Origin: Candidatus Nitrotoga sp. HW29
Lineage (GTDB): Bacteria; Pseudomonadota; Gammaproteobacteria; Burkholderiales; Gallionellaceae
Direction of reading: 5' to 3'
DNA: 64,000 nucleotides
NCBI RefSeq assembly: GCF_924101635.2
Contig: NZ_CAKMAA020000011.1
Location: 1-64,000 of the forward strand
This document shows, in pieces, positions 1 through 64,000 of this stretch. The position numbers and the translations under genes were made by a program. The stretch's first letter is position 1, and each line of letters starts with the position of its first letter. The notes beneath the pieces were generated by a model. The model was not told the DNA's origin. It made no database searches and was given only the letters and a program-made list of their open reading frames with translations.

Positions 1-88
1 TGGCAGCCAAAAAACCAGCAGCTAAAACAGCAGTGGCAGCCAAAAAACCAGCAGCTAAAACAGCAGTGGCAGCCAAAAAACCAGCAGC
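1..88 (+). repeat. 33-bp in-frame tandem repeat
   Basis: Two full copies and the first 22 bases of a third follow each other without gaps, each beginning TGGCAGCCAAAAAACCAGCA. The copies visible are identical in DNA, not just in protein, which points to recent expansion by slippage or unequal recombination. The array encodes the AVAAKKPAAKT units and continues to the left of the window. Confidence 0.9.
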
Positions 89-194
89 CCAAGTTAAGAC
101 AGTTCCGGCTCCTGCAGCTTCAACCCCGGCATCGGTGCGCCCAACTGCAATTTGGCCTTTTCCTACACCAGGCGGCATTAACAAACCAAATTAA
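1..194 (+). CDS. Histone H1-like Ala/Lys/Pro-rich protein, C-terminal part
   Basis: Only the end of this gene lies in the window; the reading frame enters at base 3 and stops at TAA. The visible 63 residues begin with an 11-residue unit (AVAAKKPAAKT) repeated about two and a half times, then a Pro/Ala/Thr-rich linker and a hydrophobic end (IWPFPTPGGINKPN). Lysine- and alanine-rich repeats of this kind are known from bacterial histone H1-like DNA-binding proteins of betaproteobacteria, which coat and compact DNA; DNA binding here is inference from composition alone. Copy number of the unit is likely to vary between strains. The N-terminus, and so any other domain, is outside the window. A proline-rich envelope protein is an alternative. 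Confidence 0.55.
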   Translation, partial: AAKKPAAKTAVAAKKPAAKTAVAAKKPAAQVKTVPAPAASTPASVRPTAIWPFPTPGGINKPN

Positions 195-559
195 TGTAGG
201 CTGTTACTGCGGCCCTAGATTATTAAACAGGGCGAGCATTCGCAGTTTACGGCTTTGCCGCCACTAGGCGCACGCAAGTTTGCATGCGCTTCTTTTCTTT
301 GACACCATACAGCGAGCATAGCTGAAAGGTGGAAGGAAGTGCAGCCAAACAACTGCTCTTTACGGAAACGAATGATAGCCGGCCATAAAATGGTTGTGGC
401 AATGTACTAGTATTTTTAGGTCCATTATCTGCCGGCTCTCTCGTAGCACACTATTTACTACATACCCGCTTCAAAAACTGAGTGGCAACTTGCGGTTCAA
501 TGCAAATCAGGTCGAGAAAAATTTAATAACACTGCAAGCCTAGCGTACGCGCTATAAAT
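195..559. other. Intergenic region before msbA
   Basis: Apart from the hairpin at 268-300 no gene or clear promoter was found. No convincing Shine-Dalgarno sequence precedes the msbA ATG, so the msbA promoter probably lies in the AT-richer last 200 bases, but no -35/-10 pair stands out. Confidence 0.5.
268..300 (+). terminator. Probable intrinsic terminator of the H1-like gene
   Basis: An inverted repeat GCGCACGCAA / TTGCATGCGC (one mismatch) is separated by two bases and followed directly by the pyrimidine run TTCTTTTCTTT on the plus strand. It lies 74 bases after the stop codon of the H1-like gene. Confidence 0.6.
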
Positions 560-2314
560 ATGACCAGTTCACAGCTTTATTTGCGGTTACTCGACTATGT
601 TAAACCCTACTGGCGCATATTTGCACTTTCTATCCTTGGCATGGTAGTGGCTGCAGCTACTGAGCCGCTATTGCCGGTTTTGCTCAAAACCATGCTAGAC
701 GGCACATTCGTGCATAAAGATGAAACAATCATCCGATTGATCCCTCTATTCATCTTAATGATTTTTCTTGTGCGCGGGCTATCTACTTTTGTTGCTACTT
801 ATACGATCACTTGGGTGGGAAATAAGGTAGTGATGGATTTGCGTAACGAAATGTTCAACAAGTTGCTTTCTTTGCCTGCACACTTTTATGATAACCATGC
901 GACAGGCAATCTAATCTCAAAATTGACCTTTGATGTTACACAGGTAACAGCTGCCGCCACAACCGTAGTGACCATCGGTACCCGCGATTCCCTTATGATT
1001 ACTGGGCTGCTGGGCTGGCTTTTTTACCTTAACTGGAAGCTTACGTTACTCAGCTTGATAATGGCGCCTGTCATTGTTTTTATCATGAAAACTATCAGTG
1101 GCCGCTTGCGTATCGCCAGCCGCAATTCGCAACGCGCAATGGGAGATATCACCCAAGTAATTGAAGAAAGTGTGACCGCGCACAAGGTAGTCAAACTTTT
1201 CGGCGGACAGCAGTACGAAGGCCAACGCTTTAATAGCCAAGCTAACTGGGTACGTCGTCACGCCATGAAACAAGCCGCCGCTGCCGCCATCAATATACCC
1301 ATCGTACAAATGGTGGCAGCAGTGGCGCTTGCAGTCATTGTTTATCTGGCTACTGAACAATCGCGCAGCGATGAAACAACGGTGGGTGGCTTTCTTTCCT
1401 TCATTACAGCCATGTTGATGTTAACCCCACCGCTAAAACGGCTTGCCAGCGTCAGTGAGCATTTACAGCGCGGACTGGCGGCTTCAGAAAGCGTATTTGA
1501 GCTGCTTGATACTTCAAGTGAAGCAGATGCGGGCAAGACATTAATTACTCATGCCTCCGGTCAACTGAAATTTGAGCATGTAAATTTTTCCTACCAACAA
1601 GACGACAAGCTGGCATTACGTGACATTAACCTGGAAATTCCTGTAGGACAAACAGTTGCGCTGGTTGGTGCCTCCGGCAGTGGAAAAAGTACCCTGGCCA
1701 ACCTTGTTCCGCGCTTCTATTCTCCGAGTAGCGGACGCATTACACTAGACGATTGTGACCTTGCGGAACTCACGTTGACCAGCCTGCGCGCTAATATCGC
1801 ACTGGTAAGCCAAGATATTGTGCTATTCAATGATACCGTTGCCGCCAACATTGCCTATGGCCAGATGCGCGAAGTACCGGAGACAGAAATTATTGCCGCC
1901 GCGCAGGCTGCCCATGCAATGGAATTTATTCGTGAAATGCCACAAGGGTTGCAAACACTAGTGGGTGAGCGGGGAGTGCGCATGTCTGGCGGACAGCGCC
2001 AACGCATTGCCATTGCTCGCGCTATTCTCAAGAACGCACCGATTCTCATTCTGGACGAAGCCACCTCCGCATTGGATAGCGAATCTGAACGTCATGTGCA
2101 AGCTGCGCTAGAAACCCTAATGCAGAGGCGCACTACGTTGATAATTGCCCACCGTTTGTCCACCATCGAAAAAGCCGACAGAATTGTCGTATTACAAAAA
2201 GGTGAGATTATCGAAATCGGCACTCATCAGGAACTGCTTGCCAAGGGCAATGTGTATGCACAGCTGCACCATACCCAGTTCATGTGGAATGATGTTGCCT
2301 ACGACAATCCGTGA
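560..2314 (+). CDS. msbA: Lipid A export ABC transporter MsbA
   Basis: A 584-residue half-transporter with the usual MsbA length. Residues about 15-320 form the six-helix exporter domain; the nucleotide-binding domain follows with Walker A GASGSGKST (about 368), the signature SGGQRQR (about 475), Walker B ILILDEAT (about 495) and the switch histidine in AHRLST (about 530). MsbA homodimers flip core-lipid A (and other lipids) across the inner membrane at the cost of ATP. The closing residues are typical of the betaproteobacterial proteins. The gene stands alone: the upstream gene ends in a terminator and the downstream gene is convergent. A general multidrug exporter of the same family cannot be excluded, but overall length and motif spacing favour MsbA. 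Confidence 0.88.
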   Translation: MTSSQLYLRLLDYVKPYWRIFALSILGMVVAAATEPLLPVLLKTMLDGTFVHKDETIIRLIPLFILMIFLVRGLSTFVATYTITWVGNKVVMDLRNEMFNKLLSLPAHFYDNHATGNLISKLTFDVTQVTAAATTVVTIGTRDSLMITGLLGWLFYLNWKLTLLSLIMAPVIVFIMKTISGRLRIASRNSQRAMGDITQVIEESVTAHKVVKLFGGQQYEGQRFNSQANWVRRHAMKQAAAAAINIPIVQMVAAVALAVIVYLATEQSRSDETTVGGFLSFITAMLMLTPPLKRLASVSEHLQRGLAASESVFELLDTSSEADAGKTLITHASGQLKFEHVNFSYQQDDKLALRDINLEIPVGQTVALVGASGSGKSTLANLVPRFYSPSSGRITLDDCDLAELTLTSLRANIALVSQDIVLFNDTVAANIAYGQMREVPETEIIAAAQAAHAMEFIREMPQGLQTLVGERGVRMSGGQRQRIAIARAILKNAPILILDEATSALDSESERHVQAALETLMQRRTTLIIAHRLSTIEKADRIVVLQKGEIIEIGTHQELLAKGNVYAQLHHTQFMWNDVAYDNP

Positions 2315-2408
2315 TAACCAATACACATCAGCTCATTAACGCTGGGATTAAGTGTTTAGGTACGAATAGAAACACAAAGTTATGGCAAGCCCCTGAGCGT
2401 GCCTGAAA

Positions 2409-3419
2409 TCAAGCTTTGACTGCGGGAGTAAACGCGTCGGAGAAAAATTCCTCGTTAGGCAATTTACGTAAAGTCGTAAAATCGCGATGTGCTGCTTCCA
2501 CTACGACTGGCGCACCACAGGCGTACACTTGGTAGCCAGACAAATCGGGATAATCTTTCAGTACGGCCTCATGCACAAAACCCGTTCTGCCTTGCCATTC
2601 ATCTGCGGGCAACGCTTCCGATAAAACCGGTGTAAATTTTATACCGTGAGTTTCCCATTCCTTGGCTTTATCGAGCATATAGAGACCATTCAAGTTATGC
2701 ACCCCCCAATAAAAATGCATGGAACGTTTCACACCGACATACAGCGCATGTTCGATGATGGATTTGATTGGCGCAAAGCCGGTACCACTGGCGACAAATA
2801 CCACGGGTTTACTGCTATCTTCGCGCAGAAAAAAAGAACCCAGCGGCCCCTTAAAACGCAGGATGTCACGCGCTTTCATTTGCATAAAAACATGCTTTGT
2901 AAATTCGCCACCCGAAATATTCCGCACATGTAGTTGCAGGAATTCATCATCATGCGGAGCATTGGCTAATGAAAAGCTACGCGCCTTACCACCCTTCATA
3001 AGAATATCGATATATTGCCCTGCAAGAAACTGCAAACGCTCGTTGGCGGGCAACTTGAGGTACAGCACCATCACATCATCAAATCGTTCCAATTTATGCA
3101 CACGGCAAGGCAGAGTTTTCACCGGTATGTCTTTTGCGGCATTTACTTCACGGCACTCGATGATCAAATCAGACGTAGGTTTGGCGCAACAAAACAGAGC
3201 CATGCCGCCCGCCTTCTCTGCTTCACTCAGTATGGTGTCCTCATGTTTACCGTAATCCACGGTGCCTTGCAGCAGCAAACCTTTGCATGTCCCGCATACA
3301 CCGTCACGGCAACTATACGGCAAAATAAAGCCATGCCTCAGTCCCGCCTCAAGAATGGTTTCGTCTGCTTCCATAATGAAACTATGTTCGCTTGGTTTAA
3401 TAAGAACGTTGAATGCCAT
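2409..3419 (-). CDS. 2Fe-2S ferredoxin / flavin reductase (CDP-6-deoxyglucoseen reductase-like)
   Basis: A 336-residue fusion of a plant-type ferredoxin and a ferredoxin-NADP reductase. Cys37, Cys42 and Cys45 (CRDGVCGTC) plus Cys77/78 bind the 2Fe-2S cluster; RSFS at 147-150 is the flavin-binding motif and the GTGFAP segment is part of the NAD(P)H-binding domain. Such proteins pass electrons from NAD(P)H through FAD to the cluster and on to a partner oxygenase or dehydrase. Betaproteobacterial copies are usually annotated as CDP-6-deoxy-delta-3,4-glucoseen reductase (AscD-like), but no ascarylose genes are nearby, so the true partner is unknown. The ATG start (MAFNVLIKPS) was preferred over an in-frame GTG six codons earlier because family members begin this way. 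Divergent from the next gene, with 55 bases between. Confidence 0.8.
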   Translation of the reverse strand: MAFNVLIKPSEHSFIMEADETILEAGLRHGFILPYSCRDGVCGTCKGLLLQGTVDYGKHEDTILSEAEKAGGMALFCCAKPTSDLIIECREVNAAKDIPVKTLPCRVHKLERFDDVMVLYLKLPANERLQFLAGQYIDILMKGGKARSFSLANAPHDDEFLQLHVRNISGGEFTKHVFMQMKARDILRFKGPLGSFFLREDSSKPVVFVASGTGFAPIKSIIEHALYVGVKRSMHFYWGVHNLNGLYMLDKAKEWETHGIKFTPVLSEALPADEWQGRTGFVHEAVLKDYPDLSGYQVYACGAPVVVEAAHRDFTTLRKLPNEEFFSDAFTPAVKA

Positions 3420-3474
3420 GTATATCTCGCTTGCCACATGCGCAAAAGTGGCAATTTTAACGCATAATCATGCA

Positions 3475-4356
3475 ATGAAACGAATCTTGATTATTGGCTG
3501 CGGCGATATCGCGATCAGGACTGCACGCCTATTAAGCGGCCATTTCCGTTTGTTTGGATTGCTACGAAATACTGCACGTTTCGCTGAACTACGTGCGGCA
3601 GGCATCACGCCATTGCCCGGTGATCTGGATAACGCACCCAGCCTGCATCGATTGACCGGGCTGGCACACACCGTGCTGCATTTTGCACCGCCCCCCAATA
3701 CGGGTCAGAATGATACACGCACCCGCAATTTGTTAGCCGTTTTATCGCGTGGCACACTACCAGAGAATATCGTGTACATCAGCACCAGCGGGGTGTACGG
3801 TGACTGCGCCGGGAAATTTGTCACCGAGACTCATAAACTAAATGCGCAAACTGCGCGCGCTCAGCGCAGAGTGGACGCTGAAAATAAAATTCGCAGTTGG
3901 GCAAAACGCACTAACGTGCGTGCCATTATTCTACGTGTACCCGGTATCTATGCAGCGAATCGGCTACCATTGCATCGCCTACAACAAGGCACACCGGCAA
4001 TCTTGCCGGCAGAAGATAGTCATACTAATCACATTCACGCAGACGATCTCGCGCATATCGTGACTACGGCATTACGTTATGCAAAACCGAATCGGGTATA
4101 CCACACCAGTGATGACAGCGAACTTAAGATGGGGGATTATTTTGATACGGTGGCAGATGCATTTGGTTTACCGCACGTACTACGCATCAGCCGTGAACAA
4201 GCGCAACGAACTTTTCCAAAAAACTTGCTTTCGTTCGTAAATGAATCACGCCGCCTGACAAACACGCGCATGAAACGCGAACTGAAAGTAATGTTGCGCT
4301 ATCCAACTGTGGGAGATGCGCTGAAAGTTATCCAAAAACCTGACTTGAACATTTAA
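3475..4356 (+). CDS. NAD-dependent epimerase/dehydratase family protein (YeeZ-like SDR)
   Basis: A 293-residue extended short-chain dehydrogenase/reductase-like protein. The N-terminus MKRILIIGCGDIA carries a Rossmann glycine motif, followed by an NAD-domain middle part; YISTSGVYGD places Ser/Tyr where SDR enzymes hold them, but the usual YxxxK pair is not evident. Proteins of this type (COG0451, YeeZ-like) are common in proteobacteria and have no firmly assigned substrate. The ATG was chosen because everything upstream in frame overlaps the divergent reductase gene and lacks similarity to the fold. The two genes share the short intergenic promoter region. Confidence 0.75.
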   Translation: MKRILIIGCGDIAIRTARLLSGHFRLFGLLRNTARFAELRAAGITPLPGDLDNAPSLHRLTGLAHTVLHFAPPPNTGQNDTRTRNLLAVLSRGTLPENIVYISTSGVYGDCAGKFVTETHKLNAQTARAQRRVDAENKIRSWAKRTNVRAIILRVPGIYAANRLPLHRLQQGTPAILPAEDSHTNHIHADDLAHIVTTALRYAKPNRVYHTSDDSELKMGDYFDTVADAFGLPHVLRISREQAQRTFPKNLLSFVNESRRLTNTRMKRELKVMLRYPTVGDALKVIQKPDLNI

Positions 4357-4380
4357 CCACACTGAATTCGCATTCAACTT

Positions 4381-4980
4381 TTATCCGGCTGTTCCTTTTT
4401 TTCTTATTCTTATATTAAAAGATATTGATATTCTTTCAATGTCTTCCTGATTAGGCTCGACAGAATGAGGTAGCCAGGACGGGAACATAACTAAATGATT
4501 TTTCCTTGCCGGATATGAAAACTTTGGCGCATTAATTGCGTTAAGCTCTGCAATGGGCGCTAAGGATTCTATGGAATACTGCTCTTGAAAGTTTCTGTAA
4601 AATTCTATTTGAGCATTAGAGTCGGTGACGTAATAAGCACCAGATATAAATGATGAGCAATGGATATGAATTTTATTGTAATTATTTAACTTATTAATAT
4701 TTACCCATACATTATCCATATAGGTTTCAAAATTTACTTCATCATATCCAAAATCAGATAAGCATTTTTTTGATCTGCGTAAAATTTCATTTAATAAAGG
4801 GGTTAATTCCGGATGGTCACCATAGTAAAACTCTTTTGATTGCCACCCCCCAACATTACTAATATCATTTCCACGTGGATCGGATTGCTTCAATCGGTGA
4901 CAAAAATTAAAAATGACATCAGCGTCAATATTAAGCTTATCCCACCAGACCGGTGTCGAAAAATAGGTATCAAGATTCAT
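4381..4980 (-). CDS. 2OG-Fe(II) oxygenase family protein (TIGR02466-like)
   Basis: A 199-residue protein matching the small 2-oxoglutarate/iron oxygenase family often found in phages and marine or freshwater bacteria. The conserved blocks are HIHCSSFISGAYYV (His105/His107), PSWLPHSVEPN (His172) and ERISISFNI (Arg183, expected to hold 2-oxoglutarate). The substrate is unknown. The start at MNLDTYF has AGGAG ten bases upstream, better than the in-frame ATG eight codons earlier. The gene is AT-rich compared with its neighbours, which could mean acquisition by transfer (inference). It is convergent with the SDR gene. Confidence 0.75.
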   Translation of the reverse strand: MNLDTYFSTPVWWDKLNIDADVIFNFCHRLKQSDPRGNDISNVGGWQSKEFYYGDHPELTPLLNEILRRSKKCLSDFGYDEVNFETYMDNVWVNINKLNNYNKIHIHCSSFISGAYYVTDSNAQIEFYRNFQEQYSIESLAPIAELNAINAPKFSYPARKNHLVMFPSWLPHSVEPNQEDIERISISFNIRIRKKGTAG

Positions 4981-5214
4981 CGTTGCACATCTCCTGAACT
5001 TCAAAAATCACGGGAAAAACATAAACAATGTGGTGTACGCAAAGTACGCGATGAGCAAATTTTGAACAAAGAATTATTATGACATCCCACATTATATTTG
5101 CTTGATCCAAGACGAAATGCCAAATTGATTATGTTTTGTCGCGATTTGATATCTCAATTTATTTAGAACTTGCGCGTTTAAAAGGATATTCCTGATCAAA
5201 GAATACTATAGCAC

Positions 5215-5535
5215 CTATATCGTTTCCCACATCACATCACTTTTTTCTTTAGCGGCCGCTGCAAGTAATTCAATCAAAGGTAAAGCCCGATTTTTTAGAC
5301 TCACACTTTGTTCATGTGATTCTTTATCCTGGGTATCATTAAATTTTTCCATGGACGGTATACTGCTGTCTGACTGGATAACATTCTTCAAGCGCTCAAG
5401 TGCCACAGGAACATCCTCAGCCATGATAGCGCTGGGTACTACGCCACTATGCCCCATCATCTTAATCAAGTGCAGGGCCGCCTCACCGAACATGGTTATA
5501 TCAGGATATCCTTTAGATCTGAACGTTATTAACAT
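5215..5535 (-). CDS. DUF1840 domain-containing protein
   Basis: A 106-residue protein with the DUF1840 pattern: N-terminal MLITFRSKGYPDITMFGEAA, then MMGHSG, then AEDVPVALERL. The family is small, mainly betaproteobacterial, and has no known function. The C-terminal half is helical and charged. A 235-base gap separates it from the oxygenase gene, so it is probably transcribed on its own. Confidence 0.8.
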   Translation of the reverse strand: MLITFRSKGYPDITMFGEAALHLIKMMGHSGVVPSAIMAEDVPVALERLKNVIQSDSSIPSMEKFNDTQDKESHEQSVSLKNRALPLIELLAAAAKEKSDVMWETI

Positions 5536-5882
5536 ACATTATCTCCAAGAGTTTTTACGCTTACCGAGTATTGGCATAACTGGAATTTTTTCTTATCAAA
5601 TAACAACCATTACTTAATCATCAATACAGGTAAGGGTTCTAAATAATACAGCGACGCCGTGCAGTAGCACACACAATAAAAAATCCGGTCAAACTGATCG
5701 GCCATTCTAATTCACTATAAGTAATTTTTGTAATGCATGGCATAGAAAAATAGCGTACAACTACTTAAATTGGCAATTTCAAAACACCGTCGGTAGTCAG
5801 CAATAAAGAATCTTTGCTGACCCTCGCCAGTCGATTGTTGGATAACAAACAGCAAATAACCAAAATACGAAGACGAACGTTT
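5536..5882. other. Intergenic region between divergent genes
   Basis: This stretch should carry the promoters of the DUF1840 gene (minus) and the cyclotransferase-like gene (plus). It is AT-rich; no gene, clear hairpin or palindrome was found. Confidence 0.5.
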
Positions 5883-6728
5883 ATGAATAAATCAAATTCC
5901 TCTGCACTGCTTTGGACATTCACACTATACATATTGGCAACCGGCACAAATGCAGCACCTATGAATGAATCTCAGGAATATGGCATCCGACAACCTCAAG
6001 AGACAAGCATACAAAAGCCTGCCCAAGAAATCGTGATCATGGCGGATGATGAATTAAAAAAACTGGCTGCAAACCATAGTGGTAATTGTAATGCCGCGCC
6101 TGACCCTGCAAAAACTCAGTACATTATTGGCTATGGCAGCTTGATGCAAGATGAATCACGTCAACGAACGACACCTAATGCCAACATTTCTTATCCTGTT
6201 CAAGTTAATGGATATCAACGTGGCTGGTTTACTAAAGGTAGCGGGGTTGGTTTTAGCACCACTTTTTTAGGTGTCGTGCAACGTAAAGAGAGTACGCTGA
6301 ATGCCGCAATTTATACTATTGATGCAACAGAAATTAATACTATGGACAAGCGAGAGTTTTCTTATTGTCGATTAGCAGTGGAACCCGAAAACTATTCACT
6401 ACTGAAGCAAGATATTCCGCTGTCGCTTGGACAAACCTGGATTTACGTCAATAAACCAGACACCATTGCGACAGCGAGCAATCGTTATCCAATTGTTCAA
6501 TCTTATGTAGATATTTTTTTATCCGGCTGCTTGGAGCTGGAACAACGTTTTGAACTAAAAGATTTTGCCCAGCAGTGTCTTGTTACCACGAATAATTGGT
6601 CGACTCAGTGGGTAAATGATCGAATCTATCCACGGCGCCCCTTTATCTACCAACCCAAAGCCAGAAAAATTGACCAGCTTCTCAATGAACATCTACCACA
6701 GTATTTTCAACATATCCGTATTGAGTAA
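5883..6728 (+). CDS. Exported gamma-glutamylcyclotransferase-like protein
   Basis: A 281-residue protein with an N-terminal signal sequence (hydrophobic LLWTFTLYILATGTNA, likely cut near residue 24) and a GGCT/AIG2-type domain. The substrate-loop motif YGSLM is at 84-88, and DKREFSYCR (155-163) supplies Glu158, the position of the acid/base glutamate in gamma-glutamylcyclotransferases, which release 5-oxoproline from gamma-glutamyl peptides. A periplasmic location is unusual for this fold, so the real substrate may be different. The start was set at MNKSNSS because it opens the signal peptide; the frame is open 23 codons further upstream. Confidence 0.72.
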   Translation: MNKSNSSALLWTFTLYILATGTNAAPMNESQEYGIRQPQETSIQKPAQEIVIMADDELKKLAANHSGNCNAAPDPAKTQYIIGYGSLMQDESRQRTTPNANISYPVQVNGYQRGWFTKGSGVGFSTTFLGVVQRKESTLNAAIYTIDATEINTMDKREFSYCRLAVEPENYSLLKQDIPLSLGQTWIYVNKPDTIATASNRYPIVQSYVDIFLSGCLELEQRFELKDFAQQCLVTTNNWSTQWVNDRIYPRRPFIYQPKARKIDQLLNEHLPQYFQHIRIE

Positions 6729-6768
6729 CCAGAATGATCGTACATGAGCATTACTCATGCGTCCAGGT

Positions 6769-7983
6769 TCAGTTATCCTCCATCGCAATAAAATCTTCTC
6801 TTGCGGGCACCCACTCATGCTCTAAGCGGCATAAGCCATAATCACGGGTTTGCCCGGTGATTCGCACCGAAGTAGTCACGGTATCAAAGAGTCGTAATCC
6901 TTCAGGATCCATTGCATGAGCGCGAATGGTATATTTTCCTGGCAATAACTGAAGATTAGAAAGACGAATACAAAAACCATATTGCGAAGACGCAATTTTA
7001 TTTGGAAGATACGCTGTTTCATTTGAATGCGTACCGTAAACTGGCGTTCCATCAACTCGAACAATACCAAACAGGATCACCGGCGGCCGATCATCGGGAG
7101 AATGCGCCACACCACAAATACGCAATACACCATCCATCTCAACTACCGTAGTTACAACACCTACATCATTCTCCAACCAAAACTTACGAATTGTGTATAT
7201 TCCGCTTGGCTGTACCACACGTTCCAAATGTGCCGCTTTGCTATTTTTTTCTTCATGGTAAGTCAGGTATTCACGCGTAACATCAAAGCTGTCGCCGTAC
7301 ATATGCAACTGCCCATCATGAATCCATACTGCCTTCTGACACAGCGTCTGAATGTGAAACATACTGTGCGAACACAACAGCAATGTCCCACCCTGACTCA
7401 AATAACCCTCCATCCAGCGAATACACTTTTTCTGGAACGATTCATCGCCTACAGCCAACACTTCGTCCGTAATCAAAATCTCCGGTTGCATGGCGGTTGC
7501 TACGGCAAAACCCAATCGCACCACCATGCCGGACGAGTAATGCTTGATCGGTTCTGCAATATGGGAACCAATATCGGCGAATTCAATTATGGAATCCAGT
7601 TTGTTATCGATTTCTGCGTTACTCATGCCCATCAGCGCGGCTGCCAGATGGATATTTTCCAGACCGCTATATTCAGGATGAAACCCGCTACCTAGCTCCA
7701 ATAAAGCACCAATACGACCATTAACCACCACTTGGCCGGTGGAAGGCTTCACCACTCCGGCAATAATTTTCAACAACGTGGATTTACCGGCACCATTTTC
7801 GCCAATCAATCCAAGCGATTCACCTGCTTTTAGTTCCAGGTTAACTCCCTGTAGTGCACAAAAATGGGGCACCTCACCACGCTTGAACAACAAGGCAGCA
7901 ATCGTGCGCAACCGGTTACCACCAGTAGCTACACTGGGGTAGTTTTTACCGATGTTGGTTAGGCTGATCAGAGGTGTTCGCAC
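6769..7983 (-). CDS. wzt: Polysaccharide ABC exporter ATP-binding protein with C-terminal glycan-recognition domain (Wzt-like)
   Basis: A 404-residue ATPase. Walker A GENGAGKS is at 61-68, the signature YSSGM at 149-153 and Walker [13 protein letters not shown] at 169-180; the order and spacing are those of the O-antigen/teichoic-acid subfamily. Residues about 255-404 form a beta-rich extension like the Wzt C-terminal domain, which in known systems recognises the capped non-reducing end of the O-polysaccharide. It begins at a GTG codon; no ATG is available. The matching permease is the next gene upstream, 164 bases away. The carried polymer is not revealed here, but the methyltransferase at 50611-51837 has a similar domain and might supply the recognised cap (inference). 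Confidence 0.85.
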
Positions 7984-8147
7984 AATATTCGTGTCTGTAA
8001 CAAATTTAAGGGAAATGCAAATTTGGCGAAGTTCACATTTTTAACGATTCAATGAAACGGATTTTCTGTGATGCAAGAACTAATTGTCTTTTAAAAATAT
8101 CACTGATTGATAATTTGCAAATTGTGATCAAATTTTAAATATTAAGA

Positions 8148-8936
8148 CTAAATGAAATCCTCAAAATAAGGTGACAAGCGATTAAAGAACCAGCGTCCGG
8201 CCAAAAAAACCAACACACTACCAGCCAGCATTACCGCATCCTTCCAGTCAATCTGACTATTGCCAGTCATCAATAGCTCACGAATTCTGGTAATAAAAAA
8301 AGAGAGTGGATTCAATGCAATGATCTGCTGTATCTGCTGCGGCACCAAACTTGCCGGATATAGAACGGGGGTCGCGTAGAACCAGATCATGAACAGCGGC
8401 GTAAGAAAATGTTCAACGTCCTTAAGCAACACTTGCAAGGCAGCAAGAATCAGCGCTAAACCGTTGGTAAATAATAGCTGTATACACAATAGTAATAATA
8501 CCAGCGGCAGCGATGAAAAGTGCAACTCACTACCAGTAAGCGTAAGCACCGCAAGTACCAACAGAAAACCGACCACATGGACAGCATAAGTCGAAAGAAC
8601 CGCACCGTACACAAGCAGCTCATGCGGGAAGGCGACCTTCTTGATGAGACCTCCACCATTTTGCACTGCTAGTGCACCACGCTGTGCACCTTCCTGAAAA
8701 CATAGCCATGGCCACAGCGCTACCGCTACAAACAAGATAAAGCTGTGACCTTCCAGCTCAGGAAACTTCACCTTGAAAATAGCTGTAAATACCACCGAAT
8801 ACACCGCCAGTAGCGCTAGTGGGTGCAGTAAAGCCCAGAAAATTCCGCTGACGCTGCCTACGTAACGGCTTTTTATCTCCCGCGATAAAAAATTAAGCAG
8901 CAGCCAGCGGTACGGCCACAGATTTCTTATCTGCAT
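8148..8936 (-). CDS. wzm: Polysaccharide ABC exporter permease (Wzm-like, ABC-2 type)
   Basis: A 262-residue integral membrane protein with about six hydrophobic helices and the ABC-2 permease pattern: cytosolic start FLSREIKSRYVGSVSGIFWALLHP, then WPWLCFQEGAQRG and a conserved PVLYPASLVP loop. It should form the channel through which the Wzt-like ATPase moves a lipid-linked polysaccharide across the inner membrane. Six bases separate it from the ppiC-like gene before it, so the two are very likely cotranscribed; the ATPase gene follows. Confidence 0.85.
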   Translation of the reverse strand: MQIRNLWPYRWLLLNFLSREIKSRYVGSVSGIFWALLHPLALLAVYSVVFTAIFKVKFPELEGHSFILFVAVALWPWLCFQEGAQRGALAVQNGGGLIKKVAFPHELLVYGAVLSTYAVHVVGFLLVLAVLTLTGSELHFSSLPLVLLLLCIQLLFTNGLALILAALQVLLKDVEHFLTPLFMIWFYATPVLYPASLVPQQIQQIIALNPLSFFITRIRELLMTGNSQIDWKDAVMLAGSVLVFLAGRWFFNRLSPYFEDFI

Positions 8937-8942
8937 GGACTG

Positions 8943-9887
8943 TTACTTTGCGACCTCGGGTTTGTTTGTATCTGATGATTTAATATCACCAGATTTCACT
9001 CCAGAATTTGTCCAGAAACGATTGACTGCCTCTTCATTTAATTTCAACGCTGGATCAGTGAGTATGCCTCCCAAAAGAGTTGAGCGGAATTCGTTAAGAT
9101 ATTTCTCACGCTCCTCTTTTATTATTTTTTCCTTTACCAGTTCAAATGAACGCACCTGCTTTAATTGTTTTTCATGAAGCTGGATGATGTGATAGCCAAA
9201 AATTGTTTTAATCGGTTCACTAATATCGCCCGGGGAGCTAATAGCAAAAGCCGCGTCTGAAAATGGCTTAACCATTTTTCCCTCTTCAAAAAAACCGAGG
9301 TCGCCTTTATTCCCTTTAGCACTTGGATCATCTGAATATTCCAAGGCTAACTCTTCAAATTTTTTACCATTAAGCGCCTGTTCACGGACTTGTCGAATGC
9401 GTTGCAACGCCTCTTCCGGTGTTCTGGCTTTGGTGTCTACCAGAATATGTGAAGCATGTATTTTCGCTGGCAAAGTATATTTTTCAATATCTACCAGATA
9501 TAGCTCGCGAGCACGCGCATCAAAATTTGGTACCGTAATCGCCTTGGTGGCTTGAGTGATATACTCCTGCGCCAGAAGCTTGTCAGATGCTAGCTCTATT
9601 TGCTTACTGATCAAAGGTTCACGATCAATACCGGTGTTCCGCGCTTGTACAGCTAGTGTCTTGTTAATAAGCAGACTTTCAAGTAGTTTGGCAATACGAG
9701 ATTTGCTCATCAACACTTCCGCGCGATGTTCGATCGGAATACGCATGAGTTCTGCTTCAAAATCCAAGCTAGTAACTTGAACCTGCTTGGACTCAACCAA
9801 TACTTGCTGCTCCTCGCCCAATGCCGGAGCAGCGCAACAAACCATCACAACTAGCGCCGCATAATGTTTTAAATACATCCATCTCAT
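8943..9887 (-). CDS. Periplasmic peptidyl-prolyl cis-trans isomerase, parvulin type (SurA/PpiC-like)
   Basis: A 314-residue exported protein. Residues 1-24 look like a signal peptide (AALVVMVCCAAPALG); residues about 40-130 resemble the SurA N-terminal chaperone region; residues about 143-240 are a rotamase domain with KIHASHILV, the GDLGFFEEGKM block and FGYHIIQL. Such proteins speed proline isomerisation and escort outer-membrane or secreted proteins. Similar enzymes (EpsD-like) are often found in exopolysaccharide loci, which fits the linkage to the ABC exporter genes. A second in-frame ATG three codons later is an equally possible start. Confidence 0.82.
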   Translation of the reverse strand: MRWMYLKHYAALVVMVCCAAPALGEEQQVLVESKQVQVTSLDFEAELMRIPIEHRAEVLMSKSRIAKLLESLLINKTLAVQARNTGIDREPLISKQIELASDKLLAQEYITQATKAITVPNFDARARELYLVDIEKYTLPAKIHASHILVDTKARTPEEALQRIRQVREQALNGKKFEELALEYSDDPSAKGNKGDLGFFEEGKMVKPFSDAAFAISSPGDISEPIKTIFGYHIIQLHEKQLKQVRSFELVKEKIIKEEREKYLNEFRSTLLGGILTDPALKLNEEAVNRFWTNSGVKSGDIKSSDTNKPEVAK

Positions 9888-9921
9888 TATCTTTAATAAC
9901 CTCTATAAAATAATTGCAAAT

Positions 9922-9953
9922 AAAAAACTCCCCCATCTTTAAAGATGGGGGAG
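9922..9953 (-). terminator. Strong intrinsic terminator
   Basis: A perfect palindrome CTCCCCCATCTTT / AAAGATGGGGGAG is followed, on the minus strand, by TTTTTT. It closes the exported-protein gene that stops at 9988 and insulates the ppiC-like gene from it. Confidence 0.92.
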
Positions 9954-9987
9954 AAATACACGGAAACTCTTTCAGGCCAAGCTGATT

Positions 9988-10635
9988 TTACCAAGAAGTC
10001 GGCAAGTAAATCGATGTAGGCTTGTTTGACTGTATCAGTTTATTGTACTCCATATACGCCACTGGTTCCTGTTTAGTATCGTGGAAAGGATATTTGTTAA
10101 TCGTTTCAAAAGCCCAATTCCATCGTTTAATTTCTGAAATAGGCGAATTTCGCGTTGGGGTGGTTTGTGGGATTGGGTTTACTGTCGAGACAGTCACAGT
10201 CACAGAGGCAGAAGTACTAGGTCCCACATTATTAGTCGCTATAACTGAATAGGTAGTGTTAGCTTGTGGATTTACGCCAACACTGCTAGCAGTTGAAAAG
10301 CCACTACTGTTGACAGTCCATGCATAAGTAGTAGTGTTGGTTATATTAGAGCAATTTGCATACAATGTAGTAGCACCACCTGCATTGATTGGGTTAGCCG
10401 AAGCATAGGGAGCACACACAGGCGCTACTGTAGGCGTTGGAACTGGCTCTGTACCAGAGCCGCAGGTTATGGTCAGGTTACCGTTGGAATCAGCGCTATA
10501 TCCGCTATACGAAGCACATGAATTCCCCGTTACGCCCGACAAAAGTACTGTACCGGCCAAAACCGGTCCTGCGTTAAACATCAGTAAAGCTACCCCAATT
10601 ACTACACTTCTTGTACTAATTAATTTCGTTTTCAT
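9988..10635 (-). CDS. Exported protein with Ig-like domain, function unknown
   Basis: A 215-residue protein that I do not recognise. It starts with a classical signal peptide (MKTKLISTRSVVIGVALLMF, cut after VLAG), then a Ser/Gly/Thr-rich part with two cysteines, a linker TEPVPTPTVAPV and an Ig-like beta domain (about residues 75-150: GGATTLYANCS, TYAWTVNSS, NTTYSVIATN, SASVTVTV). The last 50 residues are charged and end in PTSW. The ATG is set by GGAGG five bases upstream; an upstream TTG is less likely. It stands alone, between a strong terminator and an AT-rich promoter region. A surface or adhesion role is only inference from composition. Confidence 0.7.
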   Translation of the reverse strand: MKTKLISTRSVVIGVALLMFNAGPVLAGTVLLSGVTGNSCASYSGYSADSNGNLTITCGSGTEPVPTPTVAPVCAPYASANPINAGGATTLYANCSNITNTTTYAWTVNSSGFSTASSVGVNPQANTTYSVIATNNVGPSTSASVTVTVSTVNPIPQTTPTRNSPISEIKRWNWAFETINKYPFHDTKQEPVAYMEYNKLIQSNKPTSIYLPTSW

Positions 10636-11070
10636 ACTAGCCTCCAAATAATGGAATTAGTTATTCTTTCGTGGGAGCACTGTTTTCCATAAAATGGAAT
10701 CACTTTCAGTGCATAACAACAAAAGGTTCAATTTAAAAAAATCATACACATATTAAATTTAATTATTTAGTTATTTAGTTAATATAATATCTTGCTGTTC
10801 CATTTAATTCGTTTAAAACTCCCGGTACTGTTCAAACTATTAATATTTTTTTAGGTGTTAATTTAATGATTTTTTCAAAGTCTAGAAAAGCACTTATCTC
10901 ATAACAAATAAGCTGACTACATTTATATTTTAAAACGTACTATTACCAATAGCGAGTCTATTGCGCCAAATGGTCATAATTAGGGGATAAATGGTAATTG
11001 TATACAATGTTTACATTGATAATCTATAAACTGTCTAGATGAATAAGAATTTTTGTAATATTTCCCGACC
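10636..11070. other. AT-rich promoter region with TTCCAT/ATGGAA repeats
   Basis: No gene is visible. A short palindrome TTCCAT-AAA-ATGGAA (10685-10699) sits about 55 bases upstream of the exported-protein ATG; ATGGAA also occurs at 10651-10656 and its complement TTCCAT at 10798-10803. These could be operator half-sites or chance in AT-rich DNA. Confidence 0.35.
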
Positions 11071-11107
11071 AAAAAAATAGGAGCACGGAATTTCTTCCGC
11101 ACTCCTA
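11071..11107 (-). terminator. Intrinsic terminator of the 496-residue exported protein gene
   Basis: On the minus strand the arms TAGGAG..GCGGAA and TTCCG..CTCCTA pair with a small 2x2 internal loop and are followed by TTTTTTT. It begins 47 bases after the stop codon at 11155. Confidence 0.88.
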
Positions 11108-11154
11108 GCTTAGTCAATACGCCCACACGCTGCGCATTGACTCACAAAAAAATG

Positions 11155-12645
11155 TTAGTTAGTGTTATGTATAGAAACCGTATATTTGTGATTAAAATTG
11201 CCACCATATGTTGCCATAACTCCAGGCGCCGCATTTTGATTAATAAAATCTTGCACCATGAAACCAACGGTAGGCAATCCAAAATAAGTATCGCCGTCTT
11301 GGCTTGTCATCGAATGCGACGCATCGACATGATGATCGCCATTCGCATCGTTTTGCCCATTGACAGCCGGTACGTTAGTAGCGGAGAAAGCCATCCTCAA
11401 CCAGCCATTCTCAAAGCTAACTGGAACATTAACTCCGTTGGCAGATGCTAGCACGTTACTATCCTTAAAGGTCATGACAGTAGTTTCCCAGCATAGCGAC
11501 GTACCACCGATTGCTTGTGGTGGAGAGAAGTCTTGGATAATGACATTGCCTTCTTCACGATTCCAGTAGCTCAGGGTAACAGGCTCGCACGCACCATTAA
11601 GCCAGAACTTATGAGTAAATGGGCTGAAAAGCTGGGTTCCATCTGATGCCAATGACGGATTATGGACAGGAACATAATGCCGTTTTGTCGGCATTGTTAT
11701 TACCCAGTCGGTGCCAGACAGGGTACCAGTATCCAATACATACTCATTGATAATATTGTTGTGCATCAACAACGAACTCACTGAATCCTCACCAGCACCC
11801 CAAGAACTTGTTACAGTTCCGACACCGTCGAAAACGATACTAGTGGTATCTGCGAATCTCATATCCGGCAAAATACTGCCCGGTGCATTCCAGATATTCT
11901 GAACACTACCTGGAGCGAAGGCATCCAAAGCAACAGGGTCATATCCGAAATCAGTTCCACCTGCAACGTTTACCAAGGAAGCCGTTCCTGCCAAGCCACC
12001 GGTTGACGGATTGGCTCTAGCCGATTGCCCACCCACATTAACCGTACTAGCCACTCCCATATCCATGGTTGCAGCTTGAACTACTGCGCAATTTGCAGGC
12101 ACACCACCTACGTGTGTCACAGCTGCTTCGATCGCTGTGTTTGTAATAGTGCCCATTTCAATAATTTCGAAATAGCCTTCACGTGTACGATCCAGCGAAG
12201 TGGTTTCACCATCCCCGCCACTTCCCACAATGCCTTCAAGATTGGCGCCTGAATATGCGAAATTCACGAACTCTTTGCCGCCAACAGGAATCGCTGGGGC
12301 GGTGCAAGACTTATCAGCAGTTACAAGCTTTGCACCGTTAGCCGTATTTACAACCGCACCAGTCCACATGTCGTTTTTTGACAAGTAGAGGTTAAAGTCA
12401 AGTACTTCGCGGCTGTTCTTACCTTCGGTAAAACGAACTTTCACAGCCTTAGCAGAGCTTGTAGTATTCACTACGGACAAATAAGTGTCCATTCCACCGC
12501 GTGTGGTGTAGTAAGGGTAAATCAAAACCTGACCTAAACCATTTGAATTTACATGTACCGCAGAGCTTGCTGTATTCGCAATACCAACCGAACTTACCGC
12601 TGCCACCAAAGCAAGATACAGTGACTTTCTTTTAAATTTTTGCAT
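11155..12645 (-). CDS. Large exported protein of unknown function
   Basis: A 496-residue protein with a clear signal peptide (SLYLALVAAVSSVGIANTASSA) and a mature part low in lysine and rich in Gly, Ala, Thr, Val and Asn. It opens with NGLGQVLIYPYYTTRGGMDTY and contains two or three cysteines spaced along the chain; the pattern is of alternating beta strands. Proteins of this size and opening motif occur as uncharacterised surface or S-layer-like proteins in beta- and gammaproteobacteria, but no function is established to my knowledge. AAGGAG lies ten bases before the ATG and a terminator follows, so it is a well-expressed single gene. Export through the neighbouring type II secretion system is conceivable but unproven. 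Confidence 0.75.
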   Translation of the reverse strand: MQKFKRKSLYLALVAAVSSVGIANTASSAVHVNSNGLGQVLIYPYYTTRGGMDTYLSVVNTTSSAKAVKVRFTEGKNSREVLDFNLYLSKNDMWTGAVVNTANGAKLVTADKSCTAPAIPVGGKEFVNFAYSGANLEGIVGSGGDGETTSLDRTREGYFEIIEMGTITNTAIEAAVTHVGGVPANCAVVQAATMDMGVASTVNVGGQSARANPSTGGLAGTASLVNVAGGTDFGYDPVALDAFAPGSVQNIWNAPGSILPDMRFADTTSIVFDGVGTVTSSWGAGEDSVSSLLMHNNIINEYVLDTGTLSGTDWVITMPTKRHYVPVHNPSLASDGTQLFSPFTHKFWLNGACEPVTLSYWNREEGNVIIQDFSPPQAIGGTSLCWETTVMTFKDSNVLASANGVNVPVSFENGWLRMAFSATNVPAVNGQNDANGDHHVDASHSMTSQDGDTYFGLPTVGFMVQDFINQNAAPGVMATYGGNFNHKYTVSIHNTN

Positions 12646-12868
12646 TATCGCTAGACTCCTTATATTTTATTACGAAATGTTTGAAGCTTGACTTCAAGAA
12701 AAGATTTTTATTACTTTTATAAAGTACTACTCCAATAATTACTACAGTCGACTTTAGAAATTACTGCGATGTTATTGTATATCATAGTTGTTTCATTTTA
12801 CAAGTGATTTTTTATACACATAATCCTCCTATTAAATCCATAACTACAATTAAATCCATAACCACAAA

Positions 12869-13315
12869 TTATCTACGCGGGACGTACCACCATTTTCCGT
12901 CTTGACGCATCCATTTCTCATCTAAACGGGTCTCAAGTGATTTAATATCACGGTAGCCATACTCAATTGCCATTAACACTTTGCACTGGTCTTGCTCGCA
13001 AGAAACAGAATCTACATTTGCTGCTTTCCAATTACCACCACGGAATTTAGCTTTATATACATCGAGCGACATAACTTCACGCGTACCCGGGCTTAGATAA
13101 TTATATGCCTTGGCAAAATCCCCTTTTATTAAGGCTCCCCAGCGAGCAGTGGCAAGATCGGCAACCATCTTTTGCGGCTCCACCTGCACGGACTGAGCTA
13201 AGCCGCCACCCGATCCCGCACAACCCATCATTCCCATACTCAGGATAAACGCTGCCGCTCCCTTCTGTAGTTCATGAATCCATTCCACACATCCGTTTTT
13301 CAAAAGCTCACCCAA
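12869..13315 (-). CDS. Small putative lipoprotein
   Basis: About 148 residues. A hydrophobic stretch AAAFILSMGMMGCAGSG ends in a lipobox-like MMGCAG, so lipid attachment at that cysteine is likely. The rest (LATARWGALIKGDFAKAYNYLSPGTR, then WKAANVDSVSCEQDQCKV and KWWYVPRR) resembles the NTF2-like or DUF4878-like fold often seen in lipoproteins with no known role. The start is uncertain: the longest frame begins at TTG; GTG nine codons later would give a cleaner signal peptide. It follows gspD by 356 bases on the same strand. Confidence 0.6.
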   Translation of the reverse strand: MGELLKNGCVEWIHELQKGAAAFILSMGMMGCAGSGGGLAQSVQVEPQKMVADLATARWGALIKGDFAKAYNYLSPGTREVMSLDVYKAKFRGGNWKAANVDSVSCEQDQCKVLMAIEYGYRDIKSLETRLDEKWMRQDGKWWYVPRR

Positions 13316-13671
13316 AATATTTATAAATTTATTATTCGACTATAGTCACCTTTGCGTTAATAAGCTGTCAAGAACAATCTAAATTCTTTCATCACGATGT
13401 CTCTTTTTCACAACACAAAATGGATTCTCCTAGTTATTTTGATATTAATGAACCGTTACTAATTTCAGCATCAAACAATTTATTACCTGAAATTTATTTA
13501 CGAAAGATTTTAAATCAGATTTAAATCTGTCAATTATCAACACACAGGATTTCACTTTTCACCTCTCATCGGTATTCATCTTGCATATCAGTTTACGACA
13601 AGCGTCAGAAATACTTTAGGATACCCCAAAGTTTTCTTAATGCAGGCAAGACATTATTTGAGCAAAGGAAC
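13316..13671. other. Spacer between gspD and the lipoprotein gene
   Basis: AT-rich, no gene seen. A perfect 12-bp palindrome AGATTTAAATCT lies at 13517-13528, preceded by a partial second copy (GATTTTAAATC). No U-tract terminator follows gspD clearly. Confidence 0.45.
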
Positions 13672-15936
13672 CTATTTAACTTGCTTATCCATTTGTTTAG
13701 ATATATCGTCAGGTTTCCCAACTCTCTCCAGAAGCTCATTCAATCCGGCAGGTTTCTTTGGCATATCGCTAGATTTCCCAGCACTCTCCAAAAGATCACC
13801 TAATCCACTAAGTCTTTTACGGAATTCTTCGCTGACATCACGTGCCTGCTGATTATTAGCCACCAAACGCGGTGTAATCAGAAGTACCAGTTCAGTGCGG
13901 TTATTAGCAAAAGTCTGAGCGCCAAACAATCCACCGACAAATGGAATTTTCGATAGGTACGGCAATCCGCTGCTCGCTACAGTTTTGTTTTCCGTAATTA
14001 ATCCACCCAATACCATAGTCTCGCCGGATTTAACCACCACTGTGGTTTTTACCGCACGTTTGCTGATAGTAGGTGAGTTAATTGAAGATGTTGTCGTTAT
14101 TGAGGCCGCACTAACCTCTTGATTGATATCCATCGTAACTTGACCACCGGCATTAATACGTGGCGTAACTGTTAACAAAATTCCGGTATCAATATACTGA
14201 ATTGAGGCAATCAGCCCTGTGGTAGAGCCTAAAACCGATTGGGTTTGGCTAGTGATTGGTACCCGATCTCCGACCTGGATTTTGGCGGTTTGATTGTCGG
14301 TAACCATTATATGTGGTGAAGAGATCACCTTGACGCGCGAATCGGTTGCCAACAAATTGAGCGCAGAAGACACCCCTCCTGCCACGTTTGAATTGCTCAT
14401 TATGTAGGAAAAACCGGGCGCCAACGCACTAATCCCGGGACCGCCAGTATCGAGCTTACCGCTACCATGCCTTCCATTATTAAAGGCCCATTCCAAGCCG
14501 AATTTCAAATCACCCGTTAGCGTTACTTCCGCGATGGTAACATCAATTAAAACTTGTCGCGGTGGCACATCAAGCTTGCGAACAGCGGTTTCTATTTTTT
14601 CATAATTGGCTGGTGAGGCCAGGATCAACAAGACATTATTGTCCTTGTCGGCGAGCACGCGAACGTCCCCCTTAACCGCGACACTATCGCCTGCAGCCGC
14701 TAGCTGTTCCGGGGTTGCATCCGCAGGAGTTTCTGTCGATTTTACCTCTGCCGGAGCCAAGCCAGGAGCAAGCGCAGGCGGGAGCGAAGTTGAGGTGGCT
14801 GATTTACTGAATACATTATTGAGTAATGCTGCCAGTTTTTCAGCCATTCCATTCTGTACCGGATAAACGAACAAGCGCATGCCACCACCGACCCCGCCAG
14901 TGTGATCCAAACGTTCAATCCAAATTTTGGCTTGTTCAAGATATTTGGGTTGCTGCGTGATAACCAAAATAGCATTAAGACGCTCAATGGGAACCAGCTT
15001 CACAACTCCGGCCAACGGACTTAGCGCCTGAGCACCAAAAATCTTATTGAGATCAGCTACTGCAGTCTTTACATCAACACTTTGCAACGTGAATAAAGCA
15101 ACTGACATACCAGACAGCCAATCCACATCAAACATGGCGATAGTATCCTGCAAATGTTTTAATTCGCGTTCAGTACCGGAAAGAATAATAAGGTTGCGTG
15201 CTTCATCAATACGTACGGCATTCGCTTCAGTCACAAATGGCTCAAGAATCTTTACCATTTCCTTGGCGGCGATAAACTTCAATGGCGCAATTTGAACACT
15301 GTAACCACGACCACCTTGCAATATTACCTTGTCGTCTCCTAATTGCGGGGTGATCGAGCCGCGCGTGGCCGTAGCAGCTGGCACCACTTTATAAATCCCT
15401 TCTTCTCTGATGATCGCCGCACCATTCATGCGCAACAACGTTTCCAGTGTTGGCAGTAAATCCTTTCTCTGAAGAGGGCTACTGGTATGTAAATTGATTA
15501 CTCCTTGCACCTTAGGATCTATAATATAAGTTTCATTAAATATATCGCCAACAATTGCTTTAACAACTTCGCGTAAATCAGCACCCTCGAAATTGAGCAT
15601 CATCTCGTCTCCCGCAGCTGGTTTGGCCACGCTTGCAACTGGCGGTACCGGCGCATTGACAAATACTCCAGTACCGGGATACAACTTGACCTTCTCCGGG
15701 CCATCTACAACAACAGGTTTCTCCTCTTTCTTGTTCTTGGTCTCCGCATCACTAATATTCTGCGTAACAAAGTGCGGCTTCACAACCCCTTCGTTTTTCT
15801 TTTCGTCACTCTTTTTTTCATCAATCTTCTTTTCTTCACTTTTCTTCGCTTCGAATGCCTTGAAAAAATTAGCACACCCTCCCAGAATAGGGAGCGTAAT
15901 CATCACTAGTATCCAATGCCGGTAAGTTTTATTCAT
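13672..15936 (-). CDS. gspD: Type II secretion secretin GspD
   Basis: A 754-residue outer-membrane secretin. The N-terminus ends in the lipobox LGGCAN, so this secretin is itself probably lipid-anchored, which is not the rule for GspD. After a Lys/Glu-rich linker come the N0 domain (MLNFEGADLREVVKAIVGDI), the N1-N3 modules with YSVQIAPLKFIAAKEMV and VFSKSATS, and the secretin barrel from about residue 460 (VLIDVTIAEVTL) with the VPITSQ signature near 555 and a final strand ELVLLITPRLV. The 15-mer ring forms the gate through which folded proteins leave. It is the last gene of the type II locus here, 56 bases after the GspC-like gene. The charged tail after about residue 715 may be an S-domain equivalent. 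Confidence 0.93.
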   Translation of the reverse strand: MNKTYRHWILVMITLPILGGCANFFKAFEAKKSEEKKIDEKKSDEKKNEGVVKPHFVTQNISDAETKNKKEEKPVVVDGPEKVKLYPGTGVFVNAPVPPVASVAKPAAGDEMMLNFEGADLREVVKAIVGDIFNETYIIDPKVQGVINLHTSSPLQRKDLLPTLETLLRMNGAAIIREEGIYKVVPAATATRGSITPQLGDDKVILQGGRGYSVQIAPLKFIAAKEMVKILEPFVTEANAVRIDEARNLIILSGTERELKHLQDTIAMFDVDWLSGMSVALFTLQSVDVKTAVADLNKIFGAQALSPLAGVVKLVPIERLNAILVITQQPKYLEQAKIWIERLDHTGGVGGGMRLFVYPVQNGMAEKLAALLNNVFSKSATSTSLPPALAPGLAPAEVKSTETPADATPEQLAAAGDSVAVKGDVRVLADKDNNVLLILASPANYEKIETAVRKLDVPPRQVLIDVTIAEVTLTGDLKFGLEWAFNNGRHGSGKLDTGGPGISALAPGFSYIMSNSNVAGGVSSALNLLATDSRVKVISSPHIMVTDNQTAKIQVGDRVPITSQTQSVLGSTTGLIASIQYIDTGILLTVTPRINAGGQVTMDINQEVSAASITTTSSINSPTISKRAVKTTVVVKSGETMVLGGLITENKTVASSGLPYLSKIPFVGGLFGAQTFANNRTELVLLITPRLVANNQQARDVSEEFRKRLSGLGDLLESAGKSSDMPKKPAGLNELLERVGKPDDISKQMDKQVK

Positions 15937-15992
15937 GCCCGTTCTCTTTTCTCTGTAATAGCATTTTAACTTCTCAATGAAAATATGTTTGT

Positions 15993-16739
15993 TTATTCGG
16001 ACGGTTGTTGTCGCAATGCACGGCGGCGTTCAAAAACAGACCGTGGATCATTCACATTCTGCTCCGGAGCTGGAATTGACGCCCCAGGTAGTGGCACAGC
16101 GGGAGCGGCAAGTTGCGCTGGCGCATGTTGGCTTCCGGATTTTCCTGCCGGCCCTGATACTGTTTTAATTTTCAGTATTATTTCCTCGTGCTCATCGCCC
16201 TGTTTGAAGATAATTTTATCACGCTCCAATTTCTCAACTTGCATGCCGTTGATTTCTTGACCCAACTCGACACGCACCATCTTGCGAGAAGCGACTTCTC
16301 GTAACAACGCAATATTTTTATCTTTAGTAATAATAATGCCGTCCAAAATAAATTGCCCCTTGCGCATGGTTGGCTTAGGAGGCTCTATCGCAACAGGCAC
16401 AAGCGGCGGAGGCGGCGGCAACAAAGTTCGTGAACGGTGAGTAGACGTAGACGATGCCGAACGTCCACTCGGCACAAACTTAGGAGGCAATGGGCGACGG
16501 CTTGAGACAAACAGTGGCCGTGCCAATATCTCTGTATAGGATTTGTCCAGTGACCGTAAAGCAAACTCCGGCTGTAATGGCAGCACCGCCGGCCTGGTTT
16601 TTTGAGGCTTTGGCAACGGCATGGGCAAGTTGACGCGATTACCCCAACCCAGTTCGGTGCCAATCGTTCCAGTCAAAAACAAAATCAACACCAGCAATAA
16701 TAGCGTCGTGAACTGACGGGGTTCGAAGGGCAATTTCAT
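15993..16739 (-). CDS. Type II secretion inner-membrane protein with HR domain (GspC-like)
   Basis: A 248-residue protein with one N-terminal membrane helix (TTLLLLVLILFLTGTIG), a Pro-rich periplasmic linker and an HR-type beta domain at about 125-200 (RKGQFILDGIIITKDKN, MVRVELGQEINGMQVEKL). GspC and PilP share this layout: the HR domain contacts the N0 domain of the secretin and links inner and outer membrane parts. No PDZ domain follows; the chain ends in a Pro/Ala-rich tail. Its place between gspM and gspD is where some betaproteobacteria have a gene labelled gspN, so the name is open. Its ATG overlaps the gspM stop as ATGA. Confidence 0.7.
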   Translation of the reverse strand: MKLPFEPRQFTTLLLLVLILFLTGTIGTELGWGNRVNLPMPLPKPQKTRPAVLPLQPEFALRSLDKSYTEILARPLFVSSRRPLPPKFVPSGRSASSTSTHRSRTLLPPPPPLVPVAIEPPKPTMRKGQFILDGIIITKDKNIALLREVASRKMVRVELGQEINGMQVEKLERDKIIFKQGDEHEEIILKIKTVSGPAGKSGSQHAPAQLAAPAVPLPGASIPAPEQNVNDPRSVFERRRALRQQPSE

Positions 16740-17314
16740 TTTTTATCCGCTATCAACGTATAGCCAGATACATCAAACTGCGCTATTAGTTCCGGCTCTA
16801 CCACAGGTGCGCCCTTATTCAAAGCATTGGCCTGCGAGCGCAGGCTGACATTATCAAGCAGCAAATAGGGCTGAACTGTTTCTATAGCATAAAGAATTTT
16901 TCTCAGTGTGGGCAGATTGCTGGTAAATTGGATATTGACCGTAACACGACGATAACCGCCGTCATCCTTGAATGGCACTACCTGCATGCTAACTAACTTA
17001 CCTCCATTGGCCTCGATCAAATTTTTTACGGTTTCCTGAATTTCCGAAGCGGCCAATGCGACGCCGGTATTTCTGAGGAAATGCTGGCGACCATTTTTTT
17101 GCTCCACCTGATCGAGTGCCGACTGGACTTCAGCATGGCTCGCTACAACATGCCGATAACGTCCTAAATAATCGACTAGACTATCCAGTGACTGATCGTA
17201 ATGGCGATGCAACATGCTAATCGGAATAAATATTAGCAAAATGCTAATCGTCAGAAACAATATTAACAACCCAATGGCCAAGCCACGACTTTGATTTTTA
17301 TTGAGAGCACGCAT
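16736..17314 (-). CDS. gspM: Type II secretion protein GspM
   Basis: A 192-residue bitopic inner-membrane protein: one helix near the N-terminus (LAIGLLILFLTISILLIFIP), a coiled-coil stretch, then a ferredoxin-like domain ending in the pattern of the GspM/PilO group (VNIQFTSNLPTLRKILYAIE, LLLDNVSLRSQ). It forms the assembly platform with GspL, GspF and GspE. Its ATG overlaps the gspL stop codon (ATGA), and its own stop overlaps the next gene in the same way, indicating translational coupling. Confidence 0.85.
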   Translation of the reverse strand: MRALNKNQSRGLAIGLLILFLTISILLIFIPISMLHRHYDQSLDSLVDYLGRYRHVVASHAEVQSALDQVEQKNGRQHFLRNTGVALAASEIQETVKNLIEANGGKLVSMQVVPFKDDGGYRRVTVNIQFTSNLPTLRKILYAIETVQPYLLLDNVSLRSQANALNKGAPVVEPELIAQFDVSGYTLIADKK

Positions 17315-18690
17315 CAGGGTTGCGCCTTTGAAGATGACGCCGCTTTTATTGCCTGTTTAACTGGCATATTCGAAGCTGGTGGTACTGGCTTAAGGGCTGG
17401 TACTCTTAACGGCAATGGCGAATCAAACTTCTCCGCTTCAAGCTTGCTGGATTCAGATACAGGTTGTTCTAATTTGCTGACGCCGTTATCGGGTTTGTCC
17501 GATCCGGGCTCGATAACGGGCGATGGCTGTAATGTAGATAGTTTAGGCGCGGGCGTAATGACTTCGACAGTCGGCACTACCTTAATTTCTGCAGCCAAAT
17601 GGTAGCGCTCACTGCTTGGCATAGTTCCTTTGGTCAGCGGCGAACGAAAGTTGGCGTCATGCAAAATCTTGGCACTCTCAATCAAGGCAATCAATTTCGA
17701 CGAAGAGCCGGTTTCCCCCTGGATTTGCAGCTCCTTTCCTTTGAGATTGAATTGTTGCACCCAAGTATCGTCTGGTAATAAGCGAGATAATTCGTCCAGC
17801 AATATTATTAATGGCGGAGCTGCCTGCTTTTTATCTAGCATGAAATTAAATTCTGCGGCCAGCCTTTCTTGTTCACGCCGCAATACATCAGTTTTTCTTG
17901 CTTGTTGCTTGGCGCGATCAACTATTGGCAGAAGGGAAATTACGGCTTGTCGCTTCTGCCAGATTGGAATGGCTATGGCGATTATTACCAATATCAGTAC
18001 TAGCAGTAATAACCCAGCATTGGTTCCGTGCAACTTGGAAGGCTGAGTAGTGCTCCGCTCAGCAGGCATCAGGTTGATGGCATCGCCATCTGGCATAATA
18101 AGACCAGCAACATACACGGCATTAACCGGCGCACCCCAACGCTCTAGCAGATCAAGCGCGCCATTCACCACTGAGCGGGGTACAACCACCAACTTCACGA
18201 CAAGCTGGTTTTTTTGGTTTTCCACTTGCAACACACGGAAATCAAAATAAACTTGCTCAGCTTTGAACGGAGTATGGCGATCCATTTCAAAACTTAACAC
18301 TTGGCGCAAATTCTTAGCTGCCGCCAGAGGCAATTCGACCTGTTTGACTAAACACTGAGTATCAGTGAGACACAACGCAACCCGCTCATCGCGTTTATGT
18401 AACTTGCTAAAAAGTGCCTGAAAGGCAGTGCTTTGAGTATCATGATCGCCAGATTGCCGATCGACTTGGCCCTGCACGGTCAAGCTGTCTTTCAGCCAGC
18501 GCCGCAATATAACGGCTTGAGGCGTAACTTCTATCAGCAGTCCATTAGCGGCGTTTACATTGGATTGTCGCAGCCATTGCGGCACAAGCACTAGAAGTTC
18601 GCCCGACCACCAACGCCAAAATTGCCCAAGTGGAGAGTTTTTGTCAAAAGTAAAACGCGACTGCCGCGCAGTTTGAATTTTATTTTTCAT
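17314..18690 (-). CDS. gspL: Type II secretion protein GspL (PilM/PilN-like)
   Basis: A 458-residue protein. The cytoplasmic half (residues about 35-215) has the GspL/PilM actin-like pattern, including FEMDRHTPFKAEQVYFDFRV; one membrane helix follows (GLLLLVLILVIIAIAIPIW, about 227-245), then a periplasmic ferredoxin-like domain of PilN type and a Pro/Ser-rich tail of about 90 residues that family members usually lack. GspL couples the ATPase GspE to the membrane platform. A 458-base gap lies upstream, so this gene probably starts a second transcription unit containing L-M-(C-like)-D. Confidence 0.83.
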   Translation of the reverse strand: MKNKIQTARQSRFTFDKNSPLGQFWRWWSGELLVLVPQWLRQSNVNAANGLLIEVTPQAVILRRWLKDSLTVQGQVDRQSGDHDTQSTAFQALFSKLHKRDERVALCLTDTQCLVKQVELPLAAAKNLRQVLSFEMDRHTPFKAEQVYFDFRVLQVENQKNQLVVKLVVVPRSVVNGALDLLERWGAPVNAVYVAGLIMPDGDAINLMPAERSTTQPSKLHGTNAGLLLLVLILVIIAIAIPIWQKRQAVISLLPIVDRAKQQARKTDVLRREQERLAAEFNFMLDKKQAAPPLIILLDELSRLLPDDTWVQQFNLKGKELQIQGETGSSSKLIALIESAKILHDANFRSPLTKGTMPSSERYHLAAEIKVVPTVEVITPAPKLSTLQPSPVIEPGSDKPDNGVSKLEQPVSESSKLEAEKFDSPLPLRVPALKPVPPASNMPVKQAIKAASSSKAQP

Positions 18691-19148
18691 GTAAAACTGC
18701 AGTGCGCCTGTAGCGTTCTTCCCATCTTCGTGAAAAGAGGCTTAAGAGTAATTGTGCTCTGCCTTAATGACAGATGAAGCGCATGATAATCAATTGTTAC
18801 TATAATTCGCTCTATCTTTATCGGCATCTGGTTATTCTAAAAGTGCAGCATTCAATGCATGGATACGCAACGACGCATCCAAAGACTGCTTGGAGTTAGC
18901 TAATTATCGTTAAGTTCAATCAAAGCTTTATACTTATTCTAAAATTAGAATAATGCCTCCATCAGGGCACTTCATTTGAACTTTTCGTCTGAGCTTCAAA
19001 TATCCTCACGAAGTATATGTTAATAATAGATATACAGCATCCCATATTGGAATGCTTAACAAAAATTATTTTTGATGGAAATTACGCGATTAGCTCTTTT
19101 ACTTATCGTTCCGCGCAAATGGAAAGTGGATTAATCGCGCACAATCTA
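18691..19148. other. 458-bp spacer splitting the type II secretion locus
   Basis: No gene is visible between gspK and gspL. The spacer holds a near-palindrome (18934-18953) and a second copy of its left half, TTATTCTAAAA, at 18832-18842. It is the natural site for a separate promoter of gspL-M-(C-like)-D. No U-tract terminator after gspK stands out. Confidence 0.55.
18934..18953. promoter_or_regulatory. Inverted repeat, candidate operator upstream of gspL
   Basis: Arms TTATTCTAA and TTAGAATAA are perfect complements around two A bases. The left arm plus two bases recurs about 100 bases nearer gspL (18832-18842). Two copies of the same AT-rich motif in one promoter region suggest a regulator-binding site; the regulator is unknown. 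Confidence 0.4.
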
Positions 19149-20084
19149 TTAGTTAATAGCTGTTTGTTCTCCAGCGATCGGCTTTGGAGTCGCTTCCCCT
19201 TCCTTCCAGGAAAAAAAAACGAATTTACGGACAGTGCCTTGATCAACTTTTACCACTGTTTCACGCACGAACACTGTCCCATCCGGCAATGCCGCTTCAG
19301 CTCGAACACTATACACGGAACCGTCGTCACCCGCTACAGCAGCGGCAGCTGGTGCAAACGGTGGGGGCGGTAAATTTTTGAGTAAAGCCTCTTGACGTGC
19401 TAAAAGATAAGCATCAACCAGTGCTACATTAGCACCAGGTAGCGCAAGCAAAACTTTTCTCGGCGCAATGGCTGCATTTATTCCAGCCTGATGTGAATCT
19501 ACAGTCAGTGTATCTACCAAATTGGCGTATAACTCCGGTGTCATGCCCAATACTCGCTGCAATTCATTAACTGTTTCAAACGGTGCATTAGCCGGACGAT
19601 ATTTCAACCCGGCAGCTTTGTATTCCGCAACCTCGGCACCTTTAGGACGCGGTAAATCATCACCGTCGCGCCAATCCACAATAGCATCCAGCAGGACATT
19701 GCTTTCTTCATCGTTAAGACCGACACTTTTTAACAAACCCTTCAGCAAATCATCTGATGCACTGTTAATATCAATCTTACCGGATACATCCAAAAGCGTA
19801 ATATTGAGCTTGGCGCCCCCGAATTCCCACTGATGTGGCATGCCATCACCCTTCCACCGCTGCAAATCGCTGACCGGCTTGAACATTTCGTAGAACGCAC
19901 GCTGCATGCCACCATCAGCCACCGCTTGGGCGCGCGCTGAAGCAGCTAAATTTTGGGCTAATAACGTATCAGTACGCATGCCAAGAGCGAAACTGGCAGC
20001 AATCACCGTCAATAGTGTGGTTGCCCACAATACCAGCACCAATGCAATGCCATGTTGATGCTTTTTTTTGATCACGGCCTTCAT
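19149..20084 (-). CDS. gspK: Type II secretion minor pseudopilin GspK
   Basis: A 311-residue minor pseudopilin, much longer than the others, as is usual for GspK. The prepilin peptidase site HG/IALVLVLWATTLL lacks the Glu5 of other pseudopilins, also typical for GspK. The large globular insert contains the helix-hairpin-helix-like blocks (KIDINSASDDLLKGLLKSVG and VNELQRVLGMTPELYANLVD). GspK caps the pseudopilus tip with GspI and GspJ. Its ATG overlaps the gspJ stop (ATGA). Confidence 0.9.
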   Translation of the reverse strand: MKAVIKKKHQHGIALVLVLWATTLLTVIAASFALGMRTDTLLAQNLAASARAQAVADGGMQRAFYEMFKPVSDLQRWKGDGMPHQWEFGGAKLNITLLDVSGKIDINSASDDLLKGLLKSVGLNDEESNVLLDAIVDWRDGDDLPRPKGAEVAEYKAAGLKYRPANAPFETVNELQRVLGMTPELYANLVDTLTVDSHQAGINAAIAPRKVLLALPGANVALVDAYLLARQEALLKNLPPPPFAPAAAAVAGDDGSVYSVRAEAALPDGTVFVRETVVKVDQGTVRKFVFFSWKEGEATPKPIAGEQTAIN

Positions 20085-20758
20085 TCACTCATACATCGAT
20101 TGGTAGAGTTGTCCCACATACAGCCAGTATCAGAACCGATCAACGGTGCGACCACCAAATCCGGCCAAACGCGACCATTACTGAATTTAACCCGAACACG
20201 AATAAGATAAGGTAACCGCTGTTGAGTATCTCGATTCCCCCACTGGTCTCGCCATTGTGGCTCAGCATCTTTGGTGTCAGTGCCAAAATAGGCAAAGCTT
20301 AATTCCTCTACATGATCCGCCAGTACAACTTTTTCAGCATTTTCTAATGCGGTAAAATCAACACTATCTGCCTCTGGAATAACTCGCCTCATTACCAATT
20401 GGCCAATATCCTTATCCTGCACCAGCTCCAAACTGATCAGAAACAAACCACCTGGACCTAATCGAACGGCAATCGGAGCAACTAGCTTGAGACTATCTGG
20501 CTGACCGATAAAAGCCAGATTCATATCTGCTTTTTTCTTCCAGTGAAATGGGGTAACTTGACTTAATTCACGCCGCAAAAATCCTTGCAGCAAAGCCAAA
20601 TGTGTCGAATTTTCAGCACGCATCTCACCGGCATCCCAGCTGCGCGCACCTAGACGCATGCCACCAAACAACAGGGCCAGGATAAAACCGAGCAAAGACA
20701 TGGCGATTAGAAGTTCCAGCAAGGTGAAGCCGGTCATTCTTTGTTTATCCGGACTCAC
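20081..20758 (-). CDS. gspJ: Type II secretion minor pseudopilin GspJ
   Basis: A 225-residue protein with the prepilin motif TG/FTLLELLIAMSLLG near the N-terminus (Glu5 present) and a GspJ-type C-terminal domain (SWDAGEMRAEN, FAYFGTDTKDAEPQWRDQW). It forms the tip complex with GspI and GspK. Both ends overlap the neighbouring genes by ATGA. Confidence 0.9.
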   Translation of the reverse strand: MSPDKQRMTGFTLLELLIAMSLLGFILALLFGGMRLGARSWDAGEMRAENSTHLALLQGFLRRELSQVTPFHWKKKADMNLAFIGQPDSLKLVAPIAVRLGPGGLFLISLELVQDKDIGQLVMRRVIPEADSVDFTALENAEKVVLADHVEELSFAYFGTDTKDAEPQWRDQWGNRDTQQRLPYLIRVRVKFSNGRVWPDLVVAPLIGSDTGCMWDNSTNRCMSE

Positions 20759-21174
20759 AACGCCACTCCATTCACCAGTCGCAGCGTTTTAAGGCTGGCC
20801 GAGCGCGGCTGTGCGCTACCGCCCCATTGCACCTGGATTTCCACTTCCAGCAGTGACACAGGCAAAATCGGCACTGGCAACCCAGTTTGGTCACTCGTCT
20901 GTGTTGGAGCGACCGGATAGGGGCGAATACTGACGTGCCACCGATAAACTGTATCAAATTCGCCATCGCTCTCACTTACTTTGAGCGGTATTTCAATGCC
21001 AATGGATGCTAACTTGCTTTGACCCAGCAACATTGCTTGCTGATATTCGTCAACACGACTGGCATTTCGCAAACCGCCAGAAAAAATCTGCATCAATACG
21101 CTCAATATCAATGCCAGAATTACAAATGCCACCAGCACTTCAAGCAAAGAAAAGCCACGACTGAATTTATACAT
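20755..21174 (-). CDS. gspI: Type II secretion minor pseudopilin GspI
   Basis: A 139-residue pseudopilin with RG/FSLLEVLVAFVILALIL and a short beta domain containing the GspI-like LGQSKLASIG block. The ATG at MYKFSRGF gives the usual six-residue leader; an in-frame TTG seven codons upstream would make an unusually hydrophobic leader and was not chosen. A 133-base gap separates it from gspH. Confidence 0.87.
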   Translation of the reverse strand: MYKFSRGFSLLEVLVAFVILALILSVLMQIFSGGLRNASRVDEYQQAMLLGQSKLASIGIEIPLKVSESDGEFDTVYRWHVSIRPYPVAPTQTSDQTGLPVPILPVSLLEVEIQVQWGGSAQPRSASLKTLRLVNGVAL

Positions 21175-21307
21175 ACCCAAGAGGATTGTCAGCAAATAAT
21201 CTGGTATTTTCGCGGGTCTTAATTTTTAATGATGCAGTGTCATATCAACAACCGCTTATATTAGATACAGCAAAAATTTCCAAATCGTCCAAGTTCACAT
21301 ACAGCTC

Positions 21308-21763
21308 TTAATTGAGAATGGTGACTTGGCCGGTTAGCCAATCGATATTAATATCGTATTTGCGAACCCCTGACGTTACTGTGATGCGACCACCAGTGGA
21401 GCTTCCATCCGGGTAAAAACGAATCGCGCCGACTTTGTCGGGCAGCAGCTCGGATTGCGCTGTGAACAAACTAATGTCCAACTTTTTAGGCAAGGCATAG
21501 CGGCGCTGATCACCACTTACTTTGAAATTTCGCTTTTCAACATCCAGTGTTAATGTCGATTCTGCTTTCCGCGTGACGGCTTGGCTACGTGCTTGCCGTA
21601 AACCAGCCGCCAGCTGACGGGCCGCGCCCTTTAGTTCGGTACCGGGCAAACCGGCAGAAATCATTGGTACCGCCAAGGCATAGACCATCGCCATTAGCAT
21701 TAACACCACCAGTAATTCAAGCAGAGTAAAACCGGCGCTGGCACGCGATTTTATTCGCCCCAA
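21308..21763 (-). CDS. gspH: Type II secretion pseudopilin GspH
   Basis: A 151-residue pseudopilin with AG/FTLLELLVVLMLMAMVY (Glu5 present) and the GspH beta domain (GGRITVTSGVRKYDINIDWLTGQV). No ATG is available before the prepilin motif in this frame; the TTG chosen has AAGGA nine bases upstream, inside the end of gspG, and the two genes overlap by 13 bases. Confidence 0.85.
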   Translation of the reverse strand: MGRIKSRASAGFTLLELLVVLMLMAMVYALAVPMISAGLPGTELKGAARQLAAGLRQARSQAVTRKAESTLTLDVEKRNFKVSGDQRRYALPKKLDISLFTAQSELLPDKVGAIRFYPDGSSTGGRITVTSGVRKYDINIDWLTGQVTILN

Positions 21764-22191
21764 TTATTGATATCCTTGTTTTCACCTTCACCACCTTCAC
21801 GATTATCAAGGCCAAGTGAGCTGATATCAAAATCTTTGTTGTGCTGTCCCGGCGAAGCATAATGATAATCGTTGCCCCACGGATCTTTTGGCACCATCTT
21901 CGCTCCCTTAATATAAGGGCCATTCCAACCGGTTGCGCCAGTTGGTGCCTCGATTAATGCCGACAAACTTTCCTGGGAGGTGGGATAACGTCCTACTTCC
22001 AGCTTGAACAATTCCAGGCTCTGTCCAAGTTGCTCGATTTGCAGCTTACCCGTTTTGCTTTTCGATGTACCGAGGTAATCCATTACTTTTGGTCCTACCA
22101 AGCCAGCCAACAGGCCTAAAATTACCAGCACTACCAGCAGCTCAAGCAAGGTAAATCCTGTTTCCCGACGTACCCGATTTATCCTGTTCAT
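21751..22191 (-). CDS. gspG: Type II secretion major pseudopilin GspG
   Basis: A 146-residue major pseudopilin. Leader MNRINRVRRETG is cut before Phe13; Glu17 is the mature Glu5. The C-terminal domain has the calcium-site region typical of GspG: LEVGRYPTSQESLSALIEAP, KDPWGNDYHYASPGQH and DISSLG. Polymerised GspG forms the piston that pushes substrates through the secretin. GGAGAG lies seven bases before the ATG; an in-frame TTG five codons earlier was rejected. Confidence 0.95.
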   Translation of the reverse strand: MNRINRVRRETGFTLLELLVVLVILGLLAGLVGPKVMDYLGTSKSKTGKLQIEQLGQSLELFKLEVGRYPTSQESLSALIEAPTGATGWNGPYIKGAKMVPKDPWGNDYHYASPGQHNKDFDISSLGLDNREGGEGENKDINNWGE

Positions 22192-22315
22192 AATATCTCT
22201 CTCCAAAAATACACCATTCTATTTCCTATATTTCCCATACTTCCTAAACATATCATTGCTTACAATAGAGTTCGATAAAACCGAGTACGTCTACAGTCGA
22301 ACTCACAATCGCTGA

Positions 22316-23536
22316 TTACATCGCCAAATCATTAACGCTAAGAATAGCAAGCAGAATTGACATAATGATACCGCCAATCAACAGCCCCAACCCCAAAATC
22401 AGCACTGGCTCCATTAGACTTAACATGCGCTTGACCGTTGTTTGCACCTCATTGTCATACACATCCGCAACGCGCAGTAGCATTTCTTCAAGCTGGCCCG
22501 TTTCTTCGCCAACCACTACCATATGAACCGCAAGCTTTGGAAACAAACCTGTTTCCATCATTGGCTTACCCAACCCCAACCCTTGCTTAAGTTGATTCGC
22601 CACACTATCGAGCCCTTCAGCCATGACGCTGTTACTTAAGGTTTCTTTGATAATAAAAAGCGCGTTCAATAAAGTCACTCCGTTGCCGAGTAAAGTACCC
22701 AAGCTGCGACTAAAGCGGGCCACCTCGATCTTCGTAACCAAATCACCTATCAATGGCAGACGTAAAAAAATGCCATCCCAGCGGTAACGGCTGGTAGCGT
22801 TTTGCATTTGTTGTCGTAACAGTGCATAGATAGCTAGCCCACCAATTAGCAACATCCACCAGTCATGCCGTAGAAAGTCGCCCGCGGCAATGACGATTTG
22901 CGTTGGCAGCGGCAGGGTTTTACCGGATTGCTGAAACATCAGGGAAAACTGTGGCACAACGAATATCAGCAACATCATCACAGAACCAGCCGCCACCACC
23001 ATCAGAATTGCAGGGTAGATTAATGCAGATGTAACAGTTTGCTTGAGTGCTTTGGCACGTTCCATGAATTCAGTGATACGCGTCAGCACCGGACCAAGTG
23101 CGCCCCCAGCCTCGCCAGCACGCACCATGTTGAGGTAGAAACGGGAAAACACGCCTTTCTGTGCTTCCATCGCTGCGGAAAGCGGAGCACCTCCGCGCAC
23201 GTCGTCGCGCACCTGCGTCAAGAGGTTACGCACTTTATCGTTTTCCGATAACTCGACCAAAATTTCCAATGTGCGATCAAGCGGTAAACCGGCATGCAGT
23301 AACGTTGCAATTTCACTCGTAAACACACCAATTTCTGCCTGACTTACTCGATTGGAGCGTAACCATCCAAACGAGGGGGTTCCGCCTGCATGTTTTAGTT
23401 GCGCCAGTTCAATCTGAATCGGAATATAACCCATAGCCTGTAAACGATCTACGACCGCTTCATTAGTACGGGCTTCCATTTCACCTTCCAGCGCTTCGCC
23501 GTCTGCACTAACCGCGTTGTATTGAAACACCGGCAA
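22316..23536 (-). CDS. gspF: Type II secretion platform protein GspF
   Basis: A 406-residue polytopic membrane protein with two T2SF domains (about 70-195 and 275-395), three hydrophobic helices and the conserved MVRAGEAGGALGPVL and VVVGEETGQLEEMLLRVADVYD blocks. It anchors the ATPase under the pseudopilus. The start is TTG, two codons after the gspE stop, with GGGAGG six bases upstream inside gspE; there is no ATG alternative. Confidence 0.93.
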   Translation of the reverse strand: MPVFQYNAVSADGEALEGEMEARTNEAVVDRLQAMGYIPIQIELAQLKHAGGTPSFGWLRSNRVSQAEIGVFTSEIATLLHAGLPLDRTLEILVELSENDKVRNLLTQVRDDVRGGAPLSAAMEAQKGVFSRFYLNMVRAGEAGGALGPVLTRITEFMERAKALKQTVTSALIYPAILMVVAAGSVMMLLIFVVPQFSLMFQQSGKTLPLPTQIVIAAGDFLRHDWWMLLIGGLAIYALLRQQMQNATSRYRWDGIFLRLPLIGDLVTKIEVARFSRSLGTLLGNGVTLLNALFIIKETLSNSVMAEGLDSVANQLKQGLGLGKPMMETGLFPKLAVHMVVVGEETGQLEEMLLRVADVYDNEVQTTVKRMLSLMEPVLILGLGLLIGGIIMSILLAILSVNDLAM

Positions 23537-23537
23537 A

Positions 23538-25232
23538 TCAAGCCTCCCGCGTCACGCGCAATACTTCCTCAATGGTCGTAACCCCTGCCATTACTTTGCG
23601 CAAACCGTTATCAAACATGGTTCGCATACCTTGATCGATTGCCAGCTTGCGTATTTCTCCCGCAGTTGCGTGCTGCATCACTAAACTACGAATACCGTCA
23701 CTCATCGGAAGTATTTCCACAATATTGACTCGACCAATATAGCCAGTGTGACCACAGTGTGGACAGCCAACCGCATGGTAAAGTTCAATCGGACGCACTT
23801 CAGTAAAGCGATGTAACTCCATTTCCTCAACCACTTCGGGCAGCACGGTTCGCAGTTGGCGGCATTGTTCGCATAATGTTCGCACCAGGCGCTGCGCAAG
23901 AATGCCAATAACAGTAGATGTCAAAAGATAATCATCCATACCCATATCGAGCAGGCGGTTAATCGTGCTGGCAGCATCATTGGTGTGTAAGGTGGACAGC
24001 ACCAAGTGACCCGTAAGCGCGGCCTGTACAGCAATTTGTGCCGTTTCCAAATCGCGAATTTCGCCGATCATGATAACGTCCGGATCCTGGCGCACAATGG
24101 AACGAAGAGCGTTGGCAAAGGTAAGACCGATCTGCGCTTTAACCTGAATTTGGTTTACGCCTTCCATCTGATATTCAACCGGATCTTCCACAGTGAGTAT
24201 CTTTACATCCGATTTGTTCAGCGTTTGTAATGCGGTGTAGAGCGTAGTAGTTTTGCCACTCCCGGTAGGACCGGTAGCCAGAATAATGCCATGAGGTTGC
24301 TGCAATACATCTATAAATACTTTGAGTACATCATCATCAAATCCCAGTGCAGAAAAATCTAGAGTCGTACCACTCTTATCGAGAATCCGCATAACCACGC
24401 TCTCGCCATGCATGGTAGGTACAGTGGAAACACGCAAATCGATTTCTTTACTCTGAATGCGCAATTTAATGCGTCCATCTTGCGGCAGACGCCGTTCTGC
24501 AATGTCCAGACTTGCCATGATTTTAATCCGCGATATGACAGCAGCGGACAAGCGTCGTGGCGGCGACTCTACTTCGTGCATCACCCCGTCTACCCGATAA
24601 CGTACAATCAGACGATTTTCGAATGGCTCGATGTGAACATCGGATGCCCGTGCCTCCAGCGCATGACCGATAATCAAGTTAACCAGGCGGATAACTGGCG
24701 CCTCGCTGGCAAGATCCTTAAGATGCTGCACATCATCGCCCGCACCTTCTTCCTCGAGGGTTTCAATATCACCGACAATCTCCCCCATCGACGTCTTGCC
24801 GCTACCATAAAGACGTTCGAAAGCGCTTTCCATATCCTGCTGCACTGCCACTCGCACACTGACCGAACGATGTGTTAACAAGCCAAAAGCATTGATGACG
24901 TATTGATCTAGTGGATCCACTAGCGCCAACACCAACACGTGCTCATCTTCATGCAGCGGCAACGCTCTAGACTCTTTGAGAAAACGCACCGATACGCGCT
25001 CTTCCAGCAAGGGGACTTGAGGATAATCAGCCGGCTCCACTAATGTCAGCCCTAACTGTGCTGCCAATGCCTCTGCCACATCACGGGCAGAAACCACCCC
25101 CAACTTTAATAGTAGTGTGCCTATACGCTCGTGTTCACCGATTTCACTTTGCTGCAAGTCTAACGCGCGCTCCAAATCGAGCGTACTCAGCTTCCCCTGC
25201 TCAACTAACCATTCTCCTAAACGTTTGCTCAA
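23538..25232 (-). CDS. gspE: Type II secretion ATPase GspE
   Basis: A 564-residue secretion ATPase. Residues about 1-150 form the N1E/MshEN-type domain that binds GspL; the catalytic part has Walker A GPTGSGKTTT (about 318-327), the Asp/His boxes and Walker B IGEIRD, and a zinc-binding tetracysteine loop CEQC (about 454) with CPHC (about 489). ATP hydrolysis drives pseudopilus assembly. The start is TTG with AGGA nine bases upstream. It is the first gene of the minus-strand locus; a hairpin-rich spacer precedes it. Confidence 0.95.
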   Translation of the reverse strand: MSKRLGEWLVEQGKLSTLDLERALDLQQSEIGEHERIGTLLLKLGVVSARDVAEALAAQLGLTLVEPADYPQVPLLEERVSVRFLKESRALPLHEDEHVLVLALVDPLDQYVINAFGLLTHRSVSVRVAVQQDMESAFERLYGSGKTSMGEIVGDIETLEEEGAGDDVQHLKDLASEAPVIRLVNLIIGHALEARASDVHIEPFENRLIVRYRVDGVMHEVESPPRRLSAAVISRIKIMASLDIAERRLPQDGRIKLRIQSKEIDLRVSTVPTMHGESVVMRILDKSGTTLDFSALGFDDDVLKVFIDVLQQPHGIILATGPTGSGKTTTLYTALQTLNKSDVKILTVEDPVEYQMEGVNQIQVKAQIGLTFANALRSIVRQDPDVIMIGEIRDLETAQIAVQAALTGHLVLSTLHTNDAASTINRLLDMGMDDYLLTSTVIGILAQRLVRTLCEQCRQLRTVLPEVVEEMELHRFTEVRPIELYHAVGCPHCGHTGYIGRVNIVEILPMSDGIRSLVMQHATAGEIRKLAIDQGMRTMFDNGLRKVMAGVTTIEEVLRVTREA

Positions 25233-25400
25233 CTGGATGCTTCCTGTGCAAAAAGTGCGGGAATGGTATCACGAACATGTAGTTTTTCGCGCAGGCAGGC
25301 TGCCATTCGCTTTTAATCAAACCACAATTTGTGACATACGCAGACATACTTCAAGTCTCCAGTGTAAAAGATACAGAAAGATACTGCTCGAAATAAAGCA

Positions 25401-25526
25401 CCCCGCAGCAAGCTACGGGGTATTAACTACGCTTTTCAAACCGCTGGCTTTCAACCAGCCTTCGCTCCAAGGAGCGGGGAATTAAACCCGTAGAGATTAA
25501 AAGTATTTGGCGTATACGCGCCAAAT
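25401..25526. repeat. Cluster of REP-like hairpins between gspE and the DUF3426 gene
   Basis: Four stem-loops follow within 126 bases: CCCCG/CGGGG (25401-25420), GCTGG/CCAGC (25443-25459), CGCTCC/GGAGCG with an AA loop (25463-25476) and ATTTGGCG/CGCCAAAT (25505-25526). The third, followed by GGGAATTAAACCC, looks like the short dispersed palindromes found between genes in many proteobacteria. The fourth lies 18 bases after the DUF3426 stop and, read on the minus strand, is followed by ACTTTTAATC, so it may work as that gene's terminator. Confidence 0.6.
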
Positions 25527-25543
25527 TAATAATTAGGACGATA

Positions 25544-26329
25544 TTAGGGATAAAACAAAAACAGGCGATACCCAGCTGGTTTAAGGTCGGCGGTATCAAG
25601 ATGTAGTTTAATGTCAATCTCATGGTTGGGTAACAGCCCTTGCTTTTCATCCTCGCCAAGTTTGAGATATTCCATTGGAAGGAAAGTGCGACGCGCCAGT
25701 ACCTCATCCGTCGAGTTGGTGAGGGTCAATTCGAGATTGGGATAGGTTTGTGCGTAGAGCGCTCGGTTTCGCAAGATGGCATTGAGAACGATAGCGCTCG
25801 CTTGTTTCGGATCGGATTCCAGATCGGAAGATTCAATACTCAATTGGTCAATTTTTTTCGGTAGCGGAATATCGCAGTTAAGCAGCTTGCAATAGGACGT
25901 AAGCGCTAACTTGATGCCCGGCAGGTGCGCGGCCAATTCGACACGAAAAAAATACGTAGTCTGTGCCAGTAACACGATGACCAACAGCAACATGACCACT
26001 ATCCACGACCAGTGCACATTCTTTTTAATAACTGCAGGTCTGATTTCCAGTGCCGCTTCTTTACTGGTCGCAGCAAGATGACTGAAATCATATTTATCGT
26101 GAATTACGGGGATAGGTTCCACCGGGCTTTTAACCGGTACTTGCTGCATTTCCTCCAGATCCAGCGTTAGGGTAAGTTGCGGACTTAATTCGTTATCATG
26201 CAATTTTTTTGTTGCGTTGAATATTGCCTGGCAACGTCCGCACCGCACCATGCCCTGATACATATCCAGCTGAGCCTGGCTAACCTTAAAGCGGGTACTA
26301 CACTCCGGGCACTGGGTGACTGCACTCAT
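25544..26329 (-). CDS. Zinc-ribbon protein with membrane helix (DUF3426)
   Basis: A 261-residue protein. The N-terminus holds a MJ0042-type zinc ribbon (Cys7, Cys10, Cys30, Cys33); a Pro-rich linker, one membrane helix (WIVVMLLLVIVLLAQTTYFF, about residue 125-145) and a periplasmic DUF3426 domain follow (LNAILRNRALYAQTYPNLELTLTN). The function of the family is unknown. Its ATG overlaps the prmA stop as ATGA, a linkage to prmA that is common in betaproteobacteria. An in-frame start nine codons earlier was rejected because GGAG precedes the ATG chosen. Confidence 0.85.
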   Translation of the reverse strand: MSAVTQCPECSTRFKVSQAQLDMYQGMVRCGRCQAIFNATKKLHDNELSPQLTLTLDLEEMQQVPVKSPVEPIPVIHDKYDFSHLAATSKEAALEIRPAVIKKNVHWSWIVVMLLLVIVLLAQTTYFFRVELAAHLPGIKLALTSYCKLLNCDIPLPKKIDQLSIESSDLESDPKQASAIVLNAILRNRALYAQTYPNLELTLTNSTDEVLARRTFLPMEYLKLGEDEKQGLLPNHEIDIKLHLDTADLKPAGYRLFLFYP

Positions 26330-27216
26330 CGCTTCACTCCGGACAAACACGCCCAACCTGCTTCCACAACCGGTGGTCTAAAATCAAACCAGTGATCATA
26401 AATTTTCATGACATCTTCGGCCTGTTCGCCGAGTACGCCGGACAATACAACCTGACCGCCTTGACGCGATGAATCTGCCAGCAATGGTGCAAGTACTTTG
26501 AGGGGATTGGTAAGAATATTGGCTACTACAATATCGACTTGTTGTTTCGGTACGACATTAGGCAAATAGAACTGCGCATCAACTTGATTAACCCTTGCAT
26601 TATCGCGACTAGCTTGCACGGCTTGCGCATCCAGGTCCACACCCGTGGCGCTGGATGCGCCAAGTTTGAGCGCAGCGATGGTCAAAATACCCGAACCGCA
26701 ACCATAATCCAGAACGGATTCACCTTTTTGTAAATGACGATCCAACCAGCGCAGGCACAAGCGGGTCGTGGGGTGGCTCCCGGTACCAAAAGCCAAACCG
26801 GGATCAAGCGTAATGTTAATGGCACTGGAATCGAGCGGGGTGTGCCAGGTAGGCACGATCCAGAGGCGCTGCGAAATGCGGATGGGGTTAAACTGCAATT
26901 GAGTCAGACGCACCCAGTCATTGTCTGCCAAGGTCGCGATAACATAGTTTGGCGGTTGTTGCAGCCCGATGGCGTATGCCGCTTCCAGCATAATTGCATC
27001 TATCGGCGTATCTTCGACAAATAGAGCAGTAACGCGATTGTGTGACCAAAGATGAGAAACAGTTTCGCCCGGTTCGCCAAATATAGCTTGTTCATTTGAG
27101 GTATCAGCATCTGCATCGTGAATATCCACCGATAATGCGCCGAGTGCTAACAGAGTCTCGCTCAGCATCTCCGCTTGGGATGCAGATGCAGTGACCGTCA
27201 GCGTAAGCCAAGCCAT
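26326..27216 (-). CDS. prmA: Ribosomal protein L11 methyltransferase PrmA
   Basis: A 296-residue protein with the PrmA N-terminal substrate-recognition domain (LSVDIHDADA) and a class I methyltransferase domain: DPGLAFGTGSHPTTRLCL, the SAM motif LDYGCGSGILTIAALKLG (about residue 165) and VVANILTNPL. It trimethylates amino groups of ribosomal protein L11. It follows accC by one base, so the accB-accC-prmA-DUF3426 run is one operon. Confidence 0.95.
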   Translation of the reverse strand: MAWLTLTVTASASQAEMLSETLLALGALSVDIHDADADTSNEQAIFGEPGETVSHLWSHNRVTALFVEDTPIDAIMLEAAYAIGLQQPPNYVIATLADNDWVRLTQLQFNPIRISQRLWIVPTWHTPLDSSAINITLDPGLAFGTGSHPTTRLCLRWLDRHLQKGESVLDYGCGSGILTIAALKLGASSATGVDLDAQAVQASRDNARVNQVDAQFYLPNVVPKQQVDIVVANILTNPLKVLAPLLADSSRQGGQVVLSGVLGEQAEDVMKIYDHWFDFRPPVVEAGWACLSGVKR

Positions 27217-27217
27217 A

Positions 27218-28573
27218 TTATTTTACCTTGGTGCGTTCGGCTAGCTTGTGTTCCAGATAATGAATGCTGGTACCACCTCGTAGAAAAGCAGCATCTAACA
27301 TGAGTTCCTGATGCAGCGGAATATTAGTCTCGATACCCTCTACCGCCATTTCTGATAGGGCAGTACGCATGCGTGCTATCGCCTGTTGACGACTGTCCCC
27401 GTATGCGATGATCTTGCCGATCATGGAATCGTAGTGAGGCGGCACAAAATAATTGGCGTACACATGCGAATCCACGCGAATGCCCGGGCCACCAGGAGGA
27501 TGCCAAGTCGTAATGCGGCCAGCCGAGGGCGTGAACTTGTAGGGATGTTCGGCATTGATGCGACATTCAATGGCATGACCTTTGAGTACGATATCATTTT
27601 GCTTGAAACTGAGTTTTTCACCGGCAGCGATGCGGATCTGCTGTTGCACGATATCTATGCCCGTAATCATTTCGCTGACCGGGTGCTCTACTTGTACGCG
27701 AGTGTTCATTTCAATGAAGAAAAACTCATCGTTTTCATACAGAAATTCAAAAGTTCCCGCGCCGCGATAACCAATCTTGCGGCAAGCTGCCGCACAACGC
27801 TCACCAATTTTATTACGAAGACGAGTATTAAGCAGCGGTGCTGGCGCTTCCTCAAGAATTTTCTGATGACGACGTTGCATAGAGCAGTCACGCTCGCCTA
27901 AATACACCGCATTACCATAAGAGTCTGCCAGTACTTGAAATTCGATATGGCGTGGATTTTGCAAAAACTTTTCCATATACACCACAGGATTATTAAATGC
28001 CGCCTGCGCCTCACTACGCGTCATAGTCACGGCATTGAGCAAAGCGGCTTCGGTATGCACCACACGCATGCCGCGTCCACCCCCGCCTCCGGCGGCCTTT
28101 ATAATGACCGGGTAACCAATACTGCGGGCAATTTTGGTGATTTCGGTTGGATTCTCTGGCAGTGCACCATCCACACCTGGCACACAAGGAATATTCGCTT
28201 TTTTCATCGCGTTTTTGGCGGACACTTTGTCGCCCATTAAACGAATGGTTTCCGGCCGTGGGCCAATGAATACAAACCCACTCTTTTCTACACGCTCGGC
28301 GAAGTCAGCGTTCTCAGACAAAAAACCATAGCCTGGGTGGATGGCCTGTGCATCTGTAACTTCCGCTGCGCTAATGATGGATGGGATGTGCAAATAGCTA
28401 TTTAACGAAGAGGCCGGGCCAATACATACCGATTCATCGGCCAGTTTGACATATTTGGCGTCTGCATCAGCTTCGGAATGCACTGCAACAGATTTAATGC
28501 CCATTTCACGACAAGCGCGCTGAACTCTTAAGGCAATCTCGCCTCGATTTGCGATGAGAATTTTTTCAAACAT
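27218..28573 (-). CDS. accC: Acetyl-CoA carboxylase, biotin carboxylase subunit AccC
   Basis: A 451-residue biotin carboxylase with ATP-grasp architecture: start [17 protein letters not shown], the flexible glycine loop [11 protein letters not shown] (about 160-170), [19 protein letters not shown], and the catalytic stretch [20 protein letters not shown]. It carboxylates biotin on AccB, the first half of malonyl-CoA synthesis. Three bases separate it from accB. Confidence 0.97.
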
Positions 28574-28576
28574 TAT

Positions 28577-29023
28577 TTAACCGATGATAAAAAGAGGTTG
28601 ACCATACTCCACCGGCTGGCCACTCTCGACCAGAACCGCACTAATAACACCACTTTGATCAGCTTCGATTTCGTTGAGCAGCTTCATTGCTTCGATAATA
28701 CAAAGCGTGTCGCCCACATTGACGCTCTGGCCCACTTCCACAAAAGGTTTGGCACCAGGAGAGGGGCTGCGGTAAAAACTACCGACCATCGGCGATTTCA
28801 CCACGTGACCATCTGGTGCTGCCGGTTCAGCAAGCTCAGCAGGTGCATCGGACAGCTGCGGGGCGAGCGTGGTCATCTGCTGCTGCGGTGCAGCATAAAC
28901 ATGCTGCACCGCAGCAGCAGAACGTACAATGCGCACGCGTTCTTCACCTTCACTGATTTCCAGCTCGGCAATACCGGAGCTTTCAACAAGTTCAATCAAG
29001 GTCTTGAGTTTACGTAAATCCAT
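28577..29023 (-). CDS. accB: Acetyl-CoA carboxylase biotin carboxyl carrier protein AccB
   Basis: A 148-residue carrier. An N-terminal helical part ([20 protein letters not shown]) and an Ala/Pro-rich linker lead to a biotinyl domain; Lys114 in [12 protein letters not shown] is the biotinylation site, and the thumb-containing segment [18 protein letters not shown] is present. Two bases separate its start from the end of aroQ. Confidence 0.97.
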
Positions 29024-29025
29024 GA

Positions 29026-29469
29026 TTAGCTCCTAACAGAATATTGCAGCGCGTATTGCACTGCGAGTTCGTAACCGGTTGCACCCAAGCCGCTGATAAC
29101 GCCGATAGCGAGATCAGAAAAATATGATTCTTTACGGAACGGTTCCCGTGCAAACACATTGGAAAGATGGACTTCAATAAATGGTATGGCCACCGCCGCT
29201 AGTGCATCGCGTAAAGCCACACTGGTATGCGTAAACGCCGCAGGGTTAATGACAATAAAATCGGTACCATCCTGACGCACCAAATGTACGCGATCCACTA
29301 AAGCAGATTCAGAATTACTCTGAAAATACAACAGATTTGCGCCTTGCATGCGTGCTAAATGCTGTAACTTGTTGTTAATTTCGTCTAATGTAATATGGCC
29401 ATACACACTTGGCTCACGACTGCCGAGCAAGTTCAGATTGGGGCCATGTAGAACCAAAATGGTTTTCAT
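29026..29469 (-). CDS. aroQ: Type II 3-dehydroquinate dehydratase AroQ
   Basis: A 147-residue dodecameric-type dehydratase of the shikimate pathway. [12 protein letters not shown] opens the protein, Tyr23 is the catalytic base position, Asn75 and His81 ([17 protein letters not shown]) and His101 ([15 protein letters not shown]) line the active site. The start at [11 protein letters not shown] fits the family; an upstream in-frame codon adds six atypical residues. aroQ upstream of accBC is a common arrangement in betaproteobacteria. Confidence 0.95.
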
Positions 29470-29531
29470 GAACGCAGTTTGCCGCAAATTAGGACAAGTT
29501 GTCTATTATTTAGCAGAAATTGAGTGGAGTA

Positions 29532-29945
29532 TTATGCGAGACGCTCTTCTTGCAAACGCTTACGCAATTCCTCAACAGTAAAAATGGAGGGGATAAAACT
29601 TCCTCGCAATGCGAGTAAATCTTTTTCAACGCTCACCAGTGCATCTACCCTGGCTTTGTGTGCCACGGCCAAAAATACTTGGCAAAATATACCGTGCGAT
29701 GGCATCCAGTTGGATATGGACGCTGTTTCACAGTATGGGAAAAATTCTTCCAACAACAAATCCTGCTCGGGGATCGACAAATCAAATTTTGGGTAATTCA
29801 ATGAATCAAATAAATCTTCTTTTGTTGCGTTACTAATCACCGGACGAATAGATTTCATTTGCCAAGCTTTTTTCAACCATGCCAAATTCCCATTAGCAAA
29901 CAACAATGCAGAAAGTATTACATTGGTATCAAGAACAACACGCAT
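29532..29945 (-). CDS. PIN-domain toxin-like protein (COG1569 type)
   Basis: A 137-residue PIN-fold protein. MRVVLDTNVILSALL carries the first catalytic aspartate (Asp6); the acidic residues in LFDSLNYPKFDLS, and the ARVDALVSVEKDLLAL segment, fit the metal-binding set of this subfamily, which is annotated as putative toxin of a toxin-antitoxin system. Such toxins are ribonucleases; the target here is unknown. Its ATG follows the stop of the small upstream gene by one base. It is 62 bases ahead of aroQ on the same strand and might be cotranscribed with it. Confidence 0.8.
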   Translation of the reverse strand: MRVVLDTNVILSALLFANGNLAWLKKAWQMKSIRPVISNATKEDLFDSLNYPKFDLSIPEQDLLLEEFFPYCETASISNWMPSHGIFCQVFLAVAHKARVDALVSVEKDLLALRGSFIPSIFTVEELRKRLQEERLA

Positions 29946-29946
29946 A

Positions 29947-30174
29947 TTATTCTTTGGGGCGGCGCGCCCAAGCACACGCGTCAGCTACATCTTTTTCGGA
30001 AATTCCCGATGCAATCAATTTATCACGTACCGCTTCAACGCTTTGAGCCAAGGCGGGTGCTAAAACAGTAGTGGGGCTGTCAGCTTCAATATCAAAATGT
30101 TCAGCAGTTTCCACTGGAGAAACAATTTTATCTGGCGACATGATCTGATTGCTTGGAGTTATCTTGACTTGCAT
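29947..30174 (-). CDS. Putative antitoxin paired with PIN toxin
   Basis: A 75-residue protein directly upstream of the PIN gene. The C-terminal half (ALAQSVEAVRDKLIASGISE, then KDVADACAWARRPKE) is helical and ends in a basic run; I cannot place it firmly in a named antitoxin family. The role as antitoxin is inferred from gene order, size and the one-base spacing to the PIN gene. GAGG lies eight bases before the ATG. Confidence 0.65.
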   Translation of the reverse strand: MQVKITPSNQIMSPDKIVSPVETAEHFDIEADSPTTVLAPALAQSVEAVRDKLIASGISEKDVADACAWARRPKE

Positions 30175-30672
30175 GGTAGCTACCTCAGTGGCAAACAGAA
30201 ATAATTTAAGGTAAACAGAATAAAATTGTACTTGAGAAAATGGACGTGCGCAACCGTAGGCCGGCGCCCAACTCTGGGGAGTAGCGAAGTCTGTCGGCCT
30301 TAACTACCATTAAAACAAATGGTGGGCAACCTGGCCCTCCAAATGATGTGCTGCGCTGTATCTGAACGAAAAATAGATTGTTAAATCATATATGTGGCGC
30401 ACGCACCAACACGTACAGATGGTTAAATATTAAATGGTTACCCAGACTAAAGTCACTTAAATTTTAAAGAGCGAATACTTTGATAAGAAATACGATCATC
30501 ACTATTAAAAAATTTATATATAAGCAATTGAATTAACTTGATTAAACTGATAACCATTTTTCTCCTGTTGCCCTAAACAGGGCAGTGCGGCATAATTACC
30601 AACTAGTTTGTTACAAAAATAGTTTATTTATCCTTTAATATTAAAGAGAGATGTTCAGGAGGTTAGAGAAAG
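30175..30672. other. Intergenic region upstream of tkt
   Basis: Nearly 500 bases without a gene. It contains a GC-rich imperfect repeat (30258-30300), a small hairpin ACCAT/ATGGT (30306-30323), and a hairpin TGCCCT-AAAC-AGGGCA (30569-30584) about 90 bases before tkt. The left part should hold the antitoxin promoter (minus), the AT-rich right part the tkt promoter (plus). Confidence 0.5.
30258..30300. repeat. REP-like GC-rich inverted repeat
   Basis: AGGCCGGC and GTCGGCCT pair over eight positions (one G-U) around a 27-base loop that itself contains CCCA/TGGG. Short GC-rich elements starting GTAGGC.. are common dispersed intergenic repeats in proteobacteria. The loop sequence GGGGAGTAGC recalls the manganese riboswitch but the remaining conserved parts are missing. 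Confidence 0.4.
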
Positions 30673-32688
30673 ATGGCTGCGGCGCGTAAGGTATACCCCC
30701 CCAAGTTTAATGACACTACTGGAGCGATCCGCGCTTTGGCAATGGACGCAGTTCAAAAAGCAAACTCTGGCCATCCTGGCGCACCCATGGGCATGGCAGA
30801 AATTGCCGAAGTGCTGTGGATCCACCATCTGCGCCATAATCCGGCTAACCCTAAATGGGCCGACCGTGACCGTTTCGTGTTTTCTAATGGCCATGGCTCG
30901 ATGCTGATTTATGCCCTGTTGCATTTAACTGGCTACGACTTGCCGATTGATGAATTAAAGCGCTTCCGCCAACTACATTCTCAGACCCCAGGTCACCCGG
31001 AATATGGCTACACTGCTGGCGTCGAAACCACTACTGGCCCGCTCGGTCAAGGCATTACCAATGCAGTAGGTTTTGCACTGGCGGAAAAAATGCTGGCGAA
31101 TGAATTTAATCGGCCCGGTCACGAGATCGTTAACCATCATACTTATGTTTTCCTCGGCGACGGTTGCATGATGGAAGGTATTTCGCATGAATCTTGTGCA
31201 CTAGCCGGCACTTGGGGACTCGGCAAGCTGATCGCCTTCTGGGACGACAACGGCATTTCCATTGATGGGCATGTTGAAGCTTGGTTTACCGATGATACAG
31301 CCAAACGCTTCGAGTCTTATGGTTGGCACGTAATCGCCAATGTGGAAGGCCATGATCCCGAAGCAATAGATGACGCCATCAAGGCTGCTAAAGAAGTTAC
31401 CGACAAGCCTACATTAATTTGCTGCAAAACCATCATCGGCGCGGGTTCCCCGAACAAGGCGGGCACGCATGATGTACATGGCGCTGCATTAGGCGATGCG
31501 GAAATCGCTGCTACACGCGAATATATAGGATGGAAATACCCACCATTCGAAATCCCAGCACACGTTTATCAGGCGTGGAATGCGCGTACCAAAGGTGAGG
31601 GTCTGGAAAAATTATGGGACAACAAGTTTGCAGAATACCGCAAGGCTTATCCTCAGGAAGCGGCTGAATTTGAACGACGCATGAAAGGTGATTTGCCAGC
31701 AGACTGGACACAACATGCTGCGGACATGATCGCTAAAATCAATGAAAAGGCGGAAACCATTGCTTCACGCAAGGCTTCACAGAATGCAATTAACGGTCTG
31801 GTACCGGCGTTACCTGAATTTCTTGGCGGCTCGGCAGATCTGACCGGTTCAAACCTAACCAATTGGACGGGCGCCAAGCATATTCATGGAAAATCAACCG
31901 GTAACTACATTAGTTACGGGGTACGCGAATTCGGCATGTCGGCCATTATGAATGGCGTAGCGTTGCATGGCGGCTTTCTACCATTTGGCGGCACTTTCCT
32001 GATGTTCTCAGAATATGCGCGCAACGCATTACGCATGGCTGCGTTGATGAAACAGCGTGTGATTTTCGTGTACACACATGACTCTATTGGACTGGGCGAA
32101 GATGGGCCAACTCATCAGCCCGTGGAACAAACCGCCACGCTACGCTATATTCCAAATATGGACGTTTGGCGCCCTTGCGATACGGTGGAATCTGCCGTGT
32201 CATGGGTTGCGGCTATTGAACGTAAAACTGGTCCGAGCAGTCTTATCTTTAGCCGTCAAAATTTGGCATTCCAAAAGCGCGATGCAGATCAAATTGCCAA
32301 TATCCGCAAGGGTGGTTATGTGTTGTCAGAAGCTGCCAATGGCAAGCCACAAGCTCTCATTATCGCGACGGGCTCCGAAGTGGGTTTGGCTATGGATGCA
32401 CAAAAGGCATTGGCTCAGGACGGCATTAATGTACGAGTGGTTTCCATGCCCTCAACCAATGTATTTGATCGTCAAGATCAGGCATATAGGGATAGCGTAT
32501 TACCAAAGGGTAGTAAGCGCGTAGCTGTCGAAGCAGGCGTGACGGGGTTTTGGTACAAATACGTTGGTTTAGACGGTGCGGTAATCGGTATGGATACTTT
32601 CGGCGAATCTGCCCCGGCAGGCGAGTTGTTCAAACATTTCGGCTTTACCGTTGACAATGTGGTGAATGCTGTAAAAAGCATACTTTAA
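30673..32688 (+). CDS. tkt: Transketolase
   Basis: A 671-residue thiamine-diphosphate enzyme. Key segments are [13 protein letters not shown] (about 32-44), the TPP/Mg motif GDGCMMEG beginning near 162, [12 protein letters not shown], and in the second half [21 protein letters not shown] with [11 protein letters not shown]. Transketolase moves two-carbon units between sugar phosphates in the Calvin cycle and pentose phosphate pathway. GGAGG lies ten bases before the ATG. It begins the carbon-metabolism cluster tkt-gapA-pgk-pyk-fba, but a 494-base structured spacer separates it from gapA. Confidence 0.97.
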
Positions 32689-34181
<1,493 letters not shown>

Positions 34182-34263
34182 ACATGCATGCAAGGCGAGG
34201 AAGCCCCTCGCTTTTTGCGTTTCTTCTTATCGTTTCACCTCAAATGATTAATTGGAGAAAGAA

Positions 34264-35448
34264 TTGTCCGTAATCAAAATGACAGATTTGGATCTCAAGG
34301 GCAAACGTGTCCTGATCCGCGAAGACTTGAATGTTCCCCAAGCCGATGACGGCACTATCACCGATGATACCCGCATCCGGGCAAGCATGCCTACTATCCA
34401 GCACGCCATAAAAGCGGGGGCCAAAGTAATGTTGATGTCCCACCTTGGTCGCCCTGAAGAAGGTATATACTCAGAGGCTGATTCCCTAAAACCTGTAGCC
34501 AAGCGTTTATCTGACTTGCTTGGCAAAGAGATACGGGTCATTAAAGATTGGCTGGACGGCGGCTTCACCATCGCCGATGACGAAGTCGTACTGTTCGAGA
34601 ACGTACGATTTAATAAAGGTGAAGGCAAAAATAACGACGACTTGTCCCAAAAAATGGCTAAGCTGTGCGATATCTATGCGATGGATGCATTTGGTACCGC
34701 GCATCGCGCACAGGCTTCCACCCACGGTGTGGCGAAATATGCACCAGTGGCATGTGCCGGTCCACTCCTGGCAGCAGAATTGGAAGCCTTAGGCAAGGCA
34801 TTGAAAAACCCGGCTCACCCGCTAATCGCCATTGTTGGCGGTTCTAAAGTTTCAACCAAATTGACCGTATTGGAATCGTTATCACACATTGTGGATCAAT
34901 TGATCGTCGGTGGCGGCATTGCCAATACTTTCATTAAAGCGGCGGGTTATAACGTCGGTAAATCGCTATATGAACCCGATCTTGTAGCCGAAGCCCAGCG
35001 TTTAATACAAGCCGCCAAGTCCAAAGGCGGATCAATTCCGGTACCTACCGATGTAGTTGTAGGCAAGAAGTTCGATGCCAATGAGCCAGCCGTAGTTAAA
35101 AAAGTGGCTGATATCACTGACGATGATATGATTTTTGATATTGGCCCGGAAACTGCCCAGACTTATGCAGCCTATCTGAAAAACGCTGCAACCATTGTGT
35201 GGAATGGCCCGGTAGGCGTATTTGAATTTGACCAATTTGGCGCCGGCACCAAAACACTGGGCATGGCGATTGCGGAAAGTCCCGCGTTTTCTATCGCCGG
35301 TGGTGGGGATACGCTGGCGGCGATTGCCAAATACAAAATCAGCGATCAAGTAAGCTATATTTCCACGGGTGGTGGTGCATTTCTAGAATTTCTAGAAGGT
35401 AAAAAATTACCAGCGGTAGAGATTCTTGAACAACGTGCGACGAAGTAA
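34264..35448 (+). CDS. pgk: Phosphoglycerate kinase, TTG start
   Basis: A 394-residue kinase that makes ATP from 1,3-bisphosphoglycerate or runs in reverse for CO2 fixation. Motifs include [33 protein letters not shown] and the C-terminal GGGDTLAA with [13 protein letters not shown]. The start is a TTG: GGAG lies six bases before it and translation from there gives [11 protein letters not shown], the same opening as the E. coli enzyme. The ATG five codons later has no ribosome-binding site. Confidence 0.96.
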
Positions 35449-35463
35449 ATAAGACGAGAAATT

Positions 35464-36903
35464 ATGTTACGCAGAACCAAAATTGTTGCCACTCTGGGGC
35501 CAGCCTCCGGCGACCAGAAAGTACTGGAGCAAATGATACTTGCTGGCGTGGATGTGGTGCGCATGAATTTTTCCCATGGCACAGCGCAAGATCACGTGGC
35601 GCGTGTTGAAAAAGTGCGCGCTGCAGCGGCTGCATGTGGCCGTATTATAGGGATTCTTGCCGACCTGCAAGGCCCAAAAATTCGGGTGGGTAAAATTGAA
35701 AATGACAAAATCATTCTCAAGCAAGGGGATATTTTTATTCTGGATGCGGAATGGACAGGTCTCGGCAATCAAGAACGAGTTGGTCTCGACTACAAAAACT
35801 TACCTAAAGATGTCAGTAAAGGTTCGGTGTTGTTGCTGAATGATGGAATGCTGGAATTCGATGTCATCGAAGTTAAAGGCGCGCAAATTATCTGCAAAGT
35901 AGTGTGTGGCGGTGTGCTCTCCAACAACAAGGGCATCAATCGCAAGGGCGGTGGTTTGACTGCGCCTGCGCTTACCGACAAAGACAAGGAGGACATCAAG
36001 ACCGCAGCTTTGATTAAAGCGGATTATCTGGCAATTTCCTTCCCGCGTTCGGCGAATGACATGAAATTGGCGCGCAAACTGATGCACGCGGCTGGTGGCA
36101 AAAGCTTGTTAATGGCTAAAATTGAGCGCGCTGAAGCCATTACTGTACTGGACGAAATTATTGATGCATCCGACGCTATCATGGTGGCCCGAGGCGACCT
36201 TTCCGTGGAAGTGGGAGATGCAGCCGTACCAGGCTTGCAAAAACGCATGATCCGCATGGCACGCGCCAAAAACAAACTGGTTATCACCGCCACACAGATG
36301 ATGGAATCCATGATCACTAACCCGATTCCTACTCGGGCGGAAGTATCGGACGTGGCAAATGCAGTACTGGATGGTACCGATGCGGTCATGCTGTCGGCAG
36401 AAACAGCGGTGGGCGACTATCCCATCGAAACCATCAAATCCATGGTACGCATCTGTATTAACGCGGAAAGTGAGATGGAAGATATCGCCACCAGTCACCG
36501 TCTGCTGCAAACGAAATTCGCACGTATTGATCAGGCTATCGCCATGTCCGCGCTATATGCTGCTTCTCACTTTACGATCAAAGCGATTGTAGCACTAACC
36601 CAATCCGGTTCGACTCCTCTGTGGATGTCCCGTGTTAATGCAAGGGTACCGATCTTTGCATTAACACCAACTGAGTCTACTTTGAGTAAAGTAACGCTAT
36701 TCAGCGGAGTCCATCCGATTGCGTTTAACACGACATCAAAAGTTCCTTCAGTAGAATTGCGTGCAGCGGAGGATGAACTGGTACGTTTAGGATTAGTACA
36801 CGACGGTGACATGATTGTGATGACAATAGGTGAAGCCGTTGGTAAGGCTGGCTATACCAATACCATGAAAATTGTCCGGGTAGGCGATCACCGTAAACAC
36901 TAA
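35464..36903 (+). CDS. pyk: Pyruvate kinase
   Basis: A 479-residue enzyme converting phosphoenolpyruvate and ADP to pyruvate and ATP. The start RRTKIVATLGPAS, RMNFSHG, the metal/phosphate motifs MAKIERAEA and MVARGDLSVEVG, and ATQMMESMITNPIPTRAEVSDVANAV are all present, with the C-terminal allosteric domain following (about 350-479). It starts 15 bases after pgk. The combination with pgk is regular in Nitrosomonadales. Confidence 0.96.
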   Translation: MLRRTKIVATLGPASGDQKVLEQMILAGVDVVRMNFSHGTAQDHVARVEKVRAAAAACGRIIGILADLQGPKIRVGKIENDKIILKQGDIFILDAEWTGLGNQERVGLDYKNLPKDVSKGSVLLLNDGMLEFDVIEVKGAQIICKVVCGGVLSNNKGINRKGGGLTAPALTDKDKEDIKTAALIKADYLAISFPRSANDMKLARKLMHAAGGKSLLMAKIERAEAITVLDEIIDASDAIMVARGDLSVEVGDAAVPGLQKRMIRMARAKNKLVITATQMMESMITNPIPTRAEVSDVANAVLDGTDAVMLSAETAVGDYPIETIKSMVRICINAESEMEDIATSHRLLQTKFARIDQAIAMSALYAASHFTIKAIVALTQSGSTPLWMSRVNARVPIFALTPTESTLSKVTLFSGVHPIAFNTTSKVPSVELRAAEDELVRLGLVHDGDMIVMTIGEAVGKAGYTNTMKIVRVGDHRKH

Positions 36904-36993
36904 TGAGTTGAAACATGGCTCAGTTTTCCCATACACTGCTGGATTCTGTTGTTGATTTTGTTTAGTAACTTTTAAATTTCCTAGGAGAAAAAA

Positions 36994-38058
36994 ATGGCTC
37001 TTGTTTCATTACGCCAGCTGCTGGATCATGCAGCCGAGAACGGATACGGCCTGCCCGCATTCAATGTCAATAATTTGGAACAAGTCAAGGCAATCATGGA
37101 GGCAGCGGATGAAACGAATAGCCCAGTGATTATGCAAGGCTCAGCTGGTGCCCGCAAATATGCAGGTGAAGCATTCTTGCGTCACCTGATTCTCGCTGCG
37201 GTAGAAACTTATCCGCACATTCCGGTAGTCATGCACCAAGATCATGGAGCCTCTCCGGCTGTTTGTATCAACGCTATTCGTTCCGGATTCTCCAGCGTCA
37301 TGATGGATGGTTCTCTGAAAGAAGATGCAAAAACTCCTTCCTCTTATGAGTACAACGTTGAAATAACAAGTAAAGTAGTCAATATTTCCCACGCGGTCGG
37401 TGTATCCGTTGAAGGTGAGCTGGGTTGCTTAGGCTCACTTGAAACCGGCATGGGCGAACAAGAAGATGGACAAGGCGCAGAAGGAAAACTAGATCACTCG
37501 CAACTACTTACCGATCCGGAAGAAGCAGCCGATTTTGTCAGGAAAACTGGTGTTGATGCATTGGCGATAGCCATCGGCACCTCGCACGGCGCATACAAAT
37601 TCACCCGTCCACCTACAGGCGACACGTTGGATATTAATCGCATCAAGGCAATCCACGCCCGCATTCCCAACACTCACTTGGTAATGCATGGTTCTTCTTC
37701 TGTACCGCAAGAATGGTTGAAAATCATTGACCAGTTTGGCGGCGATATGGGGGAAACCTACGGCGTGCCCGTTTCAGAGATAGTCGAGGGTATCAAACAC
37801 GGCGTGCGAAAAGTTAATATCGACACAGACCTGCGCATGGCATCTACAGGCGCGGTGCGTCGTCATTTGGCACAAAACCCCAAAAATTTTGATCCACGTA
37901 AATTCTTGGCAGAATCGACCATAGCCATGAAAGAAATTTGCAAGGCACGTTATGAAGCCTTCGGCTCTGCTGGCCAAGCTTCAAAAATAAAAGCATTACC
38001 ACTGGATACAATGGCCATCAGGTATACTAAAGGTGAACTAAAAGCGATCGTTAAATAA
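36994..38058 (+). CDS. fba: Class II fructose-bisphosphate aldolase (Calvin-cycle subtype)
   Basis: A 354-residue zinc aldolase. [27 protein letters not shown] opens the protein in two conserved blocks; HQDHGAS supplies zinc-binding histidines; [18 protein letters not shown] and [10 protein letters not shown] are conserved active-site segments. Length and sequence fit the group found in autotrophs (TIGR01521-like), which joins dihydroxyacetone phosphate with glyceraldehyde-3-phosphate or erythrose-4-phosphate. AGGAG is six bases before the ATG; a strong terminator follows. Confidence 0.96.
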
Positions 38059-38080
38059 TTTAATGTAAACACAATAAAAA

Positions 38081-38105
38081 AAGCGGTTTTCAAACCGCTT
38101 TTTTT
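38081..38105 (+). terminator. Strong intrinsic terminator of the carbon-metabolism cluster
   Basis: AAGCGGTTT-TC-AAACCGCTT forms a perfect nine-pair stem followed by TTTTT; an A-run before the stem makes it usable in both directions. It lies 22 bases after the fba stop codon. Confidence 0.93.
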
Positions 38106-38344
38106 ATTCCTAGAATTACAGCTAAACATCTGTAGCTAGCACCATAAATTATAAATTTTTCCAGTTTTCATTACACACGCCTAATCTCCTACAAATTTGT
38201 TAGCTCTCATCCTAAAAAACCTCACCGTTCAATTCCGGAATTGGGAAAATTATTTACGCCAATATTTGTGCATTAGAAGAAAAAATGCGAAGCTGGTAAC
38301 ATTGAAGCCTTTGTAAGTATGAAATTAAGAATACTTTAAACATC

Positions 38345-38677
38345 ATGCAATATGTACAAAACCTTCCTCTTTCCCCACCTTTAAAAGGGTTAGATGATAC
38401 CCAAGAAGTAACCAAGCTAACTGAAATTAAACCAGTTAAACCCGCCCTGGAACACATCCAGCCGTCACTCGTATTTCGGCCATTCACACGATCTGAACAT
38501 CCGAAAAACCCGTCATTCGAAAGGCGAAATGTAGAACCCCATCTTGGTGAACGCCGAAAAATCTGCCGTCGTATCAAAACTCAGCCTCTTCTGAAAGAGC
38601 TTCGCTCAAAGGTAGACCGACGACACCGCAAACAAAGAAAAACAGATATCACAGAACATATAGATGAAAATGCTTAG
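38345..38677 (+). CDS. Small basic protein of unknown function upstream of ppk2
   Basis: A 110-residue protein, I do not recognise a named family. The C-terminal 40 residues are very basic and have an arginine-pair pattern: ERRKICRRIKTQPLLKELRS, then KVDRRHRKQRKTDI and the acidic end TEHIDENA. Small proteins with repeated RR/DRR patterns occur in other gamma- and betaproteobacteria, which is why I regard this one as real. No good ribosome-binding site precedes the ATG. It ends 32 bases before ppk2 and is probably cotranscribed with it; a link to polyphosphate or nucleic acid binding is only inference from charge. Confidence 0.5.
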   Translation: MQYVQNLPLSPPLKGLDDTQEVTKLTEIKPVKPALEHIQPSLVFRPFTRSEHPKNPSFERRNVEPHLGERRKICRRIKTQPLLKELRSKVDRRHRKQRKTDITEHIDENA

Positions 38678-38709
38678 AATTAAAAATTATTCATATTTTT
38701 GGTGAGCTT

Positions 38710-39519
38710 ATGATGAATAAAAAAAACGATCTCAATCAACCCGCTAAAACAACCGCACCAATCAGCAAGCATAAATACCGAAAGACACTCCATGCTCTTC
38801 AGGTTGAGCTCGTCAAATTGCAACGGCATTTCATTAAATGCAATGACAAAATTCTAATCATTTTTGAAGGGCGGGATGCATCTGGAAAAGATGGCACAAT
38901 CAAACGTATCGTCCAGCATTTAAGTCCACGTGAAACACGTATCGTGGCACTCGGCAAGCCTTCTGATCGCGATCAAACGGTGTGGTACTTTCAACGCTAT
39001 GTTCCCTACCTGCCAGCAGCTCAAGAGCTCGTGCTATTTAACCGCAGTTGGTACAATCGCGCCGGTGTCGAACGAGTAATGGGCTTTTGTACTGACGCTG
39101 AGCATAAGGAATTTATGGATTCAGTATCAGAGTTTGAACATATGTTGGTCCGTTCAGGTATTAAGCTTTTTAAGTATTACCTCGACATCAGCAAACGCGA
39201 ACAGAAGAAACGTTTAAATGAGCGCATGACAGACCCGCTCACCCAATGGAAAGTCAGTGCACTTGACGACCAAGCAATCAAGAAATGGAAGCCATATAGC
39301 TTAGCACGCAACGAAATGTTAACTCGATCACACACCATAATAGCTCCCTGGACCATAGTTCGTGCCAACGATAAATATCTGACACGACTTAATGTAATTA
39401 AGGATCTGCTCAGCCGTCTTAATTACGCAGATAAAGATGAAAACCTGGTTTTACCAGATCCACAAATCATATCAACCTACGATGCATCCTATCTCGAAAA
39501 TGGCATGCTGGAGCTGTAA
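38710..39519 (+). CDS. ppk2: Polyphosphate kinase 2
   Basis: A 269-residue PPK2-family kinase with Walker A FEGRDASGKDGT (about 53-64), Walker B-like LFNRSWYNRAGVERVMGF, and the lid and C-terminal blocks DPLTQWKVS and WKPYSLARNEML. Enzymes of this family use polyphosphate to phosphorylate nucleotides, (d)NDP or NMP depending on subclass; length and single domain suggest class I, a nucleoside-diphosphate kinase type, but the subclass was not tested. Two adjacent ATG codons are possible starts. Confidence 0.93.
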   Translation: MMNKKNDLNQPAKTTAPISKHKYRKTLHALQVELVKLQRHFIKCNDKILIIFEGRDASGKDGTIKRIVQHLSPRETRIVALGKPSDRDQTVWYFQRYVPYLPAAQELVLFNRSWYNRAGVERVMGFCTDAEHKEFMDSVSEFEHMLVRSGIKLFKYYLDISKREQKKRLNERMTDPLTQWKVSALDDQAIKKWKPYSLARNEMLTRSHTIIAPWTIVRANDKYLTRLNVIKDLLSRLNYADKDENLVLPDPQIISTYDASYLENGMLEL

Positions 39520-39897
39520 CCAGCAATTTATAAACAACAGAGCCTTCTACGAAAACCCTACCCCATTTAGCTTAACGTTCAACCTGTAGCCTTCTTTCTG
39601 GCATATAGTGGTTCCTAATTTCAGACACTCATAACCACCTACTAAAGTAGATGGGTTGAGACTCCGACCGCCACCCATTAAAAGTGGGCAAACCGTGGCA
39701 AACTCCGCTAAAACCATATTCACAGAACCTATGATAAAACTCAGGCTGTGAAAGGGCTGCGAGCAAAAGTTCAACGTCAACCTGTTGTTCATTCTCCTCG
39801 CATTTCTGGAGCTGTTGCTCGGGAGATCGTAAACACGTTCTTTGACTCCTTTTCTCTAATTTTCAGCGTAAGTAGGCAGGTCTCCTAAAATTACTGA
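39520..39897. other. Intergenic region with a possible gene remnant
   Basis: Between ppk2 and the convergent DUF1641 gene. On the minus strand 77 codons are open from 39862 down to a stop at 39629, with protein-like composition (QVDVELLLAALSQPEFYHRF) but no start codon; a different reading of the same DNA on the plus strand is open from 39712 to 39888. Either may be a decayed gene end. No terminator or insertion-sequence ends were found. Confidence 0.3.
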
Positions 39898-40311
39898 TTA
39901 GTCATTTTTCATCTGTCGGCCAATAATACGCATCGTACCAATGAAAAAATGTAATGAACGACGAACATCGGGGTCATTTAGGGAGTTGATCAATTGAAGC
40001 AAACCGGGTGGCTTTTCTAATGCTTCCGTTTGAGCATTCGCCATACGAATAGCATTACCGGCTGTCCAACCCAGCGCTAAAATTTCCTCGCCTACCTTAG
40101 TAGTTTTTTCCAGTGCCGCTTCATCAAGAAACTGGATATTGTCCGATATGATTGACAATAAATCGATGATGTTGTTGAATCGACCGGCTTGTACTAATGG
40201 GGCTGTTTTTTCGATTAAGTTCTTAATGCCCTCGATAGTTGCTGAGTTATTAAGGGCCGTATCCGACATAAGTTTTTCTTCAATTATATTTAACTGCATT
40301 TCTTCAGACAT
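39898..40311 (-). CDS. DUF1641 domain-containing protein
   Basis: A 137-residue acidic, helical protein with the DUF1641 pattern: NLIEKTAPLVQAGRFNNIID, then EEILALGWTAGNAIRMAN and SLNDPDVRRSLHFFIGTMR. DUF1641 proteins are often encoded next to sulfide:quinone oxidoreductase-like flavoproteins or formate dehydrogenases, as here, and may serve as small partner or scaffold subunits; the role is not established. It starts 16 bases after the flavoprotein gene and ends the operon. Confidence 0.85.
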   Translation of the reverse strand: MSEEMQLNIIEEKLMSDTALNNSATIEGIKNLIEKTAPLVQAGRFNNIIDLLSIISDNIQFLDEAALEKTTKVGEEILALGWTAGNAIRMANAQTEALEKPPGLLQLINSLNDPDVRRSLHFFIGTMRIIGRQMKND

Positions 40312-40327
40312 AAGAATTCCCCTTTAA

Positions 40328-41527
40328 TCAAACTATCCCACGCGCAACGGCCCAATAAATACCGCGATTAAACGTTTTACGCATTAACCCCCCGAGCTTG
40401 GTAGGTGGTGCGACCTGTACATCACTCTTATAGTCATACCAGAGTGGCATGCCGGCTTCCAATCCCATTTGAGCGATTGCTTGAACTTTTCCATCATAAA
40501 TGGCAGAGGTATAACCGCGACGAATCTCCGAAGCGATATTTTCCACGACGACAGGTGATTGGTTATGGCAAGTGCCCCCGGCTTTACTAACCGGCAAATC
40601 AACGGTATCGCCCATCACATAGACATTATCGGAGCCGTACATTTTCAAGGTTTCAAAATCAGTAGGTAACCAGCCTTCATTATTTTGTGCTTCTGATTTT
40701 CCTGAATTAATTACGGCATCTACCGCGCGGATAGGTGGAGTGGCCATCAAAATATCAAATTCTTGAGAGTTACCTTCCTCCGAATAGGCTATTTTTGCTT
40801 CGGGATCAACCTTATCTAAAGTAAAACCACGTTGATATTTGATGTCTTTACTATCAAAAATGGTAGGCAACACATCACAGGTTGGTTTTTGTAAAAATAA
40901 ACAATTACGCAATAATTGAGAGACCGTAGGGTAGCTATAAATAATCTCTACACGATCCCGCACATTTCGTTTACGTAAATAATCATCCAGCATTAACGTG
41001 GTTTCAATAGGGGCAATACCACATTGATGAGGTACGTTAGGGGTTTTGGGGAAATTGACTGTTATAAATATACGGCCCTCTTCGATGGTGCGTAATTTTT
41101 GAGCAAGTTGTTGCGCCGCTTTAGTCTGATAAAAATGATCACCTGCTTCCTTCAAGCCTTCAATGCGTTCTGGCGCAGGAACACAGCCTGTTGAAATAAC
41201 AAGATATTCATAATCGTATCGCTTGCCACTTTCACAAAGAACACGATTTTGCTCAAACTCAAAGCTTTCAACACCATCAACATGAAAAATAATTTCAGGG
41301 CGTAATAATGAACGTTGTTTGCGGACTAATTCATGAGGATGATAAGCATTAAAAGCCACATACATATTGGCTGGCTTGTAAATATGGTTGGGGGAATTTG
41401 AGAGCATCATAATCTCAATTTCACCATTTAGAATTTCAGGATATAACTTAGCAACTAAGTTATTAGCGGTCATCGTGCCGCCAATCCCGCCACCAACTAC
41501 GACAATACGTTTTGTTGTACCAGTCAT
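40328..41527 (-). CDS. Sulfide:quinone oxidoreductase-like FAD flavoprotein
   Basis: A 399-residue protein of the pyridine nucleotide-disulfide oxidoreductase fold. The FAD motif KRIVVVGGGIGGTMTANNL begins near residue 7; YLVISTGCVPAPERIEG and the second FAD site YVMGDTVDLPVSKAGGTCHN follow. Cys115, Cys169 (PHQCGIAP) and a cysteine near 333 could form the redox-active set, but they are not placed exactly as in typical SQR, so the substrate (sulfide, persulfide or other) is open. No C-terminal membrane helix is obvious; the end (GGLMRKTFNRGIYWAVARGI) could be an amphipathic membrane anchor. AAGGAG five bases upstream fixes the ATG. Confidence 0.8.
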   Translation of the reverse strand: MTGTTKRIVVVGGGIGGTMTANNLVAKLYPEILNGEIEIMMLSNSPNHIYKPANMYVAFNAYHPHELVRKQRSLLRPEIIFHVDGVESFEFEQNRVLCESGKRYDYEYLVISTGCVPAPERIEGLKEAGDHFYQTKAAQQLAQKLRTIEEGRIFITVNFPKTPNVPHQCGIAPIETTLMLDDYLRKRNVRDRVEIIYSYPTVSQLLRNCLFLQKPTCDVLPTIFDSKDIKYQRGFTLDKVDPEAKIAYSEEGNSQEFDILMATPPIRAVDAVINSGKSEAQNNEGWLPTDFETLKMYGSDNVYVMGDTVDLPVSKAGGTCHNQSPVVVENIASEIRRGYTSAIYDGKVQAIAQMGLEAGMPLWYDYKSDVQVAPPTKLGGLMRKTFNRGIYWAVARGIV

Positions 41528-41575
41528 AATGACTCCTTTCAATAGGTTATTAATAAATTGTTCGCCTACAATTTT

Positions 41576-41623
41576 AAATGCCTCTGGCAATGATTAAACA
41601 CCGTTGCCAGAGTGAGAGCATTT
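41576..41623. other. Intercistronic stem-loop in the SQR-like operon
   Basis: CTCTGGCAA (41582-41590) and TTGCCAGAG (41604-41612) pair perfectly around 13 bases, and flanking AAATGC / GCATTT extend the structure. It lies between the DUF4242 and flavoprotein genes. No U-run follows on the minus strand, so RNA processing or stability control is likelier than full termination. Confidence 0.55.
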
Positions 41624-41652
41624 TTGTTAATCCCATTGTATTTTAATGGTGC

Positions 41653-41937
41653 TTAACCGTTGCTATGCTCAGCTGTTGTTGGATTAATCATGGTTTTTAC
41701 TTGGGCAATAGAGTTTGCCGGAAACGCTCCACGTTCTGCATGGGTTTTAATGCTTTGTTCATCGGGAGCAATGTAGATGCAATAGATTTTGTCGTTCGTT
41801 ACATAACTTTCCACCCACTGAATTTGCGGCCCCATATCGTTCAAAATAGAGCAGGATTTTTGTGATATTTGTTGCAACTCCGCTGCAGTTAATTGGCCTG
41901 CGTTAGAGATTTCTCGCTCAATAATATATTTAGGCAT
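41653..41937 (-). CDS. DUF4242 domain-containing protein
   Basis: A 94-residue ferredoxin-like alpha+beta protein. MPKYIIEREI, IQWVESYVTNDKIYCIY and HAERGAFPANSIAQV are the DUF4242 landmarks; a characterised relative (SCO4226 of Streptomyces) binds nickel as a dimer. Whether this one binds metal is not known. GAGG six bases upstream sets the ATG four codons after an in-frame earlier start. It is the first gene of the operon and carries a TetR-type palindrome 20 bases before its start. Confidence 0.82.
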   Translation of the reverse strand: MPKYIIEREISNAGQLTAAELQQISQKSCSILNDMGPQIQWVESYVTNDKIYCIYIAPDEQSIKTHAERGAFPANSIAQVKTMINPTTAEHSNG

Positions 41938-41957
41938 ATTGTCCCTCATGCTGTTAT

Positions 41958-41969
41958 ATGACCGGTCAT
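41958..41969. promoter_or_regulatory. TetR-type operator upstream of DUF4242-SQR operon
   Basis: Perfect palindrome ATGACCGGTCAT, followed by CTTTT. The same sequence with one change is found upstream of the adjacent TetR gene, so it is very likely the binding site of that regulator and controls the operon. Confidence 0.75.
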
Positions 41970-42105
41970 CTTTTATTGGCTGTTAAAAAAACGATATCAG
42001 CCATCATGACCATATCGCTTAAAAATTTGTTAGTTCAACCGTCTTGTTGCTGGTCGTAAAAAAGACCCCCATAACTGCCAGCACCGCATTACTCCTACTC
42101 TACAA

Positions 42106-42696
42106 TCAACCAGGCAACAAATAATCATTCAGTAATGTATCGCAAAACTCTTGTAACGGTTGCACGGACTGTTCAATTTTCATTCGTAACAACGCGCCTT
42201 GCCAGTTATTGACCAACAAGTTAGCCATAATTTCGGCACTCCTATCAGTGCGCACTGCGCCCTCTTTTTGTGCTTGTACTAATGCCTTATATTGCAATAA
42301 TCTGTAGCGTTCAACAGCAGACTTTAGCGCCTGATTGCACAGCTCACTGGTATCACCAATTTCACCCATCAGGTTGCCTAATAAACACCCGCCTTTGTAT
42401 CCATTATTTTCCACTTCGACAATAAGTTCTGCATAGTAATTTTTTAAAGCAGTGAGTGGGCCAGCTTGCGAGTGTTGTAAGTGCCTCGTTAATCGCTCGA
42501 TAAACGGTTCGATATAATGGCTAATGGCTTGAGCAGCAAAATTTTCTTTACTCTCAAAGTAGCTGTAAAAAGAACCTTTAGGCACCTGTACGGCGTTTAC
42601 AATTTCATTAATACCTGTCGCATGATAACCTTGGTTCATCAATAGATAGACACCTTGGTCGAGTAATTTTTCGCGTTTAGATAACTTGTTAATCAT
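42106..42696 (-). CDS. TetR/AcrR family transcriptional regulator
   Basis: A 196-residue repressor-type regulator. Residues about 8-55 form the TetR helix-turn-helix domain (LMNQGYHATGINEIVNAVQV, then PKGSFYSYFESKENFA); the rest is the helical ligand-binding and dimerisation domain. A matching palindrome lies in its own promoter and in that of the next operon, so it probably represses both itself and DUF4242-SQR-DUF1641. The ligand is not predictable; cysteines (GGCLLGN, LCNQAL) could sense reactive sulfur or electrophiles, which is inference. No clear ribosome-binding site precedes the ATG. Confidence 0.88.
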   Translation of the reverse strand: MINKLSKREKLLDQGVYLLMNQGYHATGINEIVNAVQVPKGSFYSYFESKENFAAQAISHYIEPFIERLTRHLQHSQAGPLTALKNYYAELIVEVENNGYKGGCLLGNLMGEIGDTSELCNQALKSAVERYRLLQYKALVQAQKEGAVRTDRSAEIMANLLVNNWQGALLRMKIEQSVQPLQEFCDTLLNDYLLPG

Positions 42697-42712
42697 GATT
42701 GGCGATTAGAAT

Positions 42713-42724
42713 ACGACCGGTCAT
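42713..42724. promoter_or_regulatory. TetR-type operator upstream of the regulator gene
   Basis: ACGACCGGTCAT with the GACCGGTC core palindromic, followed by CTATTTT. It lies 16 bases before the TetR ATG and matches 11 of 12 bases of the site at 41958-41969, including shared ATCT flanks. Confidence 0.75.
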
Positions 42725-43008
42725 CTATTTTGTCAAGAAATATTGTCCCTACACAGCTAAAGCCTGAGTCCGTGACTTCATCCCGGGAGAAATTGGGTTC
42801 AGGCACTGAGGTTTTAACTCCGCTGCATTTCAATAAATTAGGGCATACTGCCTGCCTCAAAACACATACATGACAGGTTTATTGTCTCTATTCGTAGCAA
42901 CCAAACTGCGAAAATAAGTGAAACGTTACCTTTTATTTTTCATGGGTACGACCAAAGCTTTCAGCTGGACAACCAGCCCAGGAAGGATTCACAAAGGAAT
43001 TATGTGAT
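42725..43008. other. Intergenic region between divergent genes
   Basis: Contains a long imperfect stem GCCTGAGTCC / GGGTTCAGGC (42762-42771 with 42795-42804; two G-U pairs) around a 23-base loop. No gene seen. The right end holds AAGGAA ten bases before the next ATG. Confidence 0.45.
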
Positions 43009-43944
43009 ATGCGAACCACGAGCAAAAGCGCTGCCACCGTTGTTATTGCCCTTATTTATGCACTGATCATTCCAGTTGCGCTGACTTTGCACACGGTAAA
43101 ATCTCCTGGCACCTTGGTTATCACCGCAGACAATCCTACCCCGCTGGGCTATACCATCAGTCTAAGCCTGTTTATTTTTCCCATAATATCGATCGGATGG
43201 TGGTTTTTTCGTCATCCAACCATTCATTTTCAAAAGCGGGCGTTTCTATGGACAGTGGCGCTATTGTTTCCTGCGGGGGTAATTTTGGATCTGCTATTTG
43301 GCAACCGCTTTTTCGTCTTTCTCAATCATCAGGCGGTGTCGGGCATCATGGTAGCGGCGGTCGGAGGGGCACTTCCAATAGAGGAGTTTGTATTTTATCT
43401 CAGTGGCTTTATGGTGGTGTTACTGATTTACATATGGGGCGATGAGTATTGGTTTGAACGATACAACGAGCCGGACTATCCTGGTGAGTCACAAAAGATC
43501 GACAGGATTCTCCGGTTCCATCCTATTTCACTCATCATCGCATTGCTGCTGATGACTTTCGCTATCAGTTACAAGATCGTGTGGTCGGGTGAGCTAGGCT
43601 TCCCCTGGTATTTTATTTACCTGACTGTTGTGGCCTTGCTCCCCTCCATGGGTTTTTACCATTGCGTCAAACGGTTTATTAACTGGCGCTCGTTCAGTTT
43701 TACATTTTTCATAATGGTTTTGGTTAGCTTACTGTGGGAAGTCACCTTGGCCATGCCTTATCAGTGGTGGGGATTTCAGCATAACGCCATGATGGGCATA
43801 TACATAGACGCCTGGTATGGTTTGCCGTTGGAAGAAATTGTTGTGTGGTTCTCTGTCACGTTCGCGACCGTCATTCTTTATGAAGTGATTAAGGTTTGGC
43901 AGGCATCCGGAAGAAGCGTGAAAAATGCTTTTCTGGGAATGTGA
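43009..43944 (+). CDS. Polytopic membrane protein with lycopene-cyclase-like PxEE motifs
   Basis: A 311-residue protein with about eight membrane helices. Two copies of a PxEE-aromatic motif at the start of helices, LPIEEFVFYL (about residue 122) and LPLEEIVVWF (about 272), follow the pattern of the heterodimeric or fused bacterial/archaeal lycopene cyclases (CrtYcd type), in which these acidic residues act in carotenoid ring closure. No phytoene synthase or other carotenoid gene is in the window, so a carotenoid role is unproven; a related prenyl-lipid activity is possible. It is a single gene, followed by 370 bases without clear coding. Confidence 0.65.
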   Translation: MRTTSKSAATVVIALIYALIIPVALTLHTVKSPGTLVITADNPTPLGYTISLSLFIFPIISIGWWFFRHPTIHFQKRAFLWTVALLFPAGVILDLLFGNRFFVFLNHQAVSGIMVAAVGGALPIEEFVFYLSGFMVVLLIYIWGDEYWFERYNEPDYPGESQKIDRILRFHPISLIIALLLMTFAISYKIVWSGELGFPWYFIYLTVVALLPSMGFYHCVKRFINWRSFSFTFFIMVLVSLLWEVTLAMPYQWWGFQHNAMMGIYIDAWYGLPLEEIVVWFSVTFATVILYEVIKVWQASGRSVKNAFLGM

Positions 43945-44314
43945 GCATGCACTAAAAGTGCCAACGCAGCTGTACCTCTTTTTTACTTCTCTGATCAATA
44001 AAATTAGACATCGATCGTTCCGCACCGGGACGCACATTATTCTTGCTGAAATCAGCTCTGACCCAGAAAAATGCCGTATTGGAAATACATGGAAAATTCA
44101 TGAATATGTTGAGTGTTACTCTGACGGACAACTTCATGCAAACATTATTGACGAACCGTAAATGGTATTATTTGGGACAATTAGTTGCACCTTACTATCT
44201 TGGGTATTTCGATAATTCTCTGTTGGTTGGTCGCATGCACTTTCTGCAATATCCGTCACAGAGTATCCGTTCAAGCGCCCCTTTAGAAGCTACATCACTA
44301 ACAAAAGTAATGAA
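43945..44314. other. Spacer without convincing gene
   Basis: Two overlapping open frames of 78 and 91 codons exist on the plus strand but use uneven composition, overlap each other and have no good ribosome-binding site. I see no supported gene, repeat or terminator. Confidence 0.45.
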
Positions 44315-47284
44315 ATGATTCGCTACCTTAATAAAAAATTGCTGCTAACGGTCATTATAACTTTGTCAGTTGTCGCGATTGGTGGGGGTGCTACCAGTCT
44401 TGTTTGGCCGCAAATAAAAATGGAACTGGCGCCGTCAGTTTGCGAAGCACGTGGTGCAGTTGATACGCCGAAAATAGTGAACTCCACCGGCGAAGCCAGC
44501 ATTTATATTGAGGGCTGGGCGGCCGATACTGCCGGAATAAGCCGTGTCGAAATGTGGGCAAACGGGAAGTTGCTTGCCAGTGTTACGCCGAGCGTTATTA
44601 GAACCGATGTGACGTCAGCTCTTCCGCAATGCAAATTTCCGCCCGTTTCCGGGTATACCTTTTCATTGGCGCGCGGCATTATTCCGCCGTATACCTCGGC
44701 GTTGGAAGTACGCGTGGCAAACGGCGTTGGTAAGGTATTTAACGCCGGTCGGGTGCCCGTTGATTTTTCAAAGCCCTTTGGGGTGTTGGACATAACCGAG
44801 CCGATCAAGGCTGACAGTCAAAATTTGATTAGCGGCTGGGCGGTGGGAAGGCGAGGGCCGGTAAAAATACGGGTATTGGCGCAGGATAAAGAAATGCTGG
44901 CGTTGTCAGCCAACAATAAGCGGGATGACGTTGCCAAGGTGTTTCCCGCTTGGCCACAGGCAGTAACCAGTGGCTTCGAGGGGGTACTGTCAATACATAA
45001 GCTGCCGCGAGGCAATTATCACCTAAAAATTTTGCTTGAAGATGGCAACGGACATAACAGCGAAATCGTCGGGCCGCAGGTGATCAACGATCTGCCGTTC
45101 GGCAAAATATTGGCACAGCATGACAAAATGATGTCGCCCGGTGCAATAGCGCTGCGCGCCTGGCTGGCCGATGAGCAAGGCATCCGGTCTGCACAGGTAG
45201 AAACTGAAAGTGGTATACCGCTGGGGAAAATGGCGCTGACAAAAAAAATGCAGTTGCTATCGGCTTTTTCCGACCCCCGCTTTAACCGTGACAAGGCGGG
45301 CGATGCGCCGCTCAAGGAAGGTGACCTGTACGATCTGACGCTGCCATTTACGGTCATACCGTCCGGTTTGCAGCGATTACAGGTGCGCGTGGAGGATCAT
45401 GCGGGCAATACTGCTGTACTGCCCGGGCCATTGGTGCTCGATAAAAACTCAACCGCAAAACAAACGTGTTCCGGCAAGAAATTGCGAGTGTTTTATCCCG
45501 GCGGAGCGGTGGATTTTCGTAATAATTTTCGCCAGTTGCAGGAGTTACGCGATATGGCACAAGGCGGCTGTGTTGAAATCGGTTTCCGTGGACGTGTTGA
45601 ATATATGCGTACCACCAAAGGCGAGCAAGCCGATTATATATTTGATCCCAACTTTCCTGAGCACCTGCGCAATCGTAACGGCAAGGGTATGACCGGCGAA
45701 TCGTTGAATGAGTTGCTGGAGACCGCGCTGCGTTTTCGCGCACCGTTGATGATCACACTGGATGGCGGCGTCTGGGCCGATTCCAAGTTTGCTGCCCCGG
45801 ATCTGGATATTGTCGATATGCTGGAGCAAGATGAGCGCGCCGTGCAATGGAATCAGTTTGGCAAATCTGAGCCGGACGGCGCCCTGAAAGGTTTGGCTGG
45901 CGCCGTCGACAGTCCGGAATTGGCGCGCATGATGAGTCTGAACCGCTATAACCGTCGCTTTCTTGATTACAAGAAGCGTAACCTGCAAGCCGCTGTGCGC
46001 GAAATTGTCAAATTCGACCAAGCTCATCCCGCCCATCATATGATGATCAACCTCGACCCGGATGAATATATCAATCCGTGGTTCTATCTGACCCAATGGT
46101 ACGACTACAATCCGGACACATTGCGCCAATACCGAGAATGGCTGTTTCATCTTGGCCCTTACGCAAATGGCGGCGAACTGGCCTTCTCTCGACACGAACC
46201 CGGGTTGACGCTGGCTGACGCAAACCGCATCGCCAAGCGATCCTGGAAGGAAATTGACGCCATTGAACCACCACGTCTATCCATCGATTACAGCGATCAA
46301 TGGCAGCAATTATGGACGCAATTCAGGCGTCATTTAGTGGCACGCCATTATGACGACCTCGCTGCCTGGGCAGTAGAAGCAGGCTTGCCGCCAGAGCGCA
46401 TTTATACCAGCCAAACCTTTATTCAGGCGGATGTTGCAGTCAGTATCACCGATCGTGCCAATGGTTGGAATGACCAGGCGGGGGTGTCAATTGAAGGTGC
46501 CAAGCCACGTCAAGGCCATTTGGGCGTGATTTTGTATGGCCCGGCCAGTCGCAACGAAGGCAAGCCGCGCAGTGGTCGCAGCCTGATCGACAACATTCGG
46601 CGCGTTGATCCTGAATGGGGCGTGGGGGAATTCCATCCCGCCACGATTGCGTTTCCAGAAAAATTGCCGAATCACACCGCATCCTATGCCACCATGCAGG
46701 CGCTCATAAACGGTGGCGCGCATTTTCTATCACCGATGTGGGGAAGTTACGTGGGTGACCGTACGGTGCATCCCAATAACTTCAAGGCCTACGATGCCAT
46801 GGAAGGTTCGGCCTATGAATACCAATTCGTCTGGTGGCTGCGCGCAACACAAGCATGGCCGGTCGGCAGCCTGTTTTACCCGTTTGGCAATGATTTGGTG
46901 CAAAGCAATGATGGCTGGATCGCGGCAGCCGGAACCCGCCTGATAAGCGAGTATGGAGAGCTGCACCTGACGGGCGAAGGGGCGCACATTGGTCTGGTTT
47001 CACCGCAGTGGGAAATGCGCTATTTGACGTCGCCCACTGAGCTTGTCGTAACCGGGAGTTGGCCACAGCAAACCAAAGCATCAGCCGTGTTATTACTGGA
47101 GAATGGCGAAAAACTGTCCTGCTTACTCCAATCAATCGGGCAAAGTACGGCACGTTGTCTTTTCCCCGCAGCTCAAAAACGGCAGATGTCGCGTTTGACG
47201 TTAGCGTGGCAGATGCCTGCTGCGCAACGAAAAGCGGGGGTCAAAATCAGTGGCGTAGCGCTGCAGCTTGTTGAGTCTCGTTGA
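44315..47284 (+). CDS. Large exported or membrane-anchored protein with beta-sandwich repeats and probable glycosidase-like barrel
   Basis: A 989-residue protein I cannot assign to a family. One N-terminal hydrophobic segment (LLLTVIITLSVVAIGGGATS) is a signal anchor. Residues about 45-385 hold three similar beta-sandwich units with the pattern GWA.D..GI..VE...NGK and R.DV...FP...SGF. Residues about 390-890 look like a barrel: GCVEIGFRGRVEYM, LMITLDGGVWAD, MMINLDPDEYINPWF, WGVGEFHPATIAF and GGAHFLSPMWGSYVG, whose acidic residues resemble glycoside hydrolase active sites. A small beta domain closes the chain. Role in trimming or modifying a surface glycan is inferred from architecture and from the neighbouring deacetylase and glycosyltransferase genes. 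Confidence 0.65.
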   Translation: MIRYLNKKLLLTVIITLSVVAIGGGATSLVWPQIKMELAPSVCEARGAVDTPKIVNSTGEASIYIEGWAADTAGISRVEMWANGKLLASVTPSVIRTDVTSALPQCKFPPVSGYTFSLARGIIPPYTSALEVRVANGVGKVFNAGRVPVDFSKPFGVLDITEPIKADSQNLISGWAVGRRGPVKIRVLAQDKEMLALSANNKRDDVAKVFPAWPQAVTSGFEGVLSIHKLPRGNYHLKILLEDGNGHNSEIVGPQVINDLPFGKILAQHDKMMSPGAIALRAWLADEQGIRSAQVETESGIPLGKMALTKKMQLLSAFSDPRFNRDKAGDAPLKEGDLYDLTLPFTVIPSGLQRLQVRVEDHAGNTAVLPGPLVLDKNSTAKQTCSGKKLRVFYPGGAVDFRNNFRQLQELRDMAQGGCVEIGFRGRVEYMRTTKGEQADYIFDPNFPEHLRNRNGKGMTGESLNELLETALRFRAPLMITLDGGVWADSKFAAPDLDIVDMLEQDERAVQWNQFGKSEPDGALKGLAGAVDSPELARMMSLNRYNRRFLDYKKRNLQAAVREIVKFDQAHPAHHMMINLDPDEYINPWFYLTQWYDYNPDTLRQYREWLFHLGPYANGGELAFSRHEPGLTLADANRIAKRSWKEIDAIEPPRLSIDYSDQWQQLWTQFRRHLVARHYDDLAAWAVEAGLPPERIYTSQTFIQADVAVSITDRANGWNDQAGVSIEGAKPRQGHLGVILYGPASRNEGKPRSGRSLIDNIRRVDPEWGVGEFHPATIAFPEKLPNHTASYATMQALINGGAHFLSPMWGSYVGDRTVHPNNFKAYDAMEGSAYEYQFVWWLRATQAWPVGSLFYPFGNDLVQSNDGWIAAAGTRLISEYGELHLTGEGAHIGLVSPQWEMRYLTSPTELVVTGSWPQQTKASAVLLLENGEKLSCLLQSIGQSTARCLFPAAQKRQMSRLTLAWQMPAAQRKAGVKISGVALQLVESR

Positions 47285-47364
47285 TTTTATGCACTCTGCC
47301 ATGTGTCGACTTGAAACCCTTTTTAAGTTCCGCACTCTCATAACCAACAAATCAAAGTTGATGT

Positions 47365-47901
47365 ATGTCTCAGCAAATTCAAACCATTAATACCTTAGTT
47401 TTGCCAGGTCAGGAGAGACCATTTTTTCGCATATGTATGCAGCAAACGATATGTGAAAATGTGAGAGATTTATTTCGTTTTAAATTTCATGATTCGCCGC
47501 CCGAAGATCCCATTCACTGGGTGGCTTATTATGACAGTAAAGATTCGATTGCCCTTCCCGTATGTTATATCCATTTCTATGAATGGCAGGGTTGTTTACT
47601 ATGCGGCGGCGCTTGTGTTGATCAGCGTGTTCTCAAGAAAATGAGTTCAGATGAGCGCGCAAGTATGCGCGATGCTGGCGGCCCCTACTATTTGTCGTTG
47701 TCCACGGCATTTAACTACTTTCAGAACAAGACATTAGGGGTATTTGGCTACTGTGGTGATCCGTTATCAGAGCGCATCTCTCTCCGTGCCGGATTTCAAA
47801 AAACTCCTTTTAAATATGTGATTGCATGGTGGAGTTCAACGACCCAAGATACAAAAAAACTCGCTTTAATCGAAAAGGTGCGTGAACTGGGGCCGTTTTA
47901 A
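47365..47901 (+). CDS. Acyltransferase-like protein, copy 1 of a duplicated pair
   Basis: A 178-residue protein, same length as the one at 48927-49463 and clearly its paralogue: both have a GG.CV block, a FGYCGD motif (about residue 130), RAGF/RAGY and an identical style of end (ELGPF / EIGPF). The layout, with a central beta segment followed by the FGYCGD turn and a final strand, is like the GNAT N-acyltransferase fold, but no acetyl-CoA loop is conserved, so the function is only suggested. It is followed by a deacetylase gene 64 bases downstream. Confidence 0.6.
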   Translation: MSQQIQTINTLVLPGQERPFFRICMQQTICENVRDLFRFKFHDSPPEDPIHWVAYYDSKDSIALPVCYIHFYEWQGCLLCGGACVDQRVLKKMSSDERASMRDAGGPYYLSLSTAFNYFQNKTLGVFGYCGDPLSERISLRAGFQKTPFKYVIAWWSSTTQDTKKLALIEKVRELGPF

Positions 47902-47965
47902 TTGTGCCAACGATTATGGTAAATAGCCTTTCTAATGCTCACCACACCACTGGGTTGGTTCTCCC

Positions 47966-48757
47966 ATGACAGCACTGATCTTGACGTATTATTCAATGAA
48001 CATTGACGGCAATGAATACTCAAATAACGATCACGTTGCATTGAGTACGGATTTGCGCTTGCTTGCGGCGCTAGGCTGGACGATAACGCCATTGAGCACT
48101 ATTGTTGGTGCAGTCATTCATCGCAAATTGGATCCCGCCAACAAATGGGTTGCCATTACGTTTGACGACGGTTCATGGTTTGATTGGTACGACCTTGATC
48201 ACCCTACTCACGGACAGCAGAAGAGCATGGCAAACATTTTGCGTGATTTTTCCCAAAGGCATACCGGACGAAGCCAGCCTCCAATAGAAGCAACATCTTT
48301 CGTAATTGCATCACCACAAGCGCGTGCGCAACTCGAGGTCACGTGTATGGCGGGACACCGCTGGTGGAGTGATGAATGGTGGCCGCAAGCCCAACATGAA
48401 GGCGTGATTCGAATTCAAAATCATAGCTGGGATCATAATCACATCTCGTTAGATTCAACGGCTGTTTTGCATGAGAAAGGGCGATTTTCAGTCGTTTCAA
48501 CTTATCAAGAGGCTGATTTGGATTCGATATGCGGAGCGGCGACATCCACTATTTTTGCCTATCCATATGGTGAAACGTCTGACTTCCTGGTGCGCGAGTA
48601 TCTTCCTGGCCACATGTTAGAGCATCGCCTCACGGCGGCACTTACAACCAAACCGGAATACGTTACCAACGATTCTAACCGATGGCTAATTCCCCGTTTC
48701 GTATGTGGCTGCGATTGGAAGTCAACAGAAGATTTACGCACGATTTTGCAAAGGTAG
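47966..48757 (+). CDS. Polysaccharide deacetylase-like protein (NodB fold), copy 1
   Basis: A 263-residue protein of the carbohydrate esterase 4 type. ITFDDGSWFDW supplies the catalytic and metal-binding aspartates, NHSWDHNH the two metal-binding histidines, and FAYPYGETSDFLVREYLP the conserved arginine/proline region. CE4 enzymes remove acetyl groups from N-acetylated sugars. There is no signal peptide, so the substrate is probably a cytoplasmic precursor sugar or lipid-linked glycan (inference). Paralogue of 49620-50471. Confidence 0.8.
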   Translation: MTALILTYYSMNIDGNEYSNNDHVALSTDLRLLAALGWTITPLSTIVGAVIHRKLDPANKWVAITFDDGSWFDWYDLDHPTHGQQKSMANILRDFSQRHTGRSQPPIEATSFVIASPQARAQLEVTCMAGHRWWSDEWWPQAQHEGVIRIQNHSWDHNHISLDSTAVLHEKGRFSVVSTYQEADLDSICGAATSTIFAYPYGETSDFLVREYLPGHMLEHRLTAALTTKPEYVTNDSNRWLIPRFVCGCDWKSTEDLRTILQR

Positions 48758-48926
48758 CTAGGTTCAGCATGTGCTCGAAGAGTGGATGGGGCGCCGATGT
48801 GCGGGCGATTTAACCAAGTGGCTACAAAATTTCTGATTGTATAAAACCTGAAATACCCTTGAATCAGTCTCTTATGGTTTGTCATCATATAATGCCAATA
48901 AGCACCATACTCAAACAGGTTTTACT

Positions 48927-49463
48927 ATGAAAAGTTTCAACGAATCAATCTGCATTATCCGCACTGAATCAGCCGCTTTTTTTGCCGCCGATCTTTTTCT
49001 GGAAAGCTTTGGCGCGCCATTTCCGATCCCGCGTGATAATTGTGGCTTAGCGATTCCTACACCACCTGAAAACTGGAGACAATACGTCGCATTTTATCGA
49101 TGGGGCGACTTATATTTTGAACCAATAGGGTTCTGTAATTTCATCCGTTTTGGTGAGGTCTATTTGGAAGGGGGGATGTGTGTAAAAAAAGGTTTTTACC
49201 GTCGTTTGCCCAAGAGTCATTGGCACGAATGCAAAGGCCGGGGAGGAGTCGCACAAATTTTAATGGAAGAGGCATCAAAAGAGCTTAACGATTGCACCGC
49301 CTGGTTTGGCTACTGTGGAGACAAAATGGCTTATCTGGTTGATAAGCGTGCGGGATACGTAGATACGCATCACGAGCATTTGATCGTCAAATGGTTCGCC
49401 CCATCAAGCACAAAACAACAATATGAACTAATCAATTCAATCGCTGAAATTGGACCGTTCTAA
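48927..49463 (+). CDS. Acyltransferase-like protein, copy 2
   Basis: A 178-residue paralogue of the protein at 47365-47901, sharing the VYLEGGMCVKKGFYRRLP block, AWFGYCGDKMAY, DKRAGY and the terminal IAEIGPF. The ATG at MKSFNESIC was chosen because it matches the length of copy 1; the frame is open 16 codons upstream. Several cysteines are conserved between the copies. Function unknown. Confidence 0.6.
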   Translation: MKSFNESICIIRTESAAFFAADLFLESFGAPFPIPRDNCGLAIPTPPENWRQYVAFYRWGDLYFEPIGFCNFIRFGEVYLEGGMCVKKGFYRRLPKSHWHECKGRGGVAQILMEEASKELNDCTAWFGYCGDKMAYLVDKRAGYVDTHHEHLIVKWFAPSSTKQQYELINSIAEIGPF

Positions 49464-49619
49464 TCGCCACCGGCCAATTTCAAAAAATCAGTATTCGTGA
49501 CTGGTTATCAGAGATGAAAGCAAAATCAGTAAAAAGCTTCTTGCAGACTCGTGTGGTTTTGGCAATATTGCGATTGAATCCACCAGTACATTTATGGTGT
49601 TAATTGGGAATTACGAAAC

Positions 49620-50471
49620 ATGAAAGGAATCGTTTTAAGTTATCACTCGCACAACATTTTTGGAGAGAGATACGAAAACAATGATCACGTTGCTTTTTCA
49701 AAAGATCTGCAATTGATTACAGAGGCGGGGGGAGAGATTATTTCATTAATGTCGCTTGTTGCGAAGCTCCGCTGTGATCAGGCGCGGGAACGAGCCGAAA
49801 ATGATGAAAAAACTTATGTAGCACTTACCTTCGATGATGGTCCGGTGTTTGACTACAAAGACTTTATTCACCCGGTTCACGGTTATCAGCGAAGTTTTTA
49901 TAACGAAATGATGAAGTTTCAAGCTGAATACAATAGGAATGTCCAGCCGGAATTAAGTGCGACCAGCTTTGTAATTGCTTCTCCATCCGCGCGTCAAGCT
50001 CTGGCGCGCAGCCCGGAATGTGGTTATACGTTCCTGAATGAAGACTGGTTAGGTGATGACTGGTGGGAAAGCGCCTCTAAAACGGGGATGATTTCAATCG
50101 GAAATCACAGTTGGGATCATGTACATCCCGTTGTTCCGAATGTCGCGTTATCCTCAGAAATGCGTGGCAGCTTTCATGAAGTTGCAACATATGCTGATGC
50201 GAACGCTCAGATTCGCGACGCTTCGGCTTTAATTTCAAAGAAGACCAACGGACTGTCTGTTCCGTTATTTGCCTTTCCTTACGGTCACTACAACGATTAC
50301 CTCATAAAAGAATATTTGCCCAATCACATTAATGAGCATGGTTTGGCAGCTGCATTTTCAGCAGATGGCCGATATATAACAAATCAAGATAGTCTGTGGT
50401 GCCTGCCGCGATTTATTTGTGGGTTACATTGGAAATCGCCGGAAGACTTAATTGGCATTCTCAACGGATAG
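49620..50471 (+). CDS. Polysaccharide deacetylase-like protein (NodB fold), copy 2
   Basis: A 283-residue CE4-type protein with LTFDDGPVFDYKDF, ISIGNHSWDHVHP and FAFPYGHYNDYLIKEYLP. It shares long stretches with copy 1 (ENNDHVAFS, ATSFVIASP, LPRFICGLHWKSPEDL) at about half identity by eye. Again no signal peptide. The pair order, acyltransferase-like then deacetylase-like, repeats exactly that of the first copy. Confidence 0.8.
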   Translation: MKGIVLSYHSHNIFGERYENNDHVAFSKDLQLITEAGGEIISLMSLVAKLRCDQARERAENDEKTYVALTFDDGPVFDYKDFIHPVHGYQRSFYNEMMKFQAEYNRNVQPELSATSFVIASPSARQALARSPECGYTFLNEDWLGDDWWESASKTGMISIGNHSWDHVHPVVPNVALSSEMRGSFHEVATYADANAQIRDASALISKKTNGLSVPLFAFPYGHYNDYLIKEYLPNHINEHGLAAAFSADGRYITNQDSLWCLPRFICGLHWKSPEDLIGILNG

Positions 50472-50610
50472 CTCCCGCTTCGCAGTCGGTGCGCGTTCAA
50501 AAATAATTTTTATTGATGAAATTGATCACCACGATCTTTTGTTTTTCATACGGTGAACTGAATGAAAGCACAATGATTTTACTTAAAATTTATGACTGGA
50601 ATCGAAGCTT

Positions 50611-51837
50611 CTAATGATTGAGATTTTTCTCGGGTTTTTGAACCGCTATATAAGGTTCTTCTACAGCCAAGTCCAGAATACTATACGGCTGTAACGCTGC
50701 ATCATACTCAACGACTTCGCTGGTTCTGATTGCTGCGCGGAGTAATATGTATCCATAGCTTCGCAATTCATTTTCAAAATCAGCCAGGCGAATAGGATTA
50801 AGCTCTTTGTAAAAACGCCAATAATCTTCATTGGTGACATTAAAACCTGAACGATCCATGATTGTAGGTTTTGTGGTCATTACCATTTCCTTTAAATCAG
50901 CTTCCGGAATGCGCAGATGCAGGTGGGGGGTCGGGTCGAATTCGCCCAAGTGACTGCCTATCGCCGAATAGTACAAACCCGGAGCGACGAAAAATAATCC
51001 ACCCGGCTTCAACACCCGATAAACTTCATCCAACGTTTTTTTATATCCGCCTGCAATATGCTCAAGCGAACCCCAGGAGATCACCACATCAAAACTCTCA
51101 TCGGCATAGGGGATCTCTTCGCAGCTTTGCTGCAAGAAAGTAAAGTTGTCAGGCATTTTTTGCAAAGGCAGGCCGTTTTCCTGGCAGACTCTGGGTAATT
51201 CTTTTATGTAATCCACAATGTCCAGGGCGACGAGTTCTTGTGGCTGATAGCGCAGAACGATACTCAAATCTGTAATACCTTCGCCCGCACCGATATCCAA
51301 AATTCTGCCCTGTAGTTTTTCAGAATTAGCGAGACACAGTTCTCCAATGACTTTTGCAGCATGACAAAAATGGCGATGGAACCAATTGGTCATACCTTGA
51401 CGCCATGACAGCTGATTTAAACGCGCTTCTGTTTCAGGATGGGTACTCCACGTACCTAACAAAAGTTGTTGTGCTGACTCAACTCCGTTGATGGAAAACA
51501 ATTGCAATGAATCCGGAGTACGAACCTTGCTTACCGTTCCCCATGAAACGCCAAGTTCATAGTTGCCCGGCGGAAGTGATACGGGCCATTCAAAATTGAA
51601 GCAAAATTCGCCGCGTGGTAACCAAGGCAGAAATATTCCGCCTTGATGCGTATCAGAAGCTACCAAATAGGCGTCAGCCCCTTCACGGCGAATGAATAAG
51701 CGCATTACAGGATCAAAAATACATATATCCCGAATTTGAAGGTTCATCTGAACTTTTATGATCTGTCCTGCTTGATAAATATTAGCGATAGGCTGGACAT
51801 TTAATTCTGCAGGATCAATGTTGTTTGGTTGATTCAT
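50611..51837 (-). CDS. SAM-dependent methyltransferase with N-terminal Wzt-like glycan-binding domain
   Basis: A 408-residue two-domain protein. Residues about 20-120 are a beta-sandwich like the Wzt C-terminal domain: FIRREG, FLPWLPRGEF and LPPGNYEL align in order with segments of the Wzt-like protein at 6769-7983. Residues about 185-310 are a class I methyltransferase with motif I ILDIGAGEGITDL and VISWGSLEHIAGGYKKTLDE. A plausible role is methylation of the end of a surface polysaccharide, as chain-terminating methyltransferases do in O-antigens exported by Wzm/Wzt, but this is inference. It is transcribed against its neighbours. Confidence 0.75.
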   Translation of the reverse strand: MNQPNNIDPAELNVQPIANIYQAGQIIKVQMNLQIRDICIFDPVMRLFIRREGADAYLVASDTHQGGIFLPWLPRGEFCFNFEWPVSLPPGNYELGVSWGTVSKVRTPDSLQLFSINGVESAQQLLLGTWSTHPETEARLNQLSWRQGMTNWFHRHFCHAAKVIGELCLANSEKLQGRILDIGAGEGITDLSIVLRYQPQELVALDIVDYIKELPRVCQENGLPLQKMPDNFTFLQQSCEEIPYADESFDVVISWGSLEHIAGGYKKTLDEVYRVLKPGGLFFVAPGLYYSAIGSHLGEFDPTPHLHLRIPEADLKEMVMTTKPTIMDRSGFNVTNEDYWRFYKELNPIRLADFENELRSYGYILLRAAIRTSEVVEYDAALQPYSILDLAVEEPYIAVQKPEKNLNH

Positions 51838-52266
51838 TTGGATTCTTGGATAAGTTTAATTAAACGGCTTGGGATTGATTTATTGAAAATTTAGATCACC
51901 ACGGCAATGAGCCATGACCGGCAGAAATAATGCTATGTGCCGTATGTTCGTTGTGCAAAACAGGTATTAGTTCCGGGATGCTCACACAAATCAAAACGCG
52001 CTGTGGAATCTGACGGGGTAGCATTTTTGCTATACTGCGTTCTGAATTCTCGGCTTGTGGTATTGCTTTAATGTCTTTATCTAGCCGCGGCTGAGGCGTA
52101 TTTCGTTTTAACTTGCAAAGAGTACTTCACGCTCTATTCCCTTGCTCACACCCGTTGCAAATTATATACGCAATCACCGCTACTCGGAGAATTGAGTACC
52201 CAGACTTAATAATTTGTACTTCCCCATCGGTAGCAAAATAGTGAAGGCAGCTTATGTAGATATATC
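51838..52266. other. Regulatory region between divergent genes
   Basis: 429 bases without a gene separating the methyltransferase gene (minus) from the GT41 genes (plus). One promoter candidate was found at 52010-52036; it would give a leader of about 220 bases. No terminator or repeat was seen. Confidence 0.45.
52010..52036 (+). promoter_or_regulatory. Candidate extended -10 promoter of the GT41 genes
   Basis: TGCTATACT is a near-consensus extended -10; CTGACG, 15 bases upstream, is a weak -35. It points toward the glycosyltransferase operon. Confidence 0.35.
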
Positions 52267-54477
52267 ATGCATAAAAAAATTCTTAAGACATCAAAAATGC
52301 ATAAAAACCCCCAGCCAATTCCGATTGGAGTGTCTAATCATCCGGAAGTCATTTACCAGTTGGGATTGAAAGCGTTTAATTCAAAAAATTTCGAACAGGC
52401 AACAAATTATTTTAACCTGGCAATGCAGGCTGATTCAAGGCAGCCGCATTATTGGCTTGCTTTGGGCTTGGTCTCGCAGGCGCAAGGAAAGTTTGACCAA
52501 GCAGCAGGATATTTTTATAAGGCACTTGAACTGAATCCAAACTTTGCCCAAGCATATAATCAGCTGGGTACGCTGTATCAAATGAAAGGGAATTTCGATG
52601 ATGCGGCTGCTAATTTTAGCCTAGCGTTAAAAGTGCTTCCCAACTTCCCCCAAGCTTGTAATAACTTGGGAAGTGTATTTAAGTTACAGGGAAAAATTGA
52701 CGAGGCAATAGTTGCTTTTCTGGAAGCAATACGGTTAAAACCAGACTACGTGCTCGCTTACAACAATTTGGGCAGCGCATATCAATCGCAAGCAAGAGTA
52801 GAAGAGGCTGAGAGCTGTTACCGTAAAGCGATTGAACTTCAGCCGGATAATATTTATGCCTATTTTGGCTTGGGGCACGCCCTTATTGTGCAGTGGAAGA
52901 TGGAAGAGGCCGAGAAAATATTACGCCGGGCACTCTTGCTAGACCCGGATAATATTCAGGTGCTAAACAATTTGGCCTATGCTTTAAAGGAACAGAGCAA
53001 GCATGTCGAAGCGGCAACCTTCTATCAGCGTGCCTTGTCATTAAAGCCCAATGGCCTGAAGGCATTCATCGGTACCCACCTGGCGTTGCCCGCGATTTAT
53101 TCCAATACCACAGAGTGGTTCGCGGTGCGCAAACGTTACACAGAGGGGCTGAAGACTTTACGGGATAACACCGAAAATTTCCTTGAAATAGAAGCAAAAG
53201 AATTATTGTCAGGATTGAGCTGGACCAATTTTTACTTGGCATATCAAGGTCAGGATGATAAGTCTTTGCAAGTGGAATATGCACATTTTGTGGCGGATAT
53301 TCTTCGGGTTGCGGCGCCAGATTTAATGCAGCCCATAAAACAGGATCCCGCAGCCTGCCAACGACGTTTGTGCATTGGCTTCTTGTCGAGTTTTATGCGC
53401 GATTGCACCGTTGGGTCTTATTTTAAAAGCTGGGTTACCTCTCTTGACAAGGAAAAATTTGAAATTTATTGCTATTACATTGGGCATATACAGGATCAGG
53501 TAACCCAAGAGTTTGCCCGTGCGGCTGATCACTATAAACATCTTGTTGGCGACGTTGATCATATTGGCAGACAAGTTAAGAATGATCAGCTCGATATCTT
53601 GGTTTATCCAGAAGTTGGTATGGATCCGGGTGCATTGGTATTGGCTGCAATGCGCTTGGCGCCAATACAATGCGCTGCCTGGGGACATCCGGTAACCACC
53701 GGCCATGCCAATATAGATTATTTCTTTTCCAGTGCATTAATGGAGCCGGAAAATGCACAGACTCACTACAGTGAGCAATTGATTTTGCTGGAGGGAATTG
53801 GAACCTGCTATCTAAAACCGGTACTTCCTTCTCCCGCCAAGCGTTCAGATTTTTCATTGCCTGAAGAGCGTGTTCTTTATCTTTGCCCGCAATCGTTATA
53901 TAAAATTCACCCCGATAATGACAGGTTGATGTTGGAAATCCTGGCGCGGAATAAAAATGCTGTGCTGGTATTTTTTCAGGCCACTGATATGTCCATTACA
54001 CGGGCTTTCATGAAGCGGCTCGAAAGTGCATTGGATGAAAGCGGGATGGAGAAAAACGGTCAGATTAAAATTCTGCCACGCATGGCTCATGAAAATTATT
54101 TGCGGGTCAATATGCTGTGCGACGTCATGCTCGATACCCTGCATTGGTCCGGCGGCAATACCACGTTGGATGCGCTAGCCTGCGGTTTACCCGTGGTAAC
54201 GATGCCGGGAGAGTTCATGCGTGGTCGGCAAAGCTACGGGATGTTGAAGTATATGGGATTGAACGAACTGATCGCGCACGATCACAAGGATTATGTTGAG
54301 ATAGCAACCAGACTCGGCACAGACAGGGTTTGGCATCAACAAGTTGTGCAACAAATAACCGCAAGTAGCGATGCCATCTTTGCGGTGGAGACGCCCTTGC
54401 GTCAGATGGAACAATTTTTTGCCGCAGTATTAAATGCTCGGCCATCATGCCCACCTTCTGATAACAATTGTAATTAA
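52267..54477 (+). CDS. TPR protein with GT41 (SPINDLY/OGT-like) glycosyltransferase domain, first
   Basis: A 736-residue protein. Residues about 25-270 contain six or seven tetratricopeptide repeats (typical unit FDQAAGYFYKALELNPNFAQ); from about 365 comes a GT41 domain: LCIGFLSSFMRDCTVGSYF, YPEVGMD, WGHPVTTGHANIDYFFSS, CPQSLYKIHPDND (lysine matching the UDP-binding lysine of OGT), LDTLHWSGGNTTLDALACGL and GEFMRGRQSYGML. GT41 enzymes add sugars such as GlcNAc to Ser/Thr, or glucose to Asn, of cytoplasmic proteins. Where OGT has His498 (NHP) this protein has Cys (RDCTVG). The start may be ten codons later. It is followed after six bases by the next GT41 gene. Confidence 0.85.
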   Translation: MHKKILKTSKMHKNPQPIPIGVSNHPEVIYQLGLKAFNSKNFEQATNYFNLAMQADSRQPHYWLALGLVSQAQGKFDQAAGYFYKALELNPNFAQAYNQLGTLYQMKGNFDDAAANFSLALKVLPNFPQACNNLGSVFKLQGKIDEAIVAFLEAIRLKPDYVLAYNNLGSAYQSQARVEEAESCYRKAIELQPDNIYAYFGLGHALIVQWKMEEAEKILRRALLLDPDNIQVLNNLAYALKEQSKHVEAATFYQRALSLKPNGLKAFIGTHLALPAIYSNTTEWFAVRKRYTEGLKTLRDNTENFLEIEAKELLSGLSWTNFYLAYQGQDDKSLQVEYAHFVADILRVAAPDLMQPIKQDPAACQRRLCIGFLSSFMRDCTVGSYFKSWVTSLDKEKFEIYCYYIGHIQDQVTQEFARAADHYKHLVGDVDHIGRQVKNDQLDILVYPEVGMDPGALVLAAMRLAPIQCAAWGHPVTTGHANIDYFFSSALMEPENAQTHYSEQLILLEGIGTCYLKPVLPSPAKRSDFSLPEERVLYLCPQSLYKIHPDNDRLMLEILARNKNAVLVFFQATDMSITRAFMKRLESALDESGMEKNGQIKILPRMAHENYLRVNMLCDVMLDTLHWSGGNTTLDALACGLPVVTMPGEFMRGRQSYGMLKYMGLNELIAHDHKDYVEIATRLGTDRVWHQQVVQQITASSDAIFAVETPLRQMEQFFAAVLNARPSCPPSDNNCN

Positions 54478-54483
54478 TTATCC

Positions 54484-57400
54484 ATGAATAATCCCGACCA
54501 ATTGTTTCAACAGGCAGTGCAGCAGCATCAAGCAGGGCGACTAGTGGACGCTATGATGATCTACCGGCAAGTTCTGGCGGTACAATCCAGGCATCCGCAA
54601 TGTCATTACAATCTGGCACTGGCATTGCAATTTCTGAATCAAACCGATGCGGCAATTGCCAGCTATCAGCGCGCTATCGAAATCAATCCCGGTTTTGCCG
54701 AGGCACACAATAACCTGGGTAATATCTTTCAAAACCTGGATCGGCTGGAGGACGCCCGGCAGTCGTACAGCCGCGCTTTGGCAAGCAATTCCAGGCTGCC
54801 ACAGGCACAATTCAATCTAGGTTTGATCCTTAAAAAACAAAAACGATTCAGTCTGGCGGTGGAGCATTTTCAGGCGGCGATAGATATTGCGCCGGATTAT
54901 GAAGAGGCTTATGACAATCTCTGTTCACTACTGAAATTTCTCGACCGCACCGAGGAATGGCTGGATGCATTCAAGAAATTCGAGCGTCTGAATAACAAAA
55001 CCGACTGGTTTTTTGTTGCCGGACTTTCCGCCTGTCGCTACCTGGGCGATTTCAACCGCGAACAAAACTATCTGCACGCCTTGTCCGCGCATCCGCTCAC
55101 AGATGGCGACATTGGGGTGTTGGATAACATCTTAGGGATCGCACAGTATTTTGATCTGCCACAAGCGCAGCTACTGCGTTTGTACCACGCCTACAACCAG
55201 GCAGTGAAACGCCAACATTTTTCCGAATTTCCGCTCGTTTCTCCCTATCGGTCGCAACACACAAAACTGCGCATCGGTTATTTGTCGGCGGATTTTCGCG
55301 TACATGTGATGGGCAAGCTTATGATCGAAGTACTGGCCCGCCATGATCGCAGCCAGTTTGAATTGTATCTGTATTCCCTGGCGAGCCAGACTGATGCACT
55401 CACCACACAATTTTCCACGATCAGTGATAAGTTTGTTGATATACACACGCTGTCCGCGCGGCAAGCCGCCAAGATGATCGCCGAAGACGACCTCGATATA
55501 TTGGTCGATCTGTGCAACCACACCTCTTATTCCAATGCATTGATCCTCGCTTACAAACCGGCACGGGTGCAGATCACCCACCTCGGTGCCCACGGTGCTA
55601 TCGGCATGGATACGGTTGATTACAAGTTGACCGACCATTATGCCGACGTGCCGGGAAATGCGGCATATTTGATCGAAAAATTGTTACCGATGAAAGGCTG
55701 TCTCTTTCCCTTTCACCATGTTGAACCTGCTTCGGATATCCATTTAAGCCGGGCCGAATTAGGCATTGCCGAAAATGCAGTGGTGTTGGGCGTATTCGCC
55801 AACATAATGAAATTCAGCCCGCGTTCTTTACAGACCTGGGCGGCCATCTTGACGAGAAACGAACAGGCCGTGCTGGCCTTTTCGCCCCTGAAAGAAAATG
55901 AAAAAGCCAGTTATTTACGTCAAATTACCGCGGCCGGAATCGATCCGGCACGGGTGAAATTTATTCCCGCGGCAAAGGACGAGCAGTTTAACCGTGCACG
56001 TTATGCGCTGCTGGATATGGCCCTCGATACATTCCCCTACAGCGGTGGCGATACGACACTGGCAGCGCTGGATATGGGGGTGCCGGTGATTACATTGTGC
56101 GGCCAGCGCCATAGCGAACGCACGTCCTACAGTATTTTGATGAACCTCGGCGTGCCTGAAATAATCGCCCACAGCGAAGCCGAATATATCGATCTCGCTT
56201 GCCGTCTGGCGAGCGACACTGGCTGGCGCGGCACGGTGGTGGAAAAAATCCGGCGCGGTCTTGCCGATTCGCCGCTAGTTGACATGGACGCTTATACCCG
56301 GCATCTGGAGGACGCGTATCGAGATGCTATCGCCCAATGCCCCTTAAAAGATGCGATCGTAAACGACGATAATAAAGCGTTGTTCCAGAATGCCGTGCGG
56401 CAACATCAGGCCAACAACTTGATGGAAGCGGCAGACGGTTACCGGCACGTACTATTGCATGAGCCCGATCATGCTGCCGCCCTCTATTTATACGGCGTGC
56501 TACTGGAACAAGCCGGCCAGGAGGACGATGCCATCGTGCAATTGCAACGTGCCATTGCAGTTAGCCCGAGCTATCTTGATGCGCATCTGGCACTTGGCAA
56601 CCTTTATTTGAAGTTAGGGCAAATGGAGGATGCAGTCACCGGCTTTAACACGGCGCTGCAAGTTAAGCCCGGCCATTTTACAGCGCTGAACGGATTGGGC
56701 CGCGCCCTGACCGGGGCTGGCCATCTGCCACAAGCCGTCACGACCTTGCAGCAAGCGATCCAAAGTCAGCCCCAGGAATCGTCCGCGTATTTCAATCTGG
56801 GTGTGGCCTATCAAAAACAAGGGCTGCCAGACGCGGCAATGGCCGCTTATCATCGCGCACTGGCGCTGGAGCCGAACAACACCGAGGCATTATTCAACCT
56901 GGGCGTATTGTTCCAGCAGCAAGGCATGGCTGAACGCGCAGCTGCTTGCTATCAGCAAGTCCTGCGTATTGAGCCGGATCACACGTCGGCCTATTACCAT
57001 CTCGGCGATGTGTTGTTCGATGCCGGCAAAATCAATTCGTGGCTGGAAAATTTTAAACAGTTCCGACGCCACGCGCCGCCCTCTGCCATGCTCGCAGTGT
57101 ATGGTCTGCAAGCCTGCCAGTATCTGGGTGAAATCGAACAGCAACAGGCGTATCTGGACGACTTGCTGAGTGATGAATATGCGTTCCTCAATGCCGCCGA
57201 TGCGCTCGACCGGTTGGAGGAAATTCTCTATTTACTTTTGTTTTTTGACATTCCTCCAGAGCATCTGTTTGCCCTGTACCAGCGCTACAACCAATTGAGC
57301 AAGCAGACGTATACACCCCAATTGTCGCTGTCCGCGCGCGCTGCTGGCGGCAAGATCCGGCTGGGCTATTTGTCCGCCGACCTGCGCGATCACGTGATGG

Positions 57401-58449
57401 GGAAAATGATATATCAGGCTATTTCTCGCCATGACGCCGAACAATTTGAGGTGTACTGCTATTCGCTGTCAGCGCAGCAAGATGCGTGGACCGAGCGCTT
57501 CCGTGCTTGTAGCCATCGATTTGTCAGCATCGCAAATCTCGACGCACGCAGTGCGGCAAATCGCATTGCCGAAGATAATCTGGATATTCTGGTGGATCTG
57601 TCCACTCACACCAAAGATAGCCTGCCAGCGATTCTGGCGTACAAACCAGCGCGCCTGCAAATCACCCACATTGCCAGCGCCGGGGCAATGGGGCTGGATA
57701 GCATCGATTTCAAATTAACCGATCAATACGCCGACACTCCAGCAAATCAGGCGTATCTGCTGGAGCGCCTGCTGCCGATGCAGGGCTGTATATTTCCTTA
57801 TCGCCACATCGCACCGGCAAGCCAGCACAACTATCAGCGCACAAAACTTGGCATAAAAAAGAACGCTATCGTGCTGGGTGCTTTTGTGACCTTGATGAAG
57901 CTGAGCCCGCGCTGTCTTGCATTGTGGCGCCGGGTGCTGGAAGCGCTGCCGAACGCGGTACTCGCGTTCTCGCCGCCCAACCTTGAAGCTAAAGCCGGCT
58001 ATCTGCAACGGCTCAAGGCGGCTGGTATAGCAGCAACGCGTGTTGTCTTTATCCCACCCGGCAAGGATGACACTCATAACCAGGCACGCTATACCCTGGT
58101 TGACATGGTGCTGGACACACTGCCGTTTGGCGGTGTCAATGGCACGCTGGAAGCACTCGACATGGGCGTGCCGGTGATCACATTGCGCGGAGAACGACAT
58201 GGTGAACGTACCGGCTTCAGCATTCTGACGAACCTCGGCGTAACGGAAACGATTGCCAGCAACGAACAGGAGTTTATCGATATCGCCAAACGCCTCGCTA
58301 ACGATCAAACGTTCTACGCCAGTGTTAAGGATGCTATTCGGCGTGGTTTAGCCGACTCGCCGCTCGTCAACATGGATGATCATGCGCGTCATCTGGAAGA
58401 AGCCTATCGACAGGCGTTAATGCAGAAAGGCATCGTAACATCACGATGA
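54484..58449 (+). CDS. Double-module TPR-GT41 glycosyltransferase
   Basis: A 1321-residue protein made of two complete TPR-GT41 units. Unit 1: TPRs at about 5-160, GT41 at about 260-620 (LRIGYLSADFRVHVMGK, ILVDLCNHTSYSNALILAYK, FANIMKFSPRSL, LDTFPYSGGDTTLAALDMGV). Unit 2 restarts at about residue 626 with NKALFQNAVRQHQ, has longer TPRs to about 885 and GT41 from about 957 (IRLGYLSADLRDHVMGK, ILVDLSTHTKDSL, LMKLSPRCL, LDTLPFGGVNGTLEALDMGV). Both units keep the His (VHVMG, DHVMG) that corresponds to OGT His498 and the UDP-lysine. The two units resemble each other more than the flanking enzymes, so internal duplication is likely. Two catalytic domains could extend a glycan or serve two acceptor sites. 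Confidence 0.85.
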   Translation: MNNPDQLFQQAVQQHQAGRLVDAMMIYRQVLAVQSRHPQCHYNLALALQFLNQTDAAIASYQRAIEINPGFAEAHNNLGNIFQNLDRLEDARQSYSRALASNSRLPQAQFNLGLILKKQKRFSLAVEHFQAAIDIAPDYEEAYDNLCSLLKFLDRTEEWLDAFKKFERLNNKTDWFFVAGLSACRYLGDFNREQNYLHALSAHPLTDGDIGVLDNILGIAQYFDLPQAQLLRLYHAYNQAVKRQHFSEFPLVSPYRSQHTKLRIGYLSADFRVHVMGKLMIEVLARHDRSQFELYLYSLASQTDALTTQFSTISDKFVDIHTLSARQAAKMIAEDDLDILVDLCNHTSYSNALILAYKPARVQITHLGAHGAIGMDTVDYKLTDHYADVPGNAAYLIEKLLPMKGCLFPFHHVEPASDIHLSRAELGIAENAVVLGVFANIMKFSPRSLQTWAAILTRNEQAVLAFSPLKENEKASYLRQITAAGIDPARVKFIPAAKDEQFNRARYALLDMALDTFPYSGGDTTLAALDMGVPVITLCGQRHSERTSYSILMNLGVPEIIAHSEAEYIDLACRLASDTGWRGTVVEKIRRGLADSPLVDMDAYTRHLEDAYRDAIAQCPLKDAIVNDDNKALFQNAVRQHQANNLMEAADGYRHVLLHEPDHAAALYLYGVLLEQAGQEDDAIVQLQRAIAVSPSYLDAHLALGNLYLKLGQMEDAVTGFNTALQVKPGHFTALNGLGRALTGAGHLPQAVTTLQQAIQSQPQESSAYFNLGVAYQKQGLPDAAMAAYHRALALEPNNTEALFNLGVLFQQQGMAERAAACYQQVLRIEPDHTSAYYHLGDVLFDAGKINSWLENFKQFRRHAPPSAMLAVYGLQACQYLGEIEQQQAYLDDLLSDEYAFLNAADALDRLEEILYLLLFFDIPPEHLFALYQRYNQLSKQTYTPQLSLSARAAGGKIRLGYLSADLRDHVMGKMIYQAISRHDAEQFEVYCYSLSAQQDAWTERFRACSHRFVSIANLDARSAANRIAEDNLDILVDLSTHTKDSLPAILAYKPARLQITHIASAGAMGLDSIDFKLTDQYADTPANQAYLLERLLPMQGCIFPYRHIAPASQHNYQRTKLGIKKNAIVLGAFVTLMKLSPRCLALWRRVLEALPNAVLAFSPPNLEAKAGYLQRLKAAGIAATRVVFIPPGKDDTHNQARYTLVDMVLDTLPFGGVNGTLEALDMGVPVITLRGERHGERTGFSILTNLGVTETIASNEQEFIDIAKRLANDQTFYASVKDAIRRGLADSPLVNMDDHARHLEEAYRQALMQKGIVTSR

Positions 58450-58464
58450 ATATCCTATGCAGCC

Positions 58465-60603
58465 ATGACTGATAGCGTTGATTTACTTAATCAGGCTGCC
58501 GCACGGGCGCGACAAGCCGGTAATTTGGAGCAGGCACTAGCGTATCTTGATCAAGCCATCGCTCTCAGCCCGCAAGCGTCGCGCAATCATTTTCTGCGCG
58601 GACTCACACTGGAAGACCTGCATCGGCCAGACGAGGCCATCGCCAGCCTGCAAAATGCAATTCGCATGAAACCGGACTATGCCGAGGCCTACAACAATAT
58701 CGGCATTATCCTGCATGACCAAAAACGCTTCGAGCAAGCCGCTGCAAATTTCCGCGATGCAATCCATCACAAGCCGGATTATCCCGGCGCTTATAACAAC
58801 CTGGGTACCTCGCTTCGGGCGCTGGGTGACTTCGCTGGCGCTCAGCCGCAGTTTGCACAGGCCGTTCTGCTAAAACCGGATTACGCGCTGGCCCATTACA
58901 ATCTGGGTGTCACTTACCTGGATATAAAACTACTCAATCAGGCAGAAGCCAGTTTCAGCCATGTGCTGCGCTTGAAACCGGATCACGCTCAGGCCTACAC
59001 CTGTCTCGGTTCTGTTCAGCTTCAACTGGGCAAGCTCGATGAAGCGGAAGCCAGTTTCATCCATGCCGCGCAAATGAAACCGGGCAAGAATGGCGCGGAG
59101 CTCAACCAACTTGCCCGCGTGTTCTGGGAACAAGGCCGCATCGAACAAACGCTTGCGGCCTATCGGCAAGCACAAACGCTGAATCCGCATGAACTGAAAT
59201 CGGCTCTCGGTGTCTTGCTGTCATTGCCCGCTGTATACCGTAATCAGATTGATTTGCTGGAAGCACGACAGCGATTCACTGATGGCCTGAAAAGCCTGCA
59301 CGCAAATATCCCGAACTTTATTTCTCACAATCCACCTGAAAAGCTATTGGATGAACTGCGCTGGAGTAATTTTTACTTGGCCTACCAAGGCCTTGATGAT
59401 AAGAATCTACAAACAGATTATGCGCATTTCGTGGCGGCCATGCTGGAGAAAATCGCACCGCAATTCATGCAACCGCGCGCGAAAAAAAATGCAGCGGGAC
59501 GCCGCTTGCGCATTGGTTATCTGTCCAGCTTTTTCAGAAATTGCACGGTCGGGATGTATTTTCGCAGCTGGATCACGAAACTCGATCGTGAACAATTTGA
59601 AATTTTTGTCTATCATACCCGTCAGGAAACAGATGCTGTCACTCGGGAAATTGTCGACACTTGTGACCATTTTCGCCACCTTGTCGCGGGCCCTATTTCA
59701 CCAGATCGTATTGCCGCATCCGTGCTGGCGGATGACCTGGATATCCTGGTTTACCCCGAGTTGGGCATGGATAACTCCAGTTTCCTATTGGCTGCCATGC
59801 GACTGGCACGGGTACAATGCGCCGGTTGGGGACACCCTGTGACGAGCGGCCACAAAAATATCGACTACTATTTTTCCAGCGCCGCAATGGAGCCCGACAA
59901 CGCCGCGCTCCATTATTCAGAAAAATTGATATTGCTCGAGGGGCTAGGCACTTATTACAGCAAGCCTGTGCTGCCCACACCGGCGCGCCGTGCCGACTTT
60001 GGGTTGCCGGAAGGTAAAACGCTGTATCTATGCCCGCAATCACTATTCAAAATTCACCCGGACAATGATGCCCTACTGGCGAATATTCTTGAGCGCGACC
60101 CGAATGGCGTCATCGTGCTGTTTGCCGGCCGCCATCCCAACATTACCAACGTCTTTTTTGCGCGGCTGGCACAGACCCTACACGCACGCGGTCTGGCGCT
60201 GCAAGGACACGGTATTATTCTGCCTTCAATGACACATGACGATTATTTACGCGTCAATATGCTGTGTGATGTAATGCTTGATACCCTGCATTGGTCTGGC
60301 GGCAACACAACCCTGGACGCGCTCGCCTGCGGTTTACCCGTGGTAACGTTGCCGGGAGAGTTCATGCGTGGTCGGCAAAGCTATGGAATGCTGAAATGCA
60401 TGAAGTTAGATGAACTTATCGCTAAAAACAAGGATGACTATAGTGAGATCGCCATCAAGATCGGCACAGACAGTGCATGGCGCCAGCAAGTTGTGCAACG
60501 CATCATTGCCAATAGTAATAACATCTTCAATATGGAAAAGTCATTACGTCAAATGGAATCGTTTTATCATTCTGAATTCAACGTGCCATATAGCGGTCAG
60601 TAG
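58465..60603 (+). CDS. TPR protein with GT41 glycosyltransferase domain, third
   Basis: A 712-residue protein closely related to the one at 52267-54477 throughout: seven or so TPRs at about 10-240, then GT41 from about 345 with LRIGYLSSFFRNCTVGMYF, YPELGMDNSS, WGHPVTSGHKNIDYYFSS, CPQSLFKIHPDND and LDTLHWSGGNTTLDALACGL. It too has Cys where OGT has His498. A 59-base stretch (60325-60383) differs at a single base from 54178-54236. It starts 15 bases after the double-module gene, so the three are one operon. Confidence 0.85.
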   Translation: MTDSVDLLNQAAARARQAGNLEQALAYLDQAIALSPQASRNHFLRGLTLEDLHRPDEAIASLQNAIRMKPDYAEAYNNIGIILHDQKRFEQAAANFRDAIHHKPDYPGAYNNLGTSLRALGDFAGAQPQFAQAVLLKPDYALAHYNLGVTYLDIKLLNQAEASFSHVLRLKPDHAQAYTCLGSVQLQLGKLDEAEASFIHAAQMKPGKNGAELNQLARVFWEQGRIEQTLAAYRQAQTLNPHELKSALGVLLSLPAVYRNQIDLLEARQRFTDGLKSLHANIPNFISHNPPEKLLDELRWSNFYLAYQGLDDKNLQTDYAHFVAAMLEKIAPQFMQPRAKKNAAGRRLRIGYLSSFFRNCTVGMYFRSWITKLDREQFEIFVYHTRQETDAVTREIVDTCDHFRHLVAGPISPDRIAASVLADDLDILVYPELGMDNSSFLLAAMRLARVQCAGWGHPVTSGHKNIDYYFSSAAMEPDNAALHYSEKLILLEGLGTYYSKPVLPTPARRADFGLPEGKTLYLCPQSLFKIHPDNDALLANILERDPNGVIVLFAGRHPNITNVFFARLAQTLHARGLALQGHGIILPSMTHDDYLRVNMLCDVMLDTLHWSGGNTTLDALACGLPVVTLPGEFMRGRQSYGMLKCMKLDELIAKNKDDYSEIAIKIGTDSAWRQQVVQRIIANSNNIFNMEKSLRQMESFYHSEFNVPYSGQ

Positions 60604-60634
60604 CCATATCCCGGTTGATACGAGGCCCAATAAC

Positions 60635-61405
60635 ATGATTTCAATTATTATTTGCAGCATCACTCCGGAAAAATTTGCGCTCGTCTCGAAAAACTATACA
60701 GAGCTGTTGGGGAATACGCCGTTTGAAATCATCGGCATCCATGACGCGCAGTCGCTATGTGAAGGCTATAACCGTGGCATCAATCAAAGCCGGGGCGATA
60801 TCCTGATTTTTTGCCATGATGACATCGAGATCATTTCTCCCGATTTTTACCCGCTTTTATGCCAATATCTTCAAGTTTATGACGTGGTCGGCTGTGCCGG
60901 TACAAACCATTTGGTCGCCAGTAACTGGGGGTTCGCGGGAGACCCCTACATACACGGCACGGTGATTTACCCGTCGACCGCTGATGTATGGCCCGGCAAT
61001 CACTTTGACCTGGGGATGTGGGGCGGAGTCAGTTCGGTGGTCGTTGAAGGGATTCAAGCTTTGGACGGGTTTTTCTTTGCCGTGAATCGACGGGTGGTCA
61101 ATGAAATACGCTTCGATGAACAAAATTTCGATGGCTTCCATATCTATGACACCGATTTTACCTTCGCCGCCTATTTAGCCGGATTCAAATTGGCAGTCTG
61201 CAAGGATATTTTAATAGCCCACCAATCGCGCGGAAATTATTGTGAAAAGTTCGATGCATTTAGTGTCAGGTTTATGGAAAAGTATCAAGGCCGCCTGCCC
61301 ATTCAAGAATGCAATAACCGCCAAGTGGCATTAGCGAAAAACCTTGATCGTGCACAAATACTCCGCATCCGTGACAGTTTTCGGGTCGCTAACGGGATAA
61401 TTTAG
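60635..61405 (+). CDS. Family 2 glycosyltransferase
   Basis: A 256-residue GT2-like protein: MISIIICSITPEKFALVSKN opens a Rossmann-type sugar-nucleotide domain, CHDDIEIISPDF carries the DxD-like metal motif, and LDGFFFAVNRRVVNEIRFDE and FDGFHIYDTDFTFAAYLAGFK are acceptor-side blocks of the Glyco_tranf_2_5 (StrF-like) group. The sugar is unknown. GAGG nine bases before the ATG sets the start 32 bases after the last GT41 gene, hence same operon. The stop codon overlaps that of the convergent Wzz-like gene by three to four bases. Confidence 0.8.
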   Translation: MISIIICSITPEKFALVSKNYTELLGNTPFEIIGIHDAQSLCEGYNRGINQSRGDILIFCHDDIEIISPDFYPLLCQYLQVYDVVGCAGTNHLVASNWGFAGDPYIHGTVIYPSTADVWPGNHFDLGMWGGVSSVVVEGIQALDGFFFAVNRRVVNEIRFDEQNFDGFHIYDTDFTFAAYLAGFKLAVCKDILIAHQSRGNYCEKFDAFSVRFMEKYQGRLPIQECNNRQVALAKNLDRAQILRIRDSFRVANGII

Positions 61406-63465
61406 GCGGTCGGCCGCACTGCCGACATTAAGCGTTCTACCTGCTCTAGTCCCAGTCGTTTTCCGGCGGGTGCCATGGCGCTGTAGATGGCCGCCTGCGC
61501 TGTGCTCATTTTCCCGACTGCGCGGGCGAGGTCGGCCATGCGAATGCCCTGACGGGCCAGAAAGGCAGCAAAGGTATGGCGCAGTGCATCAGGCGTAACT
61601 TCAACAGGCTGATCGACGCCCGCGTCATGTGCCGCGTAAAGTAGTTCTGTTGTCAAATCATTGAGCGCAAGCGGTTTAGCATTTGCATCGCCGAGCAATG
61701 GCTGCGCATCGCCTGCCGGGGTGATTTTAAAAGTGTTAACGATCACTTCATGCAAGGCGCTATCCAGTGGAATGTCGCGTGCTGTCGTTCGCGCATCGTC
61801 GCTTTCCTGGCCGCTTGCAATATGTAATGTCCGTACTTCCGTATTGACGTCGCTGCCGCGTAGTGCGACCGCCTCTTCCGGGCTGACGCCCCTGAGCAGC
61901 AGGTGAGTAAACAGCAACACGGGAGGCGTGGCATTGGTCAGGATGCCTGCCAGTTCTTCTTGCAGCAGTTCGCGTGAGTGAATTGCGGACGGCAACATCG
62001 ACATGCGCCCGTCATATTCCACCGCAAGCGGCTTTCGGTGCGCCAGGGCAGCCACATTGTCCTGGCCCGATTCATATCCCAAACCATAGTTCGGATTGCC
62101 CGGGTAAGGTGGCGGGTGAGGGGATGGCTGGGACACAATCCACGTGGGCGGCGCGTCCACCCGGTTGAACAGCTCAACTACCCACATCACCAGCAGTGCC
62201 AGTAAAAAGGCGCCGCCCAGCACGATGGCCGCATCACGTGTGTACTGCGGTTGCCACGGCTCACGCGGTATGAAAGCGGGTTCCACCACCCGCACTGATG
62301 GCCTGCGCGCGGCCTCACCCGCCTCCTGGCGCGCCTTGCGCTGGGTTGCGTCGCGCAGCAGTGCCTCCAACGGTGCAAGCTCATCACGCATGATGCGAAA
62401 ATCATTGAAGTGTGCGGCAAACTGCTGCAGCGCACCACGGTTGCCTGCTGCCTGCTGTGCCATGCGGGCAACGGTGTCCCGTGCGGCATTGACCTCGTCA
62501 CGCGCGTCGGCCAACGCCGAACTTTGATCCGACCGCGCCACTTGCCCACTGCTTTGCCGCTGATTGGCAACCTGACGCTCCAGCTCGGCCAGGCGATTTC
62601 TGACTGCACGTGCGTGCGGATCCATCGCCAAATAGGCAGACGTATAGGCACGGCTCAGTTCACTGAGCTCTTCACGGGCCTGGGATGCGCGCTGCTCCAG
62701 ATTATCCAGTGTGGCATTGGGCCGTACCGGCGCTGCCATGGGCCTGCCACCGGCAGCGGATTCAGCCATCGCACGCAGTTTGCCTTCGGCAATCGCCAGT
62801 TTTTCCTGAGCTTTGTTGAGTGCTTCGGTTTGACCCTTGATTCGGCCCAAAGCTTCATTTTCTTCGCGCTCGAAGGAGACGATGTTATGGCGCAAGCGAA
62901 AATCTTCCATCTGGCGGCGCTGGGTTTGAACTTTTTGGGTAAGTTGGGTGACTTCGTCATTGATCTGGGTTAATGAGCTGCCCGAGGTTTTTGCATAGGC
63001 ATCGTTCAACTGGCCAGTGTAGGCAACGACCAATTCATTGACCAGCATGGCGGCAAGTGCAGCATCGGGGCCGCGTGATGATACCTCGACCACGTTCGTA
63101 CCTTCGGCCACCGTGGCCTGCAGCCCCGTTTGCAAGGCAGCCACCGGATCCGCTCCTAATCGGGAAGCGGTGTCACGTTGTGCGCCGGACATTTTTTCCA
63201 GAACCGCTTTAACCAACGGGCGGCTGGTCAATACTTGCAGCTCATTCAAGAGCGAGCGCGGCACGTTGGCGCCTTGCGTGCCGCCGGTGGATACAGCCGC
63301 TTCAACTTGAACCGCACCGGGATTGATCTGAACCCGCGTGCTGGCCAGGTAGATTGCGGGACGTGAGTAGCTGTACAACAGACCGATGGCGGCAAGTATT
63401 AAAAACGTGCCTGAAAAAACAAGAAATTTGCGTCGGTTGGCGCGCTGTGTGGGAGAAGAAAACAT
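61402..63465 (-). CDS. Wzz/GumC-like polysaccharide chain-length protein fused to a degenerate tyrosine-recombinase domain
   Basis: A 687-residue protein. Residues about 12-35 are the first membrane helix (FLVFSGTFLILAAIGLLY) followed by the Wzz motif YLASTRVQINPG; 40-400 are a periplasmic coiled-coil-rich part; a second helix spans about 411-433 (IVLGGAFLLALLVMWVVELF). Then, where GumC-type proteins may carry a tyrosine kinase, comes a Pro-rich linker and, from about 490, a tyrosine-recombinase-like domain: THLLLRGVSPEEAVALRGSD (Arg525), TPDALRHTFAAFLARQGIRM (Asp626 instead of His, Arg629), VGK (Lys652 instead of His) and IYSAMAP (Tyr661). The catalytic lysine of the beta-hairpin seems absent. 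So strand cleavage is unlikely; a binding or regulatory role is possible. AAAGG eight bases before the ATG supports the start. Confidence 0.82.
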   Translation of the reverse strand: MFSSPTQRANRRKFLVFSGTFLILAAIGLLYSYSRPAIYLASTRVQINPGAVQVEAAVSTGGTQGANVPRSLLNELQVLTSRPLVKAVLEKMSGAQRDTASRLGADPVAALQTGLQATVAEGTNVVEVSSRGPDAALAAMLVNELVVAYTGQLNDAYAKTSGSSLTQINDEVTQLTQKVQTQRRQMEDFRLRHNIVSFEREENEALGRIKGQTEALNKAQEKLAIAEGKLRAMAESAAGGRPMAAPVRPNATLDNLEQRASQAREELSELSRAYTSAYLAMDPHARAVRNRLAELERQVANQRQSSGQVARSDQSSALADARDEVNAARDTVARMAQQAAGNRGALQQFAAHFNDFRIMRDELAPLEALLRDATQRKARQEAGEAARRPSVRVVEPAFIPREPWQPQYTRDAAIVLGGAFLLALLVMWVVELFNRVDAPPTWIVSQPSPHPPPYPGNPNYGLGYESGQDNVAALAHRKPLAVEYDGRMSMLPSAIHSRELLQEELAGILTNATPPVLLFTHLLLRGVSPEEAVALRGSDVNTEVRTLHIASGQESDDARTTARDIPLDSALHEVIVNTFKITPAGDAQPLLGDANAKPLALNDLTTELLYAAHDAGVDQPVEVTPDALRHTFAAFLARQGIRMADLARAVGKMSTAQAAIYSAMAPAGKRLGLEQVERLMSAVRPTA

Positions 63466-64000
63466 GGCCGAAACCTTTCTTACAGCGGCTGTTCAAAGAC
63501 TCAAATCAAGCTGACTTTGAAGTTAGAGGATACCCAATTCATAGAAGGATGCGCTGGTATATCGGGAAAATAAATGTACTTTTCCATATGCACTGAATGT
63601 ATCGGAAAGCAATTTGATCGTCAACTTGACCTGCAAATTACCGAAACTCACCAGATTTGTGCCTAACGAGTGGCAAAAAGTGTGGGCTAGCGAACGATCA
63701 CCCGAACCACCCCGTCGTTTCCTTGCGTTTAGGATTGGTGAACACCGTGTGGAACAAAATTTTTTAATGATAGAAAAAAACGCGCACCACATTGCATGCA
63801 CGTTTAACCGGAAGTAGTGATCTAAACGAGGTTAGTAAATAAGGTGTTCGTACGTATTTTAAATTCAAGAATACCTGGGCCGTATGTGCAACGACAGTAT
63901 GGAAATAAGCGCTCCCTATACCTGGGTTGCAAATGTAAATACTTGGTGTAGCTGACTAACTTTTCTTCATCCAATCACAAAAGGTGACGGGTAGCACGTG
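63466..64000. other. Region upstream of the Wzz-like gene
   Basis: No convincing gene. Short open frames overlap on opposite strands (67 codons plus, 92 minus) without ribosome-binding sites or recognisable domains; one of them might be a decayed fragment. The promoter of the Wzz-like gene should lie at the left end. No repeat or terminator was identified. Confidence 0.45.

Follow-up and report, generated by a model that had tools for sequence, protein, structure and literature searches.

A polysaccharide co-polymerase fused to an apparently inactivated tyrosine recombinase domain in Candidatus Nitrotoga and other members of its class

A gene of Candidatus Nitrotoga joins, in one reading frame, a predicted chain-length regulator of the polysaccharide co-polymerase (PCP) kind to a domain that by sequence profile descends from the tyrosine recombinases, and the same fusion recurs in other genera, families and orders. 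We hold with moderate confidence that the product is a PCP-2-type co-polymerase whose cytoplasmic recombinase domain lost both catalysis and basic character early, and was kept for protein interaction. Below we describe the gene and its domains, the state of the former active site, the spread and context of the fusion, and the readings of its function that we weighed against one another.

Domain layout of the fusion protein

The gene lies on the minus strand at positions 61402–63465 of the window (the whole stretch of 64,000 nucleotides analysed), and its single unbroken frame encodes 687 aa from an ATG, the coordinates including the stop codon. The initial annotation had proposed just such a frame joining a PCP to a recombinase-like domain, and this was borne out. 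Since the gene converges on a plus-strand glycosyltransferase gene that ends at 61405, the stop codons of the two genes overlap.

From its N terminus (all coordinates on the minus strand), the protein begins with a predicted membrane helix (residues 5–33, 63367–63453), recognizable as a hydrophobic stretch in the sequence and in a low-confidence full-length AF2 model. A periplasmic, Wzz/GumC-like PCP region follows (residues 34–405, 62251–63366), delimited by a TIGR03007 match, a weak PF02706 match and helices of the AF2 model. The second predicted membrane helix (residues 406–437, 62155–62250) likewise comes from the low-confidence model and falls in a Pro-containing stretch, whose P403 and P406 are invariant in 10 of 10 alignment rows. 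Next comes a variable, Pro-rich and probably cytoplasmic linker with alignment gaps (residues 438–497, 61975–62154), such that about 60 residues separate the second helix from the putative pseudo-recombinase domain at the C terminus (hereafter the C-domain; residues 498–687, 61405–61974).

In the PCP part, the NCBIfam model TIGR03007, which describes XrtA-type chain-length proteins, matched residues 16–434 (E 1.5e-23) at 82.8 bits against a cut-off of 278.85, and Pfam’s PF02706 (Wzz) matched residues 12–91 (E 0.0048) at 17.6 bits, below its cut-off of 25.5. The fusion thus resembles the chain-length PCP of XrtA systems in its PCP architecture; unlike that protein, which has a separate BY-kinase (TIGR03018), it scores below the model’s cut-off and carries an extra C-terminal domain. 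Two predicted membrane helices around a long helical region, together with the PCP profile match, mark it as a protein of predicted PCP-2 type. By its profile matches it appears to belong neither to the TIGR03007 family nor to PCP-2a, the type with a fused P-loop tyrosine kinase: the Pfam and NCBIfam matches of the window protein included no kinase domain, and no BY-kinase domain was found among the 23 Pfam families matched by 10 family members. TIGR01005, a model that includes a kinase part, was matched somewhere along its length by 3 of these 10 members (among the 25 of 43 NCBIfam families listed), and no Tyr-rich tail was seen in the sequence of the fusion protein.

In the second half, PF00589 matched residues 526–664 (E 3.3e-8) at 34.0 bits, above the curated Pfam cut-off of 27.1, by which the window’s domain classifies as a member of that family; the profile search had been proposed in the initial annotation. 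An NCBIfam model of Xer recombinases matched residues 517–664 at E 3.8e-9, below the model’s own curated cut-off, and all 10 members of a 10-row family alignment (A2) matched PF00589 at E<=1, which speaks against a chance resemblance. The N-terminal core-binding domain, i.e., the DNA clamp, gave no match in the window protein (Pfam at E<=10, NCBIfam at E<=1).

Both AF2 predictions, of the C-domain and of the full-length protein, were built on five close sequences, 83–89% identical to the window’s. The C-domain model (pLDDT 42, pTM 0.36) was too low in confidence to be of use. When it was nevertheless submitted to Foldseek, the best match was an integrase, but at E 0.16 and TM 0.25, and ranks 1, 2, 4 and 6 for this low-confidence query were tyrosine recombinases or related topoisomerases, a suggestive result at most. 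The full-length model (mean pLDDT 51.9, pTM 0.25) placed helices at residues 5–33 and 406–437 and long helices between residues 135 and 387. The recombinase fold that we assign to the C-domain rests on sequence profiles. A profile of 18 C-domains compared with solved structures matched a XerC-like chain (4a8e) at E 6.7e-14, XerA at 2.4e-10 and XerD at 2.8e-6, and hhalign related the family to recombinases with a probability of 98.2%. Compared by sequence with solved structures, the PCP part returned a single, irrelevant match (E 0.062).

The former active site, charge and selection

We set the catalytic columns by aligning the family with 13 tyrosine recombinases from three of the genomes that carry the fusion. 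At the six columns (Arg I, Lys, His II, Arg II, His/Trp III and Tyr), the window protein has S, G, D, R, K and Y. Ser528 (61882–61884) stands at the Arg I position, Asp626 (61588–61590) at His II, Arg629 (61579–61581) at Arg II, which is retained, Lys652 (61510–61512) at His/Trp III and Tyr661 (61483–61485) at the nucleophile position, all on the minus strand. The last four had been read correctly from the sequence at the outset, as had the missing hairpin Lys, whose column holds G. Arg525, which had been taken for the catalytic Arg I, falls three residues short of the Arg I column defined by the 13 aligned recombinases.

Across the family, Arg I was found in 0 of 25 members versus 12 of 12 recombinases, and the counts for His II were identical. 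The Arg II column holds Arg in 22 members and His in 3, against Arg in 12 of 12 recombinases; the third site is His in only 3 of the 25, whereas the recombinases have His (11) or Trp (1); and the nucleophile column holds Tyr in 21, Leu in 3 and Cys in 1, compared with Tyr in all 12 recombinases. The hairpin Lys is absent from 17 of 18 members by one alignment; a second alignment, with gaps at this column in 6 of its 25 members, shows it in 2. Three members, all of one family (f6), lack both Arg II and Tyr and have retained the fusion. Judged from these columns, the second half of the protein is a dead recombinase, its active site lost. The family also has conserved residues of its own that differ from those of recombinases, for example Gln639, found in all 17 non-redundant members, and Pro666, found in 16 of them, which point to a putative new function.

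The C-domain has also departed from recombinases in charge. Its pI is 4.8–5.9 in 17 of 18 members, the exception (L059) being basic with a pI of 9.03, and the last 190 residues of seven further members have a pI of 4.9–5.6. The equivalent regions of 13 recombinases encoded by three of the fusion genomes have a pI of 8.5–10.2, one of them (L119) having been cut too wide. Among 7 genes of the window’s genus (21 pairs; ratios of means), dN/dS was 0.176 for the C-domain, 0.147 for the PCP part and 0.276 for the linker (residues 437–497). The C-domain is under purifying selection, and it has been retained, though apparently not for DNA. The C-domain is like XerA, XerC, XerD and the integron integrases (PF00589) in that profiles recognize it as a C-terminal domain of catalytic type, and unlike them in having no core-binding match, an active site that appears lost and a mostly acidic character.

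A Xer-like C-terminal His-Pro motif, considered as a sign of helix swapping, was set aside, with Pro at the Xer column in just 4 of 25 members. Of note, 16 of the 17 non-redundant members share another Pro, at the column of residue 681 of the window's protein, which itself lacks it.

Distribution, ancestry and genomic context

A search for the same fusion in related genomes, likewise suggested at the outset, recovered it from 25 distinct genomes. Seven of them are among the 19 of the window’s genus (Candidatus Nitrotoga-like), and the other 18 belong to different genera, families and orders within the class. Both halves are nearly whole in 22 of the 25; in the remaining 3, namely G134 (at a contig end), G1062 and G1060, the N-terminal part is unmatched and the match begins late within the PCP part. 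Given the strict cut-off and the few candidates scored per genome, more distant members may have been overlooked. In a neighbourhood sample of 61 genomes, 15 matched at E<=0.001, 8 of them over nearly the full length. These eight are the seven genus genomes, including the window’s own (the other six at 86–95% identity), and G051, which belongs to a different family and is 30% identical to the window’s fusion. Where records of the close relatives carry a name, it is Candidatus Nitrotoga or that of an uncultured member of the Nitrosomonadales or Betaproteobacteria. A sample of 300 genomes of the order gave 13 matches at E<=1e-10, comprising 8 fusions and 5 matches to the PCP side only, the latter reaching query residues 437–491. 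At E<=1e-30, a profile of A2 picked out 10 genomes among 399 of the order, 6 among 369 of the class, 7 among 36 of the order to which G518 belongs and 2 among 299 of the phylum, both of the last already being among the known fusions.

We compared the histories of the two halves in separate trees. In the PCP-half tree, some rows of which were flagged by the program for long branches and unusual composition, one branch parted 18 fusions from 19 ordinary PCPs of the same genomes (support 100/99). In the C-domain tree, one branch parted the 18 fusions from 12 recombinases, with the same support of 100/99. Within the fusions the two trees had 11 of 15 splits in common. They disagreed over the long-branched rows L067, L068 and L069 and over weakly supported splits within the genus; the strongest clash was between splits supported at 94 in the PCP tree and 81 in the C-domain tree. 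The halves have thus largely been inherited together. Since each half, moreover, stands apart from the ordinary PCPs or real recombinases, one old fusion event is likely, although these data fall short of proving a single event.

Among 72,556 plasmid and 50,697 phage records, none matched the fusion at E<=1e-5, and a plasmid or phage origin was rejected; PHROG integrase matches reflect the PF00589 ancestry. A role in defence was rejected as well: in PADLOC, the PCP part drew only weak JetC matches (E 0.0016 to 0.0054) and the C-domain drew no match at E<=0.01. No RNA families were found at 60000–64000. No description of a PCP-recombinase fusion appeared among the titles and opening lines of abstracts listed in searches of an open-access library, and the terms integrase and recombinase are absent from a 2006 PEP-CTERM paper (PMC1569441).

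The most widespread neighbour families spanned 4 of 18 context windows, all within the window’s genus. Across genera, no neighbour family occurred in more than 3 of the 18 contexts, and so no operon links the fusion gene to a given polysaccharide; gene neighbourhood was therefore rejected as a guide to function. The 20 flanking proteins scanned include PEP carboxylase, DNA polymerase I, DNA ligase, a SNF2 helicase, malate synthase, a Band-7 protein and one flippase-like polysaccharide protein, the last downstream of the fusion in G334. In 4 of the 6 context windows from the genus, the fusion gene is accompanied by relatives of the glycosyltransferase genes at 52267–61405, either adjoining it or sitting up to ~7 kb off.

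An exosortase was present in 20 of 20 fusion genomes tested (of the 25), each with a best E of 5.5e-56 or better, against a background of 111 of 300 genomes in the order and 6 of the 12 fusion-less genomes of the window’s genus. The 111 include every one of the 8 fusion genomes in the order sample, giving Fisher’s p of 3e-4 by genome and 0.024 by genus, values that ignore relatedness and assume that both order samples are the same 300 genomes. This co-occurrence suggests that the sugar polymer may belong to the kind of extracellular matrix made with exosortase systems. A narrower tie to the long-form (XrtA-like) exosortase (8 of 8 versus at least 85 of 300, p 3.2e-5) was not relied on, the genomes being related.

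In addition, 19 of 20 fusion genomes contain a separate PCP above the TIGR03007 cut-off, making the fusion an additional PCP. The true TIGR03007 gene of the window’s genome is found on a different contig, within an exosortase cluster and beside a kinase gene, and encodes 512 aa without an extra domain; 9 of 10 proteins scanned in that cluster match XrtA/PEP-CTERM families, including a tyrosine autokinase, exosortase A and an export protein. As this ordinary XrtA-type PCP has a separate kinase gene, the C-domain of the fusion sits at the kinase position without necessarily displacing a kinase. The initial annotation had entertained a repurposed fold that replaces the kinase; the repurposed fold agrees with our best reading, and the replacement is to be read with care.

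Candidate functions of the C-domain

PCP-2 proteins have a cytoplasmic tyrosine kinase as their partner, either fused to them or encoded separately, and the current model of their action has the kinase drive assembly and disassembly (PMC12004946). Kinase domains form a ring in the Wzc octamer (parts of PMC12004946 and PMC8285477). Like Wzc, a PCP-2a protein, the fusion has a large and presumably cytoplasmic C-terminal domain after the second membrane helix (for Wzc, parts of PMC12004946); unlike Wzc’s P-loop kinase, this domain is of the unrelated tyrosine-recombinase type. A closer parallel in logic comes from Myxococcus xanthus, in which the PCP EpsV acts with EcpK, a kinase-like protein without catalytic residues that was proposed to be a scaffold on the basis of experiments and modelling (also from parts of PMC12004946). 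There too a PCP-2 protein has a cytoplasmic module devoid of catalytic residues, but EcpK is separate and derived from a kinase, whereas the dead enzyme here is fused and apparently derived from a recombinase.

Considering that the active site appears lost and yet the domain has been kept in distantly related bacterial groups, it is probably now a protein scaffold, and we infer that a kinase-independent scaffold on a PCP-2-type protein is the most likely role. The C-domain would lie at the cytoplasmic face, below the membrane helices, where it may assemble the PCP ring or polymerase partners, or keep them in register, without tyrosine phosphorylation, much as is proposed for EpsV and EcpK. The cytoplasmic scaffold would then be a built-in part of the PCP, following the logic of EcpK with an unrelated dead enzyme. 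A bolder version would make the C-domain a ring former, because XerH subunits assemble cyclically, each inserting its C-terminal helix into a neighbour (parts of PMC5241119). The fusion would then represent a third kind of PCP cytoplasmic module, in which a former recombinase with a head-to-tail swap provides a kinase-ring-like geometry from an unrelated fold. We offer this version tentatively and regard it as doubtful.

The retention of Tyr in 21 and of Arg II in 22 of the 25 members counts against the scaffold reading, since a mere scaffold gives no reason for it. With the remaining site largely gone, these two residues could form an anion pocket, and the domain might be a sensor that gates the PCP, with a small anion or nucleotide bound in the old active site; the three members of one family that kept the fusion without either residue argue against this, and we find it unlikely. 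The persistence of Arg II also fits a membrane-anchored module that would sense chromosomal DNA or tether it below the polysaccharide machinery, a role raised in the initial annotation, as do the PF00589 ancestry, the one basic member (L059) and the example of the yeast DNA-binding protein Ndc10, which is akin to tyrosine recombinases, a relationship that Perriches and Singleton reportedly described in 2012. DNA binding is, however, hard to reconcile with a domain that is acidic in 17 of 18 members where 13 recombinases are basic, that has no clamp-domain match and that has lost the active-site Arg I and His II in all 25, and we consider this role quite improbable.

Alternatively, the domain could be a partner or decoy for XerC/XerD, docking with real recombinases and coupling division to polymer export. 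The family profile matches Xer proteins, XerH subunits exchange C-terminal helices (parts of PMC5241119), and each of the 3 fusion genomes searched encodes PF00589 proteins; so do 13 of 14 control genomes, however, and co-occurrence therefore lends this reading no support, and it strikes us as very improbable. That the protein is an active site-specific recombinase anchored in the membrane would suit Tyr661 and Arg629 of the window, but with Arg I and His II absent from all 25 members and the hairpin Lys from 17 of 18, we give this idea next to no credence. Just as negligible is the chance of a decaying pseudogene or of two genes fused in assembly or sequencing. Only the odd architecture would suggest it, whereas 25 genomes carry the fusion in matched frames without internal stops, which excludes the assembly or sequencing error contemplated at the outset, and the dN/dS of the C-domain (0.176) is not that of a decaying sequence.

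Taken together, these observations favour the kinase-independent scaffold, and its interest would lie in what it offers to the study of PCPs. The way in which these proteins control polymer length is still debated. A PCP that has a dead recombinase domain at the kinase position and occurs in several families and orders would be a natural experiment on this question: it would offer a comparison with the same kind of membrane machine built on an unrelated cytoplasmic fold and working without phosphorylation. To our knowledge, it would also be unusual for a bacterial tyrosine recombinase to have been given a role in which DNA binding apparently plays no part.

Gene neighborhood of the fusion

The fusion gene (-) and a glycosyltransferase gene (+) converge in the window, and their stop codons, TAA and TAG, respectively, overlap at 61402-61405, whereas in G008, another fusion genome of the genus, ~1 kb separates the two. 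At 52267-60603 (+) lie three adjacent genes, each encoding TPR repeats and Glyco_transf_41 (O-GlcNAc-transferase-like) by Pfam. The 1321-aa product of the middle gene carries several Glyco_transf_41 stretches by Pfam, and seems to contain two tandem TPR-transferase units.

At 47365-50471 (+), a small protein followed by a polysaccharide deacetylase is encoded twice, in pairs that look alike (47365-47901 and 47966-48757; 48879-49463 and 49620-50471); neither small protein has a Pfam match. A Pfam scan at E<=1e-5 likewise returned zero matches for a 989-aa protein encoded at 44315-47284 (+).

A basic C-terminal domain

The C-terminal domain of the G141 fusion (L059:9231-11246, +) is basic, with a pI of 9.03, unlike those of the other 17 fusions compared.

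Exosortases of the genus

On a contig other than that of the fusion gene, the window's genome (G000) carries an XrtA/PEP-CTERM exopolysaccharide cluster (L100, contig C90) with an ordinary PCP, a tyrosine autokinase and exosortase A.

In the fusion genomes of the genus (G000, G006-G008, G010, G014 and G015), the best exosortase frame has a length of 534-535 aa. When the fusion-less genomes with an exosortase were compared (G001, G003, G009, G011, G013 and G017), the frame measured 556-558 aa in five of the six and 314 aa in the sixth. These frame lengths hint that the genus has two XrtA variants.
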